This document shows positions 1 to 64,000 of a stretch of 64,000 nucleotides of DNA, in pieces. Every line of letters begins with the position of its first letter. Positions within the stretch are counted from its first letter, which is position 1. The stretch covers positions 1 to 64,000 of the forward strand of contig CADALE010000004.1 of assembly GCA_902788705.1 (NCBI GenBank). The letters run 5' to 3'. A program made the translations under genes and the position numbers. This DNA comes from an uncultured Coriobacteriaceae bacterium (GTDB taxonomy: Bacteria; Actinomycetota; Coriobacteriia; Coriobacteriales; Atopobiaceae). The notes beneath the pieces were generated by a model. It was not told where the DNA came from, did not search any database, and saw only the letters and a list, made by a program, of their open reading frames with translations.

Positions 1-74
1 ACGAGCTGGAGGCGGCGTAGGATACAGGAGGATCGACGATTCAAGGTGATGGCCGAGCACCTACGAAGGGGCCT

Positions 75-437
75 TTACACCAACTTTTCCGACACTACCT
101 GCCGACTCGCACTTCGCAGTCGGAGGTGCAACGCACAAGACGGTGCGCGTGCGAGAACTGCACCGCCGCATTCAAGGGAAACGTGGCCGGCAACTACTCC
201 GGCTGGAAGTGGTAGACCACCATCACAGGAAGGTTCGGCAGGCCGTGCACCTAGCACGACTCCTGGACCTCGCCCAGAGGTCCGGCCATGCCGTGCCATG
301 CGGGGGACGTTGTCCGCGAACTTGTTCTCTATCGCCCCGCTCAACTCGCCATAGGTTATTTCGCGCTTTTGTTCCACGACGAAGGGTGCGAGGACCGCGA
401 CGATCTCCGCAGCAATCTCAGTTGTTCTTGATGACAT
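75..437 (-). pseudogene. decayed small gene downstream of the defence operon
   Basis: Seen: an ATG at 437 opens a frame starting MSSRTTEIAAEIVAVLAPFV and containing ITYGELS. After about 45 residues the sense appears to move to another frame, which reads GPLGEVQESC, a stop, then GLPNLPVMVV and another stop. Similar small proteins near restriction loci, as I remember them, have an ITYGEL motif, then a conserved LG-x-xQ-x-x-C stretch and a xLPxLTVLVVN strand; all these pieces are here but out of frame. The start lies 23 bp after the UvrD-like gene on the same strand, so it was probably the last gene of the defence operon. Family function is not known to me. A real short protein with a divergent C-terminus is the alternative. 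Confidence 0.45.
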
Positions 438-460
438 ACCTCTCAATGCCCTTCCTCTGG

Positions 461-2569
461 CTACCTGGCTAGCAGCTTCGTCAGTTTGCCGGAGGCAGTT
501 ATGACCGTTGTCCTCTTGGCTCTTGTCATCGCTACGTACACGAGGCTTCTCTCGGATTGCTGCACCTCTTCCTCATTGCCCTCTCTTCTTGCCTTGGAGA
601 CCAAATAGGTTGGGGGTACGATTCCGTCACTCATGTTTGCCAGGAATACGGTGTCAAACTCAAGGCCCTTCACACGGTGCATCGTGGCAATGCGCACGCC
701 ATCTATCGAGCGGTCGTCATCCCTTCTTGCCTTGAGCACCATCGTCTTGTGGCCGCGCTCCCTGAGCCCGACGGAATAATCATCCACCAATTTGTTTGTC
801 CTCAATACCACGCAGATATCCTTGGTCTCAAGGCCAGCCTTTTCCGCCACTGCGATTCGATCAGAAATCCAGTCAATCTCAGCGGTCGTATCGCGGAACT
901 CGTGCACCTCTGGCCGTTCTCCATGGATAAGCGATTGGGTTATCTCGTCCTCTACGTTTCCGTCGTCTGCCCCATCGAGGTCATCCCAACTGAGTCCCGC
1001 AATCACCGCGACTGCAGCCTTGCGGATTTCCTCCGGCGTGCGATAGTTGATGCGAAGCCTGCAGGCGCGCCCGCGTATGTTGATGCCGCAACGCGAAAGG
1101 ACTGCCTGCTTGCCATAAATGCGCTGGTGGGAGTCGCCCACGATGAAGATGTCGTTGGCGTGTTCCTCGCCCGCAAGCGCTCGGACCAGCTTGAAGGCTG
1201 GCGCAGAGAAGTCCTGCGCCTCGTCGACCACAACGTACGCATATGGCGCGGCCGTGGGATTCTGTTCCAACACGAGACGCGCGTCGCGCATGGCAGAGTC
1301 CACGTCACGAACTGAACGTTCGCGCATGAGCTGGCGGTAGTTCTCCACCACGCCCCAGATCTGCATGCGATCGCTGCGGCGCAGGCGTGAACCACGTCCC
1401 GCCCTCTTGGCATGGACATACGCTTCGAGCGTCAGCTCGTCCTGAGCGAGAATCACCTGAGCCCATTCGTCCGCGTAGAAGGAGGGCTCAAAGCCCAGCG
1501 TGCAGCCAGACTCAATGGCAGCATCCTGCCACAGCGACTCTAGCTCCTTCTGGTCATAGGAGATGCGGTATTCGAAGCCCTGCTCCTTGAGGAAGCGAGC
1601 GACCCAGGCATCAAGATTGAGGATGTCGATGCGCCGCAGCTCTTGGGTCGTGCAGAGCTTGCTCATGTTTGAACGGATATCGCTTGCAAGATTCGTGCTG
1701 AACGTCGTGAACAGTACGCGCTGGTCGCCCGTGCAACCCTTTGCAAGGGTCCGTGCCCTGTGCATGGCAACGACCGTCTTGCCCGTTCCTGCACCTCCCA
1801 GCACTCGGGCGGCACCGTTATAGGATCGGTCGACGATTGTGCGTTGTGACGGGTGGAGGAAGGTCCTCCACTTGTCGAGGGGCGAACGAAGGATGCTCGC
1901 TAGCTCCTCCTCACCCTCGACGACAACGAAGCTCCTGAGCGATGTGATGTTCTGCAATGCATTGCCAAGGTCGCTCGTGTTTTTGGGCGGATTGGTATCG
2001 GGTGCCATGACCTCGATGACCTCGTCGAACGAGAATCCGTTAGCCAGCCATTGCAGGCCTTCAAACGCATCGGCAGGTACGGAGGACGCCGCATGGTCGA
2101 GCTCGTCAAGCGAAGTGATCGCACGCACATAGCTTAGCTGCTCGCTGGGAACGCCTATCTTGGCCAGCTGCTCGTCGCTTACTGCAGCGAAGAGCGAGGG
2201 GGCTGCCTCGCTCTCAATGGGGGTTTGCTCCTCTACGACCTCATAGACCTGCAAAGAGCCGGTTACGGCGTTCACCGAGCAGCGACGCCTGCGTGCCCAC
2301 TCATACGCATCATCGTGATGGTCCACCCAAAGAAGCAGGTAGGTGCCCGTCTCCTGCTGGCGCACCACTATGCCACGATAGGTGTCGTCGATGCGCACTG
2401 AGAAGAACTTGCCGTCAGCATTGGCGATCTTTTCGTAATGGATGCCGGGCGAGGTAGGGTCCACTCGGAACTTGTTGATGAAGGTGCTTGTCTTTTGCTG
2501 GACCCGCTTGGGAAGCGCCGCGAATGCCGTGAGAAAGTCGGACGATATGGCTACGGTTGCTGCTGGCAT
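461..2569 (-). CDS. RelE-like domain fused to a UvrD/Rep-type superfamily 1 helicase
   Basis: 702 residues. Residues about 5-95 resemble RelE/ParE toxins (FLTAFAALPKRVQQKTSTF, then FFSVRIDDTYRGIVVR and a final YEWARR). The rest is a superfamily 1 helicase: Walker A GGAGTGKT at 258-265, Walker B VVVDEAQD ending near 453, and a C-terminal VYVAMTRAKR motif. It is expected to move on DNA with ATP; whether the RelE-like part cleaves RNA, binds DNA or is inert cannot be told from sequence. It starts 8 bp after the giant helicase stop, so the two are co-transcribed. Similar RelE-UvrD fusions occur elsewhere. A role in the same defence operon is inferred from position. Confidence 0.85.
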   Translation of the reverse strand: MPAATVAISSDFLTAFAALPKRVQQKTSTFINKFRVDPTSPGIHYEKIANADGKFFSVRIDDTYRGIVVRQQETGTYLLLWVDHHDDAYEWARRRRCSVNAVTGSLQVYEVVEEQTPIESEAAPSLFAAVSDEQLAKIGVPSEQLSYVRAITSLDELDHAASSVPADAFEGLQWLANGFSFDEVIEVMAPDTNPPKNTSDLGNALQNITSLRSFVVVEGEEELASILRSPLDKWRTFLHPSQRTIVDRSYNGAARVLGGAGTGKTVVAMHRARTLAKGCTGDQRVLFTTFSTNLASDIRSNMSKLCTTQELRRIDILNLDAWVARFLKEQGFEYRISYDQKELESLWQDAAIESGCTLGFEPSFYADEWAQVILAQDELTLEAYVHAKRAGRGSRLRRSDRMQIWGVVENYRQLMRERSVRDVDSAMRDARLVLEQNPTAAPYAYVVVDEAQDFSAPAFKLVRALAGEEHANDIFIVGDSHQRIYGKQAVLSRCGINIRGRACRLRINYRTPEEIRKAAVAVIAGLSWDDLDGADDGNVEDEITQSLIHGERPEVHEFRDTTAEIDWISDRIAVAEKAGLETKDICVVLRTNKLVDDYSVGLRERGHKTMVLKARRDDDRSIDGVRIATMHRVKGLEFDTVFLANMSDGIVPPTYLVSKARREGNEEEVQQSERSLVYVAMTRAKRTTVITASGKLTKLLAR

Positions 2570-2577
2570 GTGGACTC

Positions 2578-5500
2578 CTATTCAAAAGCCGAGCGTATCT
2601 CGGCGTCCGTCATATCGGGCTTGATGATGCTCCAACCGTTTTCGATGAAGACGCCGGCATCCTCTTCTTGGTCGGGCGTGAGGTAGCAGACGTGTGAGTC
2701 GGGCCATGCTAGTTCTGCCATGGCATCGCCGCACCCCTCGTATCCGTCGTACCCGATGTCGTCGATGCCCGGTGCGGCGACACCCAGCGTGGCAAGCCTG
2801 CGGGCGAAGTCCTTGCTGGTATCGCCAAACAGATAGTTGATGACCTCTTGCCAAGCGTCGTCCTCGAGCTGTGCCTTCTGCGCGGAAGCAGGTTCGACGG
2901 ATGTGGACGGCCCCGCATCCAACTTGGCATATTCGCTGTCCAACAGGCCACGCATGGTTACGGCTCTGAAGGCTTCCTCAAACTGCATGAGGTTAAAGAG
3001 GTCGAGATACCCATTCCAATTGCGCCTGAAGGCCTTTGCGTCGGGCTCGGTGTCGTCAAGGACGGCATAGACCACCGTAAGGCTGTTCTTCTTCATGTCC
3101 TCGACATTGGCACCCGCGTAAACGCGCAGGTGCTCGTTTTCGGAAGGCGACCATCCTTTGAGCAACGACTTCTTGTCGTAGTCAAGTGGTGTGTACTCTC
3201 CGAAGAGGGCATACGAGACCTCGCTGACCGTGGCATTGTCGGAATCGAAGACCCTTCTGTCTGTCGTCACCCCGAGCATCCCCATGCCATACGCGGTCGC
3301 CTGGTGGGCGAAGCACGCCTCGGCTTCCTCGTGCGTGAGATACCACGCAAGGAGCCCGAAGGGGGTAAGCTTGCTCGGCACCAATGCGGAGGGCCTCTTT
3401 GCGACGTATCTGCTGTAAACGTTCTCGCTCGGCAACTCGGGAATCTTGAGGCAGTCGAGGTAGTAGTCGCTTGTGTGCTTGTCCAAGGCGGCCTCGACGT
3501 CTGCAAACGAAAGCCCCCACACACGGTACTTGCCGCTGCGCCGTATCGCCTCGCGTTTGACCGAATCGTCGGCCACCCTGCCCTTGTGGTATTCGAAGCC
3601 ATCGGTGAAGACAGCGATAGGAAGCCATTGCGCGGGTGTGACATGGCGCGTCTTGGGCCACAGGACGAAGTCGGGCTTGCACGGCACCGATACGCCATCC
3701 GCTGGGCCAAGCGACACCTGGGGCTCGACGTCCCACACGATAGGGCCAATCGTAAGCTCGTAGCCCATCTTGTCGTTGACGAGCTCCTTTACCACCCTTG
3801 CCTTTTCTCCCGAGGCACCGACTATGGTGGAAAGGGCGTCAACGAACTTCTTCTCGAGCTCGCTTTCCAGGAGGTTGCTTGGTTTGATGTCCGACACGGT
3901 CCTTACGGACACGACCTCGTTGTCAGGATCAAGCACCTCGTTGAGGACTTGTATAGCCCGCCGGCGCGACAGGCTGCCGATGTTCTTGGTCATGCGGTAG
4001 GCGAAGAGGCAGTGATAACAACCGTCACGGGTGGGATCATCGGCGCACGAGCAGCTGACGAGGGCCTCGCGTGCGAGGTCGAGCACCTCCATGAAGGCAT
4101 CCTTGCTCGATGAGAGCTGCTTGAGATAGCCCGTGCCACCTGGTACCGAGTCATAGAGGTCGAGATAGAGCTTGCGGTAGCCACTTCCGTCCGGGATGGG
4201 CTCGTCCGATATCGTGGCCCCGATGTGGTCCACGTTGCCGAACTTCTTGCGCATGCCCAGCATGACGGAGGCGACGAACGTCTCCTGGATGCTTTCGCCC
4301 TCTGCCACGAAGCTCGTTTCGGGAATGAGGATGCGCAGGGCTTCGCTCTTGAACTCGCGATAGATGAAGAGGCTGTCCTCGACCGCATCCTCTTCGTGCA
4401 CGTCGCCTGAGCGTACGGGGCACGAGTAGGTATGGTCGATGACCTCCTTGCCGCTCCTGCGGTCCTGGTGCGAGAGCATGCCGCATTTGGAGCAGAATCT
4501 GAATCCGGGGCGAATGGCCGGCTTTCCCGCGACATACGTCTCACGGCCCGCGAACTCTCGGCTCCTGCCGAAATTGACCTCGCGTAGCGTGGCGACGCTC
4601 GCGTATTCAAAGCCAAAGTCGAGGCCAGTTGCCTTGTTCGAGAGGTGGTAAGCCGGCTTGACGTCGTTCTGGTCTATCTCCACCAGGAGCTGTCGATTGA
4701 AGAACGCGCGGGTTCTGCTTTCGGACGAGTCGTCCGTACGGCTCTCCTGGTCCTCCACATTGGAAACGACCGTCTTCAGCTTCAGCATCTTGTGGACCTG
4801 CCCCGCATCGGCCCAGGCGGGCGAACCGCACTTGGGGCAGGTGGAGGCTGAGGTGGCGGGCACTATCCGCTCTGCATGGCTGCAGTTGGGGCAGAGCCGC
4901 CACAGCTCCTCCTCGCTCGTCGACAGATCGATCTGGTCGATGGTGAAGTGGCGTCCGCCGGCATAGAAGGTGTTGCTGGGGGCAAAGTCGGTGATCGCAG
5001 AGGCGGCCGCACGCGAGTACTCGCGTGTGGTGCGCTGCCAACGCGCCTCGTCGTCCCCGTCCGTATCCTCCTCTTTCCTGCGCACGACAGTTCGAAGGTT
5101 GACTCCATCCTCGGGGAAGGCATAGTTGGGTAGCAGGCTCTCCCGCGAAAGCAGGCCATAGACGTCCTCGTTGTCGATGCTCTTGATGACGTCTATGAGG
5201 GCGCGAAGCTCGTACCTTCGCTCCTTGAGCTGACTCTCAAAGGAACTATCTGCCGGCTTGCTCTCTAGGTCGGCAATGGCCTTCTTGAGGTCCTCAAGCT
5301 GCTTCTGGTAGCTCTCCCGCAGCTTCCGCCTGTCCTGGAATACCTCGAGCAGTCGTGCGGGCAAGGACAGCGGGTCGTCCTCTCCACCCATGATGAATGT
5401 CCTCAAGGCCTCCTTCGTCTGCTCGTCATCCGCGAGGTCGTCGCGGAACATGGTGAGGAACGTGTTGAGAAGCGCGCGCTTGTTCGCCTTAACGTACGAG

Positions 5501-8500
5501 AGGAAGTTGTAGGGGAACTTCGACCCGTCCTCCTTGCCGGGCGCCACTGCAAGCAAGCAGGGGCGAACGTGCGGTGGGACTATGGCATTGGCCACGCCCC
5601 GCTGCAGAATCCAGCTATCGAGGCAGAAGGCGACAAGCTGGCGCGCCAGGACGGCAGCCGCATGCAGGAACACGCGCGGCGGCTCAACGTTGCCCTCGAG
5701 CATCTCCTCTGGTGCGGCGTAGAAGTACATCCCCCGCGCATTGGCATCCGCCAACACGAGGCAGAAGGCGTTGCCGTCGCGTCGTCCTGCGCGTCCCACC
5801 CGCTGCAAGAACTGCGCCTGGCCCGGTGGCATGCCACAGAGCATGAGCGACGAGAGGTCTCCGATGTCGATGCCCATCTCGAGCGTCGGCGTACACGAGA
5901 GCACATTGGGATACCACGGCTTTGCGTCGGCGGCGGTCGCCTTGAACTGCCGCTCGAGCTCTTCGCGCTCGGTACGTTGGAGCAATCCCGTGTGCTCTGC
6001 GGCGCGCACGCGATCGCTCAGGCCACGGGTAAAGAGGCCACCGTAATAGTCGGGCCCCTGTTGCTCGCGCAGAGCCATTCTTCCCGGGCATCCTCCGTTG
6101 AGACAAGGGGAGCCGAGCCTGACGTCGATGTTGGCACCAGCCGCTTGCATGTGGGAGCCGCAGAGGGGGCATTCGAGCCGTGCGACGTCATCCACAACCC
6201 GCATCGCATTCTCTTTGATTCCATAGCACGCATAGCGCGTTTCACTGGCGAGCTCGACGAGAAGCCCTGCACGAGCGCAGGCGCGCGCCACGCAGTCAAT
6301 GGCTGCGGGTGGATTGAGCATATCCGGCAGGCACTTTGCCACGATGCGCGTCATGGTGTTGGAGCTCATGCTCAAGTACTTCTTGTTGTTACCCCGCTTA
6401 AGCAGAAACCTCGGAATTGTATCGGGTCCAAGGCCAGGCATATAGGGATTATGCTTGTGAGATATTGCCCAGCTGTTGCATCCGCAAGCCAAAAACTCAT
6501 CATAAGACAGATCGGCGATAGCCCCAGAATTGCGCAGCTCGTCAAGAAAGAGGACTACGAGTTTGCCCACATCTTCTCGTGAGGCCCTAACACCTTCCTC
6601 GTTGTGCAGGAGCTCACAAGCTTCGTCTACAGCCTTCTCTAACATAGATTCGTCATAGGCGATGGTTGCAACGCCGCTCTTCTCTAAAGTACGACCTATG
6701 TGACGTCTGAGGCCAAATTCAAGTATGGTCTCATAACGCATGCGCCTACTGATGGAGACGAGCAGTTGTCGAGCCCCTTCGCCGTCCGGCAGCCTGCCTG
6801 TATCCAACATGTGCTCGTAGTCGCGCATCCACAGATTGTTGGGCGCGAGGAAACGCGCAACATACTCCTCACGAGGCATGGCGCCCTTGAAGTGGAGCGC
6901 GAAGCCCTGGGCGAAATCGTCCAAGGCCATACCGTCCCCACCCTCGCCCAGCCACTGCGCCATTGCCGTGCGCAGGCCAAAGCGCCACGTACGTCCGTTG
7001 AAGAATCCCGCGCGATGCGAGGCATCCTGAACGTTGTCCGAGAAGGCGAGCGACTTGTTGTCATCGTCGAAGGCGCTGGCGAACATCTGGGACAGCGCGA
7101 CTTCCGCCTCGGTCGTATTGCGCAGGCCCATGAGCGAAAGCCCCTGGGGGCTGCCGCAATGCGGGCAAATGTATTGGCGCGATTCCGCGCTGCCCGAACC
7201 GCTGCGCGACGAGGTTGTGGGCTCCGAGATGAAGACGGGGATGCACTCAGTGTCACAGACGCCGCATGTATGCGAGCGCTCGCGCTCTCCCAGTACATTC
7301 TCCAAGGTTACGTGCAAGCAGTCTGGGCAGAGCCAGCCCACACGCAGGCTTTCCGGCCTTGGATCGTCGATGCTGCGCGGATACAGCGACACTATGTCTT
7401 CGCCCGAGCCAAAGTAGCTGTTGTAGAACGCGTCGAGGCTCTCGGGCTTGAGGTCCATGTCATGGTCGATGAGCGAGATCCATGCCGTCTGGCCACAGTC
7501 GCGGCAGTTGTGCAGGGGCAGGAAGTGCTTGCGCTCGTCTTGTTTGAGATTGATGGCGAGCTCAAAGCGCGTCTCGTCACCCTTCACCTCTCCGAGGAGG
7601 CGGGTAAGCTCGCGCGTCCAGAGCTGCGTCTGGACGGTCAGGAACGGTCGTGACCCTTCAGCTCGCGCATGGCTCACCAGCGCGACGAGCGCATCGATGA
7701 CCGTCTCGGGGCGTTCGATGTCACTCAGCCATGCATGCCTGTCTACGAGACGCTCAACGATCTCGCTCGGCTGGAAGAACGAGCCACCAACGGCCTCTAT
7801 GAGGTCGCAGAACAAGGTGTTCGACTTCAGCGCGGCCCCAAGCCTCTGCCGCGTCTCGTCATCTGAGGCATTGCTGCCCCGCATTGAGTCCATGAGTCTA
7901 TCGAGCGCCGCCTGCAGATACCCTTGCACGTCATTGGCGTTGACCAGCCTCTCGAGCTCGATGCACTGGGCCTCGCTCATGACGGGGTCGTCTTCCGGCT
8001 CGATTCCGCCCAAGAACTCGTCGACCGTCAGGCGGTCCTCGCCGATGACGGCTCCTTCATCGAACGGCTCTCCAAACACGTTCTGCGCATAGGAGAGCAT
8101 GCCCTTTCTGGATGCCTCTCCCGCGTCGCCCATGGTCGCGGAGGTGCCAATGCAGCAAAGGCTCCCCTGGGGAATGCGAAGCCGCGTCTTGAGGCGCCGG
8201 AGCAGGCATGCGAGATCGGTCCCCTGCGCTCCGTCGAAGGTGTGGATCTCGTCGACGGCAACGTACTTGAGGGGCGATACGTATGCGTCGGACTTCCATA
8301 TGTGGGTGTAGTCAGGCCGAATGAGCAGGTAGTCAAGCATCTTGTAGTTTGTGAGCAAGATGTCTGGCGGGTTGTTCTGCATAGTCTCACGATCGGTGAT
8401 GACCGTGTCGGCTCCCATGACGGGCGACCCCTTGCCCTTGTCGAGCCCACCCACGTACAGGCCAACGCTCACATTGCCCTTGAGGTTGGGGTTGTCCCAG

Positions 8501-8940
8501 ATGAGCTTGGCAACGCGTCCTGCCTGGTCGCTTGCAAGGGCGTTCATGGGGTAGATGATGAGTGCCTTTACGCCACGTGTCGCGCGATGCTGATAGCAGT
8601 ACTCCAGGATGGGGTAGAGGAAGCACTCCGTCTTGCCGGAACCGGTGCCGGTGGCGATGACCGTGGACTGGCCGTCCTCGCCCACGAGGCGCCTCCACGC
8701 CCTCTCCTGGTGCACATAGGGGAGGAACTTGGGACGCACCGCCTCAAAGCAATCGGGCATGGTCATCGCCGTGCGGAACGGCAGCCGTATGGCGGTGAAG
8801 GGCTCAAGATACAGTCCCTTGCCGCCTGCGGCGAAGGCGTCGAATGACGATTTGAACGGTTCGTTGGCAAAGGGGTACGTGGTGCGGAAGTAGTCCTCTA
8901 TGCCGCGCTGGAGCTGCCGGGCAAGAACAGAGGGAATCAT
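2578..8940 (-). CDS. giant DEAD/DEAH helicase with DUF1998 and C-terminal PD-(D/E)XK-like domain
   Basis: 2120 residues from the ATG at 8940, whose ATGA overlaps the stop of the DUF1016 gene; this start is preferred to one 24 bp upstream. Walker A GTGSGKT lies near residue 100, the DEIH box near 232, SAT soon after and helicase motif VI QRVGRAGR near 1040. Several Cys pairs (CRDCG, CPDC, CGVC, CPHCG, CPNC, CPKCG) suggest zinc ribbons. Near 1600-1640 the sequence has the DUF1998 pattern (PGGTGYL, then CSC...DGCYHC). Near 1756-1800, PDFVLWP, PIAVFTDGFEYHKG and KREAI resemble Vsr/DUF559-type nuclease folds. Size and order resemble Druantia DruE or a fused DISARM DrmA-DrmB. Probable role: DNA translocation and processing of invading DNA. 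Confidence 0.85.
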   Translation of the reverse strand: MIPSVLARQLQRGIEDYFRTTYPFANEPFKSSFDAFAAGGKGLYLEPFTAIRLPFRTAMTMPDCFEAVRPKFLPYVHQERAWRRLVGEDGQSTVIATGTGSGKTECFLYPILEYCYQHRATRGVKALIIYPMNALASDQAGRVAKLIWDNPNLKGNVSVGLYVGGLDKGKGSPVMGADTVITDRETMQNNPPDILLTNYKMLDYLLIRPDYTHIWKSDAYVSPLKYVAVDEIHTFDGAQGTDLACLLRRLKTRLRIPQGSLCCIGTSATMGDAGEASRKGMLSYAQNVFGEPFDEGAVIGEDRLTVDEFLGGIEPEDDPVMSEAQCIELERLVNANDVQGYLQAALDRLMDSMRGSNASDDETRQRLGAALKSNTLFCDLIEAVGGSFFQPSEIVERLVDRHAWLSDIERPETVIDALVALVSHARAEGSRPFLTVQTQLWTRELTRLLGEVKGDETRFELAINLKQDERKHFLPLHNCRDCGQTAWISLIDHDMDLKPESLDAFYNSYFGSGEDIVSLYPRSIDDPRPESLRVGWLCPDCLHVTLENVLGERERSHTCGVCDTECIPVFISEPTTSSRSGSGSAESRQYICPHCGSPQGLSLMGLRNTTEAEVALSQMFASAFDDDNKSLAFSDNVQDASHRAGFFNGRTWRFGLRTAMAQWLGEGGDGMALDDFAQGFALHFKGAMPREEYVARFLAPNNLWMRDYEHMLDTGRLPDGEGARQLLVSISRRMRYETILEFGLRRHIGRTLEKSGVATIAYDESMLEKAVDEACELLHNEEGVRASREDVGKLVVLFLDELRNSGAIADLSYDEFLACGCNSWAISHKHNPYMPGLGPDTIPRFLLKRGNNKKYLSMSSNTMTRIVAKCLPDMLNPPAAIDCVARACARAGLLVELASETRYACYGIKENAMRVVDDVARLECPLCGSHMQAAGANIDVRLGSPCLNGGCPGRMALREQQGPDYYGGLFTRGLSDRVRAAEHTGLLQRTEREELERQFKATAADAKPWYPNVLSCTPTLEMGIDIGDLSSLMLCGMPPGQAQFLQRVGRAGRRDGNAFCLVLADANARGMYFYAAPEEMLEGNVEPPRVFLHAAAVLARQLVAFCLDSWILQRGVANAIVPPHVRPCLLAVAPGKEDGSKFPYNFLSYVKANKRALLNTFLTMFRDDLADDEQTKEALRTFIMGGEDDPLSLPARLLEVFQDRRKLRESYQKQLEDLKKAIADLESKPADSSFESQLKERRYELRALIDVIKSIDNEDVYGLLSRESLLPNYAFPEDGVNLRTVVRRKEEDTDGDDEARWQRTTREYSRAAASAITDFAPSNTFYAGGRHFTIDQIDLSTSEEELWRLCPNCSHAERIVPATSASTCPKCGSPAWADAGQVHKMLKLKTVVSNVEDQESRTDDSSESRTRAFFNRQLLVEIDQNDVKPAYHLSNKATGLDFGFEYASVATLREVNFGRSREFAGRETYVAGKPAIRPGFRFCSKCGMLSHQDRRSGKEVIDHTYSCPVRSGDVHEEDAVEDSLFIYREFKSEALRILIPETSFVAEGESIQETFVASVMLGMRKKFGNVDHIGATISDEPIPDGSGYRKLYLDLYDSVPGGTGYLKQLSSSKDAFMEVLDLAREALVSCSCADDPTRDGCYHCLFAYRMTKNIGSLSRRRAIQVLNEVLDPDNEVVSVRTVSDIKPSNLLESELEKKFVDALSTIVGASGEKARVVKELVNDKMGYELTIGPIVWDVEPQVSLGPADGVSVPCKPDFVLWPKTRHVTPAQWLPIAVFTDGFEYHKGRVADDSVKREAIRRSGKYRVWGLSFADVEAALDKHTSDYYLDCLKIPELPSENVYSRYVAKRPSALVPSKLTPFGLLAWYLTHEEAEACFAHQATAYGMGMLGVTTDRRVFDSDNATVSEVSYALFGEYTPLDYDKKSLLKGWSPSENEHLRVYAGANVEDMKKNSLTVVYAVLDDTEPDAKAFRRNWNGYLDLFNLMQFEEAFRAVTMRGLLDSEYAKLDAGPSTSVEPASAQKAQLEDDAWQEVINYLFGDTSKDFARRLATLGVAAPGIDDIGYDGYEGCGDAMAELAWPDSHVCYLTPDQEEDAGVFIENGWSIIKPDMTDAEIRSAFE

Positions 8941-10076
8941 TTGCCTTCCTCCTCCTCGAGCCACTCGGCAAGCTTCTTCTGCAGGAGCTGCTTGTCGGGC
9001 AGGTAGAGCTTGTACTCGCGTGCGTAGATGTGAGCATCCTTCGGGAGTGTCAGCTCCACCAGGGCCTGGTCGCTTCGTTTGCAGAGCAGGATGCCGATTG
9101 TGGGGTTCTCGTCGGGCATTCGCTCGTAGCGGTCGTAGTAGTTCACGTACATCTGCATCTGCCCCAGGTCCTCGTGCGACAGAAGGTCTGCCTTGAAGTC
9201 CACCAGTACGTAACAGCGCAGGAACCTGTTGTAGAGGACCATGTCGAGGAAGTAGTCGCGGTCAGCAAAGCCAAACCGCTTCTGCCGCTTCTCAAAAAGG
9301 AACCCTTTGCCCATTTCAAGCAGGAACTCCTGTAGATGGTCGAGCACTGCTTGTTCTAAATCCGACTCATGGTAGGATGCCCTGTCTTGAAGCCCCGCGA
9401 ACTCGAGCACGAAGGGCGTCTTGAGCAGGTCCTGGGGCTTCTGCGGGGTAGCGCTTTCCTTGGCGAGCCGCATGACGTCGTCCTTGTCGCGGCTGAGCAG
9501 GAGCCGCTCGTACAGACTCGAGCCATACTGGCGGCGCAGGGTCTTTGCGTCCCAGTTGTTCTCTATTGCCTCGCGCTCGTAGAAGTCGCGCTCGGTATGG
9601 TCCTCGATGCGCATGAGCGTGAGGTAATGAGTCCAACTCAGGCGGAAGGGTCGATGCGCCTGTTCTAGCAAGTGGCCTGATTCCCCAATCTCGAATTGGG
9701 GAATTCCCTCCTTGGACGTCTCCGCCAATTCGCCAATTCGGAATTGGCGCATCTCTGGCTCCCGCTCCCGATAGGCAAGATAGAACTGGCGCATATACCC
9801 TAGGTTTGTCTTAGAGAACCCGCGCCCGTACTCGTTTGTCAGCGACTCCGATAGGGCCTCAATGACACGCTTTCCGTAGCCTGCGCGGCTGCTGCCCTGC
9901 TGCTCCTCCTCCACGATGTAGCGCCCAAGCTCGAAGCTCGTATAGACGGTTATGAGGTTGACCGCCTGCCCGATATAGCTGCGCGACAGCGAGACCAACT
10001 GACTGGCTCGGCGCAGCATCTCGTTAAGGCTTGTGCCCTCTGAGCCAGTTTGGAGTTCGTTGACCTTGCCCGCCAT
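8937..10076 (-). CDS. DUF1016 (YhcG-family) PD-(D/E)XK nuclease
   Basis: 379 residues. The N-terminal half has the DUF1016 helical domain (LGRYIVEEEQQG, YGKRVIEALSESL, GFSKTNLGYMRQFYLAY). The C-terminal half carries the nuclease core: YFLDMVLYNRFLRCYVLVDFK followed by GQMQMYVNYYDR, with D and the D-x-K pair as likely metal ligands. YhcG-like proteins are often passengers in type I restriction and other defence loci. The start has a clear ribosome-binding site (GGAAGGGAG about 7 bases upstream). The middle contains the near-repeated QFRIGELAE / QFEIGESG, encoded by DNA with two short perfect palindromes. It lies 99 bp after the methyltransferase gene and overlaps the next gene by 4 bp. Confidence 0.9.
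   Translation of the reverse strand: MAGKVNELQTGSEGTSLNEMLRRASQLVSLSRSYIGQAVNLITVYTSFELGRYIVEEEQQGSSRAGYGKRVIEALSESLTNEYGRGFSKTNLGYMRQFYLAYREREPEMRQFRIGELAETSKEGIPQFEIGESGHLLEQAHRPFRLSWTHYLTLMRIEDHTERDFYEREAIENNWDAKTLRRQYGSSLYERLLLSRDKDDVMRLAKESATPQKPQDLLKTPFVLEFAGLQDRASYHESDLEQAVLDHLQEFLLEMGKGFLFEKRQKRFGFADRDYFLDMVLYNRFLRCYVLVDFKADLLSHEDLGQMQMYVNYYDRYERMPDENPTIGILLCKRSDQALVELTLPKDAHIYAREYKLYLPDKQLLQKKLAEWLEEEEGK
9680..9749. repeat. two short palindromes inside the DUF1016 gene
   Basis: At 9680-9704 ten-base arms (attccccaat) flank a five-base loop. At 9731-9749 nine-base arms (cgccaattc) flank one base, and a direct copy of cgccaatt sits just before at 9724. Together they encode the paired QFxIG segments of the nuclease linker. 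Confidence 0.7.
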
Positions 10077-10114
10077 GGGCGCTCCCTTCCTTCACGCTTG
10101 CAATGCTTTTCGTG

Positions 10115-10147
10115 AGGCTTCCCTCACGCCATGCGTGAGGGAAGCCT
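10115..10147. repeat. perfect 15-bp intercistronic palindrome
   Basis: Arms of 15 bases (aggcttccctcacgc) flank a three-base loop in the gap between the methyltransferase stop and the DUF1016 start. No run of T follows on the coding strand, so it fits an mRNA-stability or partial-attenuation hairpin better than a full terminator. Confidence 0.7.
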
Positions 10148-10175
10148 AGCAGATGTCCCGGACAGAAATCGATAC

Positions 10176-13100
10176 CTACCCTTTGCCTGTACCGTACTTA
10201 TCAGCGAAGAAGGCCCATGCTGTACGGTAGTCCTCCACGCGGTCGCAGGTGTCGAAGGGTGCCACGTACTCGATGGTGCGCTCCACCGGTCCTCCGGGCA
10301 GGGTGTCGTCGATGTAGGTCTTGGGGTAGACGCCTGACGTGCAGGCATCTATGTCGCCAAAGGCGTTCTTGAACTCCGTGGGCTTGTACTTGAAGTTGCC
10401 CATGGCCTTGCGCGAGCACACCACACGGCCGTTGACGTCGTACCATGTCTCGCGCTCGTAGGACTGGAGCACCGAAAAGTCGAGCTGGTAGACGGTGATG
10501 AGCTGGTCGAGCGTGAGTCCGAGTGCCATCGAGACAAGTACGTCGAGCTCGACGAGTGCCTGCCGGCGCTGGTAATCCTTGCGCAGCGGCGTCTCCCAGC
10601 GCCACTCGTCCGTGAGGGAGGAGAAGGTGCTCGCGGGAAGGCGTGGGTCATCTTTTGCCCAGGAGTAGCTGGCGAACTCGGGCTGCCACACGTCACGCCA
10701 CAGGTCAGCGTAGTCGCGCGTAAGGCAATTGAGCAGGAGGGCACGGCAAGCGATTTCGTCGTTGAGGGGGCTGTCAGGTACGGGGAAGGACATCGTGGTT
10801 GCGTAGTTTACATGTCCTTTTCCATTGGCGCGCACGAAGTAGTCATAAGGAATCGAAGCGTAGCAGCCCGCCATCAAAGCCAGCAATTTCCCGCCGTAAG
10901 CGGGAAATTGCTGGTGTTTACCCGTGTCTCCAGACATGGGTACACACCATCCAAAGATGGTGTGTACCCATGTCTGACCCGGTGCTAGAATGGCTGCCTG
11001 CAGCGTTCGCTCACTGCTGCAACCAACGAACTCACGGTTCGCAAGCGCATAGTATGAAGTGAGTGGCTTCCCCCATGGAGTTTGAGGTACCCGCTTGCCC
11101 CACTCCTCAAGCGAGCATAATCTAGCGTATTTAGTTCTCACAAGATAATCTTCGCCTATTGATTCCAAATCAATCGCAAGATAATCATTGTTTGAATTGT
11201 ATTCTGTTTTTACACATTGCATAACTGGATTAAGAAGCCCAATGAATGGGGAGGCATAGATAGATTCACTTAAACAGCTGGGATGCGCGATGGAATCAAA
11301 AATGGTTCCGTCTTTTCGTGAGTTTGTTTCATTCCAGCATTGTGATGTCATTATGGTTATGCTTGTAGATCCCAACACATATTCTTGTTCGGCAAAAGCT
11401 CTCAGCACTTCAACCAATGATTGTGCATGTATTGATGGCACAAGCGTTTCTCCCAGCGACTCTCCACCAAATACTCTACGAAATACTTCGAGCTCACTTC
11501 CGGTGACATGAATGATTCTCGCAGGATGTCCTGTTAGGCACCAATTCCCATCGGAATCTCTAATCGCTGGCACCAATCCAATCCCATCGGATTCGTAAGA
11601 CTCGTCGATAGTGCTTGCAGAAAAAACGTTCGATATTGAATCGAAAGAACTCTGGCTACCATGAGGTCCGTATATATTGATTGAAAATCGCATTCTCCCA
11701 TGGTCATTTGTCCCTCTAAACAGATTGAGTTCGTTCTCAAATTGAAAATGCTTGCGATAGCGCAGGAACATCTCAGATTTAAGAAGGGCTGCGTTTGATT
11801 CTGAGAGTATGCCATCAGGATGAATGAAAGCTGTAATCCCGTGCGTAGCCAATGAATCCCATGCTCTAGGCAAGAAACAACGGTATAGGTTCGCCTTTTG
11901 TCCCTTGAGCAGCGGATAGTTCTGCACGGCGTTGAGGAAGCTCTTCTGTCCCGTCATCTTTACGTACTCGGACAGATACGTGTTACGTGCCGCAGGGTTC
12001 TCAAGCGCCTCGCCACGTTGCCGCGCCGTCTGGTCTGCCGAGAGCTTCTTGACGGCAAATCGTGGATCGTCGTCCGAGAGCACGGCCTGCTCGCTCCATT
12101 CCAACTTGATCCAGGGCGGGTTCCCTAGCAGCAGATCGAACCCGCCACGTGCCTCGAACACGTCTGCAAACTCCAGCTCCCAGTGGAAGAAGTGCTGGCG
12201 CTCGGAGATCTCTCTCACCACCGCGAGTCGCGGGAACTGGCTGCACAGCTTGTCGAGGTCTACCTCGTTCTCAAGACCGAACTGCAGCTGCATCTGGCGC
12301 AGCTCGCGGTCCTTGTCCGTCTGGAACTCCTCGCCCAAGTCCAGTTGCGTTTGCTGCATAGTCTGCTCTTCGACGCCCACCACGCCCGATACCGTGCCGA
12401 TGAGGATGAAGGACATGTCCATGAGGAACTCGTCGCGCGAGGGGAGTAGGTCCGCCTTGTCGATTGGCCAGAACCACAGCGAGCACCAGTAGTCCATCGC
12501 AAACTTGAGACGCGCATAGGGGCCGGCGTTGCGCGCATGTTCGCTGCGATAGAACTGGGCGAGCACCTGGTCCTTCTGGCGGATGCTCGTGCGGCTTGGC
12601 CGTGCCGCCTCGTCATGTCCGAAGCAATGGAGCTCATCGAGCGTCAGACGACGAAGCTCGCGCTGCTGCTCTACCTGCTTCTTCCACAGGTCGTCGACCA
12701 CGTAGGAGAGCTCGCGCAGGCTCTTGACCTCGTCGGTACGGTAGGGCTGCGTAAAGCCCTTCCGCCAGCGGTTGATATCAGCGATGGCCTGAGGTTCCAG
12801 ACCTTTGATGACCTTGTCCCCGTAGTCGGCCATGCCCGGGTCGCCTACCAAGAAGTGGTAGACGCGATGGCTCTTTGAGCAGCCCGTCTCGAAGCCCACG
12901 CGCTCAGGCTCGTGGTCGTACCAGCGGATGCCCTTGGTCTTGGAAGAGAGGTCCTTCTCGGTATATCCCTGCCGGCGTGCACCGATGAGCGAGTTGCCGC
13001 AGTGCAGCTGGTTGCCAAACCAGGGCACGTGACCGTCCTGGCTGATGGTGTTGAGCCAGAGGGATACCTCTCCCAGCTCCACGGCGATGGGGTTGAGGTC

Positions 13101-14951
13101 GATGCCGTACACATTGCGGTCGGCGATGAACATCTTGACGCGCTGCAGCTCGAGCTGTCGCTGGTCGTGCGGGATGGACTGTCCCAGCTCCTCCTGCTTC
13201 TTTGCGAGATACGCCTCTGCCAGCTGGTTGATCGCCTCGTTCAAGAATGCCGCCGAGCCCATGGCGGGCTCGCAGATGGTGAGGCTCAAGATCTGGTCGG
13301 CCGTCTTGCCCTGCAGGAGTTCCTTGAGAGCGTATTTGACGAGGCACTGCGTGAGGCTCTCGGGCGTGTAGTACGAGGCTGACTGCTCGCGCTCGCGCCC
13401 GGCCAGGCGATAGATGAAGTGTCCCTTCTCATAGGTCCTCAGCTCGCCGGCGCGAGGATCGGGCTTCTCGTAGCGCACCCTTTCGTCCTCGGTGTACTGG
13501 CCCAGCTCCGCCTCAGTGACGAAGTATCCCACGTCGAGCTCGTTGAATTTGTCCTTTGCCCGCTTGACCTCGTAGAGCGTCTCTTGGGCAATGAAGCCGC
13601 GATACGAGAGCAGGGCCTCGTACACGCTGCCCAGCTGGTTGATGCCGAGCGTACCGTAGCTCACGCGCTCGGAGCGTCCCTTTGCGGGGTGCGTGTAGCT
13701 CATCTTGTCGACGATCTGCAGCATGACGGAATCGCGCAGGCGTGCGCCGTCGATGAGTGGGGTGCGCTTGCGGTCGAAGATGTGTGCCTTGAGGGGCGGC
13801 ACGATAAAGACGTCGTTGGTGGAGCCGGCTGCGAGCAGGCTCTGGTACTGCTGCTCGTCTGTGGGGTAGCCGTCGTATACCAGCTCGCAGGCTATGCGGA
13901 GTGTGCGATCGATGTAGTCTGTGTCCGCTCCCGAAGCATCGATGCCGTCGCGGTGGCTCTCCGCAATGGTGCGGATGGACTCAAGCGAGTAAGACTTGAG
14001 ATAGGCCTCAGACTTGGTGGGCGCAAAGCCCAGGTCGGGTCGCGCCTCCATGAAGAGCAGGAAGAGCATGCGGTACATGTAGCGGAGGCATTCGATCGTA
14101 AGCTCGCCCGCGTCGATAGGGTCCTTGTCGAGGCCGTGGCCCTTGTTGTGCGTCCAGTCGTAGATGACCTCGTTGCCAAGTAGCTCCACGCACTCGCGCA
14201 GGGCGTATCGCAGCGAGTCGGACACCTCTGATGCGTGCTCGCGAGACTCGCGTTCGAGCTCGTCGAGCAGAATGTCGCCTGTCTGTGGGCAGAGGCTGCT
14301 GTATGCCAAGAACGTCGCCACCGCTTGGAAGGAGGATTCCTCGCGCCTGCGGAAGATCTCATCCATGTCGAAGGACAGGTAGCGCTTCTCTGGCCACTTG
14401 TTTCGGTCGACAAGCACCAGCTCCTTGGGACTGGCAAGGATGACGAAGCGGGCGGGATGTGCGACGTCGAGGAGCAGGACGTCAAGCGCCTCCTCGCACG
14501 AGAGGCCACAGGTGAGGGCATCCTCTTCTTCCGCAAGGCTCAGGGGCATCGTAGAGAGGAGGTCTTCCTCGCCCTTGGGCTGGCAGGCGATGACCCACAC
14601 GCGCGGCCTGTTGTCCGCGTCCCAATACTCTGCCATCAGGGGCACGAGGGTGCCGTCGGGAAGTGGTATCTGATCCGGCTGGGCTTCTGGGTACCCCAGG
14701 GCGTTGAGGTAGGCGTCCAGCATCTCGCGGGAGCTGTCTTGGGAACGACGCAGGCCGCCTTCTCCAAAGAGCCGGTAGTACAGCGTGCTGGTATCGCGCA
14801 GGTTCTGATAGGGCGTCCGCGCATCCGTGTCCTTGGCGACGGCCTTCCAGCCTTGGACGGCCTCCTTCACGCTCTGCTCGAAGTAGGTGGACAGATAGTG
14901 GTCCGTGTAGAACTCGTTGACGCTGCTGATGCCGGTGAGGTCTATAGCCAT
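10176..14951 (-). CDS. large Eco57I-type class I N6-adenine DNA methyltransferase (DrmMI-like)
   Basis: 1591 residues. SAM-binding motif I is EPAMGSAAFLNE near residue 560; catalytic motif IV is LLLGNPPWIK near 940, the NPPW form of N6-adenine methyltransferases. A long N-terminal domain (KRYLSFDMDEIFRRREE...) and a long C-terminal part, presumably for target recognition, surround the core. No separate nuclease motif is evident. Known members of this class protect self DNA in type IIG and class 1 DISARM-like loci. It starts three bases after the SNF2 helicase stop. DNA coding for residues about 1040-1290 is visibly AT-richer than the rest, and two perfect palindromes at 10880-10976 are translated in frame, adding a run such as WCVPMSGDTGKHQQFPAYGG. 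Confidence 0.88.
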   Translation of the reverse strand: MAIDLTGISSVNEFYTDHYLSTYFEQSVKEAVQGWKAVAKDTDARTPYQNLRDTSTLYYRLFGEGGLRRSQDSSREMLDAYLNALGYPEAQPDQIPLPDGTLVPLMAEYWDADNRPRVWVIACQPKGEEDLLSTMPLSLAEEEDALTCGLSCEEALDVLLLDVAHPARFVILASPKELVLVDRNKWPEKRYLSFDMDEIFRRREESSFQAVATFLAYSSLCPQTGDILLDELERESREHASEVSDSLRYALRECVELLGNEVIYDWTHNKGHGLDKDPIDAGELTIECLRYMYRMLFLLFMEARPDLGFAPTKSEAYLKSYSLESIRTIAESHRDGIDASGADTDYIDRTLRIACELVYDGYPTDEQQYQSLLAAGSTNDVFIVPPLKAHIFDRKRTPLIDGARLRDSVMLQIVDKMSYTHPAKGRSERVSYGTLGINQLGSVYEALLSYRGFIAQETLYEVKRAKDKFNELDVGYFVTEAELGQYTEDERVRYEKPDPRAGELRTYEKGHFIYRLAGREREQSASYYTPESLTQCLVKYALKELLQGKTADQILSLTICEPAMGSAAFLNEAINQLAEAYLAKKQEELGQSIPHDQRQLELQRVKMFIADRNVYGIDLNPIAVELGEVSLWLNTISQDGHVPWFGNQLHCGNSLIGARRQGYTEKDLSSKTKGIRWYDHEPERVGFETGCSKSHRVYHFLVGDPGMADYGDKVIKGLEPQAIADINRWRKGFTQPYRTDEVKSLRELSYVVDDLWKKQVEQQRELRRLTLDELHCFGHDEAARPSRTSIRQKDQVLAQFYRSEHARNAGPYARLKFAMDYWCSLWFWPIDKADLLPSRDEFLMDMSFILIGTVSGVVGVEEQTMQQTQLDLGEEFQTDKDRELRQMQLQFGLENEVDLDKLCSQFPRLAVVREISERQHFFHWELEFADVFEARGGFDLLLGNPPWIKLEWSEQAVLSDDDPRFAVKKLSADQTARQRGEALENPAARNTYLSEYVKMTGQKSFLNAVQNYPLLKGQKANLYRCFLPRAWDSLATHGITAFIHPDGILSESNAALLKSEMFLRYRKHFQFENELNLFRGTNDHGRMRFSINIYGPHGSQSSFDSISNVFSASTIDESYESDGIGLVPAIRDSDGNWCLTGHPARIIHVTGSELEVFRRVFGGESLGETLVPSIHAQSLVEVLRAFAEQEYVLGSTSITIMTSQCWNETNSRKDGTIFDSIAHPSCLSESIYASPFIGLLNPVMQCVKTEYNSNNDYLAIDLESIGEDYLVRTKYARLCSLEEWGKRVPQTPWGKPLTSYYALANREFVGCSSERTLQAAILAPGQTWVHTIFGWCVPMSGDTGKHQQFPAYGGKLLALMAGCYASIPYDYFVRANGKGHVNYATTMSFPVPDSPLNDEIACRALLLNCLTRDYADLWRDVWQPEFASYSWAKDDPRLPASTFSSLTDEWRWETPLRKDYQRRQALVELDVLVSMALGLTLDQLITVYQLDFSVLQSYERETWYDVNGRVVCSRKAMGNFKYKPTEFKNAFGDIDACTSGVYPKTYIDDTLPGGPVERTIEYVAPFDTCDRVEDYRTAWAFFADKYGTGKG
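10880..10914. repeat. perfect 15-bp palindrome inside the methyltransferase gene
   Basis: Arms of 15 bases (ccagcaatttcccgc and its complement) flank a five-base loop, cgtaa. The frame is open across it. Confidence 0.85.
10931..10976. repeat. perfect 21-bp palindrome inside the methyltransferase gene
   Basis: Arms of 21 bases at 10931-10951 and 10956-10976 flank a four-base loop, caaa. An upstream segment at 10919-10929 (tacccgtgtct) is a one-mismatch copy of part of the right arm and could pair with the left arm instead, giving two alternative folds. The reading frame continues through all of it. Confidence 0.88.
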
Positions 14952-14954
14952 CTC

Positions 14955-17789
14955 TTACGCTCCCACGAATGCGGCTTGGATGCGAATGTTGGGGTTGTCC
15001 TCGATCTCGAGGGTGTCGCTGACCCATTCGACGTACTGGTCAAAGAGGTCGTCAATCTCTGCTGCCTTTCGCGTGCGCACGCTCTCGAACGTGGGAAGGG
15101 CGAGCTGCACCTCCTTGTGCCGTTCGCGCAGGCGCTCCAGATTGTCACTTTCCTCGTAGATGTGCGGGTCAATCCTCTGTTTGTACGCATCGAAAAACTT
15201 GGTCATGTGCTTGTGCGCTTCGGCGACAACCAAGGGACAGAGCGTGCCGGCATGCTGAGCTTCCTGGTCGGTCGTCAGCAGCTGGTTGGGGATTCGCTCG
15301 TCATCGATCTCCGTCAGTTTGACGACCTGGTCGAGCGTGAGCTCACGCTCGAAAGACCCGTTCTCGAAGAGCAGACCGAACCATTCGTCTACGACAGGCG
15401 ACGACTTCCGGTTTGGGAAGATGCCCTGTACGAGGAAGAGGGTTTGGCCAGCAGCGAGTCCCTTGACGCCCACGAGAGGAGCTTCATCACGCTGGAAGAG
15501 CTGCATCGAGGCCTTGTCCTCGATCCACTCGAAGATCGGGTGCAGACGCCAGAGATACTGTGCCTGGGGCCAGTTGCCCAGTTCGAACTCCGTGCTGCGG
15601 GCGCGCTCGGCATCCTCCATGCAATACGCCTTGTCGGGACTGAGCACCAGCGTGTCGCTATTGACAGTGCGCTCTGGTGCGATCTTCTTGAGCCGGCGGG
15701 CAAGCTCGCCGCTCGGGTCGACCCGCAGGCGAAGTCCCCGCACCTTGTCGAGCTGCTGGCGGCTCTGGACGCCGGAGTCCTTGCCAAAGGCCTCCAGTCC
15801 TTCCTGCAGGAACTCCATGTCGTCGAGCAGGGTGTGGTCCTCGATCGTGGGAACCTGCCCCGCGGCCTGCTCCTGCGCCTTTTCGATAAAGAGGTCGAAG
15901 AGCGAGAAGTCGTCATCTCCACCGTCGTCGACGAAAGCCTGCTCAAACGCCTCGGCGTCTGAGCCAGTCTCGAGCGCCTGCTCCACCACGCGGGTCTCGT
16001 CCTCCACATTGAACTTGCCGAGGAGCATGGAGGGGTCCCCGATGTTGTCGTGCGCCTGCCTCTCCTTCTCGATGAGAATCTCTATGATGCGGGCATCACC
16101 TTTGATGCGGTCGTTCTTGGCTTCGGTCGTGAGGAAGCGAATCTCGGGCCGACGCTTCTGGCCGTAGCGGTCGATGCGCCCGTTTCGCTGCTGGAACACC
16201 ATGAGCGACCATGGCGTGTCAAAGTGGACAAGGCGATGGCAGAGATAGTGCAGGTTGATGCCCTCGGACGCCACGTCTGAGGCCACGAGCACCCGAACCG
16301 GCGCGGCCTCGTTGCCGAACTCTGCCACGAGGTCCTGTTGTTCCATGTCGCTCATGCCGCCGTACATGGTGCGGACTGCCGCATCGTCCATGCCGAGGTC
16401 GCGCTTCAGATGCTCGGCTATCCATCTCATGGTTTCGATGCGCTCGGTAAAGATGACCAGGCGGTCCGTCGCATCGCCAGGGTGCCATCCGAAGGCTGGG
16501 TCCCTCAAAAGGGTGAGCAGTCCCTGATAGCGCGAGAACGAACCTTCGCCTATGCGCCGTACAGCGTCATGGAATGCGCGTAGCTGGTCGGCGTCGTGCG
16601 TGCTGTCGGAATCGGTGCGATCGGAAATCCTTGCAAGCCTCTGCTCGATTGTCTTGAGGCATGCTGCGGGACTCGAGAAGAGCGCCTTCTCCAAGACGAT
16701 CTTGAAGAGGCTCGTACTTGCGCCTCGGCGCCTTGCGTCCATCTTGAGGTCGAGCTCTTCGAAGACGTCGTAGGCATGCTCTTCGGCAGGACTCGCGACG
16801 GTTGGCACGAGCTCCACGTTCCTCGACAGGAAGGTGCCAGCGGCTTGGTCGCGCACGTCCTTCTTGAAGCGGCGAACACAGAGGCCCTTGATGTCCTCGG
16901 GCGTGTAGCTGTCTGGGTCTGCAATCGCGGTCGGATCCAGCATGTTCATGAGCGAGGCGAAGCTGCGGGGCCTGCCGTCATGGGGTGTAGCCGAGAGCAT
17001 GATGAGCGTGTCCGAGCGGTTCTTGAGCCGTTCAGCCAGGCGGTTGCGCTGGGAGCGCGCGCCTCGCTCGGCGACGTTTTGAGCCTCGTCGACCACAATG
17101 ATGTCCCAATAGGCGTTTTCGAGGTGGATGCCGTACTCGACCCCACGCTTGATGGTGTCTATGGAGACGATCGCCTTGTCGTAATAGAAGAAGGGGTTGG
17201 CATTGGAGGGAAGCTCGGCACGAATGCGCTGGATCTTTGCGGAGTCGAGTCGCACGAGCGGGATGGTGAACCGGTTCCACATCTCCATCTGGAACTGTGT
17301 GAGCATGCTCTTCTCGGTGATCACGAGGATTCGCTTGCCCCTGCCACGTGCGATGAGCTCGCTCATGAGGATGCCAGCCTCAAGGGTTTTGCCCAAGCCC
17401 ACGGTGTCGGCTATCAAGATGCGCTGGCGAGTGTGCCTGAGCGCCTGGTACGCAGGTTCGAGCTGGTAGGTAAGCGGCTCCATGGCAGCGTGCTGACCGA
17501 CGTGCAGCGCATCGTCAGTGGGAATCTTGCGACGCAAGGCGCTCTCGAGGTAGAGCCTCGTGTTACGGTACATGGGGGAGGTGTCCACCACGAGCTTGGT
17601 GTGGGCGGGGTCTACTGGCGTGACTTCATCCAGGTCAGAGAGGAAGACAGCCTCGCGCCCATGTACGAGAGGGCTGATTCCCTCGCAGTGAAACGCCCTG
17701 CTGCCGAGCGTGTTGGTGTTGATGCGCTTTACGAGCCACTCTTCACCACGAATGAGTACGCGCGAGCCGGGGGCAATGTCTGCCGTCAT
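14955..17789 (-). CDS. SNF2-family helicase/translocase, DrmD-like
   Basis: 944 residues. The Walker A motif is ADTVGLGKTLEAG (GLGKT at 131-135), Walker B is VVDEAQN near 234, then LSATPHDGRP (motif III) and a C-terminal helicase domain with ASDVASEGINLHYLC and QRNGRIDRYGQ (motifs V-VI). The short GLGKT spacing and QRxGRIDR ending are typical of SNF2/HepA-like enzymes, including DrmD, which starts class 1 DISARM operons before an adenine methyltransferase, as here. It uses ATP to move along DNA. Its ATG overlaps the stop of the preceding small gene by one base (TAATG), so the two are translationally coupled. Confidence 0.87.
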   Translation of the reverse strand: MTADIAPGSRVLIRGEEWLVKRINTNTLGSRAFHCEGISPLVHGREAVFLSDLDEVTPVDPAHTKLVVDTSPMYRNTRLYLESALRRKIPTDDALHVGQHAAMEPLTYQLEPAYQALRHTRQRILIADTVGLGKTLEAGILMSELIARGRGKRILVITEKSMLTQFQMEMWNRFTIPLVRLDSAKIQRIRAELPSNANPFFYYDKAIVSIDTIKRGVEYGIHLENAYWDIIVVDEAQNVAERGARSQRNRLAERLKNRSDTLIMLSATPHDGRPRSFASLMNMLDPTAIADPDSYTPEDIKGLCVRRFKKDVRDQAAGTFLSRNVELVPTVASPAEEHAYDVFEELDLKMDARRRGASTSLFKIVLEKALFSSPAACLKTIEQRLARISDRTDSDSTHDADQLRAFHDAVRRIGEGSFSRYQGLLTLLRDPAFGWHPGDATDRLVIFTERIETMRWIAEHLKRDLGMDDAAVRTMYGGMSDMEQQDLVAEFGNEAAPVRVLVASDVASEGINLHYLCHRLVHFDTPWSLMVFQQRNGRIDRYGQKRRPEIRFLTTEAKNDRIKGDARIIEILIEKERQAHDNIGDPSMLLGKFNVEDETRVVEQALETGSDAEAFEQAFVDDGGDDDFSLFDLFIEKAQEQAAGQVPTIEDHTLLDDMEFLQEGLEAFGKDSGVQSRQQLDKVRGLRLRVDPSGELARRLKKIAPERTVNSDTLVLSPDKAYCMEDAERARSTEFELGNWPQAQYLWRLHPIFEWIEDKASMQLFQRDEAPLVGVKGLAAGQTLFLVQGIFPNRKSSPVVDEWFGLLFENGSFERELTLDQVVKLTEIDDERIPNQLLTTDQEAQHAGTLCPLVVAEAHKHMTKFFDAYKQRIDPHIYEESDNLERLRERHKEVQLALPTFESVRTRKAAEIDDLFDQYVEWVSDTLEIEDNPNIRIQAAFVGA

Positions 17790-17977
17790 TAGTCCTTCAC
17801 CTCCCGGGCGATGACGTCATCAGCTAGAAGTGCCGTGATATAGGCTGACACGCTCACGCACTTGTCCTCAGCCGCTTTAGCAATCGCCTTCTTGAGCTCG
17901 GGCGTCACGGCAAAGATGATGCGTTCGGTCTTTCGACCATTGAGCATGACCTTGCGGGTGTCCAGTTCTGCAGTCAC
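17789..17977 (-). CDS. ribbon-helix-helix (CopG/ParD-like) small protein
   Basis: 62 residues if started at the GTG at 17977, which has AGGGAGG six bases upstream; an ATG at 17998 gives 69 but has no clear ribosome-binding site. The sequence RIIFAVTPELKKAIAKAAEDKCVSVSAYITALL has the beta strand, helix, turn and helix of ribbon-helix-helix DNA-binding proteins, close to Arc/CopG and many antitoxins. As first gene of the defence operon it may repress it. It may also be the antitoxin partner of the RelE-like domain at the other end of the operon; this is inference. Confidence 0.72.
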   Translation of the reverse strand: MTAELDTRKVMLNGRKTERIIFAVTPELKKAIAKAAEDKCVSVSAYITALLADDVIAREVKD

Positions 17978-18002
17978 AGCGTCCTCCCTGCGAGACATAA
18001 CA

Positions 18003-18036
18003 GTTATATAAGTCTCTCAGTACGCAGATACTTTGA
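18003..18036 (-). promoter_or_regulatory. possible promoter of the defence operon
   Basis: On the minus strand a TATAAC/TATATA -10-like box lies about 30 bases before the GTG start, in a locally AT-rich stretch. No good -35 box is seen at the usual spacing, so the call rests on the -10 and position only. Confidence 0.3.
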
Positions 18037-18256
18037 GTGCAGTGCATCGACGGCTGGCATGAGGGAGCCCTTTCAGCGGCCCTCTAAGCCAGGTTGAGCA
18101 TTCTTGGCTGTTGGGATTGGCGTTTGTTTTGCTGCCAGTGGGTTATCCAGCCTTCTGCATGTAAGAGCTGTACCGCAATTAGTCTCCCGTGATGATTAGA
18201 ATCGGTACAGACGATAAGATTCCGAATCGAACGACGACAGGAGAGCGCGGTAAACC

Positions 18257-19075
18257 ATGCCAATCGATGAAGTGAGTGAGCTGAAAAAAGACGTACTTCC
18301 CGCGGGGTTCATCGTCAAAGACGTGATTGGCAATTCCGAACAGAAGCCGCTCTACAACTACGAGGACTGGCTTAGAGAACTGATAAACGAATCGCCGGCG
18401 TTCATGGCCAAAACAGGTGGGGCGAGATTGGAAGCTCCTGATCAAGAGGCGCACGGGGAAGCCGATGCAATCTCGAGCACATATTGCCTGGATTTCAAAC
18501 TAGCTGCAGGACAGTCGCTGATGCATGCGCTCCGGGAAACCTCTTGGCGGATGATTGTTAATGGTGGGGTGACCTATACTACAACAAGCAGAAGAGAAGG
18601 TCCGATGCGAGGCGTCATTCTGTATGTTGCGCTGAGGCAACAAAGCGTATCCAACCTGCGAAAGTTATGGGATGCAGACACCAAACAAGACTGTGCTGAT
18701 GATATCGAGCGTGAGGTCGCGAGATTTCTGAAGCTTCTCCATACGAGGAAGAATCTTCTCATCCTGTTCCCGTACGTTCTCTATACGGAAGGGGATCTTA
18801 ACTACCCCCTCTACAACGTATGCGATGCAGTCTACTCTGATTTCGCGAAGGCCCTTGATTTGCGCAGCGCACTGAATCCCGGTTTCGACAGCTACCTTGC
18901 ATTCATCAAGGACCAGCATCTAGTCATTGTGGAGAGCTGTCAGGATGGATGGTCTCTATTTGATCGCATGCCCTTGACCTCGAGCAAGACGTTCAAGGAG
19001 ATTGCATGGCGCTATGTGCCCTGTACGCAGGGATGGTTGAATGAACTGGTTGGTATACCAACCACGCGCGTCTAG
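18257..19075 (+). CDS. hypothetical protein at island edge, possible nuclease-like core
   Basis: 272 residues, not recognised with certainty. It is soluble, without signal peptide or membrane segment. A GEADAISSTYCLDFKL stretch near residues 68-83 has the spacing of acidic and D-x-K residues seen in some PD-(D/E)XK nucleases; this is only a resemblance. Later parts (LLILFPYVLY, FDSYLAFI) look like a buried alpha/beta core. It is transcribed away from the defence operon, begins 280 bp from it, and ends about 230 bp before the tRNA fragment marking the island edge. Its base composition is less GC-rich than the chromosome to the right. A defence function is inferred only from location. Confidence 0.7.
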   Translation: MPIDEVSELKKDVLPAGFIVKDVIGNSEQKPLYNYEDWLRELINESPAFMAKTGGARLEAPDQEAHGEADAISSTYCLDFKLAAGQSLMHALRETSWRMIVNGGVTYTTTSRREGPMRGVILYVALRQQSVSNLRKLWDADTKQDCADDIEREVARFLKLLHTRKNLLILFPYVLYTEGDLNYPLYNVCDAVYSDFAKALDLRSALNPGFDSYLAFIKDQHLVIVESCQDGWSLFDRMPLTSSKTFKEIAWRYVPCTQGWLNELVGIPTTRV

Positions 19076-19156
19076 CAAGTGTGGGCTGAGGGGTGACAAT
19101 GCAAGCGCCTTTTGTAGCGGACAGTTAGCAATTGCATCAAATATCTAATTAATATT

Positions 19157-19229
19157 CGGACACAACCAAGACACAACGGGGAGCAAAACCACCCGAATGG
19201 CGGTTTTCCCACGTGCTCCCCAGTGTCCG
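19157..19229. repeat. nested inverted repeat at island edge
   Basis: Three dyads nest in order: cggacac (19157) with gtgtccg (19223-19229), ggggagca (19178) with tgctcccc (19214-19221), and aaaacc (19185) with ggtttt (19202-19207). It could be a terminator for the hypothetical gene at 18257 or part of an attachment site. Confidence 0.55.
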
Positions 19230-19305
19230 TCAGTTTTCGCAAAGGTCCAGCTCAGACGTCCGTTTCTTACTGTAAGTCATCGTCCGTGCTCGCTGCCGCA
19301 GGTCC

Positions 19306-19350
19306 CTCTCAAGGCGGAGATCGCCGGTTCGAATCCGGCACGGGCTACCA
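19306..19350 (+). tRNA. 3' half of a tRNA gene, probably tRNA-Glu(CTC); attachment-site remnant
   Basis: The stretch has an anticodon-loop-like ctctcaa followed by ggcgg, a variable agatc, a perfect T arm (gccgg ttcgaat ccggc), acceptor strand acgggct and ACCA. No matching 5' acceptor strand (agcccgt) or D arm lies upstream, so only the 3' part is present. Integrative elements that insert into tRNA genes leave such a fragment at one end. Anticodon identity is inferred from the stem. Confidence 0.65.
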
Positions 19351-19358
19351 ACTCTTCG

Positions 19359-19382
19359 CAGGCCCCCTTCGGGGCCTGTTTT
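19359..19382 (+). terminator. Rho-independent terminator after the tRNA fragment
   Basis: Stem caggcccc / ggggcctg with a four-base loop, followed by tttt, nine bases after the CCA. Confidence 0.75.
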
Positions 19383-19447
19383 CGTATCTGCGGGCGGCTG
19401 GGTCGCCGCGAGGCCCTCTCGTATCCCAACGGCCCCGCAAACCCGTC

Positions 19448-19456
19448 TGATATACT
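19448..19456 (+). promoter_or_regulatory. extended -10 promoter of the MoxR operon
   Basis: TGATATACT gives a TG motif plus TATACT 31 bases before the moxR-like start; no -35 box is needed for this class and none is obvious. Confidence 0.5.
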
Positions 19457-19486
19457 AGCCGCGATACCCCCGGGGAAAGGAACCGC

Positions 19487-20446
19487 ATGTCAGATGCCGC
19501 CACGTACGCGTGGGCCAACGGGCTTATGAGCTCCATCGTGCAGAACATCGAGACGGTCGTGTACGGCAAGACCACCCAGGTGCGCCTCGTGGTGGCCGCG
19601 CTTGCGGCGGGTGGCCACGTGCTGCTTGAGGACGTACCGGGCACGGGCAAGACCAGCCTCGCCTCGGCGCTGGCCAGCTCGGTGCGCTGCTACTTCCGGC
19701 GCATCCAGTTCACCCCCGACGTGATGCCCTCCGACATCAGCGGCTTCTCCGTCTACAACCAGAAGACCAACGACTTCGAGTTCCGCCCCGGCGCCGTGAT
19801 GGCCAACATCGTGTTGGCCGACGAGATCAACCGCGCGAGCCCCAAGACGCAGTCGGCCCTGCTCGAAGCCATGGAGGAGGCGCAGGTGACGGTTGACGGC
19901 GAGACCCACAGCCTTGCCAAGCCCTTCTTTGTGATCGCCACCCAAAATCCCATCGAGCACTATGGCACCTACCCCTTGCCCGAGGCCCAGGTCGACCGCT
20001 TCATGTGCCGCCTCTCGCTGGGCTATCCCGCGCGCGAGAGCGAGCTGGCCGTCCTGCGGCGCGACGCCAACGCCAAGGCCAGCCTCAAGTCGGTGGCCAC
20101 TGCCGTCGACGTGCTCAGGCTCCAGGGGGTGACCAGCACCGTGCACGCCGGGGATGACGTGTGCGAGTACATCCTGAACATCGTCGAGGCAACGCGCCAC
20201 TCGTCCGACCTCATGCTTGGCTCCTCGCCACGCGGCGGCCTGGCCACCCTCGCGCTGGCCCGCGCCTGGGCGCTGGCGCAGGGTCGCGGCTATGTGGTTA
20301 CCGACGACATCAAGATGCTGGCCCCCTACACGCTGCGCCATCGTCTCATCCTCTCGCCCGAGGCGCATGCGAAGGGCAAGACCGTCGACAAGGTGTTCGC
20401 CGACCTGCTTGCGCACGCGACGGTGCCTCTGGGCCCGAGGCGCTAG
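19487..20446 (+). CDS. MoxR-family AAA+ ATPase
   Basis: 319 residues. Walker A PGTGKTS at 51-57, Walker B NIVLADEINRA near 108-117, sensor-1 region FVIATQNPIEHYGTYPLPEAQVDRF and a C-terminal lid domain with SPRGGLAT; all are standard for MoxR ATPases. The family acts as a chaperone-like ATPase that matures or activates partners, commonly vWA or DUF58 proteins encoded beside it. The ribosome-binding site AAAGGA lies seven bases before the ATG. It leads a three-gene operon with the DUF58 and DUF4129 proteins that follow, an arrangement common in actinobacteria and linked to envelope functions. Confidence 0.93.
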   Translation: MSDAATYAWANGLMSSIVQNIETVVYGKTTQVRLVVAALAAGGHVLLEDVPGTGKTSLASALASSVRCYFRRIQFTPDVMPSDISGFSVYNQKTNDFEFRPGAVMANIVLADEINRASPKTQSALLEAMEEAQVTVDGETHSLAKPFFVIATQNPIEHYGTYPLPEAQVDRFMCRLSLGYPARESELAVLRRDANAKASLKSVATAVDVLRLQGVTSTVHAGDDVCEYILNIVEATRHSSDLMLGSSPRGGLATLALARAWALAQGRGYVVTDDIKMLAPYTLRHRLILSPEAHAKGKTVDKVFADLLAHATVPLGPRR

Positions 20447-20460
20447 CTGCGTCACCTGCC

Positions 20461-21894
20461 ATGGCAACGCCTCGTACGCTACATGCCGACCGAAGGCGGC
20501 CGCGCATCCCGTGGGTTGCCGTGGGCCGCTTCGTCCTGCGTGCCGCACGGTGGCTCTTCCTGCTGTTCCTCGGTTTCATGGTCGTCGCCCTTTCGCTCAG
20601 CCGCAACCCGTCCGAGCGCCTCATGGGGCTCTTTGTCCTTGCGCTTACGGGCGTCTCGCTGGCGTACCTGCTCTTCGTCTCGTCTCGCCTCACGCTGGAC
20701 TTTCCCGGCATCAACGAGCGTGACGTCGAGGCTGGTGAGGGGGTGGAGACAGATGGCCCAGAGGACGACCATGTCAACGCGAAATCGCCGCATGGGCTTC
20801 CAAGGCACAAGGGGCCGCAGGGCTTGCGGGGCACGATACAGGTCGTGCGCCTCGACGCGGGGGCGGCGCGCGTGACCGTGGCCAACAACGCGCCGCTTCC
20901 GGTGCTGTATGCCCGGACCGCCCTGTCCATCGTTCAGGAGGATCCCGAGGACGCTTGCTCCGGCAAGCCAGCGGCGAGCCTCGTCCTGGGCGAGCCGTTC
21001 GTGGTGCCCGCGCACGCCAGCCTGCCCACCAGCGTCTCGAACGTCTTTGGCCATGTGGGCATCTACACCCTCGACGCAGCGGGGGTCCGCATGCGGGACC
21101 TTACCGGCCTCTTCTCGCGAACCTGTGGCATGCGGGGGCTGTGGCGCGTGCGTGTGGTCCCCAACCTGTACCGCCTCACGCAGGGCATACCCAGAAGGCG
21201 CAGTGTCACGCAGACGAGCATTGGCCTTCCCGACACCCCCTCCGACACCCTCGACTACGATCGTGTGCGCGACTATCGCCCGGGCGACCCGCTTAAGACC
21301 ATCCACTGGAAGCTGGTTGCCCACGGTCAGGGCGACCTGTATACCAAGCTGTTCGAGACCGCCACGGTCTCGTCGGTCACCCTCCTGGTGGACCCGACCG
21401 GCCCCGAGGGCTCGGATACTTACGAGGTGGCCCGCAGCCAGTTTGACACCATGCTGGAGGGTGGCCTCTCGCTGATGGAGCATGCCCGGGAGGCGGGGCT
21501 GCGCGGCTCCCTGCGCTTCGTTGACCGTGGCGGCTCGCTGATCGAGACCAGATGGGAGGGCTGGGCCACGCTGGGGTGGTTCGTCGAGATGGTGCGACGG
21601 CCCTCGTCGGCACCCGATGCCGCTTCGCGCGGCGTCGCCGCCATCCACTCGATTCGGGACGACAAGTCGGGCTACGTCATCGTTGCCACGAGCTGCCTGA
21701 CCACGGAGAGCGTGCGGGAGCTTATCGCCTGCCATCGCTTCGGTGTCTCGCTGCTGGTGGTGCACGCCCTCCCGCGGTCGGCGGGCTCGGATCGCCAGCG
21801 ACAGGAGTTCTTCGACGCCCAGCTGCGCAACGCGTCGGTGGATGTCATCGCGCTTACGGAAGGCTCGCAGATCATTCGGGAGGTGGCCTCATGA
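20461..21894 (+). CDS. DUF58-domain membrane protein
   Basis: 477 residues from the ATG at 20461, 14 bp after the MoxR stop; an upstream-open frame would overlap MoxR and is not used. Two membrane helices are predicted near residues 25-70 (LFLLFLGFMVVALSL, LMGLFVLALTGVSLAYLLF). The DUF58 signature DTLDYDRVRDYRPGDPLKTI with HWK follows near 265-285; the C-terminal part is a vWA-like fold. DUF58 proteins are partners of MoxR ATPases. The molecular role is not established for the family. The stop overlaps the next start (ATGA). Confidence 0.9.
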   Translation: MATPRTLHADRRRPRIPWVAVGRFVLRAARWLFLLFLGFMVVALSLSRNPSERLMGLFVLALTGVSLAYLLFVSSRLTLDFPGINERDVEAGEGVETDGPEDDHVNAKSPHGLPRHKGPQGLRGTIQVVRLDAGAARVTVANNAPLPVLYARTALSIVQEDPEDACSGKPAASLVLGEPFVVPAHASLPTSVSNVFGHVGIYTLDAAGVRMRDLTGLFSRTCGMRGLWRVRVVPNLYRLTQGIPRRRSVTQTSIGLPDTPSDTLDYDRVRDYRPGDPLKTIHWKLVAHGQGDLYTKLFETATVSSVTLLVDPTGPEGSDTYEVARSQFDTMLEGGLSLMEHAREAGLRGSLRFVDRGGSLIETRWEGWATLGWFVEMVRRPSSAPDAASRGVAAIHSIRDDKSGYVIVATSCLTTESVRELIACHRFGVSLLVVHALPRSAGSDRQRQEFFDAQLRNASVDVIALTEGSQIIREVAS

Positions 21895-23222
21895 GCTTGG
21901 TGAGGAATGGCGGTGCCGCCGCCCCGCGCCCACCATTGTGGCGAGCGGACGCTGCAGAGCGCCTGCGTGCCCTGCTGCCCGAGATGGCCTTGCTTGTCGT
22001 CACCGCCACCTGCTTCTCCATCGCGATCTCCCTTGACGGTGCGACAAACTTGCTCGCCCTCTGCGTGAAGATGGCTGTCTGCCAGCTCATCGTGCAGACG
22101 GTGATGTATGCCTTCACCTACCTTTCGGAGGACAGGCGGATGGTGTCATTGGGGCCGATCATCGTCCTGCTTGCCTCGTACGTGGTCAGTGCGTTGCCGT
22201 CGTTCAGGACGGCGTCCGTCGGAGGCTATGACTTCGCCACCTTCATGGCAATGTACCTGGGCGTCGTGGAGTTCTGTGTCACGCGGCTGCGGGTGACGTT
22301 TGTCTTCCTGCTCATCGAGCTGGTGGTGCTGATTGGCGAGGTTGCGGAGTGGGGCCCATTGATGGCGCTGCATCTCGTTGCCATCGGCTGCCTCTTTGCG
22401 CTCTTCTTCATACGCAGCTCTGCCATGCACATCACCGTGGGTGGCGAGCTTGCGGAGCCTGCGCCAACGGCGGCTGCCGACGAGGGGCGCGAGCGTCCCG
22501 TCCTAGGCATATATGCGCAGGTGGCAGCCGTGGGTGTGGCGGCTTGCGTGCTGTGCCTGGCCATGGCGCTAGCCACCATGCCCCTGTGGTGGCCAGGTGG
22601 TGGGGGAGCGGTCGAGGTCACGACCGTCTCCAGCCCGGACGCGGACGCGAGGCCCGTCGCGACGCCCGGGGATGACGGCGCCACGGCAGGAGGCAGCCCC
22701 GGGACAACGGGGATGGCCTCGTCCACGGGAGGCGCCTCGCCGTCAGATGCCGTGGGAACTACCGCGCAGTCGGGCTCGCATGGCACCGGGGGCGTTGGCT
22801 GGATCGCCCTTGCCCTGCCGCTGCTGGTGCTCCTTCCCTTTGCGGTTCGCTGGCTTGTGAGCCTGCGCAGGAGGCAGTCGATCAGGCATGAGCGCACGGG
22901 CGCCGACCGCGTGGCCAGGCTCTACCAAGCCATCGTCGACCGGCTGGCGGTAGCGGGGGTCGTCCGCGACGAGTCTGACACGCCGCAAGAGTTCCTCGTG
23001 CTGCACGGGGATGAGCTCACGGACCTCACGGCATCGGCGGGTCTCGGCAACGAGGCGTGGGAGGCCCTCACGGATGCCTACCAGAAGGCGCGCTATGCCG
23101 GCGACGATCCCACGAGCCAGGAGCTCGAGACCAGCTGGCAGCTCTACGACGCCCTGCCGGGGTGCCTGCGCAGGAAGGTGGGCTGGAGGCGCTACCTCCT
23201 CGAAGCCTTCTGGAGGCTGTAG
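21891..23222 (+). CDS. TgpA-like membrane protein with DUF4129 but no transglutaminase core
   Basis: 443 residues. About six N-terminal hydrophobic helices (residues 25-200) are followed by a seventh near 210-235, a low-complexity Gly/Ser/Thr/Ala/Pro linker (PGDDGATAGGSPGTTG...), a helix near 300, and a cytosolic DUF4129-like tail (ARLYQAIVDRLAVAGVV, DTPQEFL). In the usual MoxR-DUF58-TgpA operons the region between the helices holds a transglutaminase fold with Cys-His-Asp; here it is replaced by the linker and no such triad is seen. It is probably a scaffold version of the protein. It overlaps the DUF58 gene by four bases. Confidence 0.82.
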   Translation: MSLVRNGGAAAPRPPLWRADAAERLRALLPEMALLVVTATCFSIAISLDGATNLLALCVKMAVCQLIVQTVMYAFTYLSEDRRMVSLGPIIVLLASYVVSALPSFRTASVGGYDFATFMAMYLGVVEFCVTRLRVTFVFLLIELVVLIGEVAEWGPLMALHLVAIGCLFALFFIRSSAMHITVGGELAEPAPTAAADEGRERPVLGIYAQVAAVGVAACVLCLAMALATMPLWWPGGGGAVEVTTVSSPDADARPVATPGDDGATAGGSPGTTGMASSTGGASPSDAVGTTAQSGSHGTGGVGWIALALPLLVLLPFAVRWLVSLRRRQSIRHERTGADRVARLYQAIVDRLAVAGVVRDESDTPQEFLVLHGDELTDLTASAGLGNEAWEALTDAYQKARYAGDDPTSQELETSWQLYDALPGCLRRKVGWRRYLLEAFWRL

Positions 23223-23374
23223 GCCTCCGGCGAGCCCCATTGACATGCACGCCCCTCAAGCCCTAGACTAGCCCTCCGTTACGTGCAACAGCGCCGGGAG
23301 GCATATGCACTAATCGCTTGCCATCGAGGCTGACATACCTAGGCAATCACGTTGACCTCTGCAAGGAGTGCATC

Positions 23375-24739
23375 ATGTCTGACGTTCGCGACCCCAAGGA
23401 ACTGTTTGGCTCCACCCCCATCCCAAAGCTCTTCTTCACGGCCGCCCTGCCGGGCGCCGTGGGCATGCTGGTGTCGTCCATCTACAACATCATGGACGGC
23501 GTGCTCGTAGGCAACTTTGTTGGCGAGAATCCGTTCGCGGCCATCAACCTTGCCATGCCCTTCGTCATCGTGCTCTTTGCGTTTGGTGACCTCATCGGCG
23601 TGGGCTCGGCGGTGCCCATCTCCATCGCCCTCGGCGAGAACCGCGACGACGACGCCAACAACATCTTCACCTGCTCGTGCATCATGAACGTGGCCACCGG
23701 CGCCATCCTCGGCGCGCTTCTGTGGGCGCTTGCGCCAACCTTGTTCGCCCTCATCGGCGCCACGGGCGAGCTTGCCCGCCTTGCCACCACCTACCTGCGC
23801 GTCTATGCCCTCTTTGCCCCGCTTACCACCATTGGCTACGCGCTCGACAACTACCTGCGCATCTCTGGGCACATCCAGCGCAGCCTCTTTGCCAACACCT
23901 TCATGGCGGTATTCGGCTCGATACTCGAGGCCCTGCTGCTGGCGGTGTTTGGCCTGGGCGTGGGCGCCGCGGCGTTCGCCTTCAGCGTGGCCATGGTGTG
24001 TGGTGTGGGCATCTCGCTCTGGCCGTTTTTGCGCGGGGGCCTCCAGCTGCGCTTCGTTGCGCCGCGACCCTCGCTTGCCGACATGGCCGAGATCTTCCGC
24101 TGTGGCGTGTCCACCTTCCTTGACAACATCACCGGCCGCGTCACCTCCGTGGTCATGAACGCCGTGCTGCTGCGGCTGGGCGGCGCGGACGCCGTGGCCA
24201 TCTACGGCATGTGCATGTTCGCGGCGGGGTTCGTGATCCCGCTGGTGTACGGCACGCTCGATGCCCTGCAGCCCGCCGTGGGCTACAACTGGGGCGCCCG
24301 CGACTTCAGCCGCGTCAAGTGGCTCGAGATCTGGTGCTTCGGGGCCGTGGCGCTGCTCAGCCTGGCCACCATGGCCGTGCTGCTGGCGTTCCCTGTTCCC
24401 TTCGTGAAGCTGTTCATGCCCGGCGCCACTGGCCAGCTGCTGGCCGAGGCGGTTCGGGCCCTCAGGCTGTTCGCGCTGGCGCTGTCGGTGCGGTGGTTCG
24501 CGTTTGGCTCGCAGTCGTTTCTGGTCAACGTGGGCGAGGCTGTGCCCGCCACGGTCATATCGGTGTGCACGGCCTTCGTGTTCCCGCTTGCGCTCATCTG
24601 GCTGCTGTGGCCGCTGGGCCTTACCGGCATCTGGCTGAACGACCTGGGCAACGCCCTGCTCACCTCCGGGCTGGGCGTCGTGCTGCTGCTGAGGTTGCGC
24701 ACGAAGGTGCGCGCGATGCGGGCGCAGGACCCTGCGTGA
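23375..24739 (+). CDS. MATE-family multidrug/cation antiporter
   Basis: 454 residues from the ATG at 23375, which has AAGGAG about eight bases upstream; an upstream extension of 19 residues lacks such a site. About twelve hydrophobic helices cover the whole length. The start (TPIPKLFFTAALPGAVGMLVSSIYNIMDGVLVG) and the repeated second half (ALQPAVGYNWGARDF) match MATE/DinF-like exporters, where NYxxGA in the second lobe is conserved. It would export cationic drugs or metabolites using a Na+ or H+ gradient. The substrate cannot be told from sequence. It is probably a single gene, with the hydrolase 73 bp downstream. Confidence 0.9.
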   Translation: MSDVRDPKELFGSTPIPKLFFTAALPGAVGMLVSSIYNIMDGVLVGNFVGENPFAAINLAMPFVIVLFAFGDLIGVGSAVPISIALGENRDDDANNIFTCSCIMNVATGAILGALLWALAPTLFALIGATGELARLATTYLRVYALFAPLTTIGYALDNYLRISGHIQRSLFANTFMAVFGSILEALLLAVFGLGVGAAAFAFSVAMVCGVGISLWPFLRGGLQLRFVAPRPSLADMAEIFRCGVSTFLDNITGRVTSVVMNAVLLRLGGADAVAIYGMCMFAAGFVIPLVYGTLDALQPAVGYNWGARDFSRVKWLEIWCFGAVALLSLATMAVLLAFPVPFVKLFMPGATGQLLAEAVRALRLFALALSVRWFAFGSQSFLVNVGEAVPATVISVCTAFVFPLALIWLLWPLGLTGIWLNDLGNALLTSGLGVVLLLRLRTKVRAMRAQDPA

Positions 24740-24811
24740 CGGTGGCGCCGACGCTTGTGATGCGAGGCCAACTTCGGTAAGCTGCCTCTCGAAGCCAAGA
24801 GGGAGACTGCC

Positions 24812-25570
24812 ATGGTGGCCAAGTACTTCGACATAAACGAGAACGGCTGCAGCATCCGCTGCAAGCTGTACTGCGCCGACCCGCATGCGGTGCGCCGCGT
24901 CATCGTGTTCTGCCACGGTTTTGGAGGGCACAAGGACAACCATGCCGCCGAGACCTTTGCCGGGCGGGCGGTGGCCAAGCGCAAGGGCACGGCGGTCATC
25001 GTGTTCGACTGGCCCTGCCATGGCGACGACGCCCGCAAGAACCTGCTGCTCGAGGACTGCGACACCTACCTGACCACGGTCCTTGGCTACGCACGTAAGC
25101 GCTTCGACACCGACGAGCTGTATGCCTATGGCACGAGCTTTGGCGGCTACCTGCTGCTGAAGTACCTTGCGGACCACGGCAACCCCTTCCGGAAGGTGGC
25201 CCTGCGCTGTCCCGCCATCGACATGCTGGGCACGCTGCTGGGCGCCGTCGCCACCGACGAGGAGCGTGCCAACCTCGCCGCGGGAAAGCCCGTGCTGGTC
25301 GGGTTCGACCGCAAGGTGCGCGTGGGCCCGCAGTTCGTGGAGGGGCTGAAGGCGACGGACCTTCGTCAGGTGCCCTTCTTTGACTACGCCGACGACATCC
25401 TCATCGTGCACGGCACGGCCGACGACGTCGTGCCCATGCAGGACTCCGCCCAGTTTGCCGACGACAACGTTATCGAGTTCGTTCCCATCGAGGGCGCCGA
25501 CCACCGCTTCCGCGACCCCAAGAAGATGGACGCAGCCATCGCCCTCATCATCGGCTTCTTTGGCCTCTAG
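24812..25570 (+). CDS. alpha/beta hydrolase (serine esterase/lipase-like)
   Basis: 252 residues, ATG preceded by GAGGGAGA. Seen: oxyanion-hole motif CHGFGGHKD near 34-42, nucleophile elbow GTSFGG with Ser109, a late aspartate in DDILIVHGTADDVVP and a catalytic His in GADHRF near 230. The architecture is a standard esterase/peptidase-like alpha/beta hydrolase. No signal peptide, so cytosolic. The substrate is unknown; relatives include short-chain acyl hydrolases. The gene stands between unrelated genes on the same strand and may be read from the MATE promoter. Confidence 0.88.
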   Translation: MVAKYFDINENGCSIRCKLYCADPHAVRRVIVFCHGFGGHKDNHAAETFAGRAVAKRKGTAVIVFDWPCHGDDARKNLLLEDCDTYLTTVLGYARKRFDTDELYAYGTSFGGYLLLKYLADHGNPFRKVALRCPAIDMLGTLLGAVATDEERANLAAGKPVLVGFDRKVRVGPQFVEGLKATDLRQVPFFDYADDILIVHGTADDVVPMQDSAQFADDNVIEFVPIEGADHRFRDPKKMDAAIALIIGFFGL

Positions 25571-25680
25571 GCTGCGACACGCAGATTGTTGTCGGGCTGA
25601 TGAGGTACCATTGGGCAAAGGGCCAGCCAGCGCCTGCTTGCCGCGTGCATTCGGGTGCTACGTGACGCAGGGAGCGGACC

Positions 25681-26859
25681 ATGGACAACCGGGAGATCAT
25701 CGACAGCATTCGCAGGCGTCGCCAGCCCCACCTTCCGTATGTGATGGGCAGCCTCGTTGGTGGCGCCGTCGGAGACGCATTGGGGTACCCGGTAGAGTTC
25801 ATGAGCTACGCCAGCATCCAGGCGCAGTTCGGTGCTCAGGGCATCCGCAGCTACTGGCTTGACCGCACGGGCGGCGTGGCGCTCTTCTCCGACGACACCC
25901 AGATGACGCTGTTCACGGCGGCTGGCCTGCTGGAGGCTGTGACCTGCGACCCCGTGGGCCTCTCGCGCGAGGTGGTTGCCAACCACGTGTACCGGGCCTA
26001 CCTTGACTGGCTGCACACGCAGGACCACTTGTTTGTTAGCAATCCCGGGGCGTCCCAGCTGGTGGACGTACCCGAGCTGCAGCACCGTCGTGCCCCGGGC
26101 AACACGTGCCTGTCGGCGCTCTATAGCGGGCAGATGGGCACCATCGAGGCACCGCTCAACAACAGCTGCGGCTGCGGCGGCGTCATGCGCGTGGCGCCTG
26201 TGGGGCTGCTTGGCGATGATGGCATCCTGCGCCGCGCGTGGGCATATGCCGCAGACGTGGCGGCCATCACGCACGGCCATCCGATGGGCTACATCCCGGC
26301 GGCAGCACTGGCCCAGCTGGTGAGCCTGCTGGTGATGGACCGGTCGCAAGGCGCCTCGCTCGAGCGGGCGGTCTCCTCGGTTATCGAGGGGCTTCCGCGG
26401 TGGTTTGCCGACCAGCGGGAGCATGCCGACGACATGGCGTCCCAGCTGCGCCGAGCGGCTGCGTTGGCCGCCGGCGTCGAGCCCGACTACGACTGCGTCG
26501 TGCAGCTTGGTGAGGGCTGGGTGGGCGACGAGGCGCTTGCCATCGCCGTGTTCTGCTGCCTGAGGCACCCGGACAGCTTTGACGAGGCGGTCATCGCCGC
26601 CGTCAACCACGGGGGAGACTCCGACTCCACGGGAGCGGTCGCGGGCAACATCATGGGTGCCTACCTGGGCATCGATGCCATCGGCCCCCATTGGACTGAG
26701 CATCTGGAGCTGCGCGGCCTCATCGAGGGCCTCGCTCGCGACCTGTGCGAAGGCTGCCTGGGCGTGGACGAGCGCGGCTGGTGCAACGACGCCGCGTGGC
26801 TTGATCGTTGGGCTCGGCATCCCATTGGCAGCCTTGCCGTGGTGCGCGAAAACTCATAG
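25681..26859 (+). CDS. ADP-ribosylglycohydrolase family protein (DraG-like)
   Basis: 392 residues. The motif GGAVGDALGYPVEF near 27-40, the metal-binding FSDDTQMT near 69-76 and the C-terminal HGGDSDSTGAVAGNIMG near 309 are hallmarks of ADP-ribosylglycohydrolases, which bind two Mg2+ ions and remove ADP-ribose from proteins or hydrolyse related compounds. All likely metal ligands are present, so the enzyme is probably active. No ADP-ribosyltransferase is visible nearby. The start follows a GGGAGCGGACC ribosome-binding region. It ends convergent to the VIT/vWA gene, with a double hairpin between. Confidence 0.9.
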   Translation: MDNREIIDSIRRRRQPHLPYVMGSLVGGAVGDALGYPVEFMSYASIQAQFGAQGIRSYWLDRTGGVALFSDDTQMTLFTAAGLLEAVTCDPVGLSREVVANHVYRAYLDWLHTQDHLFVSNPGASQLVDVPELQHRRAPGNTCLSALYSGQMGTIEAPLNNSCGCGGVMRVAPVGLLGDDGILRRAWAYAADVAAITHGHPMGYIPAAALAQLVSLLVMDRSQGASLERAVSSVIEGLPRWFADQREHADDMASQLRRAAALAAGVEPDYDCVVQLGEGWVGDEALAIAVFCCLRHPDSFDEAVIAAVNHGGDSDSTGAVAGNIMGAYLGIDAIGPHWTEHLELRGLIEGLARDLCEGCLGVDERGWCNDAAWLDRWARHPIGSLAVVRENS

Positions 26860-26880
26860 CCCCCGTCGCGCTTCTGGTGG

Positions 26881-26940
26881 CGGTTTTGCCCGGAGCAAAA
26901 CCGAAGCACGGCGGAAGTGCTCGGAGCACTTCCGCCGTGC
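26881..26940. terminator. tandem perfect hairpins between convergent genes
   Basis: A 9-bp stem (cggttttgc) with a five-base loop at 26881-26903 is followed by a 16-bp perfect stem with a three-base loop at 26906-26940. Lying between two converging stop codons, they probably end transcription both ways, though no T run follows. Confidence 0.55.
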
Positions 26941-26963
26941 GGGAAGCGGATTCGCTGATGGGG

Positions 26964-29900
26964 CTACTGGAGCAGGATGCTGTCCTCGCCCCAGCCCATG
27001 CGCTCGATCACGCGATAGAGCGCCCCATGCCAGAAGCCGGCCACGATCGTGCGACCGTTGGGCTGATCCCATGTCCAGACCGTGAGGCTCCCATCGGACG
27101 TTGTGCTGGTTGGCGCGCCCATCAGCTCGCGCACCTGGTCGTCGTCCATGCCGATTCCCAGGCGGGAGAGCGCCTCGTCAGCCATCGGTCGGGCGGCCTG
27201 TGCCTTGGTGTCGTCGGCCGCGACGCCCTTGGCGTCCTCCGCCTCGTGCACCGCCGTGCCCACCAGCACCATCTCGCGCTCCCTGTCCAGACGCGTCGTG
27301 GTGATGCTTTGCGCCTGCGAAGGCCGCCCCCAGTCGCTGAACACGGTGAGCGTGCAGGTGGCAGGCCCAAAGATGGCCTGCTGGTGGCTTGCGAAGTAGT
27401 GCGCGCGTATGGTGTAGGTGCCGCCCATGGCCCTGCGTATCTCGTACAGCTCGGGGCCGTAGCCGTCGGTGATGTCCTCCGACACGCGACCGCCGGCGTA
27501 CGTGAGGCGGTGGGCGTAGTACGCCTCCTCGCCAGAGGGCTCGGTCACGTGCAGGTCCACGTCGGTCTCGTCGGCGTCCCAGGCAAGGGTGACGCGCAGG
27601 TCGCAGTCAAGCACGCCCTCTAGGTCGTCGCCCAGCGACGGCAGGTCGGGAGCCTGCTGCCACGACTGCCCCTCGGCCCAGGCGCGCAGCACGTTGTACT
27701 CCTCCACGGCAAAGAGGGCGATGGCCATGGGCCTGCGCTGCCACGGGGTGAGCGCGGTCTCGCGATACGCCTCGCCTGCCTCCTCGGCATAGGCGCGCGC
27801 CTTGGCCTCGTTGCCAGCGGCATATGCCTCGCGGGCCAGCTCGGACAGCACCAGGGCCACGTCTCGGTGGCTCTGCGAGTCTTCGCCACGCAGGCGCAGC
27901 ACGCGCCTCATTGCCACGAGGGACTCCTCGAGGCTTCCTGCCTCGCGCAGGCGCCATCCCAGCACGCGCAGCAAGGCGGCATCCTCGATGCGCAGCTCAG
28001 CCAGGTTGGTGAGCACCCTCACGCCATAGTCCTCGTCATCGTGCGCAAGGAACCACCCGGCGCAGTCAAGGAAGAACGAGGGCGAGAGGCGGTACTCGTC
28101 GCGCGTCGACAGGTAGGCATCGCGGGCTGCACCCTCGGCGCCGCCCGAGTGCGCCTCGTCAAGCGCCTTGAGATACGGCGCGTTGGGCATCCAGGCTTTT
28201 ACCTGCACCGATACGCTGGGACTTTCCTCCCTAGGGCCCATCGGATCGCCTGCGGGAGCAGACGCGGCAGCGGGGCTGCGAAGCGCCGAGGGGGCGGCCA
28301 TCCTGCGCAACGGCTCCATCTGGGGCATCGGTGCCGAGTCCGCAAAGGCCCCCTCGGAAAGCATGCCATCGAAGAGGGACGCCGCAGCAAACCCATCCGG
28401 CTCCCAGCCCCCGTCCCAATCGTTACCTCCAGAGCGCTGCCGTGAGGTTGCTGCCCTCATGCCCATGCCGCCCGCCTCCGCCATGCGACCGCTCCGTCGG
28501 TCGCGCATGGAGGGTGCCGGCTGCGGTCCCGTCGGGTAGTCTTCCCGCCACCAGGCAAGCAGCTTGGCCCACTCATGCACGAGGGCGTCATGGTGAATCC
28601 GGGCGTCCGCCTCCTTCGAGGACAGCCGCATCCGCCCGGCCATGGCCTGCTTCCATGCGGTGTGCATCGTCTCCCAGCTTGCGGGAGGCTCGATGTCGTG
28701 ACGAAGCCACTGGTCAAGGGTCTCGAGCACGATCAGCGACGTGACGGGGGACGCCACGCCAAAGCGCCTGCCAAGCTCCTGCAGCTCGTCGGCGTACTCG
28801 TCGGCTCGCGGCGAGAGCAGCGAGACCCTGCGCGCTGCCCATGCGCGGGCAAGCACGCTACCCTCGCGGGCGTCTCCCGCGGAAAGGGCAAGCTGCCTGC
28901 CGTCCTCGGCAAGCTCGATGGTGGTGGTGTCGGCGGTCAGCCTTCCGATGACGGCTCGGCGCGAGCCGTCGGCCGTGCCCATGTCGCACACGTCGGCGAT
29001 GCCGTGCCCGCGCACCTCGAGGAGCCTCGAGGCGCCGTCGGCAACAAGCAGGTGCATGAGCCCATCGGCATTCTGGGGTGCCACCGCAAGGTCCACCATG
29101 CGGCCGCCACAAGCCTGTCGCACGGCCTCGGCGTCGCGCTCGACGCCGCTCACGATGGCAAGCACGTCGCACTGGCGCGGAAGGCGCGTCGCCTCGTCAG
29201 AGAGGGTGTCGAGGCCGTCGGTAAAGAGCACGCAGACATTGCCGTCGGCCAATCCTGCACCTGCTCCCTGTATGCCCTCGAGCTGCTCGGCAAGCCTGCG
29301 GAAGCTCGTGCCGCCGTCGTAGCGAAGGCCTCGCACGTGCTGCACCAGCTCGTCGGCAGACGCAAGCCGCACGTGCTCGACGATGTCGTTGGCAAAGGCG
29401 ACCAGCTCGATGGATCGCAGCGTGGGCGCGGATGCGTAGGCACGCAGCAGCCCGAGCTCGCTCTCGTGGTCAATGCCCGCGCGCGACCCCGACACGTCCC
29501 AGAGCACGGTGAGGCCCGTGAGGGCGGGCACCTCCTCGGTGGTGCTGGGGCCCTCGTCCGACGCGCAGAACCAGACGGTGCCGTCGGCGTCGCGCTCGCT
29601 TAGCACGAAGGAGGTGGGCAGCTCGGGCATGGAGATGCGCACGCAGTCGCCCGGGGTGAGGTTGCGGTCGTCGCGCCGCAGGGTCCAGGAGCCTTGGGCC
29701 TCGCTCATCGAGGCGTCGCCCACGCCGCTGATCACCGGCGCGGGGCACTCGAGCATGGCCACCTCGATGCGCAGCGAGCGCCGGTCGAGGTGCTCGGCGG
29801 GCATGGGCAGGTCGAGGGTTGCCCCGTGGGTGCCAGAGAGCAGCAGGGGAGCCGTGTAGCGCAGCATCAGCGTGCGCCGCCCGTGGGCAGGCACGGGATA

Positions 29901-30326
29901 GACGCGCGTGCGGTAGACGTTGCCCCTCACGGCCTCGACGAGGCCCGGATCGGCCCCGCGACGCTGCTCGGTCTCGAAGGCCACGCGCGCCTTCTCCTTG
30001 CCCACCACGACGCCCTCTATCATCTGCCCGTCGATGTCAAGCGCGTAGCCACACACGACCGCGCGGTCGGGCAGGGGGATGGCAAACGACGCGCTGATGG
30101 GGCGCCCGTTTGGGTTTGCCACCACGACGCTCTGCGTCACCTGCGCAAAGATGCCGCTTACCCGAGCCTCCACCTCGAGGCTCTCCAGGGTGCACGGCCT
30201 GTCCTTCGACTCCCGAGGCGTCACGTCAAGCCAGTGGACCGGAACAAGCGTCGCGATGCCGCCCTCCACGTCCACGACGTTGCCCACCATGTGCCTTGAG
30301 AACCATCTGCCCAGCAGCGAGTCCAT
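26964..30326 (-). CDS. large VIT / von Willebrand A / DUF2135 domain protein
   Basis: 1120 residues from the ATG at 30326, chosen because GGGAGG lies just upstream; ATGs 15 and 27 bases earlier lack this. An N-terminal VIT domain (residues 45-180, FAQVTQSVVVANPNGRPISA, VYRTRVYPVPAHGRRTLML) is followed by a vWA domain with MIDAS-like DVSGS near 274, a TPR-like helical part near 760-870, and a DUF2135-like domain near 910-1000 (DETDVDLHV, EPSGEEAYY, DGYGPE). The last 60 residues (DDQVRELMGAPTSTTSDG..WTWD) resemble BamE/SmpA repeats. No signal peptide or membrane helix is evident, so it is likely cytosolic. The domain order is known in VIT proteins of unknown role. Confidence 0.85.
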   Translation of the reverse strand: MDSLLGRWFSRHMVGNVVDVEGGIATLVPVHWLDVTPRESKDRPCTLESLEVEARVSGIFAQVTQSVVVANPNGRPISASFAIPLPDRAVVCGYALDIDGQMIEGVVVGKEKARVAFETEQRRGADPGLVEAVRGNVYRTRVYPVPAHGRRTLMLRYTAPLLLSGTHGATLDLPMPAEHLDRRSLRIEVAMLECPAPVISGVGDASMSEAQGSWTLRRDDRNLTPGDCVRISMPELPTSFVLSERDADGTVWFCASDEGPSTTEEVPALTGLTVLWDVSGSRAGIDHESELGLLRAYASAPTLRSIELVAFANDIVEHVRLASADELVQHVRGLRYDGGTSFRRLAEQLEGIQGAGAGLADGNVCVLFTDGLDTLSDEATRLPRQCDVLAIVSGVERDAEAVRQACGGRMVDLAVAPQNADGLMHLLVADGASRLLEVRGHGIADVCDMGTADGSRRAVIGRLTADTTTIELAEDGRQLALSAGDAREGSVLARAWAARRVSLLSPRADEYADELQELGRRFGVASPVTSLIVLETLDQWLRHDIEPPASWETMHTAWKQAMAGRMRLSSKEADARIHHDALVHEWAKLLAWWREDYPTGPQPAPSMRDRRSGRMAEAGGMGMRAATSRQRSGGNDWDGGWEPDGFAAASLFDGMLSEGAFADSAPMPQMEPLRRMAAPSALRSPAAASAPAGDPMGPREESPSVSVQVKAWMPNAPYLKALDEAHSGGAEGAARDAYLSTRDEYRLSPSFFLDCAGWFLAHDDEDYGVRVLTNLAELRIEDAALLRVLGWRLREAGSLEESLVAMRRVLRLRGEDSQSHRDVALVLSELAREAYAAGNEAKARAYAEEAGEAYRETALTPWQRRPMAIALFAVEEYNVLRAWAEGQSWQQAPDLPSLGDDLEGVLDCDLRVTLAWDADETDVDLHVTEPSGEEAYYAHRLTYAGGRVSEDITDGYGPELYEIRRAMGGTYTIRAHYFASHQQAIFGPATCTLTVFSDWGRPSQAQSITTTRLDREREMVLVGTAVHEAEDAKGVAADDTKAQAARPMADEALSRLGIGMDDDQVRELMGAPTSTTSDGSLTVWTWDQPNGRTIVAGFWHGALYRVIERMGWGEDSILLQ

Positions 30327-30431
30327 CTTGCCTCCCGTCATCGAACTACCCATTCATGTTGCAGCATCATAGGGGTGTGCCTTGACGACTGTTGCGCAAG
30401 CTGTCAGATGTGGCCGCCAAGCGGCCCTGCG

Positions 30432-31022
30432 CTACCTCAAGCCGGGGAACCCCTGCTGGCGCAGCGCCTCAAAGAGCACGATGGCGACGGCGTTTGACAG
30501 GTTGAGCGAGCTGATCTGCCCTTCGCGTGGGTCGACGAAGTTGCCGCAGATGTCGCGGCGCAGCTCGGGGTGCAGCTCGTCGTGGCGCACGTGCCAGCGG
30601 TCGGCGTCCACGAGCGCCTCGTCGCCCACCATGGGGATGCGCTCGCACCTATCGGGGTTTGCGGCAATGAGCTGCTGGTCAAGGCCTGCGCTCTCCCTGC
30701 CAAACACGAGCCAGTCGCCGTCATGGTAGGCAGCCTGGTCGTAGGTGCGCGCACCGATCTTGGTAAGCAGGTGTGTGCCGGAAGGCAGGGGAGTGCCAAG
30801 TTCGACGCCCAGCGCATCCCGCACGAACGCGTCCCAGTTGGCATGTACCACCAGGTCGAGGCTGTGCCAGTAAGCAAGGCCGGCGCGACGTACCGCCATG
30901 TCCGAGAGGTCAAAGCCAAACGGGCCCACCAGATGCAGGCGCGCGCCCGCAAGCACGCAGGTGCGTCCCACGTTTCCCGTGTTGGCGGGTATCTCGGGCT
31001 GTACCAGCACCACGTTCAGCAC
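30432..31022 (-). CDS. trmL: tRNA (cytidine(34)-2'-O)-methyltransferase TrmL
   Basis: 196 residues, GTG start with GAGGAG seven bases upstream. It shows the SPOUT pattern of TrmL: MLNVVLVQPEIPANTGNVGRTC at the N-terminus, LVFGRESAGL in the middle and ISSLNLSNAVAIVLFEALRQQGF at the C-terminus, which forms the knotted SAM site. The family methylates the 2'-OH of the wobble base in tRNA-Leu isoacceptors. It lies 105 bp after the VIT/vWA gene start on the same strand and is probably transcribed before it. Confidence 0.92.
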   Translation of the reverse strand: MLNVVLVQPEIPANTGNVGRTCVLAGARLHLVGPFGFDLSDMAVRRAGLAYWHSLDLVVHANWDAFVRDALGVELGTPLPSGTHLLTKIGARTYDQAAYHDGDWLVFGRESAGLDQQLIAANPDRCERIPMVGDEALVDADRWHVRHDELHPELRRDICGNFVDPREGQISSLNLSNAVAIVLFEALRQQGFPGLR

Positions 31023-31186
31023 GCTGCGCTCCTCTCATGGAAGGTGGCCAGCGCCGGTCCGCCGCAGGGGCCGGCCGACACCGCGCCAGTATACTGCATG
31101 CGCCACCGCCGTCCTCGCCTGCGCGCCCATTTCTCGCGCCGGACGAAAAGCCCGCGTTGCACAACTGGCCACGTTGGCCGCTTGCC

Positions 31187-31192
31187 TATAAT
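31187..31192 (+). promoter_or_regulatory. possible -10 box of the zinc-ribbon gene
   Basis: TATAAT lies 69 bases before the next start, in an otherwise GC-rich gap between divergent genes. A CTGGCC -35 candidate is poor. Confidence 0.35.
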
Positions 31193-31261
31193 GTTCAGAC
31201 AACGCGGCGCACCCGTGCGCAAGCGCCCACGCCCTGACACCGACCAAGCAAAGGAGTGCCC

Positions 31262-31906
31262 ATGTGGTGTCCCAACTGTGGTAAGGAGATCCTCGACTCT
31301 GCCTCGTTCTGCATGTTCTGCGGTACCGACCTCAGGCCATACAAGACCTCGAGTCCTGCCCCCACCCCCGCTCCAACTCCTGCTCCCGCCCCCACGCCGG
31401 TGCCCGCAAGCACCGGGTCAAACCTCTCCGCCAACCCCACCCAGGACCGTCCTGGCGACACCAACGGCATGCGCCATGCCCGCCAGTTCATGCGCCTGCT
31501 CGACTCCAAGGGCATGAGCTACACCTACAAGCACGAGCGCGAGGGCGACAACCTCAACGGCGTGGTGCGCGTCCAGCTGGGCGGCGGCGGGCTCAACTTC
31601 CCGCCCACTGCCTTCTGGGTGGACTTCGACTTCAACAACAGCGGCGAGGGCGACTCCATCCACATCTCGGCCGCCGGCGTGATGTCGTTCAACCGCTCCA
31701 ACCGCATGAACTGCCTGCGCGTGTGCAACAAGGTGGGCAACGAGCGCCGCTTTGCCCGCTTCTACCTGGACGAGGACGACGACCTGTGCGCCGATGTCGA
31801 CTCCTGGGTAAGCGACGAGAACGCCGCCGACCGCGCCTACGAGCTGCTGATGCTGTTTGCCGGCGTGTTCAACGTGACGTGGAAGGACTTCGAGAACGCG
31901 CGCTAG
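31262..31906 (+). CDS. zinc-ribbon protein with YbjN-like domain
   Basis: 214 residues from the ATG at 31262, six bases after AAGGAG. An N-terminal zinc ribbon (MWCPNCGKEI...FCMFCG, four Cys at 3, 6, 17, 20) is joined by a Pro/Ala-rich linker (PAPTPAPTPAPAPTPVP) to a domain of about 130 residues beginning at the HARQFMRLLDSKG segment. That domain is similar to the whole of the next protein (ARQF/KREF, LLDSKGMSY/LLDSRGMYY) and resembles YbjN, a type III chaperone-like fold. The partner of the ribbon is unknown. The two genes are 45 bp apart and form an operon that arose by duplication. Confidence 0.82.
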   Translation: MWCPNCGKEILDSASFCMFCGTDLRPYKTSSPAPTPAPTPAPAPTPVPASTGSNLSANPTQDRPGDTNGMRHARQFMRLLDSKGMSYTYKHEREGDNLNGVVRVQLGGGGLNFPPTAFWVDFDFNNSGEGDSIHISAAGVMSFNRSNRMNCLRVCNKVGNERRFARFYLDEDDDLCADVDSWVSDENAADRAYELLMLFAGVFNVTWKDFENAR

Positions 31907-31951
31907 CGCCTAACCACCATACCAACCGCAGGAGTACCCAAGGAGGCATCC

Positions 31952-32431
31952 ATGGCACTGTTCAACTGGAAGGGCGGCTCTACCTCGGTCAAGGAGCCCG
32001 AGACCGGATCCCAGCAGCACAAGCGCGAGTTCTGCGAGCTGCTTGACAGCCGCGGCATGTACTACGACGAGCGCGACGGCGACCCCACCACCGTGATCAT
32101 GCGCTTCGGCGGCGGCAGCTTCAACTTCGACCACATCACGGTGTTCATCGACTTCGACCCCAACAGCAAGGCCACCGGCGACACGGTGCACCTCGTGGCG
32201 CTGTGCCTGGGCAAGTTCGAGGGAGGCAGGCTTGAGCGCGGCCTGGAGCTGTGCAACGACATCCTGCGCCGCAAGCGCTGGGTGCGTCCCTACATCGACG
32301 ACGACGGCGACCTCGACTTTGACGCCGACATGTTCATCGGTGGCAGCACCGCCGCATCTGACACCTTCGAGCTGGTGCAGGCCATGGTGTCGATCATCGA
32401 CGACGTGTACCCCGACATCCAGCGCGCCTAG
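31952..32431 (+). CDS. YbjN-like small protein, paralogue of the preceding domain
   Basis: 159 residues. It is homologous along its length to the C-terminal domain of the upstream zinc-ribbon protein: both run from a QF/EF-x-x-LLDS-x-GM motif through an acidic strand (VDFDF / IDFDP) to ERRFARFYLDEDDD or RRKRWVRPYIDDDGD. It has no zinc ribbon, membrane helix or signal. YbjN relatives are thought to be chaperone-like or regulatory; no function is shown here. The start has AAGGAGG upstream. A strong bidirectional hairpin follows. Confidence 0.8.
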   Translation: MALFNWKGGSTSVKEPETGSQQHKREFCELLDSRGMYYDERDGDPTTVIMRFGGGSFNFDHITVFIDFDPNSKATGDTVHLVALCLGKFEGGRLERGLELCNDILRRKRWVRPYIDDDGDLDFDADMFIGGSTAASDTFELVQAMVSIIDDVYPDIQRA

Positions 32432-32464
32432 TGGCATAGCGCGGCCGGCATACGACGAGCCAAG

Positions 32465-32503
32465 AGGGCGGGGCCCAGGAGACGAAATCCTGGGCCCCGC
32501 CCT
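32465..32503. terminator. strong bidirectional hairpin between convergent genes
   Basis: A perfect 16-bp stem (agggcggggcccagga) with a seven-base loop lies between the YbjN-like gene and the PrsW gene. The following T content is low. Confidence 0.7.
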
Positions 32504-32537
32504 TACGTTGCCTCTTGTGCAATCGCGGCGCTGCTGC

Positions 32538-33290
32538 CTACTCGTGCAGCTCGAGGCTGCAATACTCGCCGCGCTCACCCTTGAAGCGGTTCAGCACCAG
32601 GAACTGGAACACGGCGGATACCAGCACCACCGCCAGGGACACGGTAATGGCCATCACCACCACGGCTTCGTCCTCCACGGCAAAGCCGGCGTTCATGACC
32701 GTGGCCGCGTCGTACACCGTGTGCCACAGCACCGGGACTGCCAGTCCCAGAATCAGGTAGAGGTTGGCGTTGGCATCCCCCTCCTGCTGCGCGTAGCGGG
32801 CGCGCCCAAGGTTTGTGCCCATGATGATGCCCAGCGCCATGTGCATAGCGAAGACGGGCAGGCGAATCAGGCTCACCACGATGTTGCCGCTGCCGTAGAG
32901 AAGCTCCTCGAGCGCGGTGAACCCCACGCCCACCCCGGCGCACAGGACGCCGTGCTCGTAGACGTTCTTGGGCTTGACGAGCCGCACCACCAGGAGATAC
33001 ACGAGGAGCTTGCTGAGCTCCTCGGCAAGGCCGGCCGCGAAGAAGCTGCTCACCAGCGACTTGAGCGTGAGGGTGGGGATGAGGTCGCTCAGGGGCTTGC
33101 CAAAGACGTTGAGCACCAGAAGGCCGGCGAGCATCACCATGACGGTCGAGAGGAACGGCGTGACCATGCCAAGGGCCACGGGCAGCACCGCCGCCTTCCT
33201 CTCCATGGGCTCGGGGGTTTCGCGTGCATACATCCTGATGTAGAAGACGATGCAGAGCGCATACGAGAGTAGCGAGACGATCAGGTCCAT
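32538..33290 (-). CDS. PrsW-family intramembrane metalloprotease
   Basis: 250 residues from the ATG at 33290; GAAGGG lies upstream. About seven membrane helices are seen. The four PrsW/CPBP-like motifs are present: AGLAEELSK (Glu90, Glu91), FTALEELLY (Glu127, Glu128), an HMALG segment (His149) and WHTVYD (His189). PrsW proteins are membrane-embedded proteases; in Bacillus subtilis PrsW cleaves the anti-sigma factor RsiW. No sigma/anti-sigma pair is visible nearby, so the substrate is unknown. The gene is monocistronic, divergent from the NADH oxidase gene. Confidence 0.9.
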   Translation of the reverse strand: MDLIVSLLSYALCIVFYIRMYARETPEPMERKAAVLPVALGMVTPFLSTVMVMLAGLLVLNVFGKPLSDLIPTLTLKSLVSSFFAAGLAEELSKLLVYLLVVRLVKPKNVYEHGVLCAGVGVGFTALEELLYGSGNIVVSLIRLPVFAMHMALGIIMGTNLGRARYAQQEGDANANLYLILGLAVPVLWHTVYDAATVMNAGFAVEDEAVVVMAITVSLAVVLVSAVFQFLVLNRFKGERGEYCSLELHE

Positions 33291-33552
33291 CGCCCATCCC
33301 TTCGGTTGGCTTCTTTCGTGGCGGTCGCCGTCCGACATGATAGCGCTGTTGGCCGGCAAGTTGCCTGTCACAGGGAGGCTGCGGGGAAAGATGGCGCCTC
33401 TCGGCGCGTCTGCGGGGTGCATATGCCCGGCGCATGGCAGTTCGCGGCCCTCCTGCCGAAAGGGCGTTGCAGGTGGTCGATGCCTCATGCAGAAGAGTGC
33501 CTGTCTGGGCTATCGTGTCCCCAACGTTTCCCACCAGCGAGGGGAGTACCTT

Positions 33553-34896
33553 ATGAGCAAGATCGTCGTCGTGGGTGCCAACCATGCGGGCACCGCCGCC
33601 ATCAACACCATCCTGGACAACTACAAGGGCAACGAGGTCGTGGCCTTCGACGCCAACTCCAACATCAGCTTCCTGGGCTGCGGCATGGCCCTGTGGATAG
33701 GCAACCAGATCAGCGGGCCCGACGGCCTCTTCTACCAGACCAAGGAGCAGTTCGAGGCCAAGGGAGCCACCATCCACATGGAGACCCCGGTCGAGCGCAT
33801 CGACTTCGACGCCAAGGTGGTCTACGCCACGGGCAAGGACGGCACCCCGTACGCCGAGCCCTACGACAAGCTGGTGCTGGCCACCGGCTCGCTTCCCATC
33901 ATCCCGCGCTTCGAGGGCGGCGACCTCGAGAACATCCAGCAGGTGAAGCTGTTCCAGAACGCTGCCGAGGTGGTGGACAAGCTGAAGGACCCGGCCATCA
34001 AGACGGTGGCCGTGGTAGGCGCGGGCTACATCGGCGTGGAGCTTGCCGAGGCATTCCAGCGCTGCGGGCGCCACACGCTGCTGGTTGACATGGCCCCCAC
34101 CTGCATGGCCAACAACTTCGACCCCGAGTTCAGCGCGATGATGGCCAAGAACCTGGAGGACAACGGCATCGAGGCGCACTACGGCGAGGGCGTCGACCAC
34201 TTCGAGGGCGTGGACGGGAAGGTTACCAAGCTGGTCACCGACAAGGGCTCCTACGACGTGGACATGGTGTGCGTGTGCATCGGCTTCAGGCCCAACAACG
34301 AGCTGGTCAAGGACTCGGGCATGGAGCTCTTCCGCAATGGCGCCATCCTGGTTGACCGCCACCAGCAGACAAGCATCCCCGACGTGTACGCCGTGGGCGA
34401 CTGCGCCACCATCTTCAACAACGGTCTGGACGGCGAGCCTGGCTACATCGCGCTGGCCAGCAACGCGGTGCGTTCGGGCATCGTGGCCGGCCACAACGTG
34501 TGCGGCACCGCGCTCGAGACCCCGGGCGTGCAGGGCTCGTCAGGCATCTGCATCTTTGACCTCAAGATGGTGTCGACGGGCCTTACCGAGGCGGCCGCCG
34601 GTCGCGCGGGCATCGCCGTGAAGACCACCACCGTCACCGACTGCCAGAAGGCGCCGTTCATTGAGCACGACAATCCCGACACCACCATCAAGATCGTGTA
34701 TGACGCCAAGACGCGTGCGATCCTTGGCGCGCAGCTGGCCAGCACCTACGACATGAGCGGCAACATCAACATGTTCAGCCTCGCCGTCGAGAAGAAGGTG
34801 ACGATCGACGAGCTGGCGCTGCTCGACATCTTCTTCCTGCCTCACTTCAACGCGCCGTACAACTACATGACGGTGGCGGCGCTTCAGGCCGACTAA
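33553..34896 (+). CDS. nox: NADH oxidase (water-forming, CoA-disulfide reductase family)
   Basis: 447 residues; ATG at 33553 preceded by GAGGGGAG. An N-terminal FAD fold (VVVGANHAGTAAI), the single redox cysteine in FLGCGMALWIG (Cys43), a second Rossmann fold (VAVVGAGYIGVELAEA), an FAD-binding DVYAVGDCA and a C-terminal dimerisation domain are all in place. Enzymes with this single cysteine that cycles through sulfenic acid reduce O2 to water with NADH, as in Streptococcus Nox. It would regenerate NAD+ and remove oxygen in an anaerobic or microaerophilic cell. It is probably monocistronic; a weak hairpin follows. Confidence 0.93.
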   Translation: MSKIVVVGANHAGTAAINTILDNYKGNEVVAFDANSNISFLGCGMALWIGNQISGPDGLFYQTKEQFEAKGATIHMETPVERIDFDAKVVYATGKDGTPYAEPYDKLVLATGSLPIIPRFEGGDLENIQQVKLFQNAAEVVDKLKDPAIKTVAVVGAGYIGVELAEAFQRCGRHTLLVDMAPTCMANNFDPEFSAMMAKNLEDNGIEAHYGEGVDHFEGVDGKVTKLVTDKGSYDVDMVCVCIGFRPNNELVKDSGMELFRNGAILVDRHQQTSIPDVYAVGDCATIFNNGLDGEPGYIALASNAVRSGIVAGHNVCGTALETPGVQGSSGICIFDLKMVSTGLTEAAAGRAGIAVKTTTVTDCQKAPFIEHDNPDTTIKIVYDAKTRAILGAQLASTYDMSGNINMFSLAVEKKVTIDELALLDIFFLPHFNAPYNYMTVAALQAD

Positions 34897-34940
34897 CCTG
34901 CCTGCGCGAGGGCTGGTTCCCCTCAGGCATGAGGGCCTTT

Positions 34941-34972
34941 GCGGGGACGGCACCTTACGGCGTCGTCCCCGC
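34941..34972 (+). terminator. hairpin after the NADH oxidase gene
   Basis: Stem gcggggacg / cgtccccgc with a 14-base loop, 44 bases after the stop; no T run follows, so termination is uncertain. Confidence 0.4.
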
Positions 34973-35118
34973 GTCGTTATCCAGGTGGCAAGCGGTTGTG
35001 AGGAGAGCCATTTGTCGAGGTTATGTGAAGAGACAGCAAAGGGCATGCCTTGGTCGTGTGTATGGATGTCAGCGGAAGATGCGCACCCGCGCTTCCTCAC
35101 GAGGAGATGGAGCACATC

Positions 35119-35877
35119 ATGAAGCGTTTTGCACAGCTTGCGATTGCGGCAACCCTGGCCATGGCGCTGGTTGGCTGCGGAGGCACCGCGGCTGACCAGG
35201 CGCAGGCGGACGACACGGCCGACGAGGCCATCACCGAGACCACCGATGAGGAGGCCTCCGCCCCCGCGACCTTGGGAGGCTGGCAGGTCTACGGCGAGCC
35301 CGCCTCCAACCTCACCCCCGAGCAGGCCGACATCTTCCAGAAGGCCACTGGCAACCTGCTGGGCGTGAGCTACCATCCGGTTGCCGTCATCGGCCAGCAG
35401 GTGGTGGCCGGCACCAACTACGCCTACCTCTGCCAGGCAACCGCGGTCACGCCCGATGCCCAGGCCGAGTGGGTGGTGGCCGTGGTGTACGTTGACCTTG
35501 AGGGCAACGCCTCGCTTACGGGCGTCAACGCCATCGACCTTGCCGACCTGCACACCGTCGAGGCAGGCGCCACCGAGGCCGTGGGGGCGTGGGCGGTTGC
35601 CGAGCCCGCCATGGCAGCGACCCTTCCCGACGACGCCCAGGCCGCCTATGATGCGGCTGCCGAGCAGCAGGACCTCGAGCTTGTTGCCCAGGCGCTGCTG
35701 GGGACGCAGGTTGTGTCGGGCACCAACTATCAGGTGATGTGCCTGGGCCATGCCGCTGACGAGCCGTACCAGGTGTACGACCTCACCCTGTACCAGGACC
35801 TCGAGGGCAACGTGCAGATAACCTCGATGAATGCGCTTGACCTTGGCTTCTATGTCACCATGGACGTGGCTGAGTAG
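35119..35877 (+). CDS. lipoprotein with two cystatin-like repeats
   Basis: 252 residues from the ATG at 35119. A signal peptide ends in the lipobox LVGC (Cys20), so it is anchored to the outer face of the membrane. A Thr/Glu/Ala/Asp-rich linker follows. Two related domains then occur: residues about 65-145 and 163-250, each with a helix, then QQVVAGTNYAYLC (94-106) or TQVVSGTNYQVMC, then a strand pair ending in LEGN. The QVVAG-type loop next to GTNY is the signature of cystatins and stefins, which block papain-like proteases. The resemblance is by eye; inhibitory action is inference. The gene is followed by a strong terminator. Confidence 0.78.
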   Translation: MKRFAQLAIAATLAMALVGCGGTAADQAQADDTADEAITETTDEEASAPATLGGWQVYGEPASNLTPEQADIFQKATGNLLGVSYHPVAVIGQQVVAGTNYAYLCQATAVTPDAQAEWVVAVVYVDLEGNASLTGVNAIDLADLHTVEAGATEAVGAWAVAEPAMAATLPDDAQAAYDAAAEQQDLELVAQALLGTQVVSGTNYQVMCLGHAADEPYQVYDLTLYQDLEGNVQITSMNALDLGFYVTMDVAE

Positions 35878-35898
35878 CCGAGGGACAGAGTCAAGACT

Positions 35899-35932
35899 GG
35901 GGCCAGGGGACGTCATCCCCTGGCCCCTTTTT
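35899..35932 (+). terminator. Rho-independent terminator of the lipoprotein gene
   Basis: A perfect 12-bp stem (ggggccagggga) with a five-base loop is followed by ttttt. Confidence 0.88.
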
Positions 35933-35956
35933 GTGCCCGTTGGCGACCCTGGCCAG

Positions 35957-37822
35957 CTAGTTGCCGTAGCGCCACTCCCTGGACTTCGAGATGCTGCCTC
36001 CCACGTCCGACGGCTGGCAGCCGTACCTCCTGGGCTCTGCGTCATCCGGCCAGAGCGACATATAGGGGTCTCCGGTCAGGAGCACGTCAAACGAGAACTC
36101 CTCGAGGCTTGACACGTCTCCAGCCGCGGCGGCGTGCATCTCCTCGAAGGTGCGCGGCTCTCCGCCCTGCGTGATGGTGGCCTCGTCAATCACGTAGAAG
36201 CGGCAGTACAGCGTCTTCTGGGCATCGCCTGCCGCCTCCGGCATGAGCGAGCCCCAGATGGCGTCAGCCAGCTCGTTGATGCCGGCGCAGAATCCCTCGG
36301 GGTCTTCGGGCAGCGCGCCTCGCGGCATCACCACCCACGTGCGCAGCGTGATGTCGGTGTAGGACTCATGCTCGTCCCATTCCAGGTTGGATATGGCCAT
36401 GACCTGCGCTTCGTTCACGCCCTGCAGCGTTGCTGCGCTCACCTGTGCCAGCTCGTCATCCACCTGCGACCCCTCGCCCGGCTGGTACCACTTGCTTTGA
36501 TAGTCAACCTGCTGCACGGGGGCAAGCTGGCCGGAGAGGTCGTCAGGCTCGCACGGCTCGTCGCTGGTGCGGTAGCCCGAGAGCAGGACGTCGCACTGGG
36601 CGTGGTCGAAGGTCAGGCCCCCGTTGCTGCACAAGGTTGCCTCGCGGCACTCCTCGAAGGACACGAACTGCGTGTCGCGATTGTTGGGATAGTCGTATGA
36701 GAGGGGGTTGTACGCCAGGGCTGTGGGCGTGTCATCGGCCAAGAGCACCACATGGGTGTAGCTGCCCGCAATGTCGCCTACCTCGTTCACCAGCGCGACG
36801 AAGGTGTCGGGGTCGCGCAGGGGGTCGTCGTCACCTTGCGACCACACATAGAGGTCGCGCCAGGATAGGATGGTTCGGTTGCCCTGCAGCGCGTCGAGCG
36901 AGGACAGGGCCTCGAGCAGCTCGGCGTTCTCGTCCCGGGCCTCCCGAGCTGCCGCGACGCGCTCCTCGAAGCGCGCCGGCTGCTCCCAGCGCCAGTAGTT
37001 GACGTTGGCATAGAGGCCCGCGTCCTCTCCCGACAGGCAGACGAGCCGCACCTGCACGCTGTCCGTCTCGTCGCGCGTGGCGGGCACGGGGATGGGCCCG
37101 TTGTCGGGGAAGGGGTAGGCAAGATCCACCACGTCCCAGCGCTCGCCCGTGGCCTCTTGGATGTGGTCCTGCGCAAGCTCGGCGATTCGTACCCACATCT
37201 GGGGGTTGGTGGCGTCGTCCGTGTCGCCATAGCCGGCCGAGGAGTCGGGCCACTGGCCGGCAGCCACCATGGCGCGCAGCTCGTCGACGGTGGCCAGGCG
37301 CTCGCCATCCGAGACGTAGCGAGCCCTGACGTCGTGCAACGACTGGATGGACCCGGCCAGCGCGTCGAAGGTGGCAAGGTCGCGGTCGTTGGTGGTGCGG
37401 TCGCTGATGAACCGCGCGGTGGCGCGCGAGTCGCCGATGGGGGAGTCCGAGCACGAGCGCGCGCACGACGCGATGCCTACCGACAGCGTCGCGAACGCCA
37501 GGAAGCTTGCGAGCAGCGACAGCGAGGCAAAGGCTGCCAGCAGCCCTCCCACCACCTTGAGCACGGTGTGGGACTTGCGCGGAGCCTGCTGAGGCTGCGG
37601 CTCCTGCTGGTACTGGGGCATGTCTGGCGGCGGGGGCGGGCACGTGCCGGAGGTGTTGGGCATGATGGGGGGCGTCCCGAAGGACTCGGCTGGCTGCTGG
37701 CCTTGCGGGCCTGCGTTGGCGCCCTGCGCGCAACCTTGGTCTGTGGCGCCCTGTTGCGACGCGAGGCGACGCATCTCCCGCAGCTCCTCGCTGTGGTTGC
37801 TGAAGTCGTGGTTGGGATCCAT
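35957..37822 (-). CDS. membrane-anchored protein of unknown function
   Basis: 621 residues, GAGGAG upstream of the ATG. The first 85 residues are polar and rich in Gln and Pro (CPPPPPDMPQYQQEPQPQQ). One membrane helix follows at about 88-117, and the remaining 500 residues form an acidic, Trp-rich domain probably outside the cell. I do not recognise this domain. It has many conserved-looking Cys (SCARSC, DDLSGQLAPV context CEPDD, YGCQPSD) that might form disulfides. The topology, with a cytosolic Pro-rich tail and a large outer part, recalls actinobacterial DUF-type secretory proteins. It is convergent with the lipoprotein gene and divergent from the nitrilase gene. Confidence 0.8.
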   Translation of the reverse strand: MDPNHDFSNHSEELREMRRLASQQGATDQGCAQGANAGPQGQQPAESFGTPPIMPNTSGTCPPPPPDMPQYQQEPQPQQAPRKSHTVLKVVGGLLAAFASLSLLASFLAFATLSVGIASCARSCSDSPIGDSRATARFISDRTTNDRDLATFDALAGSIQSLHDVRARYVSDGERLATVDELRAMVAAGQWPDSSAGYGDTDDATNPQMWVRIAELAQDHIQEATGERWDVVDLAYPFPDNGPIPVPATRDETDSVQVRLVCLSGEDAGLYANVNYWRWEQPARFEERVAAAREARDENAELLEALSSLDALQGNRTILSWRDLYVWSQGDDDPLRDPDTFVALVNEVGDIAGSYTHVVLLADDTPTALAYNPLSYDYPNNRDTQFVSFEECREATLCSNGGLTFDHAQCDVLLSGYRTSDEPCEPDDLSGQLAPVQQVDYQSKWYQPGEGSQVDDELAQVSAATLQGVNEAQVMAISNLEWDEHESYTDITLRTWVVMPRGALPEDPEGFCAGINELADAIWGSLMPEAAGDAQKTLYCRFYVIDEATITQGGEPRTFEEMHAAAAGDVSSLEEFSFDVLLTGDPYMSLWPDDAEPRRYGCQPSDVGGSISKSREWRYGN

Positions 37823-37921
37823 GGGCGCTCCTCACGTGGGCAACGTAACCATGATAGGGCTTCGCGGGACGCATGTTGTCCTATCATGAGGCGGAATGCG
37901 GCGAGGGGAGCGGAGGAAACC

Positions 37922-38734
37922 ATGGGCTTCGTGCTGGGTCTTGCGCAGTGTGGCTATCCGGGCGATGGCAACGTGGTGGCACAGGTGGGCCGCTTCGCCA
38001 AGGAGGCCTCCCAACGTGGCGTCAACCTGCTCGTGTTTCCCGAGGACCTCATGAGCCCACGCCGCCTTGAGCCCTCCGAGCTGTGGCGCATTGCCCAGCC
38101 GCTTGACGGCGGCTTCGTGGGTGCCATCGCGGCGTGCGCCGTCCAGCATGGGCTGTGGGTGGCGTTCACGACGTACGAGGCCGACCCGGAGGGCGGCGCC
38201 CCGTTCAATACCGCGGTTGTGCTGGATGACGGGGGCTGCGTACGGACAACGTATAGGAAGTGCCATCTTTACGACGCGCACGGCGTCCGCGAGAGCGACC
38301 GCAACAAGGCGGGATCGTCGCTGTGCGAGCCCATCGACACGCCGTTTGGCCGCCTTGGCCTCGCGATTTGCTATGACCTGCGGTTTCCCGAGGTGGCGCG
38401 ACACGCTGCCCTGAAGGGGTGCGAGGTGCTGCTGTATCCCTCGGCCTGGCACGACGGTCCCTGCAAGGCCGAGCACTGGGAGACGCTTCTTCGGGCCCGC
38501 GCCATCAAGAACGAGCTGTTCGTGGTGGGTGTGGGCAAGGCGGGGGATCGCTTCGTGGGGCGCAGCTTGGTCGCTGATCCGCTGGGTCGCACGGTCGTGG
38601 CAGCAAGCGACGCGTCCGAACAGTTGCTCACGTGCGAGCTTGACCTTGCGCAGATAGCACGGGCGCGCGATGCGATGCCCCTGCTGCGCCATCGGCGGGA
38701 CGATCTCTATGGGGCGCTTGTGGACGCCGGCTGA
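37922..38734 (+). CDS. carbon-nitrogen hydrolase (nitrilase superfamily amidase)
   Basis: 270 residues from the ATG at 37922, with GGAGGAA upstream. The catalytic triad is visible: Glu41 (VFPEDL), Lys113 (YRKCHLYD) and Cys150 (AICYDLRFPE). The pattern, including the RFPE after the cysteine and the late AIKNELFVVGVGK, matches omega-amidase/Nit-type branch members, which hydrolyse deaminated glutamine or glutathione and similar amides. The exact substrate cannot be given. It is a single gene, divergent from the membrane protein and convergent with the dehydrogenase. Confidence 0.9.
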   Translation: MGFVLGLAQCGYPGDGNVVAQVGRFAKEASQRGVNLLVFPEDLMSPRRLEPSELWRIAQPLDGGFVGAIAACAVQHGLWVAFTTYEADPEGGAPFNTAVVLDDGGCVRTTYRKCHLYDAHGVRESDRNKAGSSLCEPIDTPFGRLGLAICYDLRFPEVARHAALKGCEVLLYPSAWHDGPCKAEHWETLLRARAIKNELFVVGVGKAGDRFVGRSLVADPLGRTVVAASDASEQLLTCELDLAQIARARDAMPLLRHRRDDLYGALVDAG

Positions 38735-38767
38735 CGGCAGATGCGCCAGTCAGACAGGGGCGGGCGG

Positions 38768-39748
38768 TTAGATCACCACGTGGGTGAGGGGCTTGCCAGC
38801 CACGAACCTCCGCAGGTTCTCGCAGGTCACGGCGCAGATGCGGTCCTCGGTGGCGGCACAGGCGCCAAACGCCACGCCCGCTCGGTGCGGTGTGATCACG
38901 CACCTGGGCTCGCTCCACAGGGGATGGTCTGCCGGCAGCGGCTCGGGGTAGGTTACGTCGAGCGCCGCCCCACGCAACCTGCCCTGCGCAAGCACGTCGG
39001 CAAGCGCGTCGCAGTCCACGTAGTTGCCCCGGCCCACGTTGACCAGGATGGAGCCCTCGCGCATCATCCGCAGGCGCCGCTCGTCCAGCCAGCCAACCGT
39101 CTCGGGCACGTTGGGCAGGCAGTTGACCACCACGTCTGAGGCGCCAAGCAGCGACTCTGCCTCGTCCAGCCTCACGAGGCGCGCAAACCCCTCGCGCGGG
39201 CGGTCGACGTCTCGGCACACTCCGGTGCAGCGAACGTCAAAGCTGGCAAGGCGACGGGCGGTGCTCCCGCCGAGGTCTCCGGCGCCAAAGATGAGCACCT
39301 CGGCCCCCTCCAGCGTCATGACGGGTCCTGCGTCGTGCCAGTAGGCGCGCTGCTGCTGGCGTACGTACGTGGGCAGGTTCTGGGCCAGCGCCAGCACCTG
39401 TCCCACCACGTACTGGCTGATGATGTGCCCGTAGGCGGTGCCAGCAACGTTGGTGAGGCGCATGCCCTCGGGGAAGGGGATGGGGCCCCGCGTGTACCGG
39501 TCGGTGCCGGCCCACGTCTGCTGAACCCAGCGTACCGTGGTGGTGCGTACGAGCGCCGAGGGATAGGGCTCGCCCACCACGACGTCGACGCCGTCCATAA
39601 GGGCCACCAGCTCGTCGTCGGGAAGCGGATGCGCCACGGGGCTGATTACCTGCGTGACGGTGGAGCCGGGGCCTGCGGCCTCGCGGATCTGCTGCAGGTG
39701 ATGCTCTCGAAACGGGACCAGCACCAGCACGTTGACGGGCTTGCTCAT
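38768..39748 (-). CDS. D-isomer-specific 2-hydroxyacid dehydrogenase
   Basis: 326 residues, AAGGAG upstream of the ATG. The Rossmann motif FGAGDLGG (155-161) binds NAD(P)H. The catalytic residues of the family are present: Arg in NVGRGNYVD, Glu in TYPEPLP and His in ITPHRAG. The YWHDAGPVMTLEGAEVLIFG stretch is like glyoxylate/hydroxypyruvate reductase-type enzymes. It would reduce a 2-oxo acid to a D-2-hydroxy acid or the reverse. It is followed upstream by the MBL-fold gene on the same strand, 54 bp apart, so the two may be one operon. Confidence 0.88.
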   Translation of the reverse strand: MSKPVNVLVLVPFREHHLQQIREAAGPGSTVTQVISPVAHPLPDDELVALMDGVDVVVGEPYPSALVRTTTVRWVQQTWAGTDRYTRGPIPFPEGMRLTNVAGTAYGHIISQYVVGQVLALAQNLPTYVRQQQRAYWHDAGPVMTLEGAEVLIFGAGDLGGSTARRLASFDVRCTGVCRDVDRPREGFARLVRLDEAESLLGASDVVVNCLPNVPETVGWLDERRLRMMREGSILVNVGRGNYVDCDALADVLAQGRLRGAALDVTYPEPLPADHPLWSEPRCVITPHRAGVAFGACAATEDRICAVTCENLRRFVAGKPLTHVVI

Positions 39749-39802
39749 GGCGACTCCTTGGTCGGGCGCGGGTATGGGCTGCCCCAGTGTAGCAGCTGCG
39801 CG

Positions 39803-40597
39803 CTAAAGCTCGATGACGTCGAGGTCATAGGGCACGTGTAGCGCTCCCGTGAAGTGCTGGCGTCCCTCGGCCAGGTAGAGCTGCTGCCGATCGGCGTAAT
39901 GGGCGTCCTCGGTGTGGTACAGCAGGAGGTTGCGCACGCCAAGCCTCTCGGCAGTGCGGCAGGCCGACGCCACGGTGGAGTGGTGCTTCTCGTAGGGGCG
40001 GAAGCGGTCGGCTTCCGCCTCCAGGCAGAAGGCCTCGTGCAAAAGCCACTCGGCGCCTCGTGCGTAGGGCTCGCCAGAGGCGCTGAGCGGCTCGTCGCCG
40101 CAACAGACCAGCCTGCGCCCCTCGCCCATGTCAAGGCAGAGGCCAAACTGCTTGGCCTTCGTGGACTGGATGTCAAAGGAGGTGACGTCGTGGCCCATCA
40201 CCTCGCGCGTCTCGCCGTCGCCCACCGTGACGAAGCGCAGGCGTCCGCCGGCGCGCTCCATCTCCTGGGGCAGGAGCAGCTGTGCCATCTGCTGCAAGAT
40301 TGAGATGACCTCGTCGTGGCTGTAGATGGTGACGGAATCCATCCTTCCGGAGGCCAGCGCGTAGCTTTGCATGCGCATCATCCACACCACGCCCATCAGG
40401 TGATCAAGGTGGCGGTGGGTGACGAAGATCTCGGGAAGCGTCTCGGGCGAGATGCCGGCTCGGCTTAGCTGCGTGACGATACCCGAGCCGCCGCCACCGT
40501 CAACCAGCAGGCGGCGCCAGCCGTCCTCAAGCACGAAGCAGGTGTTGTAGCACTGCGTGACGACCGCGTGGCCTGTGCCCAGCATGGTGATGCGCAT
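39803..40597 (-). CDS. MBL-fold metallohydrolase, RNase Z-like
   Basis: 264 residues from the ATG at 40597, with GAGGGGGGA just upstream; a longer frame to 40705 lacks such a site. The metal-binding THRHLDH motif is at 60-66, followed by CCGDEPLS and LLHEAFC (later ligands) and a C-terminal YHTEDAHYADRQ. The fold is like RNase Z/phosphodiesterase-type MBL enzymes, but it is shorter and lacks an obvious exosite, so a small-molecule phosphodiesterase or lactonase role is possible. Confidence 0.85.
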   Translation of the reverse strand: MRITMLGTGHAVVTQCYNTCFVLEDGWRRLLVDGGGGSGIVTQLSRAGISPETLPEIFVTHRHLDHLMGVVWMMRMQSYALASGRMDSVTIYSHDEVISILQQMAQLLLPQEMERAGGRLRFVTVGDGETREVMGHDVTSFDIQSTKAKQFGLCLDMGEGRRLVCCGDEPLSASGEPYARGAEWLLHEAFCLEAEADRFRPYEKHHSTVASACRTAERLGVRNLLLYHTEDAHYADRQQLYLAEGRQHFTGALHVPYDLDVIEL

Positions 40598-40666
40598 GGT
40601 CCCCCCTCGAGTTGGCTGCTGGAGATTGTACCAGCGCGGGGCGGGGCATATGGGCTGTGGAAAGAA

Positions 40667-40713
40667 GGGGTCCTTTGCGTGGCGTGGCCTTCCCACGCTC
40701 CACAAAGGACCCC
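40667..40713 (-). terminator. terminator of gltX
   Basis: Outer 11-bp stem (ggggtcctttg / caaaggacccc) encloses a second short stem; on the minus strand a T-rich stretch (ttcttt) follows. It starts 27 bases after the gltX stop. Confidence 0.65.
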
Positions 40714-40739
40714 AAAGTCAGGCAATCTGCAAGGCAGGC

Positions 40740-42230
40740 TTACTGGGCCATCTCCTTGGCGCGCTCGATGCGGGCAAGCACGTGGCTGCGGCCGCACAGC
40801 GCGAGCGTCTCGCCGATTCCCGGCGAAGCAGCGCCGCCCACCACGGCAACGCGGATGGGCTGGAACACCTTGCCCTTGCCCATGCCCAGCCGCTCGGGCA
40901 GCGGGTCTAGCGCGGCCTCGATCGCCTCGGGCGTGAAGCCGTCCTCGGAAAGCGCCGCGAGCGCCTCGCCGGCGGCGTCAAGTGCCTCGCGAGCACCAGC
41001 CTTGCCGAGCCACTTGGCCACGGCCTTCTCGTCGTACTCAAGGTCGTCATCATCGGCGTAGAGGAAGGCGGCCTGGGCCACGACGTCGCCAGACAGCGTG
41101 GTGCGGGGCTTGAGCGCGGCAGCCAGCAGGTCATACCATGCGGCGTCGTGCAGGCACTCGCCAACGGGCTCGAGGTCGTGGGCGTGCAGCTCGGGGATGA
41201 GCACCTCGTCGGCAAACTGCTGGTCGCTCATGGCGTGCAGGTACTCGCCGTTTATGAAGTCCAGTTTCTTCGGGTCCATGATGGCAGGGTTCTTGCTCAC
41301 GTGGTCAAGGCTGAACTCGCGGGCAAGGCGCTCGCGCGGAATCACCGTGGAATCACCGTCGGGCGACCAGCCAAGCAGCGACAGGTAGTTGACGAAGGCG
41401 TCGGAGAGGTAGCCCGCGTCACGGTACTCCTCCACGCTGGTGGCACCGTGCCGCTTGGAGAGCTTCTTGCCGTCGGTGCCGAGGATCATCGAGATGTGCG
41501 CGAACGTGGGCGTGGGTGCGCCAAGCGCCTCGTACACCATAATCTGGCGCGGGGTGTTGGACAGGTGGTCGTCACCGCGGATGACGTGGGTGATGCCCAT
41601 GCGCGCGTCGTCCACCACGGTCGCGAAGTTGTAGGTGGGGGTGCCGTCGGAGCGGAAGATGATGAAGTCGTCCAGCTCCTTGGCGTTGAACGTCACGTCG
41701 CCATGTACGGCATCGTGCACGATGACGTCGCCGCGGTCCAGCGGTACCTTGATGCGGATGGTGTAGGGCTCGCCGGCGTCAACGCGGGCCTGTGCCTCGG
41801 CGGGGTCGATGTCGCGGCAGGTGCGCTGGTAGCCCTGGAAGGGGTCCTTGCGCTCCTGGGCGGCCTTGCGGTCGGCCTCCAGCTTCTCGGGGGTGCAGAA
41901 GCAGTAGTAGGCCTTGCCCTCGGCAACCAGGCGCTCGGCGGCCTCGCGGTAGATGGGCAGGCACTCGGTCTGCCAGTAGGGGCCATAGTTGCCGCCAACC
42001 TCCGGGCCCTCGTCCCAGTCGAGGCCCAGCCAACGCATAGCACGCAGGATGATCTGGGTGTTCTCGTCGGTGGAGCGGGTGGGGTCGGTGTCGTCGATGC
42101 GCAGGATGAAGGTGCCGCCGTTGGCACGGGCAAAGGCCCAGTTGTAGATGGCGGTGCGGGCTCCGCCCACGTGCAGCTTGCCGGTGGGGGAGGGCGCGAA
42201 GCGCACGCGAACGTTCTGGTTCTTCGACAC
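40740..42230 (-). CDS. gltX: glutamyl-tRNA synthetase
   Basis: 496 residues, normal for the enzyme. The class I HIGH-type motif is PSPTGKLHVGGARTAIYNW (residues 13-31) and the KMSKS-type motif is DGKKLSKRHG near 252-258; FILRIDDTDP follows the first. It joins glutamate to tRNA-Glu in translation. As in many Gram-positive bacteria, it may also charge tRNA-Gln, corrected by an amidotransferase elsewhere. The start follows an AGGAAGC-type site. No T-box or other leader was found upstream. Confidence 0.96.
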   Translation of the reverse strand: MSKNQNVRVRFAPSPTGKLHVGGARTAIYNWAFARANGGTFILRIDDTDPTRSTDENTQIILRAMRWLGLDWDEGPEVGGNYGPYWQTECLPIYREAAERLVAEGKAYYCFCTPEKLEADRKAAQERKDPFQGYQRTCRDIDPAEAQARVDAGEPYTIRIKVPLDRGDVIVHDAVHGDVTFNAKELDDFIIFRSDGTPTYNFATVVDDARMGITHVIRGDDHLSNTPRQIMVYEALGAPTPTFAHISMILGTDGKKLSKRHGATSVEEYRDAGYLSDAFVNYLSLLGWSPDGDSTVIPRERLAREFSLDHVSKNPAIMDPKKLDFINGEYLHAMSDQQFADEVLIPELHAHDLEPVGECLHDAAWYDLLAAALKPRTTLSGDVVAQAAFLYADDDDLEYDEKAVAKWLGKAGAREALDAAGEALAALSEDGFTPEAIEAALDPLPERLGMGKGKVFQPIRVAVVGGAASPGIGETLALCGRSHVLARIERAKEMAQ

Positions 42231-42434
42231 GGTGCTTCCTCTCGTGACGTGTACGAATGTGCAACCCGACCAGTATAGCCTTGCGTCTGGCCGCTGCGAC
42301 GCCTCTCACAAGTTCGTCGCACCTGTTCGGCAGCCCCGTGCCACGGGCGCGGGCGCTTGACAGGCTTTGCGTAGACTCTGGAGGAGGGGGAGGCGCAACG
42401 ACCCCAATCGGCCAGGCCGGGCCCGTTCGCCCCG

Positions 42435-42479
42435 CTTGAGTACGGGTACACCCGTACACGAACGACCCAACCGGTCCGG
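42435..42479 (-). repeat. single intergenic copy of the GGGTGTACCC repeat
   Basis: Reverse complement of this stretch reads ccggaccggttgggtcgttc then gtgtacgggtgtacccgtac, the same order of motifs as the array at 51832-51977 but slightly diverged. The core is a 10-bp palindrome, gtgtacgggt/acccgtacac-like. Confidence 0.65.
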
Positions 42480-42494
42480 ATGGCCATCGCCAAG

Positions 42495-43127
42495 CTAGCG
42501 GTCGCAGCCCACTACCAGGCCCGAGGCGCGCGTCGCCACCGCGAGCTGCGTGCGGTTCTCCAGGCCCGTCTTATCCAGCAGGTGCTGCACGTGCGTCTTC
42601 ACCGTGGAGACGGAGAGGAAGAGCCGCTGGCCAATCTCGGCGTTGGAGAGGCCCTCCACGAGCGCCCGCAGCACCTCGAGCTCGCGCTCAGTGAACTCGT
42701 CGTTTTTGGCATGACCCACGTAGGTGGTGGGTGCGGAGCTCGGGTAGACGCACTCGCCCGCCACGGTGCGGTCCAGCACCTCCAGGATCGACTCTTCCGA
42801 AGCCTCCTTGTACCAGAAGCTCTCCACGCCCAGATCGTGTGCCCGCCCCAGCCATGAGGACTCGGGGATGGAGGTGACGACGACCACCTTCATCTGCGGC
42901 GCGGCGCGCTTGATGCGCCGCGCGGCCTCCAGGCCGTCGGAGCCGTCCGCCATGAGCACGTCCATGAGCACGAGGTCCACGCCGCCGCGCAGCACGTAGG
43001 TGTCGGCAAAGGCCGCCGACTGCAGGGAGTGCACCACCTCGTAGCGTTCTGAGGATCCGAGCACCAGCTCCAGGTATTTGCTCGCGAGGCGCTGGTCCTC
43101 CACGATCATCACGCGCGTCTTTGCCAT
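42495..43127 (-). CDS. NarL/LuxR-family response regulator
   Basis: 210 residues. The receiver domain has the acidic pocket (VEDQ) and phosphoacceptor Asp56 in LVLMDVLMADG, with a switch Thr in VVVTSIPESS and Lys in WYKEAS. The C-terminal LuxR helix-turn-helix is FTERELEVLRALVEGLSNAEIGQRLFLSVSTVKTHVQHLLDK (about 145-190, given here only as start and end). No histidine kinase gene is adjacent, so the kinase lies elsewhere or the protein is an orphan. Upstream lies 315 bp shared with the LevR-like gene. Confidence 0.9.
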   Translation of the reverse strand: MAKTRVMIVEDQRLASKYLELVLGSSERYEVVHSLQSAAFADTYVLRGGVDLVLMDVLMADGSDGLEAARRIKRAAPQMKVVVVTSIPESSWLGRAHDLGVESFWYKEASEESILEVLDRTVAGECVYPSSAPTTYVGHAKNDEFTERELEVLRALVEGLSNAEIGQRLFLSVSTVKTHVQHLLDKTGLENRTQLAVATRASGLVVGCDR

Positions 43128-43348
43128 GCCTTCGTCGCTCCCGCCTTCGTGGGCCGAGCGCCGAGGTGCGCGATGGCCTCGTGAGGCATTGTACCATCGA
43201 GGCGCGTGTGCGCATCATGTGCCCGGGCGCCTTTCGCCCGGCGATTTCCGGAGACGCCCGTTCGGGCCCCTGCGCGGTCCACGCGCCGGGCTTTCCCGCT
43301 CGCTTCCGCACATCAGACCTGAATCTATCAACGGGGGCTCACCTAGCC

Positions 43349-43390
43349 GTGTCGAGGCACAATGCTACTGTCGACACGAAGTGTCGAGGC
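43349..43390 (+). promoter_or_regulatory. repeat-rich operator region before the PTS regulator
   Basis: GTGTCGAGGC occurs at 43349-43358 and again at 43381-43390, 32 bp apart, and the second copy overlaps the palindrome cgacac-gaa-gtgtcg (43372-43386). The copies are each followed by a cacaatgc-like segment. The location, 50-95 bp before the start, suggests an autoregulatory site. The rest of the 43128-43442 gap holds GC-rich sequence with no gene seen. Confidence 0.5.
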
Positions 43391-43442
43391 GTTCACAATG
43401 CCTTTACGTTTGGGATGCCGCCCTGTCGAAAGGAGTTTTCGG

Positions 43443-46268
43443 ATGGCGAAAAACGAGAATCGCGCCGCACAGTCCGCCCCCGTTTCGTATGGTGTCGGTC
43501 AGGACAGGAGGAGGTCGCGCGTGGCAGCATTGGAGACAAAGCAGGAACTCTTGCGTCACTTGGATGCCGCGACGCGCACACTCGACTTCTCTTCGCTTGC
43601 GCCCTTCACCACCGCCCACATCGCCAGCTCGATCATGGTCTCGCGCAACCTCGCGAGCCAGTACCTGAACGAGCTCGTCCGCGAGGGCCAGGCGGTCAAG
43701 ATCAACACGCGCCCCGTCATCTTTTTGCACAAGCGCGGCGTCGAGCGCTTCCTGCAGACGCGCTTCGATCGCTGCGAGTTCGACTCGGTCGAGGACCTCA
43801 TGTCGGTCATTGGCTACGGTGGCAGCAGGGACTTCGACAACGCCATAGGGCACGACCTGTCGCTCTCCACATGCGTGAGCCAGCTGAAGAGTGCCATCAG
43901 CTACCCACCTCACGGCCTGCCGGCGCTGCTGGCAGGAGAGCCGGGCACGGGCAAGGCGATGCTGTCGCGCCTCATGTTCGAGTTTGGCGTGAACACGCGG
44001 GCGCTGCCGGTGGGCGCGCGCTACGTTGCCGTGGACTGCTCGCGATACGGCGATGACGACGTGCGCTTCAGGCATGACCTGCTGGGCGTGAAGGGCCTTG
44101 CCGGCTACCTGAGCGAGGCGCAGGGCGGCATTGTGTACCTGGACAAGTTCGACCAGCTGTCGCGCACCTCGCGCGACCTCGTGCTCGAGCGCCTGCACAA
44201 CGGGGCAATCAGCGCCACGGGTGGAGCGTCGGCGTCGCCCGTGCGCATTGTGCTCTCCGCCTCGCACGCCACCGATGACCAGACGATGCAGCAGATAGCC
44301 CACCGCGTGCCCATCGTGGCCTCGGTCCCCGCGCTGAGGGAGCGCACCTCGGAGGAGCGCACCGATCTGGTCATGCACTTCCTTCGCATGGAGGGCCGTC
44401 GCGTGGCGGCCGACGTGGCCATCAGCCGCGGAGCCCTGCGCACCCTCGTGGAAGCCTCCTTCGAGGACAACGTGGACGGTCTGAGGGCATGCGTCACCAA
44501 CTGCTGCGCGGGAGCCTATCTCAACCGTGCCGAGGAGCGGCTGGTCATCCATTCGTACAACCTCCCCGCGCAGGTCTTGGGGACCAGTTCCGTCGAGGAG
44601 GACGACGACAAGCTCATCACCTGCGACAAGCCCGTCTCCCCTGAGTCGACCTCGCGCATCGGTTGCTACTTCCAGTCCATCCTCGACGCGTTCCGCACCT
44701 ACCGCGAAGGGCGCACCAGCTTTGACGAGTTCTTCTCCACGGCGTCGACGATCGTGCGCGAGTACCAGGACTACCTCAACTTCGAGAGCCGCGCCACCAA
44801 CCCGCGCCTGGGCGCCTATGAGCAGGTCCTGGCGCCCATCTTCGACGAGGTGAACGCGACCTACGGCATCGAGCTCTCCCGCAAGACCTGCCATGCGCTC
44901 GCGCAGTCGCTGTGCATCCAGCTGTGGGGCGACGCGGGCGTGGCGCGGTGGCGCACCGCCAACGCGGCCGAGCTGCAGGCGCTGCTCTCGACCCTCACCA
45001 GCTACTCGCGCACCAGCACCGTCATCGTGGACCAGGTGTGCTCTGCCGTGTCCGTCGCCCTCGGGGTGAGGCTGGACGCCCTCTCGCAGATACCGCTCCT
45101 CATCGAGGTGAAGGAGGCCGAGGACGCCACGAGGACGCCCCGCGAGAACGTGGGCATCATCCTCGCGCACGGCTACTCGACCGCCACAAGCATCGCGGAC
45201 GCCGCCAACCGCATCTTGCACCGTCGCGTGTACGACGCCATTGACATGGCCTATGACGAAGAGCTCGCCGACGTGGCGGGCCAGCTGTCGCGGCTCCTGG
45301 AGTGCTACGCGTACTGCCCGGTCATAGCGGTGCTCGTGGACATGGGTTCGCTGTCAGAGGTGGACAAGTCCATCCACGGAGCCCCCAACGGAGACCTCTT
45401 CGTGGTGAACAACGTGTCGACTGGCCTTGCGCTGGAGGTCGGTTCCGCCCTCCTCTCGGGGGATGACCTCACCGAGACCCTCGATCGCTCCATCGAGGTG
45501 CTGGCTCCCAGCTATCGCGTCATCCATGGTGCCCACGGCTATGACGCCATCGCGTTCTGCTCGGAGAACGGCGCCGACGCAGCCGACCGCATCCGCCAGC
45601 TGGTGGCGGCGAGCCTTCCGGACGACCTGTCCGTGCGGCTCGTCACCGCCGACTTCACCGACCTCGTGCGAATCGGGTCCGAAGCCCCGATCTTCGCCAA
45701 CTATCGCGTCCGAGCCATCATGGGTACGATGGACCCCGGCATCGCGGGCGTTCCCTTCGTGGGCCTTGAGGATATTCTGGCCGACGGCTCCTCGGAGGCC
45801 CTCGACCGTGCCCTGGTGGGCGTGCTGGGCCCCGAGGGCATTGCACGGTTCCACCGCGACCTGCTGCGCAATGTCACGCTGAAGAGCGTGGTGGAGTCCA
45901 TCACCATCCTGAACCCCGAGCGTCTCTACTCCGAGGCGGACCGCGCGCTCGCGCGCCTCCAGGAGCTCATGGGCGAGTGCATCGAGCAGCGCAAGGTGAT
46001 AGGCATCTACGTGCACCTGTGCGGCCTCATCGAGCGGCTGGTCACGAAGAGCTTCGTGGAGACCCATCCTCGCGGCGCGGCCTTCTCTGACGAGCACGCC
46101 GAGTTCGTGGAGTGGTTCCGCGAGAGCTTCCGCGACCTCTGCCAGCGCTATCGCGTGGAGATACCTGTAAGCGAGATCGCCTACGTGTACGACTTCATCT
46201 ATGGCAACCAGGCATCGGGAGGGCAACCGCCCGTCGATGCGGGAGGCGTCGGCCTCAACGACGAGTGA
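43443..46268 (+). CDS. LevR-like PTS transcription regulator with degenerate AAA+ domain
   Basis: 941 residues; ATG at 43443 has AAAGGAG nine bases upstream. An N-terminal helix-turn-helix (TAHIASSIMVSRNLASQYLNEL) is followed by an AAA+ domain whose Walker A is GEPGTGKA (165-172) and whose Walker B is GIVYLDKFDQL, with Lys for the usual Glu. The GAFTGA loop used by sigma-54 activators is missing: the sequence reads LLGVKGLAGYLSEAQGG. PRD-like segments (about 430-530 and 840-940, with His in IYVHLCGL near 857) flank an EIIA-mannose-like domain (IILAHGYSTATS near 574). It likely controls the PTS genes that begin 55 bp downstream, by phosphorylation at the PRDs. Confidence 0.85.
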   Translation: MAKNENRAAQSAPVSYGVGQDRRRSRVAALETKQELLRHLDAATRTLDFSSLAPFTTAHIASSIMVSRNLASQYLNELVREGQAVKINTRPVIFLHKRGVERFLQTRFDRCEFDSVEDLMSVIGYGGSRDFDNAIGHDLSLSTCVSQLKSAISYPPHGLPALLAGEPGTGKAMLSRLMFEFGVNTRALPVGARYVAVDCSRYGDDDVRFRHDLLGVKGLAGYLSEAQGGIVYLDKFDQLSRTSRDLVLERLHNGAISATGGASASPVRIVLSASHATDDQTMQQIAHRVPIVASVPALRERTSEERTDLVMHFLRMEGRRVAADVAISRGALRTLVEASFEDNVDGLRACVTNCCAGAYLNRAEERLVIHSYNLPAQVLGTSSVEEDDDKLITCDKPVSPESTSRIGCYFQSILDAFRTYREGRTSFDEFFSTASTIVREYQDYLNFESRATNPRLGAYEQVLAPIFDEVNATYGIELSRKTCHALAQSLCIQLWGDAGVARWRTANAAELQALLSTLTSYSRTSTVIVDQVCSAVSVALGVRLDALSQIPLLIEVKEAEDATRTPRENVGIILAHGYSTATSIADAANRILHRRVYDAIDMAYDEELADVAGQLSRLLECYAYCPVIAVLVDMGSLSEVDKSIHGAPNGDLFVVNNVSTGLALEVGSALLSGDDLTETLDRSIEVLAPSYRVIHGAHGYDAIAFCSENGADAADRIRQLVAASLPDDLSVRLVTADFTDLVRIGSEAPIFANYRVRAIMGTMDPGIAGVPFVGLEDILADGSSEALDRALVGVLGPEGIARFHRDLLRNVTLKSVVESITILNPERLYSEADRALARLQELMGECIEQRKVIGIYVHLCGLIERLVTKSFVETHPRGAAFSDEHAEFVEWFRESFRDLCQRYRVEIPVSEIAYVYDFIYGNQASGGQPPVDAGGVGLNDE

Positions 46269-46323
46269 GGGCCGGCATACGTATTGGCAACGGCACGGAA
46301 AGAGACAAGGAAGGAGTGTAAGC

Positions 46324-46812
46324 ATGAGTATCAAGGCAGGAAGGATCGACTATCGCCTGCTCCATGGCATCGTCCAGGGCTACTGGTGCCCCACGTACGC
46401 GACGCAGCGCACCATGATCATCGATGACGCCACGGCAAACGACGAGGTCCGCAAGGCGGCCATGAGGATGAGCAAGCCCTCTGGCCAGGCGCTCTCGATC
46501 ATCACGCACGAGACCGCCTACGCCAACTTCAAGGCTGGCAAGTACGACAACCACACGGTCTTCGTCATCGCGCGCGACCCGCAGACGTTCCTTGACCTGA
46601 TCGAGATGGGGCAGGAGATTCCCGTCCTCACCCTCGGTCTGACCGAGCTTCCTACTGGCGAGGCCGACGGCGTGCAGGCGGGGAGGCGTGCCTTCATCAA
46701 GACGGAGGACATGGACACCTATCGCAAGATCGTCGCGACGGGCACCACGGTGGAGGTCCGCTACATGACGAATGACAAGGCCGTTCCCATTTCCGAGTAC
46801 ATCACCCTATAG
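46324..46812 (+). CDS. PTS mannose/sorbose-family EIIB component
   Basis: 162 residues; AAGGAG upstream. The phosphoacceptor is His14 in RIDYRLLHGIVQGYW, equivalent to the RIDDRLIHG of ManX-type EIIB. It takes phosphate from EIIA and passes it to the sugar at EIIC/EIID. It is cytosolic and membrane-associated through partners. The gene is 55 bp after the regulator and 19 bp before EIIC, in one operon. The sugar is not known; the mannose family also carries fructose, sorbose, N-acetylgalactosamine and gluconate. Confidence 0.93.
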   Translation: MSIKAGRIDYRLLHGIVQGYWCPTYATQRTMIIDDATANDEVRKAAMRMSKPSGQALSIITHETAYANFKAGKYDNHTVFVIARDPQTFLDLIEMGQEIPVLTLGLTELPTGEADGVQAGRRAFIKTEDMDTYRKIVATGTTVEVRYMTNDKAVPISEYITL

Positions 46813-46831
46813 GAAAGAAAGGTGGTAGAAG

Positions 46832-47626
46832 ATGGAACTCAACGCGTTCCAGATCATCTTGGTCGTGCTCCTGTCCGGCCTGCGCGCCGCGGACATGTAC
46901 TCGACCCAGGCCCTTCCCTTCATGCATGCCCTGTGGTGCTGGCTGGTGGGTATCGTACTGGGTGACCCCATGGCAGGCCTTGTGGTCGGCGGTACCATCC
47001 AGCTCATGAGCATGGGCGCCGTTGGCATCGGTGGCGCCTCCGCGCCTGACTATGGCATGGCTGGTATGGTTGCGACCGTGCTTGCCGTCACGTCGGGCAA
47101 CAGCTCCGACATCTCGGTCGGCCTGGCCGTGGGCGTGGCGGTGGCCATGCTCTACGTGCAGCTCGACGTCATCTTCAAGATCTACAACTCCTGGGTCTTC
47201 TCGGTCATCCGCAGCTTCGCGGTCAAGCGTGACTACCCCAACATGCTGCGCTCGTTCTTCCTGAGCCATCTGTACCTGTTCATGCAGGGCGCCCTGCCGA
47301 TGCTGCTCGTGTTGCTCTTCGGCCGGCAGGCCGTCGACGCCGTGCTCGCCGTCATGCCCGCGTGGTTCACTGCTGGCCTCAACGTGGCCGCCGGCATCCT
47401 GCCCGTGACGGGCTTCGCGATGCTGCTGACCTTCATGCCGTTCAACAAGTTCTGGTACTTCGCGGTGGCCGGCTTCGTGTGCGCCGCCTACCTCAACCTC
47501 TCCGTGTTGCCCATCGCGCTGATCGCCATGGTCATCGCCATCTGCTACTTCAAGATCCACTCTGAGGGCGTTGCCGCTCCCGCTGCCGGCGCTCTCGTTG
47601 ACGGAGGTGAACTCGAAGATGAGTAA
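46832..47626 (+). CDS. PTS mannose/sorbose-family EIIC component
   Basis: 264 residues, AAAGAAAGG upstream. It has seven to eight hydrophobic segments. The family pattern is clear: an N-terminal ILVVLLSGLRAADMYSTQALPF, then GDPMAGLVVGGTIQLMSMGAVGIGGASAPDYGMAGM. EIIC forms the translocation path with EIID. Its last eight bases overlap the EIID start (ATGAGTAA), so the two are coupled. Confidence 0.94.
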   Translation: MELNAFQIILVVLLSGLRAADMYSTQALPFMHALWCWLVGIVLGDPMAGLVVGGTIQLMSMGAVGIGGASAPDYGMAGMVATVLAVTSGNSSDISVGLAVGVAVAMLYVQLDVIFKIYNSWVFSVIRSFAVKRDYPNMLRSFFLSHLYLFMQGALPMLLVLLFGRQAVDAVLAVMPAWFTAGLNVAAGILPVTGFAMLLTFMPFNKFWYFAVAGFVCAAYLNLSVLPIALIAMVIAICYFKIHSEGVAAPAAGALVDGGELEDE

Positions 47627-48503
47627 GGGATTCCTCAAGCCTGCTGACATCTCCCCGACCGACTTCAAGGAGCCGATTCCGACTCCGCTGCCCAACGGCT
47701 CCTACGCTCCCGTCCTCACCAAGGAGGACCTGGACATCTGCTCGCGTCGCATGTGCGTCATGGACACCGTGTCCTATGCCTACGCCACGCAGAACGCCCC
47801 CTGCGCCACCTATGCCTCCTTCTACGCGCTGCGCAAGATCTACGGCGGTGACGAGGACGCCTTCAATCGCGCCATCCTGAACCAGCTCGACTGCGTCTTC
47901 AACGCCACGCCGCCCGTCTCCGGCCTCATCCTGGGCGCCGGCTTGGCTATCGAGGACACCGGCCATGAGGCTGGCCAGCAGGCCGAGAACGACCTCAAGG
48001 TCGGCCTGATGGGTCCCGTCTCCGGCATCGGCGACGTCTTCATCTGGATCCTCCCGCTCACCATCCTGGGCTCCATCGCCGGATACATGGCCATGGAGGG
48101 CAACCCCGTAGGCATCCTGTCTTGGGTCGCCATTTGGGCCGTGCTCTACGTCTGGCGTATGCAGAACTACAACCAGGGTTACAACGCCGGCGTCCAGATT
48201 ATCACCACCATGGCGGACAAGCTTGCCGTCCTCACCGACGCCGCCTCCATCCTCGGCCTCATGGTCGTGGGCTCGCTCATCTACTCAACCGTTGCCATCC
48301 ACACGCCGCTCACCTTCGCGTTCGGCGACGTGGCGCTGCCCATCCAGGAGGGCGTGCTCGACCTCATCTTCCCGAACATCATGGGCATCGGCGTGACCGC
48401 CCTCGTGTACCGTCTCATCAAGAAGGGCACGAACCTCTCGCTCATCATCCTGGGCATCATCATCGTGAGCTGCGCCTGCGCCGCTTTCGGCATCCTTGCC
48501 TAG
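47619..48503 (+). CDS. PTS mannose/sorbose-family EIID component
   Basis: 294 residues from the ATG at 47619; GGAGG lies upstream inside the EIIC gene. EIID proteins have a long N-terminal cytosolic region and a few membrane helices at the C-terminus, as seen here. Family motifs include GLILGAGLAIED, VGLMGPVSGIGDVFIW and the C-terminal GVTALVYRLIKKG. It completes the EIIC/EIID membrane complex. A strong hairpin follows the stop. Confidence 0.94.
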   Translation: MSKGFLKPADISPTDFKEPIPTPLPNGSYAPVLTKEDLDICSRRMCVMDTVSYAYATQNAPCATYASFYALRKIYGGDEDAFNRAILNQLDCVFNATPPVSGLILGAGLAIEDTGHEAGQQAENDLKVGLMGPVSGIGDVFIWILPLTILGSIAGYMAMEGNPVGILSWVAIWAVLYVWRMQNYNQGYNAGVQIITTMADKLAVLTDAASILGLMVVGSLIYSTVAIHTPLTFAFGDVALPIQEGVLDLIFPNIMGIGVTALVYRLIKKGTNLSLIILGIIIVSCACAAFGILA

Positions 48504-48518
48504 TCCTTCCCTTCCTTT

Positions 48519-48554
48519 GCGGCCGGGACCTCGCTGCCCCGGGGTCCCGGCCGC
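48519..48554 (+). terminator. hairpin between EIID and EIIA genes
   Basis: A perfect 12-bp stem (gcggccgggacc) with a 12-base loop, without T run. It may lower read-through to the EIIA and metabolic genes or protect the upstream mRNA end. Confidence 0.55.
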
Positions 48555-48627
48555 GCCGCACGAGGCCCGCATGTTGTGCGATAGTGTTGTGCGGGCATGA
48601 AACCATCTGGGAGGTAGTACGCGCTTC

Positions 48628-48649
48628 TAGGGGCCTCGCCCCTAAGGAG
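48628..48649 (+). promoter_or_regulatory. hairpin touching the EIIA ribosome-binding site
   Basis: Stem taggggc / gccccta with a three-base loop ends at the first A of the AAGGAG site (48644-48649). It may limit translation of the EIIA gene. Confidence 0.4.
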
Positions 48650-48656
48650 TGGACGA

Positions 48657-49076
48657 ATGAAGAGGGAATCAGACGTGAGACACATCATCCTTGCATCTCA
48701 CCATCGCTTCGCGGCGGGGCTTGCCGATACCATCGAGTTTCTGGGAGGGCCGACCGACATGGACGTGATCTGCGCCTATGTCGACGAGACGCCCCTGGAG
48801 GACCAGGTAGCGGAAGTCTTCGCGAAGTTCGACCCCGCAGACGAGGTGCTGGTCTTCACCGACATCCTGCAGGGAAGCGTCAACCAGCGTTTCGCGCCCT
48901 ATGTGGGGGAGCACGTCTTCCTCATCGCGGGTGCCAACGTGGCCCTCACTCTCGAGCTTGCACTGGCTGCGGAGCCGCTTACCTGCGAGGGGATCGAGGC
49001 GGCCCTCCAGCTTGCGCGCCAGTCCATGTGCCTCATCAACACCTTCCAGGCAGACGTGGACGACGAGGACGAGTAG
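48657..49076 (+). CDS. PTS mannose-family EIIA component
   Basis: 139 residues, typical of single EIIA-Man domains. The phosphoacceptor is His15 in IILASHHRFAAGLADTIEFLGG, aligned to the SHG-x-x-A-x-G motif of ManX-type EIIA. Later VLVFTDILQGSVNQRF is the usual GGTP-like segment in altered form, here DILQGSVNQ. It receives phosphate from HPr. It completes EIIABCD in this locus. Confidence 0.9.
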   Translation: MKRESDVRHIILASHHRFAAGLADTIEFLGGPTDMDVICAYVDETPLEDQVAEVFAKFDPADEVLVFTDILQGSVNQRFAPYVGEHVFLIAGANVALTLELALAAEPLTCEGIEAALQLARQSMCLINTFQADVDDEDE

Positions 49077-49172
49077 GGCAAGAGTCTAGAGACGACCCGC
49101 GAGGGGCGGATCCGGGCCAGATGCGCCGTGGGCTTCGCCCCTTGCGCATATGACGATTGGAGTTGCGAGAAC

Positions 49173-50036
49173 ATGCTCATTTCCGAAGTGATTTCCAAGA
49201 TGAAGGCCTTCTCGGGCGGGAGCGACATCTTTGGCTCCAGCAAGCCGATCGACCCCATCCGCACGCGTGACCAGGTGCTCTATGGCAACGTGAACCAGGA
49301 GTGCACGGGCATCGTGAGCTGCATCTGGCCCTCGACCGAGATCGTGCGCGAGGCGCAGCGCCTGGGCGCGAACCTCATCATCTCCCACGAGGCCATCTTC
49401 TGGAACCACGGCGACCGCCAGGGCTGGCTGGCCTTCAACAAGACGTTCCAGGCCAAGAAGAGCGTGCTTGACGAGTGGGGCGGCGCGGTGTGGCGCAACC
49501 ACGACTACATCCACTCGCAGGTGCCCATCGACGAGGGTGACGCCATGGTCGACGGCATCTTCTACGGCCTTGCCTGGAAGCTCGGCTGGCTCGACTACCG
49601 CGTGGGCGAGAAGTCCATGCCCATGGACTTCGAGATCCCCGAGACGAGTGCCGCAGAGCTTGCGTCCTACCTGGTGGCAAAGCTCGGCCTGCGCGGCACG
49701 CGCCTGATCGGCGATCCGGATGCCCGCGTGCGCCGCGTGCACATCCCCATGCACCTGATCGGCCCCTCAGACGACGCGGAGACCCGCTACCTGGACGAGC
49801 ACGACGTGGACTGCCTGCTTTGCATGGAGACCACGGACTTCACCACCTGCGAGTGCGTCCGTGACGCCGCCCAGCTCGGCCAGGGCAAGGCTGCGATCAC
49901 CATCGGGCACTTCAACGTGGAGGAGCCGGGCATGGAGTACCTGCCCCACTGGGCGGCGCGCGCGCTCGGTACCGACGAGATCGCCTGCACCTTTGCGCCG
50001 CAGGGCGATCCGTTCCACTACATCCTAGCGAAGTGA
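49173..50036 (+). CDS. Nif3/DUF34-like protein
   Basis: 287 residues from the ATG at 49173 with GGAG upstream; a start at 49128 is also open. Motifs LYGNVNQECTGIV, ANLIISHEAIFWNHGD and VWRNHDYIHSQ fit the Nif3/YbgI fold, a dinuclear metal-binding protein family with conserved His and Glu. Family members have been linked to GTP cyclohydrolase-like or damage-control hydrolase activities but function is not settled. Here it is in a PTS operon with a phosphatase, which suggests an aldehyde- or sugar-phosphate-related hydrolase job. This is inference. Confidence 0.78.
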   Translation: MLISEVISKMKAFSGGSDIFGSSKPIDPIRTRDQVLYGNVNQECTGIVSCIWPSTEIVREAQRLGANLIISHEAIFWNHGDRQGWLAFNKTFQAKKSVLDEWGGAVWRNHDYIHSQVPIDEGDAMVDGIFYGLAWKLGWLDYRVGEKSMPMDFEIPETSAAELASYLVAKLGLRGTRLIGDPDARVRRVHIPMHLIGPSDDAETRYLDEHDVDCLLCMETTDFTTCECVRDAAQLGQGKAAITIGHFNVEEPGMEYLPHWAARALGTDEIACTFAPQGDPFHYILAK

Positions 50037-50164
50037 CAGCAAAGGGGATACACCCCTAACCGGTCAGACAGCAAAGGGGATACACCCCTAACCGGTCAGA
50101 CAGCAAAGGGGATACACCCCTGGCCTGTCAGACAGCAAAGGGGATACACCCCTGGCCTGTCAGC
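50037..50164 (+). repeat. four tandem 32-bp repeats
   Basis: Units start at 50037, 50069, 50101 and 50133, directly after a stop codon. All begin cagcaaaggggatacacccc; units 1-2 end taaccggtcaga and units 3-4 tggcctgtca plus two bases. Each unit has an agggg/cccct dyad. Confidence 0.95.
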
Positions 50165-50179
50165 AGAAAGGAGAGGCGC

Positions 50180-51154
50180 ATGGACCTCAACCCGCGCCCG
50201 ATTGCGAACGACCTCGGGATCGTGAACCCGCATCCCGAGAAGGAGAAGCCCTCGCGCTGGACCTTCATGAAGGTGCTGCGCGAGCACTCCGACCTCAAGG
50301 AGTACTACCCAGAGATGGACCCCTTCGTGGAGGCGTATCGCTGGAAGGACAACACCTGGTGCATCTTCAACCCCTCCATCATGAACGGCTGCGGTGACGT
50401 GTGGAGCTACCTCGTGGTGGGTCCCGAGAGGGCGCTCCTCATCGACACCGCCTTTGGCCTGGGCGACCTGCGGGGCCTGGCTGAGCACCTCGCCGGCGGC
50501 AAGGAGGTCATCTGCGCCAACACCCACAAGCACGTGGACCACATCGGCGGCAACCCCCAGTTCGAGCGCGTCTACATCAACGAGTACGACGCCGAGGCCC
50601 TGCGCGACCAGATGACGCCCGACTACATGGCGAGCTACCTCATCGGCGAAGACGGCGAGCCCACGGCGAGCGGCTTTGCGAAGAGCGACCTCGTGCCCTT
50701 CCGCCCCTATGAGGTGGTTGCCTGCCCGAACGGCTACACCTTCGACCTGGGCGAAGGCTACGCGGTGACGCTCGTGCACCTCTCTGGCCACACCGCCGGC
50801 CAGTCCGGCTTCCTCGATCGCCAGACCGGCTGCTTCTTCATCGGCGACTCCACGAGCGCGCTCCTGGACGAGGGCGAGCGCTACCCGCAGTTCTGCACCA
50901 TCCGCTCCATGCGCGACTGCCTGCAGGCCGCCATCGACACGTACGGCGAGGAGGTGAGCGGCCTCTACCCGGGCCATGGCACCTTCGACCTGCATCCCGT
51001 GACGCTGCAGTACATGCTCAACGCCTGCAACGTGATTCTCGAGAACCCCGACCACTACGACAGCGAGCTCAGCTGGTTCGGCCGCGCCATGTACACGCGC
51101 AACATCTACCAGTTCGGCAGCGACCTCAAGTACACCATGGAGACCGTGGGATGA
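50180..51154 (+). CDS. MBL-fold metallohydrolase
   Basis: 324 residues, AAAGGAGAGG before the ATG. Metal ligands: THKHVDHIGG (HxHxDH near 114-119), a later His in LVHLSGHTAGQ, Asp in FFIGDSTS and His in YPGHGTFDLHP. This is the beta-lactamase-like fold of glyoxalase II-type and related hydrolases. It is preceded by the 32-bp tandem repeats and followed by the phosphatase with a 4-bp overlap (ATGA). Likely it acts on a metabolite made from the PTS sugar; the substrate is unknown. Confidence 0.88.
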   Translation: MDLNPRPIANDLGIVNPHPEKEKPSRWTFMKVLREHSDLKEYYPEMDPFVEAYRWKDNTWCIFNPSIMNGCGDVWSYLVVGPERALLIDTAFGLGDLRGLAEHLAGGKEVICANTHKHVDHIGGNPQFERVYINEYDAEALRDQMTPDYMASYLIGEDGEPTASGFAKSDLVPFRPYEVVACPNGYTFDLGEGYAVTLVHLSGHTAGQSGFLDRQTGCFFIGDSTSALLDEGERYPQFCTIRSMRDCLQAAIDTYGEEVSGLYPGHGTFDLHPVTLQYMLNACNVILENPDHYDSELSWFGRAMYTRNIYQFGSDLKYTMETVG

Positions 51155-51744
51155 GCGTGAGCTTCCTCTACGTGCGCCACGGCGAGACCCTCTTCAACGT
51201 GACGGCGCGCGCCCAGGGCTGGTGCGACTCGCCGCTCACGGAGCAGGGCATGGCGCAGGCGCGTGCGTGTGCCGAGCGGCTTGCTGGCGAGCGCATCGAC
51301 CGGGCCTTCTGCTCGCCTGCAGGGCGCGCGGCCGACACGGCTGCGCTCGTGCTCGCGGGGCGCGGCGTCCAGGCGGAGCCGAAGCCTGGCCTGCGCGAGA
51401 TGTATTTCGGCGAGTTGGAGGGCGCAAGCATTGGCGAGGACCCGCGTGTGGGCGAGCTCTGGGAGCGGCTGGACTACACACCGGTGGGTGGCGAGAGCGC
51501 GGCGCAGGTCATAGCCCGCATCCGCGCGACTTTCGAGGAGCTTGCGGGGGAGTGCGCGGAGGGCGAGCAGGCGCTCGTGGTCTCACACAGGGGCTACTTC
51601 CTCTTCATGCTCGCGGCGCTTTTCGAGTGGAGCCTCGAGGACGCGCTTCTGGACCCGGGCTCGCTCGATTTGATTCCGAACGCCTCGGTGGCGCGCTTCT
51701 CTTGGGAGGGCGGCGCCTGGCGCCTCGACGCGATGCCCGCGTGA
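51151..51744 (+). CDS. histidine phosphatase family protein
   Basis: 197 residues. The catalytic His10 is in LYVRHGETLFN, and the second His is in ALVVSHRGYF near 145, as in phosphoglycerate-mutase-like phosphatases. The acid Glu is probably in LREMYFGELEG near 86. Dephosphorylation of a sugar phosphate or of a pathway product fits its place in the PTS operon. It is the last gene of the locus; the GTGTACCC repeats lie just after it. Confidence 0.9.
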   Translation: MSVSFLYVRHGETLFNVTARAQGWCDSPLTEQGMAQARACAERLAGERIDRAFCSPAGRAADTAALVLAGRGVQAEPKPGLREMYFGELEGASIGEDPRVGELWERLDYTPVGGESAAQVIARIRATFEELAGECAEGEQALVVSHRGYFLFMLAALFEWSLEDALLDPGSLDLIPNASVARFSWEGGAWRLDAMPA

Positions 51745-51831
51745 GGCTGCGTCTGGGCGAGGTGAAGGGCCCGCGTGCCGCCGCGATGGCGCACGCGGGC
51801 CCGCTAGGTTTTGGTGGCTTCGTTTCTGGGT

Positions 51832-51977
51832 GGGTGTACCCGTACACAAGTGAGGTGAAGTGGCCCGTGCTGGCCGGTTGGGCCCGTTTGTGCACGGGTG
51901 TACCCGTACACAAAAGGGGCCAAGCGCCGGGTTTTGGCCGGTTGGGCCCGTTTGTGCACGGGTGTACCCATACACAA
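51832..51977 (+). repeat. 64-bp-period GGGTGTACCC repeat array
   Basis: gggtgtacccgtacacaa starts at 51832 and 51896, and the one-base variant gggtgtacccatacacaa at 51960, exactly 64 bp apart. Between them ggccggttgggcccgtttgtgcac is constant while about 20 bases in each unit vary. The core is palindromic. A diverged inverted copy lies at 42435. Confidence 0.9.
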
Positions 51978-52208
51978 GCGAGTCGAAGGGCACCCGCGTA
52001 CCCCCCCGCGCGCGTGAACCCCGTCCCTCGCAACGGACCGTCGGCCCCACGGGACCACGGCGCAGCAAGCCCGTACCCCCCGCCCCTCGCCGCAGCAAGC
52101 CCGCACCTCCGCTCCACGCAGCGCGTCGTGCTCACCCTACCAGCGCGCCTGCAACATCGGCATGCCCCGCCTCGGCTGCGCACTTTGTAACGGTCACATT
52201 TCGTGCAA
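51978..52208. other. C-rich intergenic stretch with no gene seen
   Basis: Very C-rich; it contains a short direct repeat (cgcagcaagcccg twice, about 30 bases apart) but no open frame with gene-like content. Confidence 0.6.
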
Positions 52209-52237
52209 TTGCCCAACGGCGCGCCCGCACCTAAACT
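52209..52237 (+). promoter_or_regulatory. candidate promoter of the T-box transcript
   Basis: TTGCCC at 52209-52214 and TAAACT at 52232-52237 are 17 bases apart, just before the T-box leader. Confidence 0.5.
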
Positions 52238-52249
52238 GCTCACTCAACA

Positions 52250-52572
52250 ACCGCATAGCGTTGCCAAAACCGGAGAAGCGGAAGTAAAGCCTGCTGAGGC
52301 GCATACAGAGAGTTCGGGCAGCTGAGATCCGAGCAGTAGCTGGCAGGCATAATGGACCCGCTGAGGGCGCGAAGAACCCGCAGGCAGTGTTGGCTGCCGT
52401 TATGCGGAGGAAGTCGCGACGGAAGCCCGCCGTCACAGGGCAGGGAGTGATGGCTCCCACAGAGAGAGCGGGCGTGCGCGCCCGCTAATCGAGGTGGCAC
52501 CGCAGGTGTCTGTGCTTTCGCACGCGTAGACGCTTGTCCTCGAGACCCATTGGTCGAGGGTGGGCGTTTTTT
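52250..52572 (+). ncRNA. tryptophan T-box leader
   Basis: The T-box core gaggtggcaccgc (52491-52503) is followed by an intrinsic terminator (arms around tcctcga / tcgaggg, T run 52566-52572). The TGGC of the T-box would pair with a tRNA ending GCCA, which matches tRNA-Trp, and a candidate UGG specifier sits at 52353-52355 in a stem I-like region. Uncharged tRNA-Trp would open the terminator and allow trpB expression. The exact 5' end is not known. Confidence 0.82.
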
Positions 52573-52652
52573 CATGCCGAAGCAGACTCGGTACCGGGCC
52601 CGCGAGCCCTGCCCATCCTCAAGGCGCCATATGGCGCAGAAAGGAGGCCGTC

Positions 52653-54080
52653 ATGGCCAAGCAGGATATCGCCCGCGAGAAGAACCCGTACCGCATCTAC
52701 CTTTCCGAAGACCAGATCCCTACCAGCTATTACAACCTGCGGGCCGACATGCCCACCAAGCCGGGCAGGATGCTGCTGCCCAACGGCGTTCCCGCCGAGG
52801 TCGCGCACATCGCCCCAGTCTTTGCCGAGGAGCTCTGCCGCCAGGAGCTTGACGATGACACGCGCTATGTGCCCATTCCCGAGGGTATCCGCGAGATGTA
52901 CAAGATCTACCGCCCGTCGCCGCTCTGCCGTGCCTACAACCTGGAGCAGTCGCTGGGCACGCCCGCGAGAATCTACTACAAGTTCGAGGGCAACAACACA
53001 AGCGGCAGCCACAAGCTCAACTCCGCGCTCGCGCAGGCTTACTACGCCTACCAGCAGGGCCTTTCCACCATCACCACCGAGACGGGCGCCGGCCAGTGGG
53101 GCACTGCCCTCTCGGAGGCAGCCGCGCGCTTCGGCCTTGAGTGCGACGTCTTCATGGTGCGCGCGAGCTACGAGCAGAAGCCCTTCCGTCGTTCGGTGAT
53201 GGAGACATTCGGCGCCCAGGTCACGCCCTCTCCCTCCGATACCACCGAGATTGGTCGCAAGATGCTGGAGAACCCCGACAACTACACGGGTTCGCTGGGC
53301 ACCGCCATCTCCGAGGCCGTCGAGCGCGCCTTGCACGTGCCTGAGAACCGTGGGCGCTACCAGCTGGGAAGCGTGCTCAACCAGGTGCTGCTGCACCAGT
53401 CGATTATCGGCCTGGAGTGCGAGACGGCCTTCGAGCAGCTGGGCGAGTACCCTGACGTGGTGGTGGGCTGCGCGGGCGGCGGCTCCAACCTGGGCGGCCT
53501 CATCGCGCCGTTCATGCGCGACAAGCTCACCGGCGTGCATCCTCACACGCGTTTCGTGGCCGTCGAGCCCGCGAGCTGCCCCAGCCTCACGCGCGGCCGC
53601 TACGCCTACGACTATCCCGACACCGGCAAGACCGCACCGCTCTGCAAGATGTACACGCTGGGCAACGGCTTCATCCCCAGCCCCGACCACGCAGGTGGCC
53701 TGCGCTTCCATGGCATGGCGCCAATAATCTCGCAGCTAAGGCACGACGGCTACCTCGAGGCCGTTGCCGTAAGGCAGACCGAGGTCTTTGCCGCGGCCGA
53801 GCTCTTCGCCAAGCTCGAGACGATCCTTCCCGCCCCCGAGAGCGCGCATGCCATCCTTGGCGCCATCAACGAGGCCAAGAAGTGCATCGAGTCCGGCGAG
53901 GAGAAGGTCATCCTCTTTGGCCTCACCGGCACCGGCTACTTCGACATGACCGCCTACGAGGCCTATAACAACGGCACCATGGTGGACCACATCCCCACCG
54001 ACGAGGAGCTTGAGCTGGGGTTTGCCACCATCCCCGCCGTGCCGGGCATCCAGGCGCAGGGAGGCCTGCCGCTGGCGTAG
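52653..54080 (+). CDS. trpB: tryptophan synthase beta-like enzyme, TrpB2 type
   Basis: 475 residues from the ATG at 52653 with AAAGGAGG upstream; the length and the motif SYYNLRADMPTKPGRML are typical of the longer TrpB2 group rather than TrpB1. PLP-binding Lys121 is in NTSGSHKLNSA; ETGAGQWGTAL and CAGGGSNLGG form the phosphate loop. It joins indole and serine (or O-phosphoserine in some TrpB2) to make tryptophan. No trpA or other trp gene is adjacent, so it may serve indole salvage. Control by the tryptophan T-box upstream supports a role in tryptophan supply. Confidence 0.92.
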   Translation: MAKQDIAREKNPYRIYLSEDQIPTSYYNLRADMPTKPGRMLLPNGVPAEVAHIAPVFAEELCRQELDDDTRYVPIPEGIREMYKIYRPSPLCRAYNLEQSLGTPARIYYKFEGNNTSGSHKLNSALAQAYYAYQQGLSTITTETGAGQWGTALSEAAARFGLECDVFMVRASYEQKPFRRSVMETFGAQVTPSPSDTTEIGRKMLENPDNYTGSLGTAISEAVERALHVPENRGRYQLGSVLNQVLLHQSIIGLECETAFEQLGEYPDVVVGCAGGGSNLGGLIAPFMRDKLTGVHPHTRFVAVEPASCPSLTRGRYAYDYPDTGKTAPLCKMYTLGNGFIPSPDHAGGLRFHGMAPIISQLRHDGYLEAVAVRQTEVFAAAELFAKLETILPAPESAHAILGAINEAKKCIESGEEKVILFGLTGTGYFDMTAYEAYNNGTMVDHIPTDEELELGFATIPAVPGIQAQGGLPLA

Positions 54081-54114
54081 CGCGTACCAGTGTTGCGATC
54101 AGCAAGTGAACCAC

Positions 54115-54150
54115 CGGACCAGAGGGTCGGACCCTCTGGTCCGTTTTTTT
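54115..54150 (+). terminator. Rho-independent terminator of trpB
   Basis: A perfect 14-bp stem (cggaccagagggtc) with a one-base centre is followed by seven T. Confidence 0.92.
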
Positions 54151-54164
54151 CGTCCTCTGTCGGC

Positions 54165-54360
54165 CGTGCAGGCCGAGTACCAGTACCTGCGCAAGGTGGG
54201 CGACGAGTGGGTCGTGCTGCGCGAGTGGTCAACCGACAACGGCTTCGTCTACGTGCCCGAGAACGGAGAGCACGGACATTTCGAGCTCTCTGTGAGCGCG
54301 CGCAAGGTGGGAAGCGACGTCGAGTACGACCGCTACCGCAAGTTCACCGTTCTGTATTAG
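54165..54360 (+). pseudogene. C-terminal remnant resembling a triple-tyrosine (Y_Y_Y) domain
   Basis: About 65 residues (AEYQYLRKVGDEWVVLREWS ... DVEYDRYRKFTVLY) are open after the trpB terminator, with no start codon that makes a gene: the frame only extends back through the terminator into trpB. The Tyr/Trp pattern resembles Y_Y_Y-type beta-sandwich repeats of secreted wall proteins. It is probably the tail of a larger lost gene. Confidence 0.55.
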
Positions 54361-54432
54361 GTGCTGCGCGCCAAAGGGCCCCGAGCCAGCCAGATGGTAG
54401 AATCCGACTCGTTGAGCGAAGGGAGTCTCCTT

Positions 54433-55149
54433 ATGTCGCTGATTGACGAGGAACGTGCGAATGAGCTGGTAGGCGAGGTGCGTGTCGCGCACGAGGCCGT
54501 GCGTGACGCGGTCGAGCGTGAGGTCTCCAAAGGACGGAGCCGCCTCAGGGCGTCGGCAAAGACGCGCAAGAGCGCCGCGACGCGAGGCCGCATCATGGAG
54601 TCGGTCCGCGCGCTCATGCGCGAGCGTCGTGCCATCGACTTCCAGATGTCAGAGGTCGCGGAGCGCGCCGGGATCACGAAGGGCGCCCTCTACTACTACT
54701 TCGCCGACCGCGACGAGCTCGTCGAGGCGGTCTTTGACGAGGAGCTCGACCTCGTGGTGGCGACCATCGAGCGCACGGTGGCCGAGGCGCCGTCGGCGCG
54801 CGAGGCGCTGCGTGGGCTCTGCCGCGAGTTCTCGACGCAGCTGCAGGCCGGAAGCCCCTTCGCCCTCGCCTTGACGAGCGAGGCCACGGTCTCCCATTCC
54901 GATGCGCTCTCGGTCGTCTCGACGCGCTTCATGCGGGTCGTGGACGTCCTTGCCGGCCAGCTTGAGCGCGCGAAGGGCGAGGGCGTGGTGCGCGAGGACG
55001 TGGACGCGCGCGTGGCCGCGGTGTTCCTGTTGGGCGGCTTCCTCATGGCGTCGCTCTCCGCCGCGGACTTTGGCCTGTTCGCCGACACGGACCTGCTGTT
55101 GGACGCGCTGTACGGGCTGAGCGTGCGGGGCGTGGGCGCCGAGCGCTAG
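54433..55149 (+). CDS. TetR-family transcription regulator
   Basis: 238 residues, longer than usual because of an N-terminal 45-residue extension rich in charged residues. ATG at 54433 has AAGGGAG upstream. The helix-turn-helix is DFQMSEVAERAGITKGALYYYFADRDELVE (about 65-95). The ligand domain is not recognisable. It likely controls the ABC-like/YhgE pair that starts about 760 bp downstream, where two TTTGA-N7-TCAAA sites are found. It ends overlapping the opposite-strand small gene by four bases. Confidence 0.88.
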   Translation: MSLIDEERANELVGEVRVAHEAVRDAVEREVSKGRSRLRASAKTRKSAATRGRIMESVRALMRERRAIDFQMSEVAERAGITKGALYYYFADRDELVEAVFDEELDLVVATIERTVAEAPSAREALRGLCREFSTQLQAGSPFALALTSEATVSHSDALSVVSTRFMRVVDVLAGQLERAKGEGVVREDVDARVAAVFLLGGFLMASLSAADFGLFADTDLLLDALYGLSVRGVGAER

Positions 55150-55472
55150 GCCGCGGGGCCCGAGGGCAGGACATGCCCGTGGACGATGCGGCTGTAGTCC
55201 TCGTCGGGCACGCAGGTCTGGAAGACGACGGCGTCCTCTCCCACGAGGGCGAGGATTTCGTCGAGGATGCTGTCCTTGGGATAGTCGAAGATGCCCTCGA
55301 CGCGCATGGACTCGCCGTTGACGGTGAGCACGTCCCCGGGCTGCAGGTCAAGGATGACCTCCCCGTAGTATGACCAGCTGTGGGTTATGTAGTAGCGGTA
55401 GCTCCACTCGGTGAGGCCGCCGTCCGACCTCGCCTCGACGAGGTCGGGGTCCCAGTCTGCCTCCCACGGCAC
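55146..55472 (-). CDS. small hypothetical protein
   Basis: 108 residues, GTG start with AGGA seven bases before it; an in-frame stop just upstream leaves no other start. It has a Tyr/Trp-rich first half (TEWSYRYYITHSWSYYGEV) and a second half (LQPGDVLTVNGESMRVEGIF ... FQTCVPDEDYSRIVHGHVLP) that faintly recalls sortase strands (TC...R); no sortase His is seen, so this is not claimed. It is 39 bp after the Cys-rich small gene, on the same strand. Confidence 0.6.
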   Translation of the reverse strand: MPWEADWDPDLVEARSDGGLTEWSYRYYITHSWSYYGEVILDLQPGDVLTVNGESMRVEGIFDYPKDSILDEILALVGEDAVVFQTCVPDEDYSRIVHGHVLPSGPAA

Positions 55473-55511
55473 GGCGCATCCTCATCGGGAGCCTCCTCAA
55501 GGCTGGCGGAC

Positions 55512-55715
55512 CTATCTCTGGCGATAGCGCATGACGACCTGCGCGTGCTCTTCCTTGCCGTCGATGTAGTCGGAGAGCGCGGCCTCCGCGTCGCGCCCGT
55601 GGAAGAGCGCGCAGATCCCGCAGGCATCGCAGTCCGCGATGCAGACGTAGCGCTGGCGGACGTACGCCAGGCGCTCCTCGCGCGTGGAACTACCGATGCT
55701 TGGTGCCTGTGCCAC
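55512..55715 (-). CDS. small Cys-rich protein
   Basis: 67 residues from a GTG at 55715, with GGAGGA about nine bases upstream; a longer frame to 55910 would overlap the operator and has no good site. The motif CIADCDACGICALFHGR holds four closely spaced Cys, which suggests metal or Fe-S binding, followed by DYIDGKEEHAQVVMRY. Not recognised as a named family; similar short proteins are, as I recall, found in related anaerobic actinobacteria. It is divergent from the ABC-like gene and may share its control region. Confidence 0.65.
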   Translation of the reverse strand: MAQAPSIGSSTREERLAYVRQRYVCIADCDACGICALFHGRDAEAALSDYIDGKEEHAQVVMRYRQR

Positions 55716-55812
55716 GTGGTGCCTTCCTCCGACCGAATCGCTAGGAGAACTATACCGCGAAACCACGCCGTCACGGGCGTTCCTCGGCGGCGTTGCCCTT
55801 CTGTGTAGGAAA

Positions 55813-55866
55813 TTTGAAACTAAGTCAAAAATATAAGCCCAATTTTGAATTGAAGTCAAAATTGGG
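55813..55866. promoter_or_regulatory. double operator TTTGA-N7-TCAAA
   Basis: Two sites, 55813-55829 and 55844-55860, share TTTGA, seven bases, TCAAA, with 31 bp between them; the second lies in an 11-bp perfect inverted repeat (55838-55866). A TATAAG -10-like box (55832-55837) sits between them. The stretch is AT-rich compared with its surroundings. It is the likely site of the TetR protein. Confidence 0.65.
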
Positions 55867-55909
55867 AACAACACGAACGGTTTCGCAGGCAATCGAAGGA
55901 GGAATGCCA

Positions 55910-56629
55910 ATGAATGGTGCGACGTGCGGCGGGAGTCCGCACTTCATCGTCGCGCGCGGGCTGGGCTGCAACTCGCTTCGCGTGAAGGGCTATTCGCAGG
56001 TGAGCCTTGACCTAGCGGCGGGATGCGCGCATGCCATCTGCGCCGAGGACAAGCAAGGGAAGACCGAGCTGCTGCTCACCTTGGCCGGAAGAATGCTTCC
56101 CACCGAGGGGAGGCTGCGCGTCGAGGGACAGGACGTCTCGGGCCTGAGGGCCCTCAACAAGGTGCGCAAGATGTCGGGCCTCGGCTTCTTTGCCCATGTC
56201 AACGACGTGGAGAAGGTGCTGCGCGTACGCACGGTGATCTCGGCGGAGCTCGGCTTGGCCGGCAAGCGCTCCAACCGTGCGGCCACGCTTGCGTATCTGG
56301 AGCAGTGGGGGCTCGCGGACGTGGCCGACAAGGCCATCGAGGAGCTTCCCGCGGCCATCTACGACCTGCTGGGCATCGCGCTCGGCATGGCGGCAGACCC
56401 CAAGATCTTGGTGGTGGACGACATCGAGCGCGACCTGACCGACGATGAGTCCCGGGCGCTCGCCGACAAGCTCATCACGCTCGCCCACACGACAGGCACC
56501 ACCGTCGTCTGCGGCGTCATCGACTATCGCCTCGCCGAGCGCTTCGACTCGGCGACATGCATCTCCGAGGGCGCCGAGCACCAGCGCGACGCGTTCTATG
56601 GCGAGGCTGTCACGAAGGAGGTGGCATAG
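55910..56629 (+). CDS. ABC-type ATP-binding protein with degenerate signature
   Basis: 239 residues; the ATG at 55910 is seven bases from AAGGAGG, whereas one at 55904 is too close. A Walker A-like AICAEDKQGKTELLLTLAGRM (residues about 46-66, read as GxxxxGKT with D/K changes) and Walker B ILVVDDIERDL are recognisable, but the LSGGQ signature is replaced by LPAAIYDLLGIALGMAADP. It probably binds ATP but is a non-canonical ABC subunit. It ends two bases before the YhgE gene, so the two form a transport pair. Confidence 0.8.
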   Translation: MNGATCGGSPHFIVARGLGCNSLRVKGYSQVSLDLAAGCAHAICAEDKQGKTELLLTLAGRMLPTEGRLRVEGQDVSGLRALNKVRKMSGLGFFAHVNDVEKVLRVRTVISAELGLAGKRSNRAATLAYLEQWGLADVADKAIEELPAAIYDLLGIALGMAADPKILVVDDIERDLTDDESRALADKLITLAHTTGTTVVCGVIDYRLAERFDSATCISEGAEHQRDAFYGEAVTKEVA

Positions 56630-56631
56630 CC

Positions 56632-59571
56632 ATGAAGAACCCACTGCGCGGCCTGCGCTTCTCGCTGCTGGACTTCCATTCGGCCCGCGCCAACGTGGGC
56701 ATGAAGATCGCCATGCTCGGCATCGCGCTCATCCCGCTCATCTATGGAGCGCTGTACCTCATGGCCTTCTATGACCCGTACGGCAAGCTCGACACGCTGC
56801 CGGTCGCCGTCGTGAACGAGGACGTCCCCGTGAAGACGGAGGACGGCACCGAGGTCCATGCGGGCCAAGACCTCGTCGACGAGCTGAAGGGCTCGGACGC
56901 GCTCGACTGGCGCTTCGTCGACTCCTATGACGAGGCCGAGAAGGCCCTTGAGCAGGGCTCCTACTACAACGTGGTGGTGATTCCGAGGGACTTCTCCGAG
57001 AAGGTGGCCTCCGCGGAGTCCGACCATCCCCAGCAGGCCCACCTCGACCTGCGCGTCAATGACGCCAACAACTACCTGTCGTCCATTCTGGGCGCCTCGG
57101 TGATGCGTGTCGTGACCTCCGAGACCAACTACGCCATCGGCCAGAACTACTTCGTGCAGATCTTCGACTCCATCGACGAGACGGGGTCGTCCCTGCAGGA
57201 GGCTGCCAACGGCGCGACCAAGCTGAACGACGGTCTCGTCGACGCGCACGATGGGTCGCAGGCCATCACCAACGGTCTCGCGGACGCGAAGGACGGCTCG
57301 GCCCAGCTGGCCGACGGCCTGACGAGCGCGCAGGACGGCTCGCAGCAGATCACGGATGGCCTCGCGAGCGCCGGTTCCGGCTCGGCAACGCTGGCTGACG
57401 GCCTGAAGAGCGCCAAGGACGGCGCGGACCAGCTCGTCGATGGGACGCGTCAGCTGGCTGACGGCGCCACCAGCGCCAAGGCGGGCGCGGACTCGCTCTC
57501 GAGCGGGCTCGGCCAGCTCTCCGAGGGTTCAGGCCAGCTGACGAGCGGCCTGAGCAGCGCCAAGGACGGCGCGAACGCCCTCTCCGACGGTCTGGGGGAG
57601 CTCGCGCAGGGCTCCTCGCAGCTCGTGCAGGGGACGGCCTCCGCGAAGGAGGGCTCCTCTGACCTCGCGAGCGGCCTTGGCCAGCTCGATGAGGGCTCGC
57701 AGCAGCTGACAGGCGGCATCCAGGCGGTGTCGGACGGTGCCTCGTCGCTCAAGGACGGCCTCGACCAGCTGGTTGACGGCAGCGCGCAGGTGTCCGACGG
57801 GGCGCAGGCGCTCGTGGCCGGCCTTGATGCGAACGCATCAAGCATGGGCCAGCTGAGCTCCGGCGCGGCCTCCGTGGCGGACGGCCTTTCACAGCTTGAC
57901 GGCGGCGTCGCGCAGCTCTCCTCCGCAGTGAGCTCCACGCAGTCCGCCGCAGACGCGACGGCGAGCTATGCCTCCGCGGCCAACGCGATTCTCTTGTATG
58001 ATGTGAGCTACGGCAAGGACGGCTCGCTCGTGGTGCCTGCTGCCCAGGTGGAAACGCTGCTCGCGTCCGCCGGCGCGGCAAGCCAGTACGCCGACGCCAC
58101 GTCGGGCGCCCTAGGTGGCATCTCCGACGGTGTGTCGGGCGTCGCCACGTCCGTCTCTCAGCTGGCGGACGGCGCGAGCGCGGTCTCCGCGGGCGTCGAT
58201 CAGACGGTCGCCTCCGTCTCGGCGGGCGGCCAGCTCTATGACGGCGCCGTCGCGCTCGCCCAGGGCGCCGAGCAGGTGGCCGCGGGCATCGCCTCCGCCG
58301 ATGAAGGCTCCGCTGCGCTCACGCAGGGCGTCGCGCAGGTCCAGGGCGGGGCAGACAGCCTCGCGGCCGGCATCTCCTCTGCCCGCTCTGGCGCGGAGCA
58401 GCTGGACGCCGGTCTCGGAACGCTGAGCACCGGCGCGAGCACGCTTGACGCAGGTCTGTCGTCCGCCAAGAGCGGTGCCGGGGCGCTGGCCTCGGGCGTG
58501 GCGAGCGCCTACGACGGCTCCGCGGCCCTTGGCGCGGGCATCGGCTCCGCGACCGAGGGTGCGGTCGCGCTCGATCAGGGCTTGGGCCAGCTCTCCGACG
58601 GCCTCGCCTCCGGCGTCACCGGCGCGAGCGCGCTCGATGACGGCGTGGGCCAGCTCGCGGCGGGCGGAACGGCGCTGCACGACGGCCTCGACCAGCTGCT
58701 CGACGGCTCCAAGTCGCTGACCAGCGGCATCGGCGCCGCACGCGAGGGCGCCGGCTCCCTTGAGGACGGCCTGACCAAGCTGCACGACGGCTCGAGCGAG
58801 CTGACCGACGGCCTCGTCACGGCGCAGGACGGCTCCGCCGAGCTTGCCTCCGGCCTGAGCGACGGTGTCAAGAAGGTCGCCGACGCGACAGAGGGCTCTG
58901 ACGATAAGGCCGCCATGATGGCCGAGCCCGTCACGCTCGAGGAGCAGAAGTACACGACCGTTGACAACTACGGCTCCGGCTTCGCCCCGTACTTCATCGC
59001 GCTGGGCCTCTGGGTGGGTGCCCTGGTCATGACGTTCATCTTCAAGCCGCTCAACGAGCGCCTGATCATGGACGGCGCCAACCCCGTGATCGCCGCGTTC
59101 TGCGGCCTCGTGCCGATGCTTCTGGTAGGCGCGATTCAGGCGGTGCTGCTGGCCTTCACCATCCAGGTGCCGTGCGGCATCGCGGTGGCGCACCCGGTGG
59201 CGTACTACCTGCTCACGATGCTCTCCAGCTTCGTGTTCTGCGCGGCCATCCAGATGGTGATTGCCCTCTTCGGCTTCCCGGGGAAGTTCGCGGCCGTAGT
59301 GTTGCTGATGCTGCAGCTCACCACCGCGGCGGGCACGTTCCCCATCGAGACCGAGTTCCCCATCTTCCAGGCGCTGAGCCCATATCTGCCCATGACGTAC
59401 GTGGTGCGTGCGCTTCGCCAGGCCATGGCCGGCGCGAACCTCGCGCTGGTTGGCCCCAACGTCGCGGCGCTCTGCCTCTTCCTGGCCGGATGCTTCGCGG
59501 TGACCTGCCTCGTGGCGTATCGTCGTCGCTTGGTCACGCTCTCCGACCTGCACCCGCTGGTCGACCTCTAA
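56632..59571 (+). CDS. YhgE/Pip-family membrane protein with heptad repeats
   Basis: 979 residues. An N-terminal helix (about 22-45) and the YhgE/Pip N-domain (LPVAVVNEDVPVKTEDG, FDSIDETGSSLQ) lead into two long blocks of 7-residue repeats (about 195-400 and 545-765), each with Gly at position 6 and Leu or Ala at position 3, as in AQLADGL TSAQDGS. The C-terminal 200 residues hold about five membrane helices of the ABC-2 permease type (YFIALGLWVGALVMTFIFKPL ...). The ATP-binding protein is encoded just upstream. Relatives include the phage infection protein Pip and the type VII/ESX-linked YueB. Confidence 0.9.
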   Translation: MKNPLRGLRFSLLDFHSARANVGMKIAMLGIALIPLIYGALYLMAFYDPYGKLDTLPVAVVNEDVPVKTEDGTEVHAGQDLVDELKGSDALDWRFVDSYDEAEKALEQGSYYNVVVIPRDFSEKVASAESDHPQQAHLDLRVNDANNYLSSILGASVMRVVTSETNYAIGQNYFVQIFDSIDETGSSLQEAANGATKLNDGLVDAHDGSQAITNGLADAKDGSAQLADGLTSAQDGSQQITDGLASAGSGSATLADGLKSAKDGADQLVDGTRQLADGATSAKAGADSLSSGLGQLSEGSGQLTSGLSSAKDGANALSDGLGELAQGSSQLVQGTASAKEGSSDLASGLGQLDEGSQQLTGGIQAVSDGASSLKDGLDQLVDGSAQVSDGAQALVAGLDANASSMGQLSSGAASVADGLSQLDGGVAQLSSAVSSTQSAADATASYASAANAILLYDVSYGKDGSLVVPAAQVETLLASAGAASQYADATSGALGGISDGVSGVATSVSQLADGASAVSAGVDQTVASVSAGGQLYDGAVALAQGAEQVAAGIASADEGSAALTQGVAQVQGGADSLAAGISSARSGAEQLDAGLGTLSTGASTLDAGLSSAKSGAGALASGVASAYDGSAALGAGIGSATEGAVALDQGLGQLSDGLASGVTGASALDDGVGQLAAGGTALHDGLDQLLDGSKSLTSGIGAAREGAGSLEDGLTKLHDGSSELTDGLVTAQDGSAELASGLSDGVKKVADATEGSDDKAAMMAEPVTLEEQKYTTVDNYGSGFAPYFIALGLWVGALVMTFIFKPLNERLIMDGANPVIAAFCGLVPMLLVGAIQAVLLAFTIQVPCGIAVAHPVAYYLLTMLSSFVFCAAIQMVIALFGFPGKFAAVVLLMLQLTTAAGTFPIETEFPIFQALSPYLPMTYVVRALRQAMAGANLALVGPNVAALCLFLAGCFAVTCLVAYRRRLVTLSDLHPLVDL

Positions 59572-59612
59572 GCCCGGACCAAAGGGTCCAACCCTCTGGT
59601 CCCGGACCTTGT

Positions 59613-59651
59613 GGCGCGCCGCCAAGGACTGTCCTTGGCGGCGCGCCCTTT
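59613..59651 (+). terminator. Rho-independent terminator of the YhgE operon
   Basis: A perfect 16-bp stem (ggcgcgccgccaagga) with a three-base loop is followed by ctttt; a second, imperfect hairpin with the accaaaggg/ccctctggt arms lies just before at 59578. Confidence 0.88.
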
Positions 59652-59698
59652 TGTTCCGCTTCCCGCGTGGTTTTCTCACAGGGAAACGGATCTGTCTG

Positions 59699-59728
59699 TT
59701 TACAGGGCGATGGCGGTTGTCCTACAGT
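59699..59728 (+). promoter_or_regulatory. promoter of the metK transcript
   Basis: TTTACA (59699-59704) and TACAGT (59723-59728) are 18 bases apart, with the riboswitch starting a few bases later. Confidence 0.6.
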
Positions 59729-59731
59729 CAA

Positions 59732-59910
59732 GGTGCTCGTCAAGAGGCGCCGCAATGGCGCATAGAGCCGAGGGACCGAGCCCGATGACGCTCCGGCAAC
59801 CACCCGAGAGGGAACGGTGCCAAATCTCGGCAGGCAGCGCGTGCGCCGCCTGGAAGACGGGGAGCAGCGTTGTCACGTACGAGGCCCCCCAGTTCGCGAG
59901 GGGCCTTTTT
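59732..59910 (+). ncRNA. SAM-I riboswitch with terminator
   Basis: Conserved SAM-I core is seen: gagggaccgagcccgatgac, ccggcaacc, cggtgccaaatctcggcag and a tggaagacgggg 3' end that pairs with gctcgtc at the 5' end (P1). A P4-like stem precedes the last part, which fits SAM-I rather than SAM-IV. A terminator follows (aggcccc / ggggcct, T run to 59910). SAM would end transcription before metK. Confidence 0.85.
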
Positions 59911-59952
59911 CATGCCCCGCAAACCCCGTGCGCGGGAGAAGGGACGTGGCAC

Positions 59953-61203
59953 ATGAGCAGCAGGAACTACCTCTTTACCTCCGAGTCGGTCACCGAGGGG
60001 CATCCCGACAAGGTGTGCGACCAGATTAGCGACGCCATCCTGGACGCCATCCTTGCCAAGGAGGCGCGCCTTGAGTCTGAGGGCTACGTGTCGCCCACAG
60101 GCGTGCCGGCTTGCGTGGACAACGTGCGTTGCGCCTGCGAGACCTTCGTGACCACGGGCACCGTGGTGGTGGCGGGTGAGATCCGCACGCAGTCCTACGT
60201 TGACGTGCAGAAGATCGTCCGAGATACGCTGCGCCGCATTGGCTACGACCGGGCCAAGTACGGCTTCGACTGCGAGACCTGTGGCGTCATCAACATGATT
60301 CACGACCAGAGCGAGGACATCGCCCGCGGCGTGGACCAGAGCCTAGATGCGAAGGCAGGCGCCACCGACGAGCTTGACCTCATTGGTGCGGGCGACCAGG
60401 GCATGATGTTCGGCTACGCCAGCGACGAGACCGCGGCCTTCATGCCCATGCCCATCTACCTGGCACAGCGCATGGCCGAGCGTCTGGCGCAGGTGCGCAA
60501 GTCTGGCGAGGTTGGCTACCTGCGGCCCGACGGGAAGACCCAGGTGACCGTGCGCTACGAGGACGACGAGCCCGTCGAGGTGACGGCTGTGGTGGTGTCC
60601 ACCCAGCACGACCCCGCGGTGGAGGACATGAACGTGGTGCTGCGCGACATGGTTGACCATGTGATTGCACCGGTGCTTGACGAGGTGGGCATCGCCTGGG
60701 ACAACGCCACCATCTACGTGAATCCCACCGGCCGCTTCGTGGTGGGCGGGCCGATGGGCGACACGGGCCTTACCGGCCGCAAGATCGTGGTGGACACCTA
60801 CGGCGGCATGGGACGCCACGGTGGCGGCGCGTTCAGCGGCAAGGACTGCACCAAGGTGGACCGCTCGGCCGCCTACGCGGCGCGCTGGGTGGCAAAGAAC
60901 GTGGTGGCGGCGGGGCTGGCGCACCGCTGCGAGGTGCAGCTGGCCTACGCCATCGGCGTGGCGCACCCGCTCTCCATCATGGTGGACACGTTCGGGACGG
61001 CCACGGTTGACGAGGCAGCGATTACGCGCGCGGTGGAGCAGGTGTTTGACCTGCGACCCGGCGCCATCATCCGCGACCTGCGCCTGAGGCGGCCCATCTT
61101 CGAGAAGACCGCGGCCTATGGGCACTTTGGCCGCGACGACGCCGACTTCACGTGGGAGGCATGCGACCGCGTGGACGAGCTGCGCGCCGCCGTGGGGATG
61201 TAG
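59953..61203 (+). CDS. metK: S-adenosylmethionine synthetase
   Basis: 416 residues from the ATG at 59953. Motifs of MetK are complete: [33 protein letters not shown] (ATP), [22 protein letters not shown] (metal and phosphate) and the C-terminal DADFTWE. It makes SAM from methionine and ATP. Control by the SAM riboswitch just upstream fits. It is followed at 21 bp by thpR. SAM is also the cofactor of the island methyltransferase and TrmL. Confidence 0.97.
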
Positions 61204-61224
61204 GATCGCGATAGGAGGGGTGCC

Positions 61225-61746
61225 ATGAGGCTGTTCGTGGCGGCGGAGCTGCCTGGGGAGATGCTCGAGGCGCTGGCCGAGACGTCAGCGGCCCTGCGTG
61301 AAGCGGTCCGCGGGCGCTACGTGGCCCCGGACAGCTTCCACGTGACGCTTGCGTTCCTAGGCGAGGTCGAGGGTTCGCGCGTACCTGCCGCATGCGACGC
61401 CCTGCGTGAATCATGCGCAGGTTACGGACCCATCGACGCCTCGCTTAGGGAGCTTGGCTGCTTTGGTCGCGCGCGTGCGGCAACCCTCTGGCAGGGTGTC
61501 AATGCCGCCGGCCTTTCCGCACTTGCCCAAGACGTGCGACGCTCGCTGCGTGCCGCAGGCTTCGCGCTGGACGAGAAGGCCTTCTTGGCGCACGTCACGC
61601 TCATGCGGGCGGCCCGGCTGGAGGGCCGCGAGCTGCCCATGCCGTGCCTGGCCTGCGGTACCATCGACACGGTGACGCTCTTCCGCTCGGACCTCTCGGG
61701 CGACCGACCCCGCTACGATGCGCTGGAGCGGCTGCTGCTAGGGTAG
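61225..61746 (+). CDS. thpR: RNA 2',3'-cyclic phosphodiesterase
   Basis: 173 residues, GGAGGGG upstream. Two HxTx motifs of the 2H family are present: FHVTLAFLG (His39) and AHVTLMRAAR (His near 122). The protein matches ThpR in length and layout; the enzyme hydrolyses 2',3'-cyclic phosphate ends of RNA or acts as ligase-like phosphodiesterase in vitro. It is likely read with metK from the same promoter. Confidence 0.9.
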   Translation: MRLFVAAELPGEMLEALAETSAALREAVRGRYVAPDSFHVTLAFLGEVEGSRVPAACDALRESCAGYGPIDASLRELGCFGRARAATLWQGVNAAGLSALAQDVRRSLRAAGFALDEKAFLAHVTLMRAARLEGRELPMPCLACGTIDTVTLFRSDLSGDRPRYDALERLLLG

Positions 61747-61900
61747 CGAAGAGGCCCGGACAGCGGGGACAGTCGCAGGCGCATCCTTGATGCCCGCCGA
61801 CGCGCGGGGGACAACGCCTCGCCTTGGAGGTATAAGGTTGCTGTCAGATTGGACAGGGCATCGGCAATTCGATCGCATACAGGAAATGGCAGGTGGACAG

Positions 61901-62899
61901 ATGAAGGCATCGCTGCAGGCACGCTGTGAGGCACAGGTTCGCAACGAGGCTGAGCTGCGCAAGGGGCATATGCTCGAGTACGAGGCCATCACCAAGCTTG
62001 GTGCGATGCTGTACGCCAACGCCGGGGTGGAGGTGGACCGAGATCGGCTTGCCGAGTGCAAGGCGATCCTCAAGAGCAAGGTGGGCCTGTTCTCCAACTT
62101 CCGCGGCCACATGCAGTACCTCGTGCAGATAAAGATGGCGCTCGCTGACGACCCAGAGGCCTACCTGGACGACGTGCTGGAGGTGTACGAGCTGCTGAAG
62201 CAGGACCTCATGCTGGCGGGCGAGATGGTTGCCATGACGGCCACCACCATCCGCGAGAACTGCCCGCCGGAGAGGCGCGTGGCGGTTGCCGAGACGACGC
62301 GCGAGGCGTACGCGCAGGTGAAGGCGCGCCATCGCATCCTCACGGGCGAGGACGACATGGCGCTCATCGCGCTGCTCGTCATCTCGGGCCTCGATACCGA
62401 CGAGGCCGTCGAGCGGTCCGAGGAGATCCTTGCCAGCCTGAAGGGCCACTTCCTGCCCACGTCCGACGTCCCGCAGTCGGTCGCGCTGGTGCTGGCCCTC
62501 TCTGACAAGCCCACCGAGCGGAAGATCCATGACTTCTTTGCCCTGTACGACGCCTGCAAGGCTGCAGGGCATGCCACGGGCAAGGACAAGGCGATGACCA
62601 TCTACGCCACCTACGCCGACCTTGAAGCCGACCGCGCCGAGGTCGTGGCCGAGATTGGCGAGGTTGACACGTGGCTGAAGGGGCAGAAGGGCTACGGTGC
62701 GCTTGGCGTGGGCTCGAGCGTCCGTCGCCTGTTTGCGGCTACGTTCGTGCTGGAAGACCGCAAGCAGTCCAGCGCGGCTCAGCATGCCAGCGCATCGAGC
62801 GCGGTGGCGCAGGCGGTGGTGGAGGAGCTGCTGCTGGTGCTGATCAGCATCATCGTGACCACCGCCGTGATCAACGCGTCGACGAGCTCGAACCACTAG
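61901..62899 (+). CDS. DUF4003-family-like protein
   Basis: 332 residues from the ATG at 61901; an earlier ATG 15 bases upstream is possible. It is mainly helical, with segments such as FSNFRGHMQYLVQIKMALADDPEAYLDDVLEVYELLKQ and LIALLVISGLDTDEAVERSEEIL, and ends with one hydrophobic helix (VEELLLVLISIIVTTAVI). The pattern resembles DUF4003 proteins of Gram-positive bacteria, of unknown function. The C-terminal helix could anchor it to the membrane. It is 154 bp after thpR and 79 bp before the next gene. Confidence 0.65.
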   Translation: MKASLQARCEAQVRNEAELRKGHMLEYEAITKLGAMLYANAGVEVDRDRLAECKAILKSKVGLFSNFRGHMQYLVQIKMALADDPEAYLDDVLEVYELLKQDLMLAGEMVAMTATTIRENCPPERRVAVAETTREAYAQVKARHRILTGEDDMALIALLVISGLDTDEAVERSEEILASLKGHFLPTSDVPQSVALVLALSDKPTERKIHDFFALYDACKAAGHATGKDKAMTIYATYADLEADRAEVVAEIGEVDTWLKGQKGYGALGVGSSVRRLFAATFVLEDRKQSSAAQHASASSAVAQAVVEELLLVLISIIVTTAVINASTSSNH

Positions 62900-62978
62900 C
62901 GAGGTCATGCCACCACGCGTGACGCAGGCAGGAGGGGGCAGCGCAACGCATCGAAGGCCTCTCATCGGGAGCGTGTTC

Positions 62979-63680
62979 ATGCTGGCGCTGGTTCCCGTTG
63001 CGCTTCGGCGCCACATGAGCCGACTCCGCCTTGCCAGCTTCTATCAGCGTGCCATCGAGGCAAACCGCCACACCGCACGCGCTGTTGCCACCACGCCCTA
63101 CCTGCAGCGCATGCACGATGGCGCCCTGAGCCCGCTGGACTATGGCTGCCTCACGGTGCAGGACGCCTACTACTGCTACCGCGCCAAGGAGACGCTCGCG
63201 GTGCTGCTGGGACGCGTCGACGCGGCGGAACAGCCCGACCTGCATGATCTGGTAGAGGCGAGGCTGCGGAGCTATGACGACTACAACCGCACCTTCCTGG
63301 ACGACTGGCACCTGCAGGACGCCACCTGCGTGCTGCCCACCGACACGATGCTGCACTATGCCGACCACGAGCGGCGGGTAGCCCAGGACGAGGACCCCAT
63401 ATACGCGCTCGTGGCGTATATGCCCTGCTGCTACCTGTGGCCTTGGTTCGCGCACTAGCTCATGATGAGCCCGCGGTACCAGCCCGGCGTGTACCGGAGC
63501 TGGTTTGAGGGGGTCTACCAAGGGGAGCGCGAGAGCTTTGGCGGCGCGTGGCTGCTGGGCAACTTCATCGAGGCGTGGAGGGGCGAGGGCAAGCCCTTCG
63601 ACGGGGGCCTAGCCCACGACATCTACCGCACGTCCATGGACTTCGAGCTGCAGGTGTTCCGCGAGGCCTGCGACGGCTGA
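62979..63680 (+). pseudogene. TenA-family (thiaminase II-like) gene interrupted by an in-frame amber codon
   Basis: The reading frame encodes a TenA/heme-oxygenase-like helical protein: NRHTARAVATTPYLQRMHDGALSPLDYGCLTVQDAYYC, then AYMPCCYLWPWFAH, a TAG at 63456-63458, and the same frame goes on with MMSPRYQPGVYRSWFEGVYQGERESFGG and a tail ending DFELQVFREACDG. The two parts together have the length and layout of one TenA protein. So the gene is broken by a nonsense mutation, or the stop is read through. The start with GGGAG upstream is at 62979; 63015 is another choice. The expected role is thiamine-precursor salvage or a similar small-molecule hydrolase. Confidence 0.72.
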
Positions 63681-63723
63681 GCGTGGCGCGGCGTCGCGCC
63701 CTGGCTAAGGGTTGGCGACATAT

Positions 63724-63760
63724 ATCCCCTCTCGCAGAAATAGTGCAAGAGGGGATTTTT
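63724..63760 (+). terminator. Rho-independent terminator after the TenA-like gene
   Basis: A nine-base stem (atcccctct / agaggggat) with a 15-base loop is followed by a run of T. Confidence 0.8.
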
Positions 63761-63833
63761 AGTGCGAAATAGAATATCTATGCCAATTTGCGGCTATTCT
63801 CATACGGGCTATAGGGAAACGAGGGTATTGGGC

Positions 63834-64000
63834 GTGGCTAGGCATCTTGGCAACATGGACGGCGAACTCTACCCGATACCAGAGGTGGAACCCGAGGTTG
63901 CGGGGTCAGGAGACGATTCTTGCGAAGACCTTCCGGAGTTGCCCACACTCAAATCCATCTACAACAGCGACAGTCTCATCCGTGTGCGCAAGAAGCGCAA
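63834..64000 (+). CDS. 5' part of a gene cut by the window end
   Basis: About 55 residues are visible from a GTG at 63834 (GAGGG upstream) or an ATG at 63855. The start is acidic and low in hydrophobic residues (MDGELYPIPEVEPEVAGSGD ... SLIRVRKKR). No family can be assigned from this piece. Confidence 0.5.
   Translation, partial: MARHLGNMDGELYPIPEVEPEVAGSGDDSCEDLPELPTLKSIYNSDSLIRVRKKR

Follow-up and report, generated by a model that had tools for sequence, protein, structure and literature searches.

A six-gene operon on the minus strand, at one end of a contig of a rumen-type coriobacterium, is very probably an ARMADA type II defense system with an embedded YhcG nuclease, carried on a tRNA-Glu genomic island. 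The window, that is, the whole stretch of DNA that was analyzed (64,000 nucleotides, genome G000), starts at the contig end (G000:C4:1), just past armD. The features discussed below are the following.

17789-17998, minus strand: RHH-like (NikA/MobC-like) protein, 69 aa from the ATG; weak Pfam NikA-like match, E 6.6e-5, below the cut-off
14955-17789, minus strand: ArmA, SNF2/RapA (BrxHII/DrmD-like) helicase-translocase, 944 aa
10176-14951, minus strand: ArmB, PglX/YeeA-like adenine-N6 DNA methyltransferase, 1591 aa; Eco57I and N6_Mtase matches
10116-10146, minus strand: predicted hairpin of 31 nt within the 99-bp armB-yhcG gap, stem of ~14 bp, no U-tract
8937-10076, minus strand: YhcG (DUF1016/PDC-S02), predicted PD-(D/E)xK nuclease, 379 aa; YhcG_C E 9.5e-48, PDC-S02 E 1.9e-128
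2578-8940, minus strand: ArmC, YprA/DUF1998 helicase with a putative C-terminal nuclease region, 2120 aa; DEAD, Helicase_C, and MZB matches
461-2569, minus strand: ArmD, RelE-like N-terminal domain and GajB-like UvrD helicase, 702 aa; UvrD match
18257-19075, plus strand: divergent 272-aa orphan gene (P0006), an island neighbor not assigned to the ARMADA system
19304-19389, plus strand: tRNA-Glu(CTC) 3' end and terminator, a direct repeat marking one island end

Operon structure

The six genes are all open and form a single tight unit at 461-17998, as the first-pass annotation had recognized; its upstream limit of 17977 is an internal GTG, and the ATG start lies at 17998. The RHH-like gene overlaps armA by 1 bp, armA and armB are 3 bp apart, yhcG and armC share a 4-bp ATGA stop/start overlap, and armC and armD are separated by 8 bp, which leaves the 99-bp gap between armB and yhcG as the sole loose junction. 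A second species of the genus (G002) has the identical six genes in the same order, with 84-98% protein identity, so the operon is not a chance arrangement, and dN/dS values of 0.07-0.25 between the operon genes of the two species indicate purifying selection. In G002 the last gene is also armD, beyond which come an HNH gene and a tRNA-Glu gene; because that operon terminates at the same gene, no gene appears to have been lost at the contig end. The helicase and methyltransferase motifs of the operon proteins are intact.

Assignment to ARMADA type II

ARMADA type II was described in a preprint of September 2025 (Bell et al., PMC12458937), the text of which gives ArmA as a BrxHII/RapA-like helicase, ArmB as a PglX/YeeA-like methyltransferase, ArmC as a YprA helicase with a Vsr-type nuclease, and ArmD as RelE fused to a GajB-like UvrD helicase, and states a "strict gene order." The four corresponding proteins of the window match an E. 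coli plasmid copy over their full length and co-linearly, with identities of 44% (ArmA), 38.5% (ArmB), 34% (ArmC, over 2207 columns), and 44% (ArmD). The strict A-B-C-D order is kept, with YhcG interposed between B and C; homology and order together establish the ArmA-ArmB-ArmC-ArmD set. The E. coli reference locus, which has Zorya II and a DruH/DruE-type pair as neighbors, sits within a Zorya II-Druantia III-ARMADA II array that resembles one in PMC12458937. On a Cylindrospermopsis plasmid (L093), the ARMADA II genes are arranged C-D-A-B, a rotation that departs from the "strict gene order." No ARMADA was found in the phage records searched.

The first-pass annotation had suggested profile searches and a search for the six-gene order in other genomes. 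PADLOC (2023 library) scatters the proteins over DrmD, REase_MTase_IIG/DrmMI, PDC-S02, DruE, and GajB, and NCBIfam (June 2026) names no operon protein above the cut-off. The first-pass picture of a composite-looking operon with a DrmD-like helicase, a giant methyltransferase (DrmMI-like), YhcG, a DruE-like DUF1998 helicase, and a RelE-UvrD protein was correct. The order recurs in G002, and the YhcG arrangement recurs, decayed, in G207, a member of another genus of the family. Of the two alternatives that had been offered, a new subtype or a system already catalogued, the second is the case, the system being ARMADA type II and not a DISARM/Druantia hybrid. YhcG had been called an addition and is one, as is the small RHH-like gene; RelE-UvrD, also listed as added, is the core subunit ArmD.

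Core proteins

ArmA has a Walker A motif at residues 128-135 and DEAQ at 234, and ArmB has NPPW at residue 944. The DNA of the window is 94% identical to and co-linear with that of G002 from base 210 to 19389, except at 10761-11868. This stretch corresponds to ArmB residues ~1001-1400, where the two proteins are ~30-54% identical (72% in one edge block), compared with mostly 88-100% elsewhere. On the simplest reading, the stretch would be an exchangeable target-recognition region that was replaced between the sister species.

ArmC aligns to the DruE of the same E. coli plasmid in two fragments only (33% over 248 aa and 22% over 781 aa). Residues D1757, D1780, and H1785 are invariant across 10 ARMADA helicases, and the PDF and FTDGxxYH residues are conserved. 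The predicted model of the 431-residue tail (pLDDT 78) gave no significant Foldseek match and gave weak but consistent alignments to PD-(D/E)xK enzymes (BsoBI, Z 5.6; TnsA, Z 4.0; also PspGI); no Vsr endonuclease was listed among the re-aligned structure chains. The putative assignment of this region as a Vsr-type nuclease follows the published analysis (PMC12458937) and the conserved residues. For ArmD, the AlphaFold2 model of residues 1-115 (pLDDT 89) matched RelE/YoeB toxins in Foldseek (best E 1.8e-5), a result that supports a RelE fold in the predicted structure. Neither the RelE-like domain nor the ArmC tail nor YhcG drew a useful match in sequence searches of the PDB. The RHH-like protein is 98% identical in G002 and is likely an autoregulator of the operon.

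The embedded YhcG nuclease

Both the DUF1016_N and YhcG_C domains of YhcG score over the cut-off, and the predicted active site (D278 and D293-x-K295) is invariant. Two more lineages, G002 and G207, have YhcG within an ARMADA operon, with YhcG dN/dS of 0.11 between the window and G002 and 0.05 between the window and G207 (dS to G207 is saturated). The ARMADA copy of G207 (L097; G207:C4, 7341-9364) is decayed, and yhcG is its only intact gene. It consists of a C-terminal ArmB piece of 127 residues, a 387-aa YhcG that is intact (84% identical), and 64 residues of ArmC, the start of which still overlaps the yhcG stop; beyond the ArmC piece, a deletion joins to a piece of ArmD. The whole of armA is gone, as are the greater part of armB and of armC and, but for this piece, armD. 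The decayed copy adjoins ruv-like genes. The hairpin in the armB-yhcG gap shows two compensatory changes between the window and G002 and is absent in G207.

Within the class, the YhcG that comes next in similarity (70% identity) is stand-alone and outside any ARMADA operon, and three further YhcG proteins of the class, at ~48% identity, likewise lie outside ARMADA operons. Among 72,556 plasmids searched with a chimeric YhcG and ArmC query, none had the two side by side; YhcG in the slot between armB and armC was seen only in Coriobacteriia. On a Pseudanabaena plasmid (L092, 24019-25077), a YhcG-family gene 33% identical to that of the window lies ~3.5 kb downstream of an ARMADA II operon.

The 4-bp overlap probably means that YhcG and ArmC are co-expressed. 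YhcG might be the fifth subunit, and an obligate one, of an ARMADA subtype with five genes, a nuclease that cuts for ArmC/ArmD, as the overlap in three lineages, the purifying selection on YhcG, and the fact that no G000/G002-type operon without YhcG was seen would allow. We consider this unlikely, given that intact YhcG alone survives in G207, that its close relatives are stand-alone, that the armB-armC junction elsewhere carries unrelated genes or none, and that, according to the text of PMC12458937, E. coli ARMADA II functions without YhcG. Most likely, we infer, YhcG is an independent defense layer and not a fifth subunit; the tight coupling to ArmC, kept in G207, could mean that YhcG works with ArmC.

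Equally doubtful is a YhcG that is a mere passenger passing through a defense island with no defense role. To our knowledge, YhcG has no settled anti-phage mechanism, and PADLOC lists it, as PDC-S02, as no more than a candidate; set against this are the intact active-site residues, the purifying selection, and the retention of the gene in three lineages.

The armB-armC junction

Gene-sized gaps were counted at the junctions of ARMADA II loci from genomes, plasmids, and viral-labelled contigs. They were found at 16 of 60 armB-armC junctions, 0 of 52 armA-armB junctions, and 0 of 63 armC-armD junctions (Fisher p 8e-9, uncorrected for kinship), which suggests that armB-armC is the single junction of ARMADA II that takes up additional genes. 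In a FastTree tree of 63 ArmC proteins, built from the loci gathered in the present analysis, the state of this junction changes at least 11 times. In E. coli, 514 of 5,426 genomes contained the greater part of the query spanning the junction, as one uninterrupted piece in each of the matches listed.

Besides YhcG, the cargo identified comprised a MoxR-like AAA fragment; an M78-like protein; an SLFN_AlbA_2 protein with one protein without family; a 284-aa protein without family; TmtA with DUF932; an AAA protein having a weak AbiEi match, with two proteins without family; and NsnABC immediately upstream of armC. TmtA is known as Tiamat and NsnABC as Menshen. In Streptomyces-like genomes (loci L264, L284, and L287), a cassette of a DUF262-type gene, an AAA gene, and a ~310-aa gene recurs beside armC, on its upstream side; in L287 the cassette is NsnABC by PADLOC. 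The armB-armC insert of L291 (G989:C2) has an apparent duplicate of the armB 3' end, flanked on either side by a family-less gene, a hint of cargo exchange by recombination on armB.

Three close pairs of loci differ by their cargo: Haematobacter pOT1-7 and Martelella pMM259 (96% identical downstream, 90% upstream), Nostoc NIES-25 and Aulosira NIES-50 (98% downstream, 88.5% upstream), and two viral-labelled contigs (75-77% DNA identity). In all three, homology restarts exactly at the armC start codon. It could be argued that there is no slot, the long actinomycete gaps being operons split around unrelated genes and the other inserts chance events, and several actinomycete gaps are indeed 5-20 kb long, contain genes on both strands, and may represent split operons instead of inserts. 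This explanation has little probability as a general one: 10 of the 16 loci have a gap of 0.6-6.9 kb with one to three genes, and these are the firmer cases of cargo; in the three close pairs, the armC start codon marks the exact end of the cargo; and the other two junctions lack any gene-sized gap. It is probable, though less so than the identity of the operon, that a dedicated slot lies exactly at armB-armC, where defense genes (YhcG, Tiamat, Menshen, AAA, SLFN-AlbA, and M78-like) have been repeatedly acquired and exchanged across Actinomycetota, Pseudomonadota, and Cyanobacteria, and where the cargo may cooperate with ArmC.

Genomic island

The tRNA-Glu repeat at 19304-19389 has a 99% identical copy in an intact tRNA-Glu of the same genome (G000:C38:4825-4942, L107); G002 has an intact tRNA-Glu on one side of the operon and, ~20 kb away, a duplicate of its 3' end on the other (C29:5912-6028 and 26127-26227; L105 and L106). 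Judged by these repeats, the operon is located on a tRNA-Glu genomic island. Contig C38 probably contains its other end in G000; there, an SF1 helicase gene (6552-8834) follows the tRNA. The genes flanking the island differ between the window and G002, and the island is thus at different genomic places in the two species. No integrase was recognized in the ~20 kb of the island. An empty integration site was not found among relatives and could not be demonstrated, because their MoxR loci have no tRNA-Glu alongside. The text of PMC12458937 places E. coli ARMADA on tRNA-integrated elements, with which the island of the window agrees.

The 272-aa orphan gene on the island has no Pfam, NCBIfam, or PADLOC match and no plasmid relative, and is conserved in G002. 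Its GEADAI...LDFKL stretch resembles a PD-(D/E)xK site. A 98% identical copy was found in genome G007, in which no full ARMADA helicase was found.

Proposed mechanism and significance

According to the text of PMC12458937, E. coli ARMADA II gave protection from 13 of 80 phages, an effect that required each of the four genes, and infected cells remained intact, making it a non-abortive anti-phage system. By extension from the E. coli work, the exchangeable recognition region of ArmB would determine the sequence at which this enzyme methylates host DNA, and ArmA, as translocase, and ArmC, as helicase-nuclease, would engage unmethylated phage DNA, with ArmD (RelE-UvrD) also required; phage replication would be halted and the cell would not be killed. 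YhcG, as a self-contained PD-(D/E)xK nuclease, would have entered at armB-armC, apparently the sole junction tolerating cargo, and may supply an independent nuclease layer on the shared transcript.

The ARMADA II core is already published, as a preprint (PMC12458937), the main text of which makes no mention of YhcG/DUF1016 or of cargo at armB-armC; its supplementary tables may hold an entry. What appears to be new, on the basis of the sequences compared here, is ARMADA II with YhcG in Coriobacteriia, the exchange of the ArmB recognition region, and the evidence for one cargo slot. ARMADA is a new class of defense system, type II of which has been experimentally tested only in E. coli, and the present locus extends the range of type II to rumen-type Coriobacteriia with complete catalytic motifs. 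The armB-armC junction appears to be a socket for additional defense genes. Several of the slot genes match no family, which makes it a concrete place to seek new anti-phage genes; if the slot is real, reading it would be a way to find them. The YhcG-bearing ARMADA II is a testable case of layered immunity.

Comparison with known systems

With the ARMADA II of E. coli NCTC 12900 and ATCC 8739, the window shares the four full-length proteins, their order, the RelE-UvrD fusion, the single-chain DUF1998 helicase, and a mobile element setting bounded by tRNA direct repeats. It differs in having YhcG between ArmB and ArmC and a small RHH-like gene in front, in the location of its island at tRNA-Glu, in its coriobacterial host, and in that no Druantia III or Zorya II was seen adjoining the operon. 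The YhcG itself is a full-length match to the YhcG/DUF1016 family (PADLOC PDC-S02) with an intact PD-(D/E)xK motif; here it is nested in an ARMADA operon and overlaps armC, and the class relatives examined are mostly stand-alone.

Like class 1 DISARM, the window has a DrmD-like SNF2 helicase and, next in order, an adenine methyltransferase; unlike it, the window lacks separate DrmA and DrmB, having one 2120-aa chain, and lacks the PLD nuclease DrmC, with no PLD domain found in any operon protein by PADLOC, Pfam, or NCBIfam profiles. The first-pass annotation had suggested that the 2120-residue protein replaces DrmA and DrmB and had listed DrmC as absent; the protein is ArmC, with a full-length ARMADA II match, and nothing is missing from the canonical ArmA-B-C-D set. 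A new DISARM subtype (drmD-drmMI, fused drmA and drmB, and YhcG in place of drmC) is extremely improbable despite PADLOC matches to DrmD and DrmMI and an NCBIfam DrmD match, since the NCBIfam DrmD score of 337 is far under the cut-off of 610, the PADLOC matches of ArmB to REase_MTase_IIG (E 6e-226) and of ArmC to DruE models (E 1e-100) are far better than those to DrmMI (E 2.5e-60) and DrmA (E 4e-16), and the match to ARMADA II is full length. Membership in DISARM was rejected on the cut-offs, the missing DrmA, DrmB, and DrmC features, and the ARMADA II match.

ArmC resembles Druantia in being a large DUF1998 helicase of the DruE branch, but it aligns to DruE in fragments only, and the operon has no DruH or other Druantia partner; PADLOC found no Druantia component (DruH, DruM/F/G, or DruA-D) beyond the DruE-type matches of ArmC. 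Membership in Druantia was rejected, the partners of DruE being absent. The same PADLOC, Pfam, and NCBIfam profiles found no PglZ domain, the phosphatase of BREX, in the operon proteins.

Embedded accessory genes are known from other systems, namely, TgvAB inside a type I R-M operon (PMC11411939), HEC genes inside Hma (Payne et al. 2024, as cited in PMC11411939), and auxiliary nucleases in BREX loci (PMC12839542). As in these, an accessory defense gene is nested here in a multi-gene, methylation-linked operon; the differences are that the host system is ARMADA II and that all inserts seen lie at the junction between armB and armC.

Follow-up and report, generated by a model that had tools for sequence, protein, structure and literature searches.

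Palindromes whose arms are both translated are known from the mitochondrial genes of nematomorphs, where perfect arms are translated into conserved protein and palindromes are dynamically gained and lost (PMC6649704). Mikhailov et al. took the all-or-nothing state of these palindromes as an argument for repeat conversion (PMC6649704). Template switching that homogenises arms and inverts spacers has been described in yeast genes (PMC8604942) and in the maintenance of RNA hairpins (PMC8794818). The gene studied here belongs to the ARMADA type II systems, whose operon order is ArmA-ArmB-ArmC-ArmD and whose ArmB is PglX-like (PMC12458937).

Here, we analyzed a window of 64,000 nucleotides (the whole stretch of DNA under study) from an uncultured Coriobacteriaceae bacterium, in which two perfect palindromes are translated within ArmB, an anti-phage DNA methyltransferase. 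In our preferred reading, to which we assign a probability of about 0.5, they represent an ancient type of coding palindrome located at both borders of the target-recognition domain (TRD) of ArmB, kept perfect by intramolecular template switching and, more tentatively, marking these borders as hot spots.

An ARMADA type II operon with an additional nuclease gene

Our analysis identified the ARMADA type II gene set in the window, including ArmA (SNF2/RapA), ArmB (PglX-like methyltransferase), ArmC (YprA) and ArmD (UvrD-like):

461..2569, minus strand: ArmD-like UvrD helicase, 702 aa
2578..8964, minus strand: ArmC, a YprA/DruE-like helicase with an MrfA Zn-binding domain, 2128 aa
8937..10076, minus strand: YhcG/DUF1016 PDDEXK nuclease, between ArmB and ArmC
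10176..14951, minus strand: ArmB, a PglX/Eco57I-like N6-adenine methyltransferase, 1591 aa
14955..17789, minus strand: ArmA-like SNF2/RapA helicase, 944 aa

This locus shares the operon order and the PglX-like ArmB with the described type II systems, and differs from them in the extra YhcG/DUF1016 gene between ArmB and ArmC (PMC12458937). At the N-terminus of the ArmD-like protein, the segment of the first ~230 aa is present and gave no Pfam match to a RelE-like domain. In other loci the gap between ArmB and YprA harbors varied genes, e.g., OLD-like with UvrD-like, AlbA-like or DUF262-like (as seen from the starts of the sequences only), and since its contents vary among loci, the ArmB-ArmC slot looks like an accessory-gene hot spot. 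Neither a common partner gene nor a shared recombinase was recognized from the gene starts in this gap among the relatives.

Two perfect palindromes are translated within ArmB

Protein-coding DNA would be expected to contain few perfect palindromes. The original prediction, made from the letters of this DNA, reported two of them 16 nt apart in an open frame, together with a third segment able to take the place of one arm, and our analysis confirmed each of these elements, both palindromes being in frame within the ArmB ORF:

10800..11960, minus strand: TRD-coding segment of ArmB, recognized by low GC and a drop in DNA identity to a congener
10931..10976, minus strand: large coding palindrome, perfect, with arms of 21 bp each (10931-10951 and 10956-10976) and a loop of 4 nt; encodes QTWVHTIFGWCVPMSG, about aa 1326-1341, a predicted beta-strand pair
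10910..10930, minus strand: third segment, a degenerate direct repeat of the large palindrome's first coding arm (17/21 positions, counted by eye)
10880..10914, minus strand: small coding palindrome, perfect, with arms of 15 bp each (10880-10894 and 10900-10914) and a loop of 5 nt; encodes HQQFPAYGGKLLA

Given this match between the third segment and the first arm, the second arm of the large palindrome could pair with either one. The probability of perfect arms, given the encoded peptides and the codon usage of the gene itself, is 1.4e-6 for the 21-bp and 7.5e-5 for the 15-bp arms, and the RNA strand folds here with z = -11. A 464-kb sample of the source genome, which served as background, contained a single other ORF-internal perfect repeat with arms of at least 14 bp, located 75 nt from the ORF end. 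An intergenic perfect palindrome of 36 bp with a 1-nt spacer is present on contig 3 of this genome (L075:15084-15156).

The residues encoded by the first arm of the larger palindrome had been described as native-looking, and in the protein alignment VHTIFG is identical in the relative L006. The original prediction had also taken homologues with the same residues and no palindrome as telling against its reading. A relative with similar residues does exist (L037, YVNTIFG) and, as it has no palindrome, it means that the peptide does not force one.

The palindromes sit near the 3' border of a TRD segment that was probably swapped. DNA identity to L004, a congener represented by a MAG, is mostly 90-98% in the flanks and falls to ~50% at aa ~1000-1400, and the GC content of the TRD-coding segment dips to 0.33-0.58 vs about 0.6, from which we infer that the TRD of this ArmB was replaced. 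A near-identical ArmB is encoded in L005 (JAFWMI010000094; 91% over aa 1-1212), where identity also drops in the TRD and the contig ends shortly after.

An AlphaFold2 model of aa 971-1591 was confident (mean pLDDT 90.7) and matched the folds of CamA, M.BseCI, BrxX/PglX and M.TaqI. By model residue numbers, the large palindrome corresponds to the predicted strand pair. The low-confidence stretch of the model (residues 371-380) coincides with the third segment and the small palindrome's first coding arm, placing this arm within or beside a low-confidence loop; the second coding arm of the small palindrome lies at the start of a helix. The palindromes that relatives carry on the N-terminal side map in the model to strands with which the methyltransferase core is taken to end. 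Together, the model, the drop in identity and the fold matches suggest that the palindrome sites are the borders of the TRD.

Coding palindromes recur at both TRD borders of ArmB homologues

We compared 60 homologous genes, mostly from metagenome assemblies (59 related loci came from the collection scan). At a threshold of at least 12 bp per arm, perfect inverted repeats were found six times at aa 1030-1120 (N site) and 10 times at aa 1310-1370 (C site), i.e., at the two TRD borders, these being counts of sequences, some of which are related to each other. Synonymous shuffles gave means of 0.12 and 0.03 for these regions, and 0.15 for both borders together. No such repeat was found in the remaining ~243 kb of the 60 genes, comprising the catalytic part at aa 1-1030 (173 kb; shuffle mean 0.40), the TRD interior (33 kb; 0.03) and the C-terminus (37 kb; 0.10). 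In the neighboring ORFs at these loci (446 kb), there was one perfect repeat with arms of at least 13 bp.

At the C site, perfect palindromes are present in L004 (22 bp), L006 (13 and 17 bp), L008 (19 and 18 bp), L014 (21 and 12 bp) and L016 (16 bp), and L009 pairs at 21 of 22 positions. The N-site palindromes cluster at aa ~1070-1115 in L004, L006, L014, L016, L019, L022, L042 and L044, with arms as short as 9-12 bp in some of them. Further genome searches added L118, an ArmB relative with a 13-bp N-site palindrome, and several new relatives with none. Both kinds occur independently, as the window's gene, L008 and L009 carry the C palindrome only, and L042, L019, L044 and L022 the N palindrome only. 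For single palindromes, the probability given peptide and codon usage ranges from 1e-3 to 7e-8; these values apply to pairs picked post hoc, which makes the shuffle comparison the safer figure. Fold strength relative to synonymous shuffles is very high at both borders (z to -12.9).

Most ArmB homologues have no palindromes. These are also absent from the ArmB genes of E. coli, which indicates that they are not needed for function. In a 97-kb control set of HsdS genes, repeats with arms of at least 14 bp sat at the ORF end or in short frames, and one 12-bp case lay inside an HsdS-sized frame. When viral contigs were searched for the pattern of the N-site arms, most hits were an unrelated methyltransferase motif (TSPPYYGLRDYGG), and one palindrome lay outside any frame of this kind, a result cautioning that the peptide can drive 9-bp arms; a protein search of the viral contigs found no relative.

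Two further observations concern ArmB genes in other assemblies. In JAISWZ, a single MAG, at least eight ArmB copies are located on separate contigs (L023, L027, L036, L039, L043 and L050-L052), which reflects either a chimeric bin or a real expansion, and these copies have no border palindromes of at least 12 bp. In contig 144 of G964 (L125/L127), the TRD of ArmB continues in another frame and is apparently frameshifted or split mid-TRD.

Arms change in pairs and follow the TRD lineage

The palindromes of the window's gene and of L004 have the same total length (46 nt); seven of 21 pairs differ in both arms, and no pair differs in a single arm. Similarly, L008 and L014 encode the same peptide, and three of their 19 pairs are replaced in both arms, with no one-sided change. 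Such strictly paired change could also come from selection for DNA structure. In a Watson-Crick search, which favors seeing perfect stems, the stems were perfect or nearly so when present and left no trace when absent (5-8 bp). Half-decayed stems were not found, relatives with similar TRDs having no palindrome at all, and the imperfect stems contain five mismatches in all, with no G-U among the five. In a single case, identical arms enclose a 3-nt spacer in exactly opposite orientations, GGA in L042 and TCC in L019. Overlapping competing hairpins, in which a middle segment pairs with either neighbor, are present in L006, L008, L014 and L016, the window's gene harboring a degenerate version (17/21). 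The ArmB of L019 (about 6029-7030) is missing ~36 residues near the N-side palindrome sites compared with L042, possibly a palindrome-linked deletion.

In the catalytic-domain tree, palindrome-bearing genes are scattered. When the tree is built from the TRD interior, leaving out the palindrome columns, six of the seven genes with a C-site palindrome form one group with moderate support (89/72), with L037 as sister and L016 apart. The trait hence travels with the exchangeable TRD lineage rather than with the catalytic domain, and crosses from Actinomycetota to Bacillota.

Arm-to-arm copying and alternative explanations

The palindromes thus occupy fixed alignment positions, change in pairs, are perfect, nearly so or absent, and are inherited with the TRD. 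These features are best accommodated by intramolecular template switching, in which a polymerase would copy one fold-back arm from the other, repeatedly making the arms identical and sometimes flipping the spacer. Such repeated switching would explain why the palindromes persist while the TRDs diverge. As distant relatives have different palindromes at the same two borders, a long-lived copying or structural process seems to be at work there, and not an assembly error. More tentatively, the TRD borders may become mutational or recombinational hot spots, helping new TRD variants to arise or spread. The template switching put forward in the original prediction stands in part, as the explanation that fits best, and its reading of the larger palindrome as a recent insertion does not. 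Generic template switching, however, does not explain the restriction to two borders and the absence elsewhere in the genes, which leaves a selected role open; a role of the palindromes in TRD exchange is possible but unproven.

It is conceivable, although rather unlikely, that the palindromes are selected cis-elements, i.e., DNA hairpins or cruciforms favoring the swapping of TRD modules among ArmB alleles via recombination or a host enzyme. They lie on either side of the exchanged segment and in no other part of the genes, the trait tracks the TRD, the window's own TRD seems to be a swap by its GC dip and identity drop, and alleles with diverged interiors show island-like DNA similarity at the palindrome sites. 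These islands, however, partly reflect conserved peptide motifs, and the N palindromes occur without the C ones and vice versa, the source genome and nearly all relatives checked yielded no second full TRD copy, no common neighboring recombinase was recognized, and most ArmB genes differ in TRD yet lack palindromes. We are equally hesitant about a wider claim, that the border palindromes direct TRD exchange or targeted variation, as a way of diversifying defense specificity, in more than one phylum, that does without a dedicated neighboring recombinase gene. Silent TRD cassettes or a phase-variable shufflon were rejected, as the source genome contains no extra TRD copy; a second ArmB-like gene is present in one of 14 relatives' genomes (G435). 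A diversity-generating retroelement was rejected too, the source genome (~90% complete) having no RVT_1 and no second copy of the region.

We find it doubtful that the palindromes are selected as mRNA structures, e.g., for ribosome pausing at domain borders or for control of translation or mRNA stability. Folding far above synonymous shuffles at both borders, the conserved place and the three-segment alternative pairing, whose competing hairpins resemble an attenuator, would agree with this. Against it stand the lack of wobble pairs among the mismatches and of half-decayed stems, relatives with similar TRDs and no palindromes whatsoever, and the absence from most ArmB homologues, so that such a structure is not required. 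Translational bypassing is argued against by the open frame and by the palindromes of L006, L008, L014 and L016, which encode aligned residues.

That this one gene was hit by a selfish element resembling the Rickettsia palindromic elements, or acquired ~20 codons in a new foldback insertion through a single template switch, is already disfavored and in our view improbable. The window's gene does have ~14 more alignment columns at the palindrome site than the Bacillota homologues, and the low-confidence loop of the model lies there. The ~20 inserted residues proposed by the original prediction nonetheless do not amount to a simple recent insertion, since L004 and L009 share 12 of these columns along with their own, partly different palindromes, and four further relatives are palindromic at the C site without added length in the protein alignment. 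Relatives moreover differ in sequence at the same site, their homologous palindromes are inherited with the TRD clade, and the window's locus is the only copy in its genome, which rules out a repeated mobile element. An assembly, amplification or library artefact, which had also been suggested, deserves hardly any weight: the draft genome has 48 contigs and foldback artefacts exist in general, but the reading frame is kept, and relatives from several separate projects bear different perfect palindromes, with paired differences, at the homologous place.

ArmB thus offers a natural system for testing arm-to-arm copying against selection for nucleic-acid structure. If palindromes do drive TRD change, this would be a new route for anti-phage systems to alter their specificity.

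Comparison with described systems

Our search of the open-licence literature found no report of palindromes in bacterial restriction, defense or ARMADA genes, which is weak evidence of novelty, and the main text on ARMADA does not mention them (PMC12458937). In two accounts of restriction-modification specificity genes (PMC4948785, PMC3983042), the TRD is likewise an exchangeable module; the pneumococcal case described there involves DNA inversions among several hsdS genes, in contrast to the window's ArmB, for which no extra TRD copy was found. Rickettsia palindromic elements, as described in PMC6649704, are likewise in-frame palindromes inside bacterial protein genes. However, those elements are transposable, with multiple related copies per genome, and lose repeat identity with time, whereas the ArmB palindromes are single copy (the source genome yielded the locus itself only), differ in sequence at one site and keep perfect pairing.

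With template switching in yeast (PMC8604942) and RNA hairpins (PMC8794818), the ArmB palindromes share arm homogenization, spacer inversion and multi-base paired change. Those events are scattered within one lineage or in RNA genes, whereas the ones in ArmB are recurrent, fixed in position and kept over deep divergence.

The closest precedent is that of nematomorph mitochondria (PMC6649704), with which ArmB has in common perfect translated arms, the dynamic gain and loss of palindromes, competing hairpins that overlap and involve direct repeats, and perfect-or-absent identity. As in those genes, perfect inverted repeats lie in a translated gene with both arms at conserved positions, and there is no excess of imperfect stems, in a small sample and with a search favoring perfect stems. 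In contrast to the nematomorph palindromes, those of ArmB are bacterial, have shorter arms (12-22 bp), are confined to one gene family and to two fixed borders of one domain, and are inherited with an exchangeable domain across phyla.
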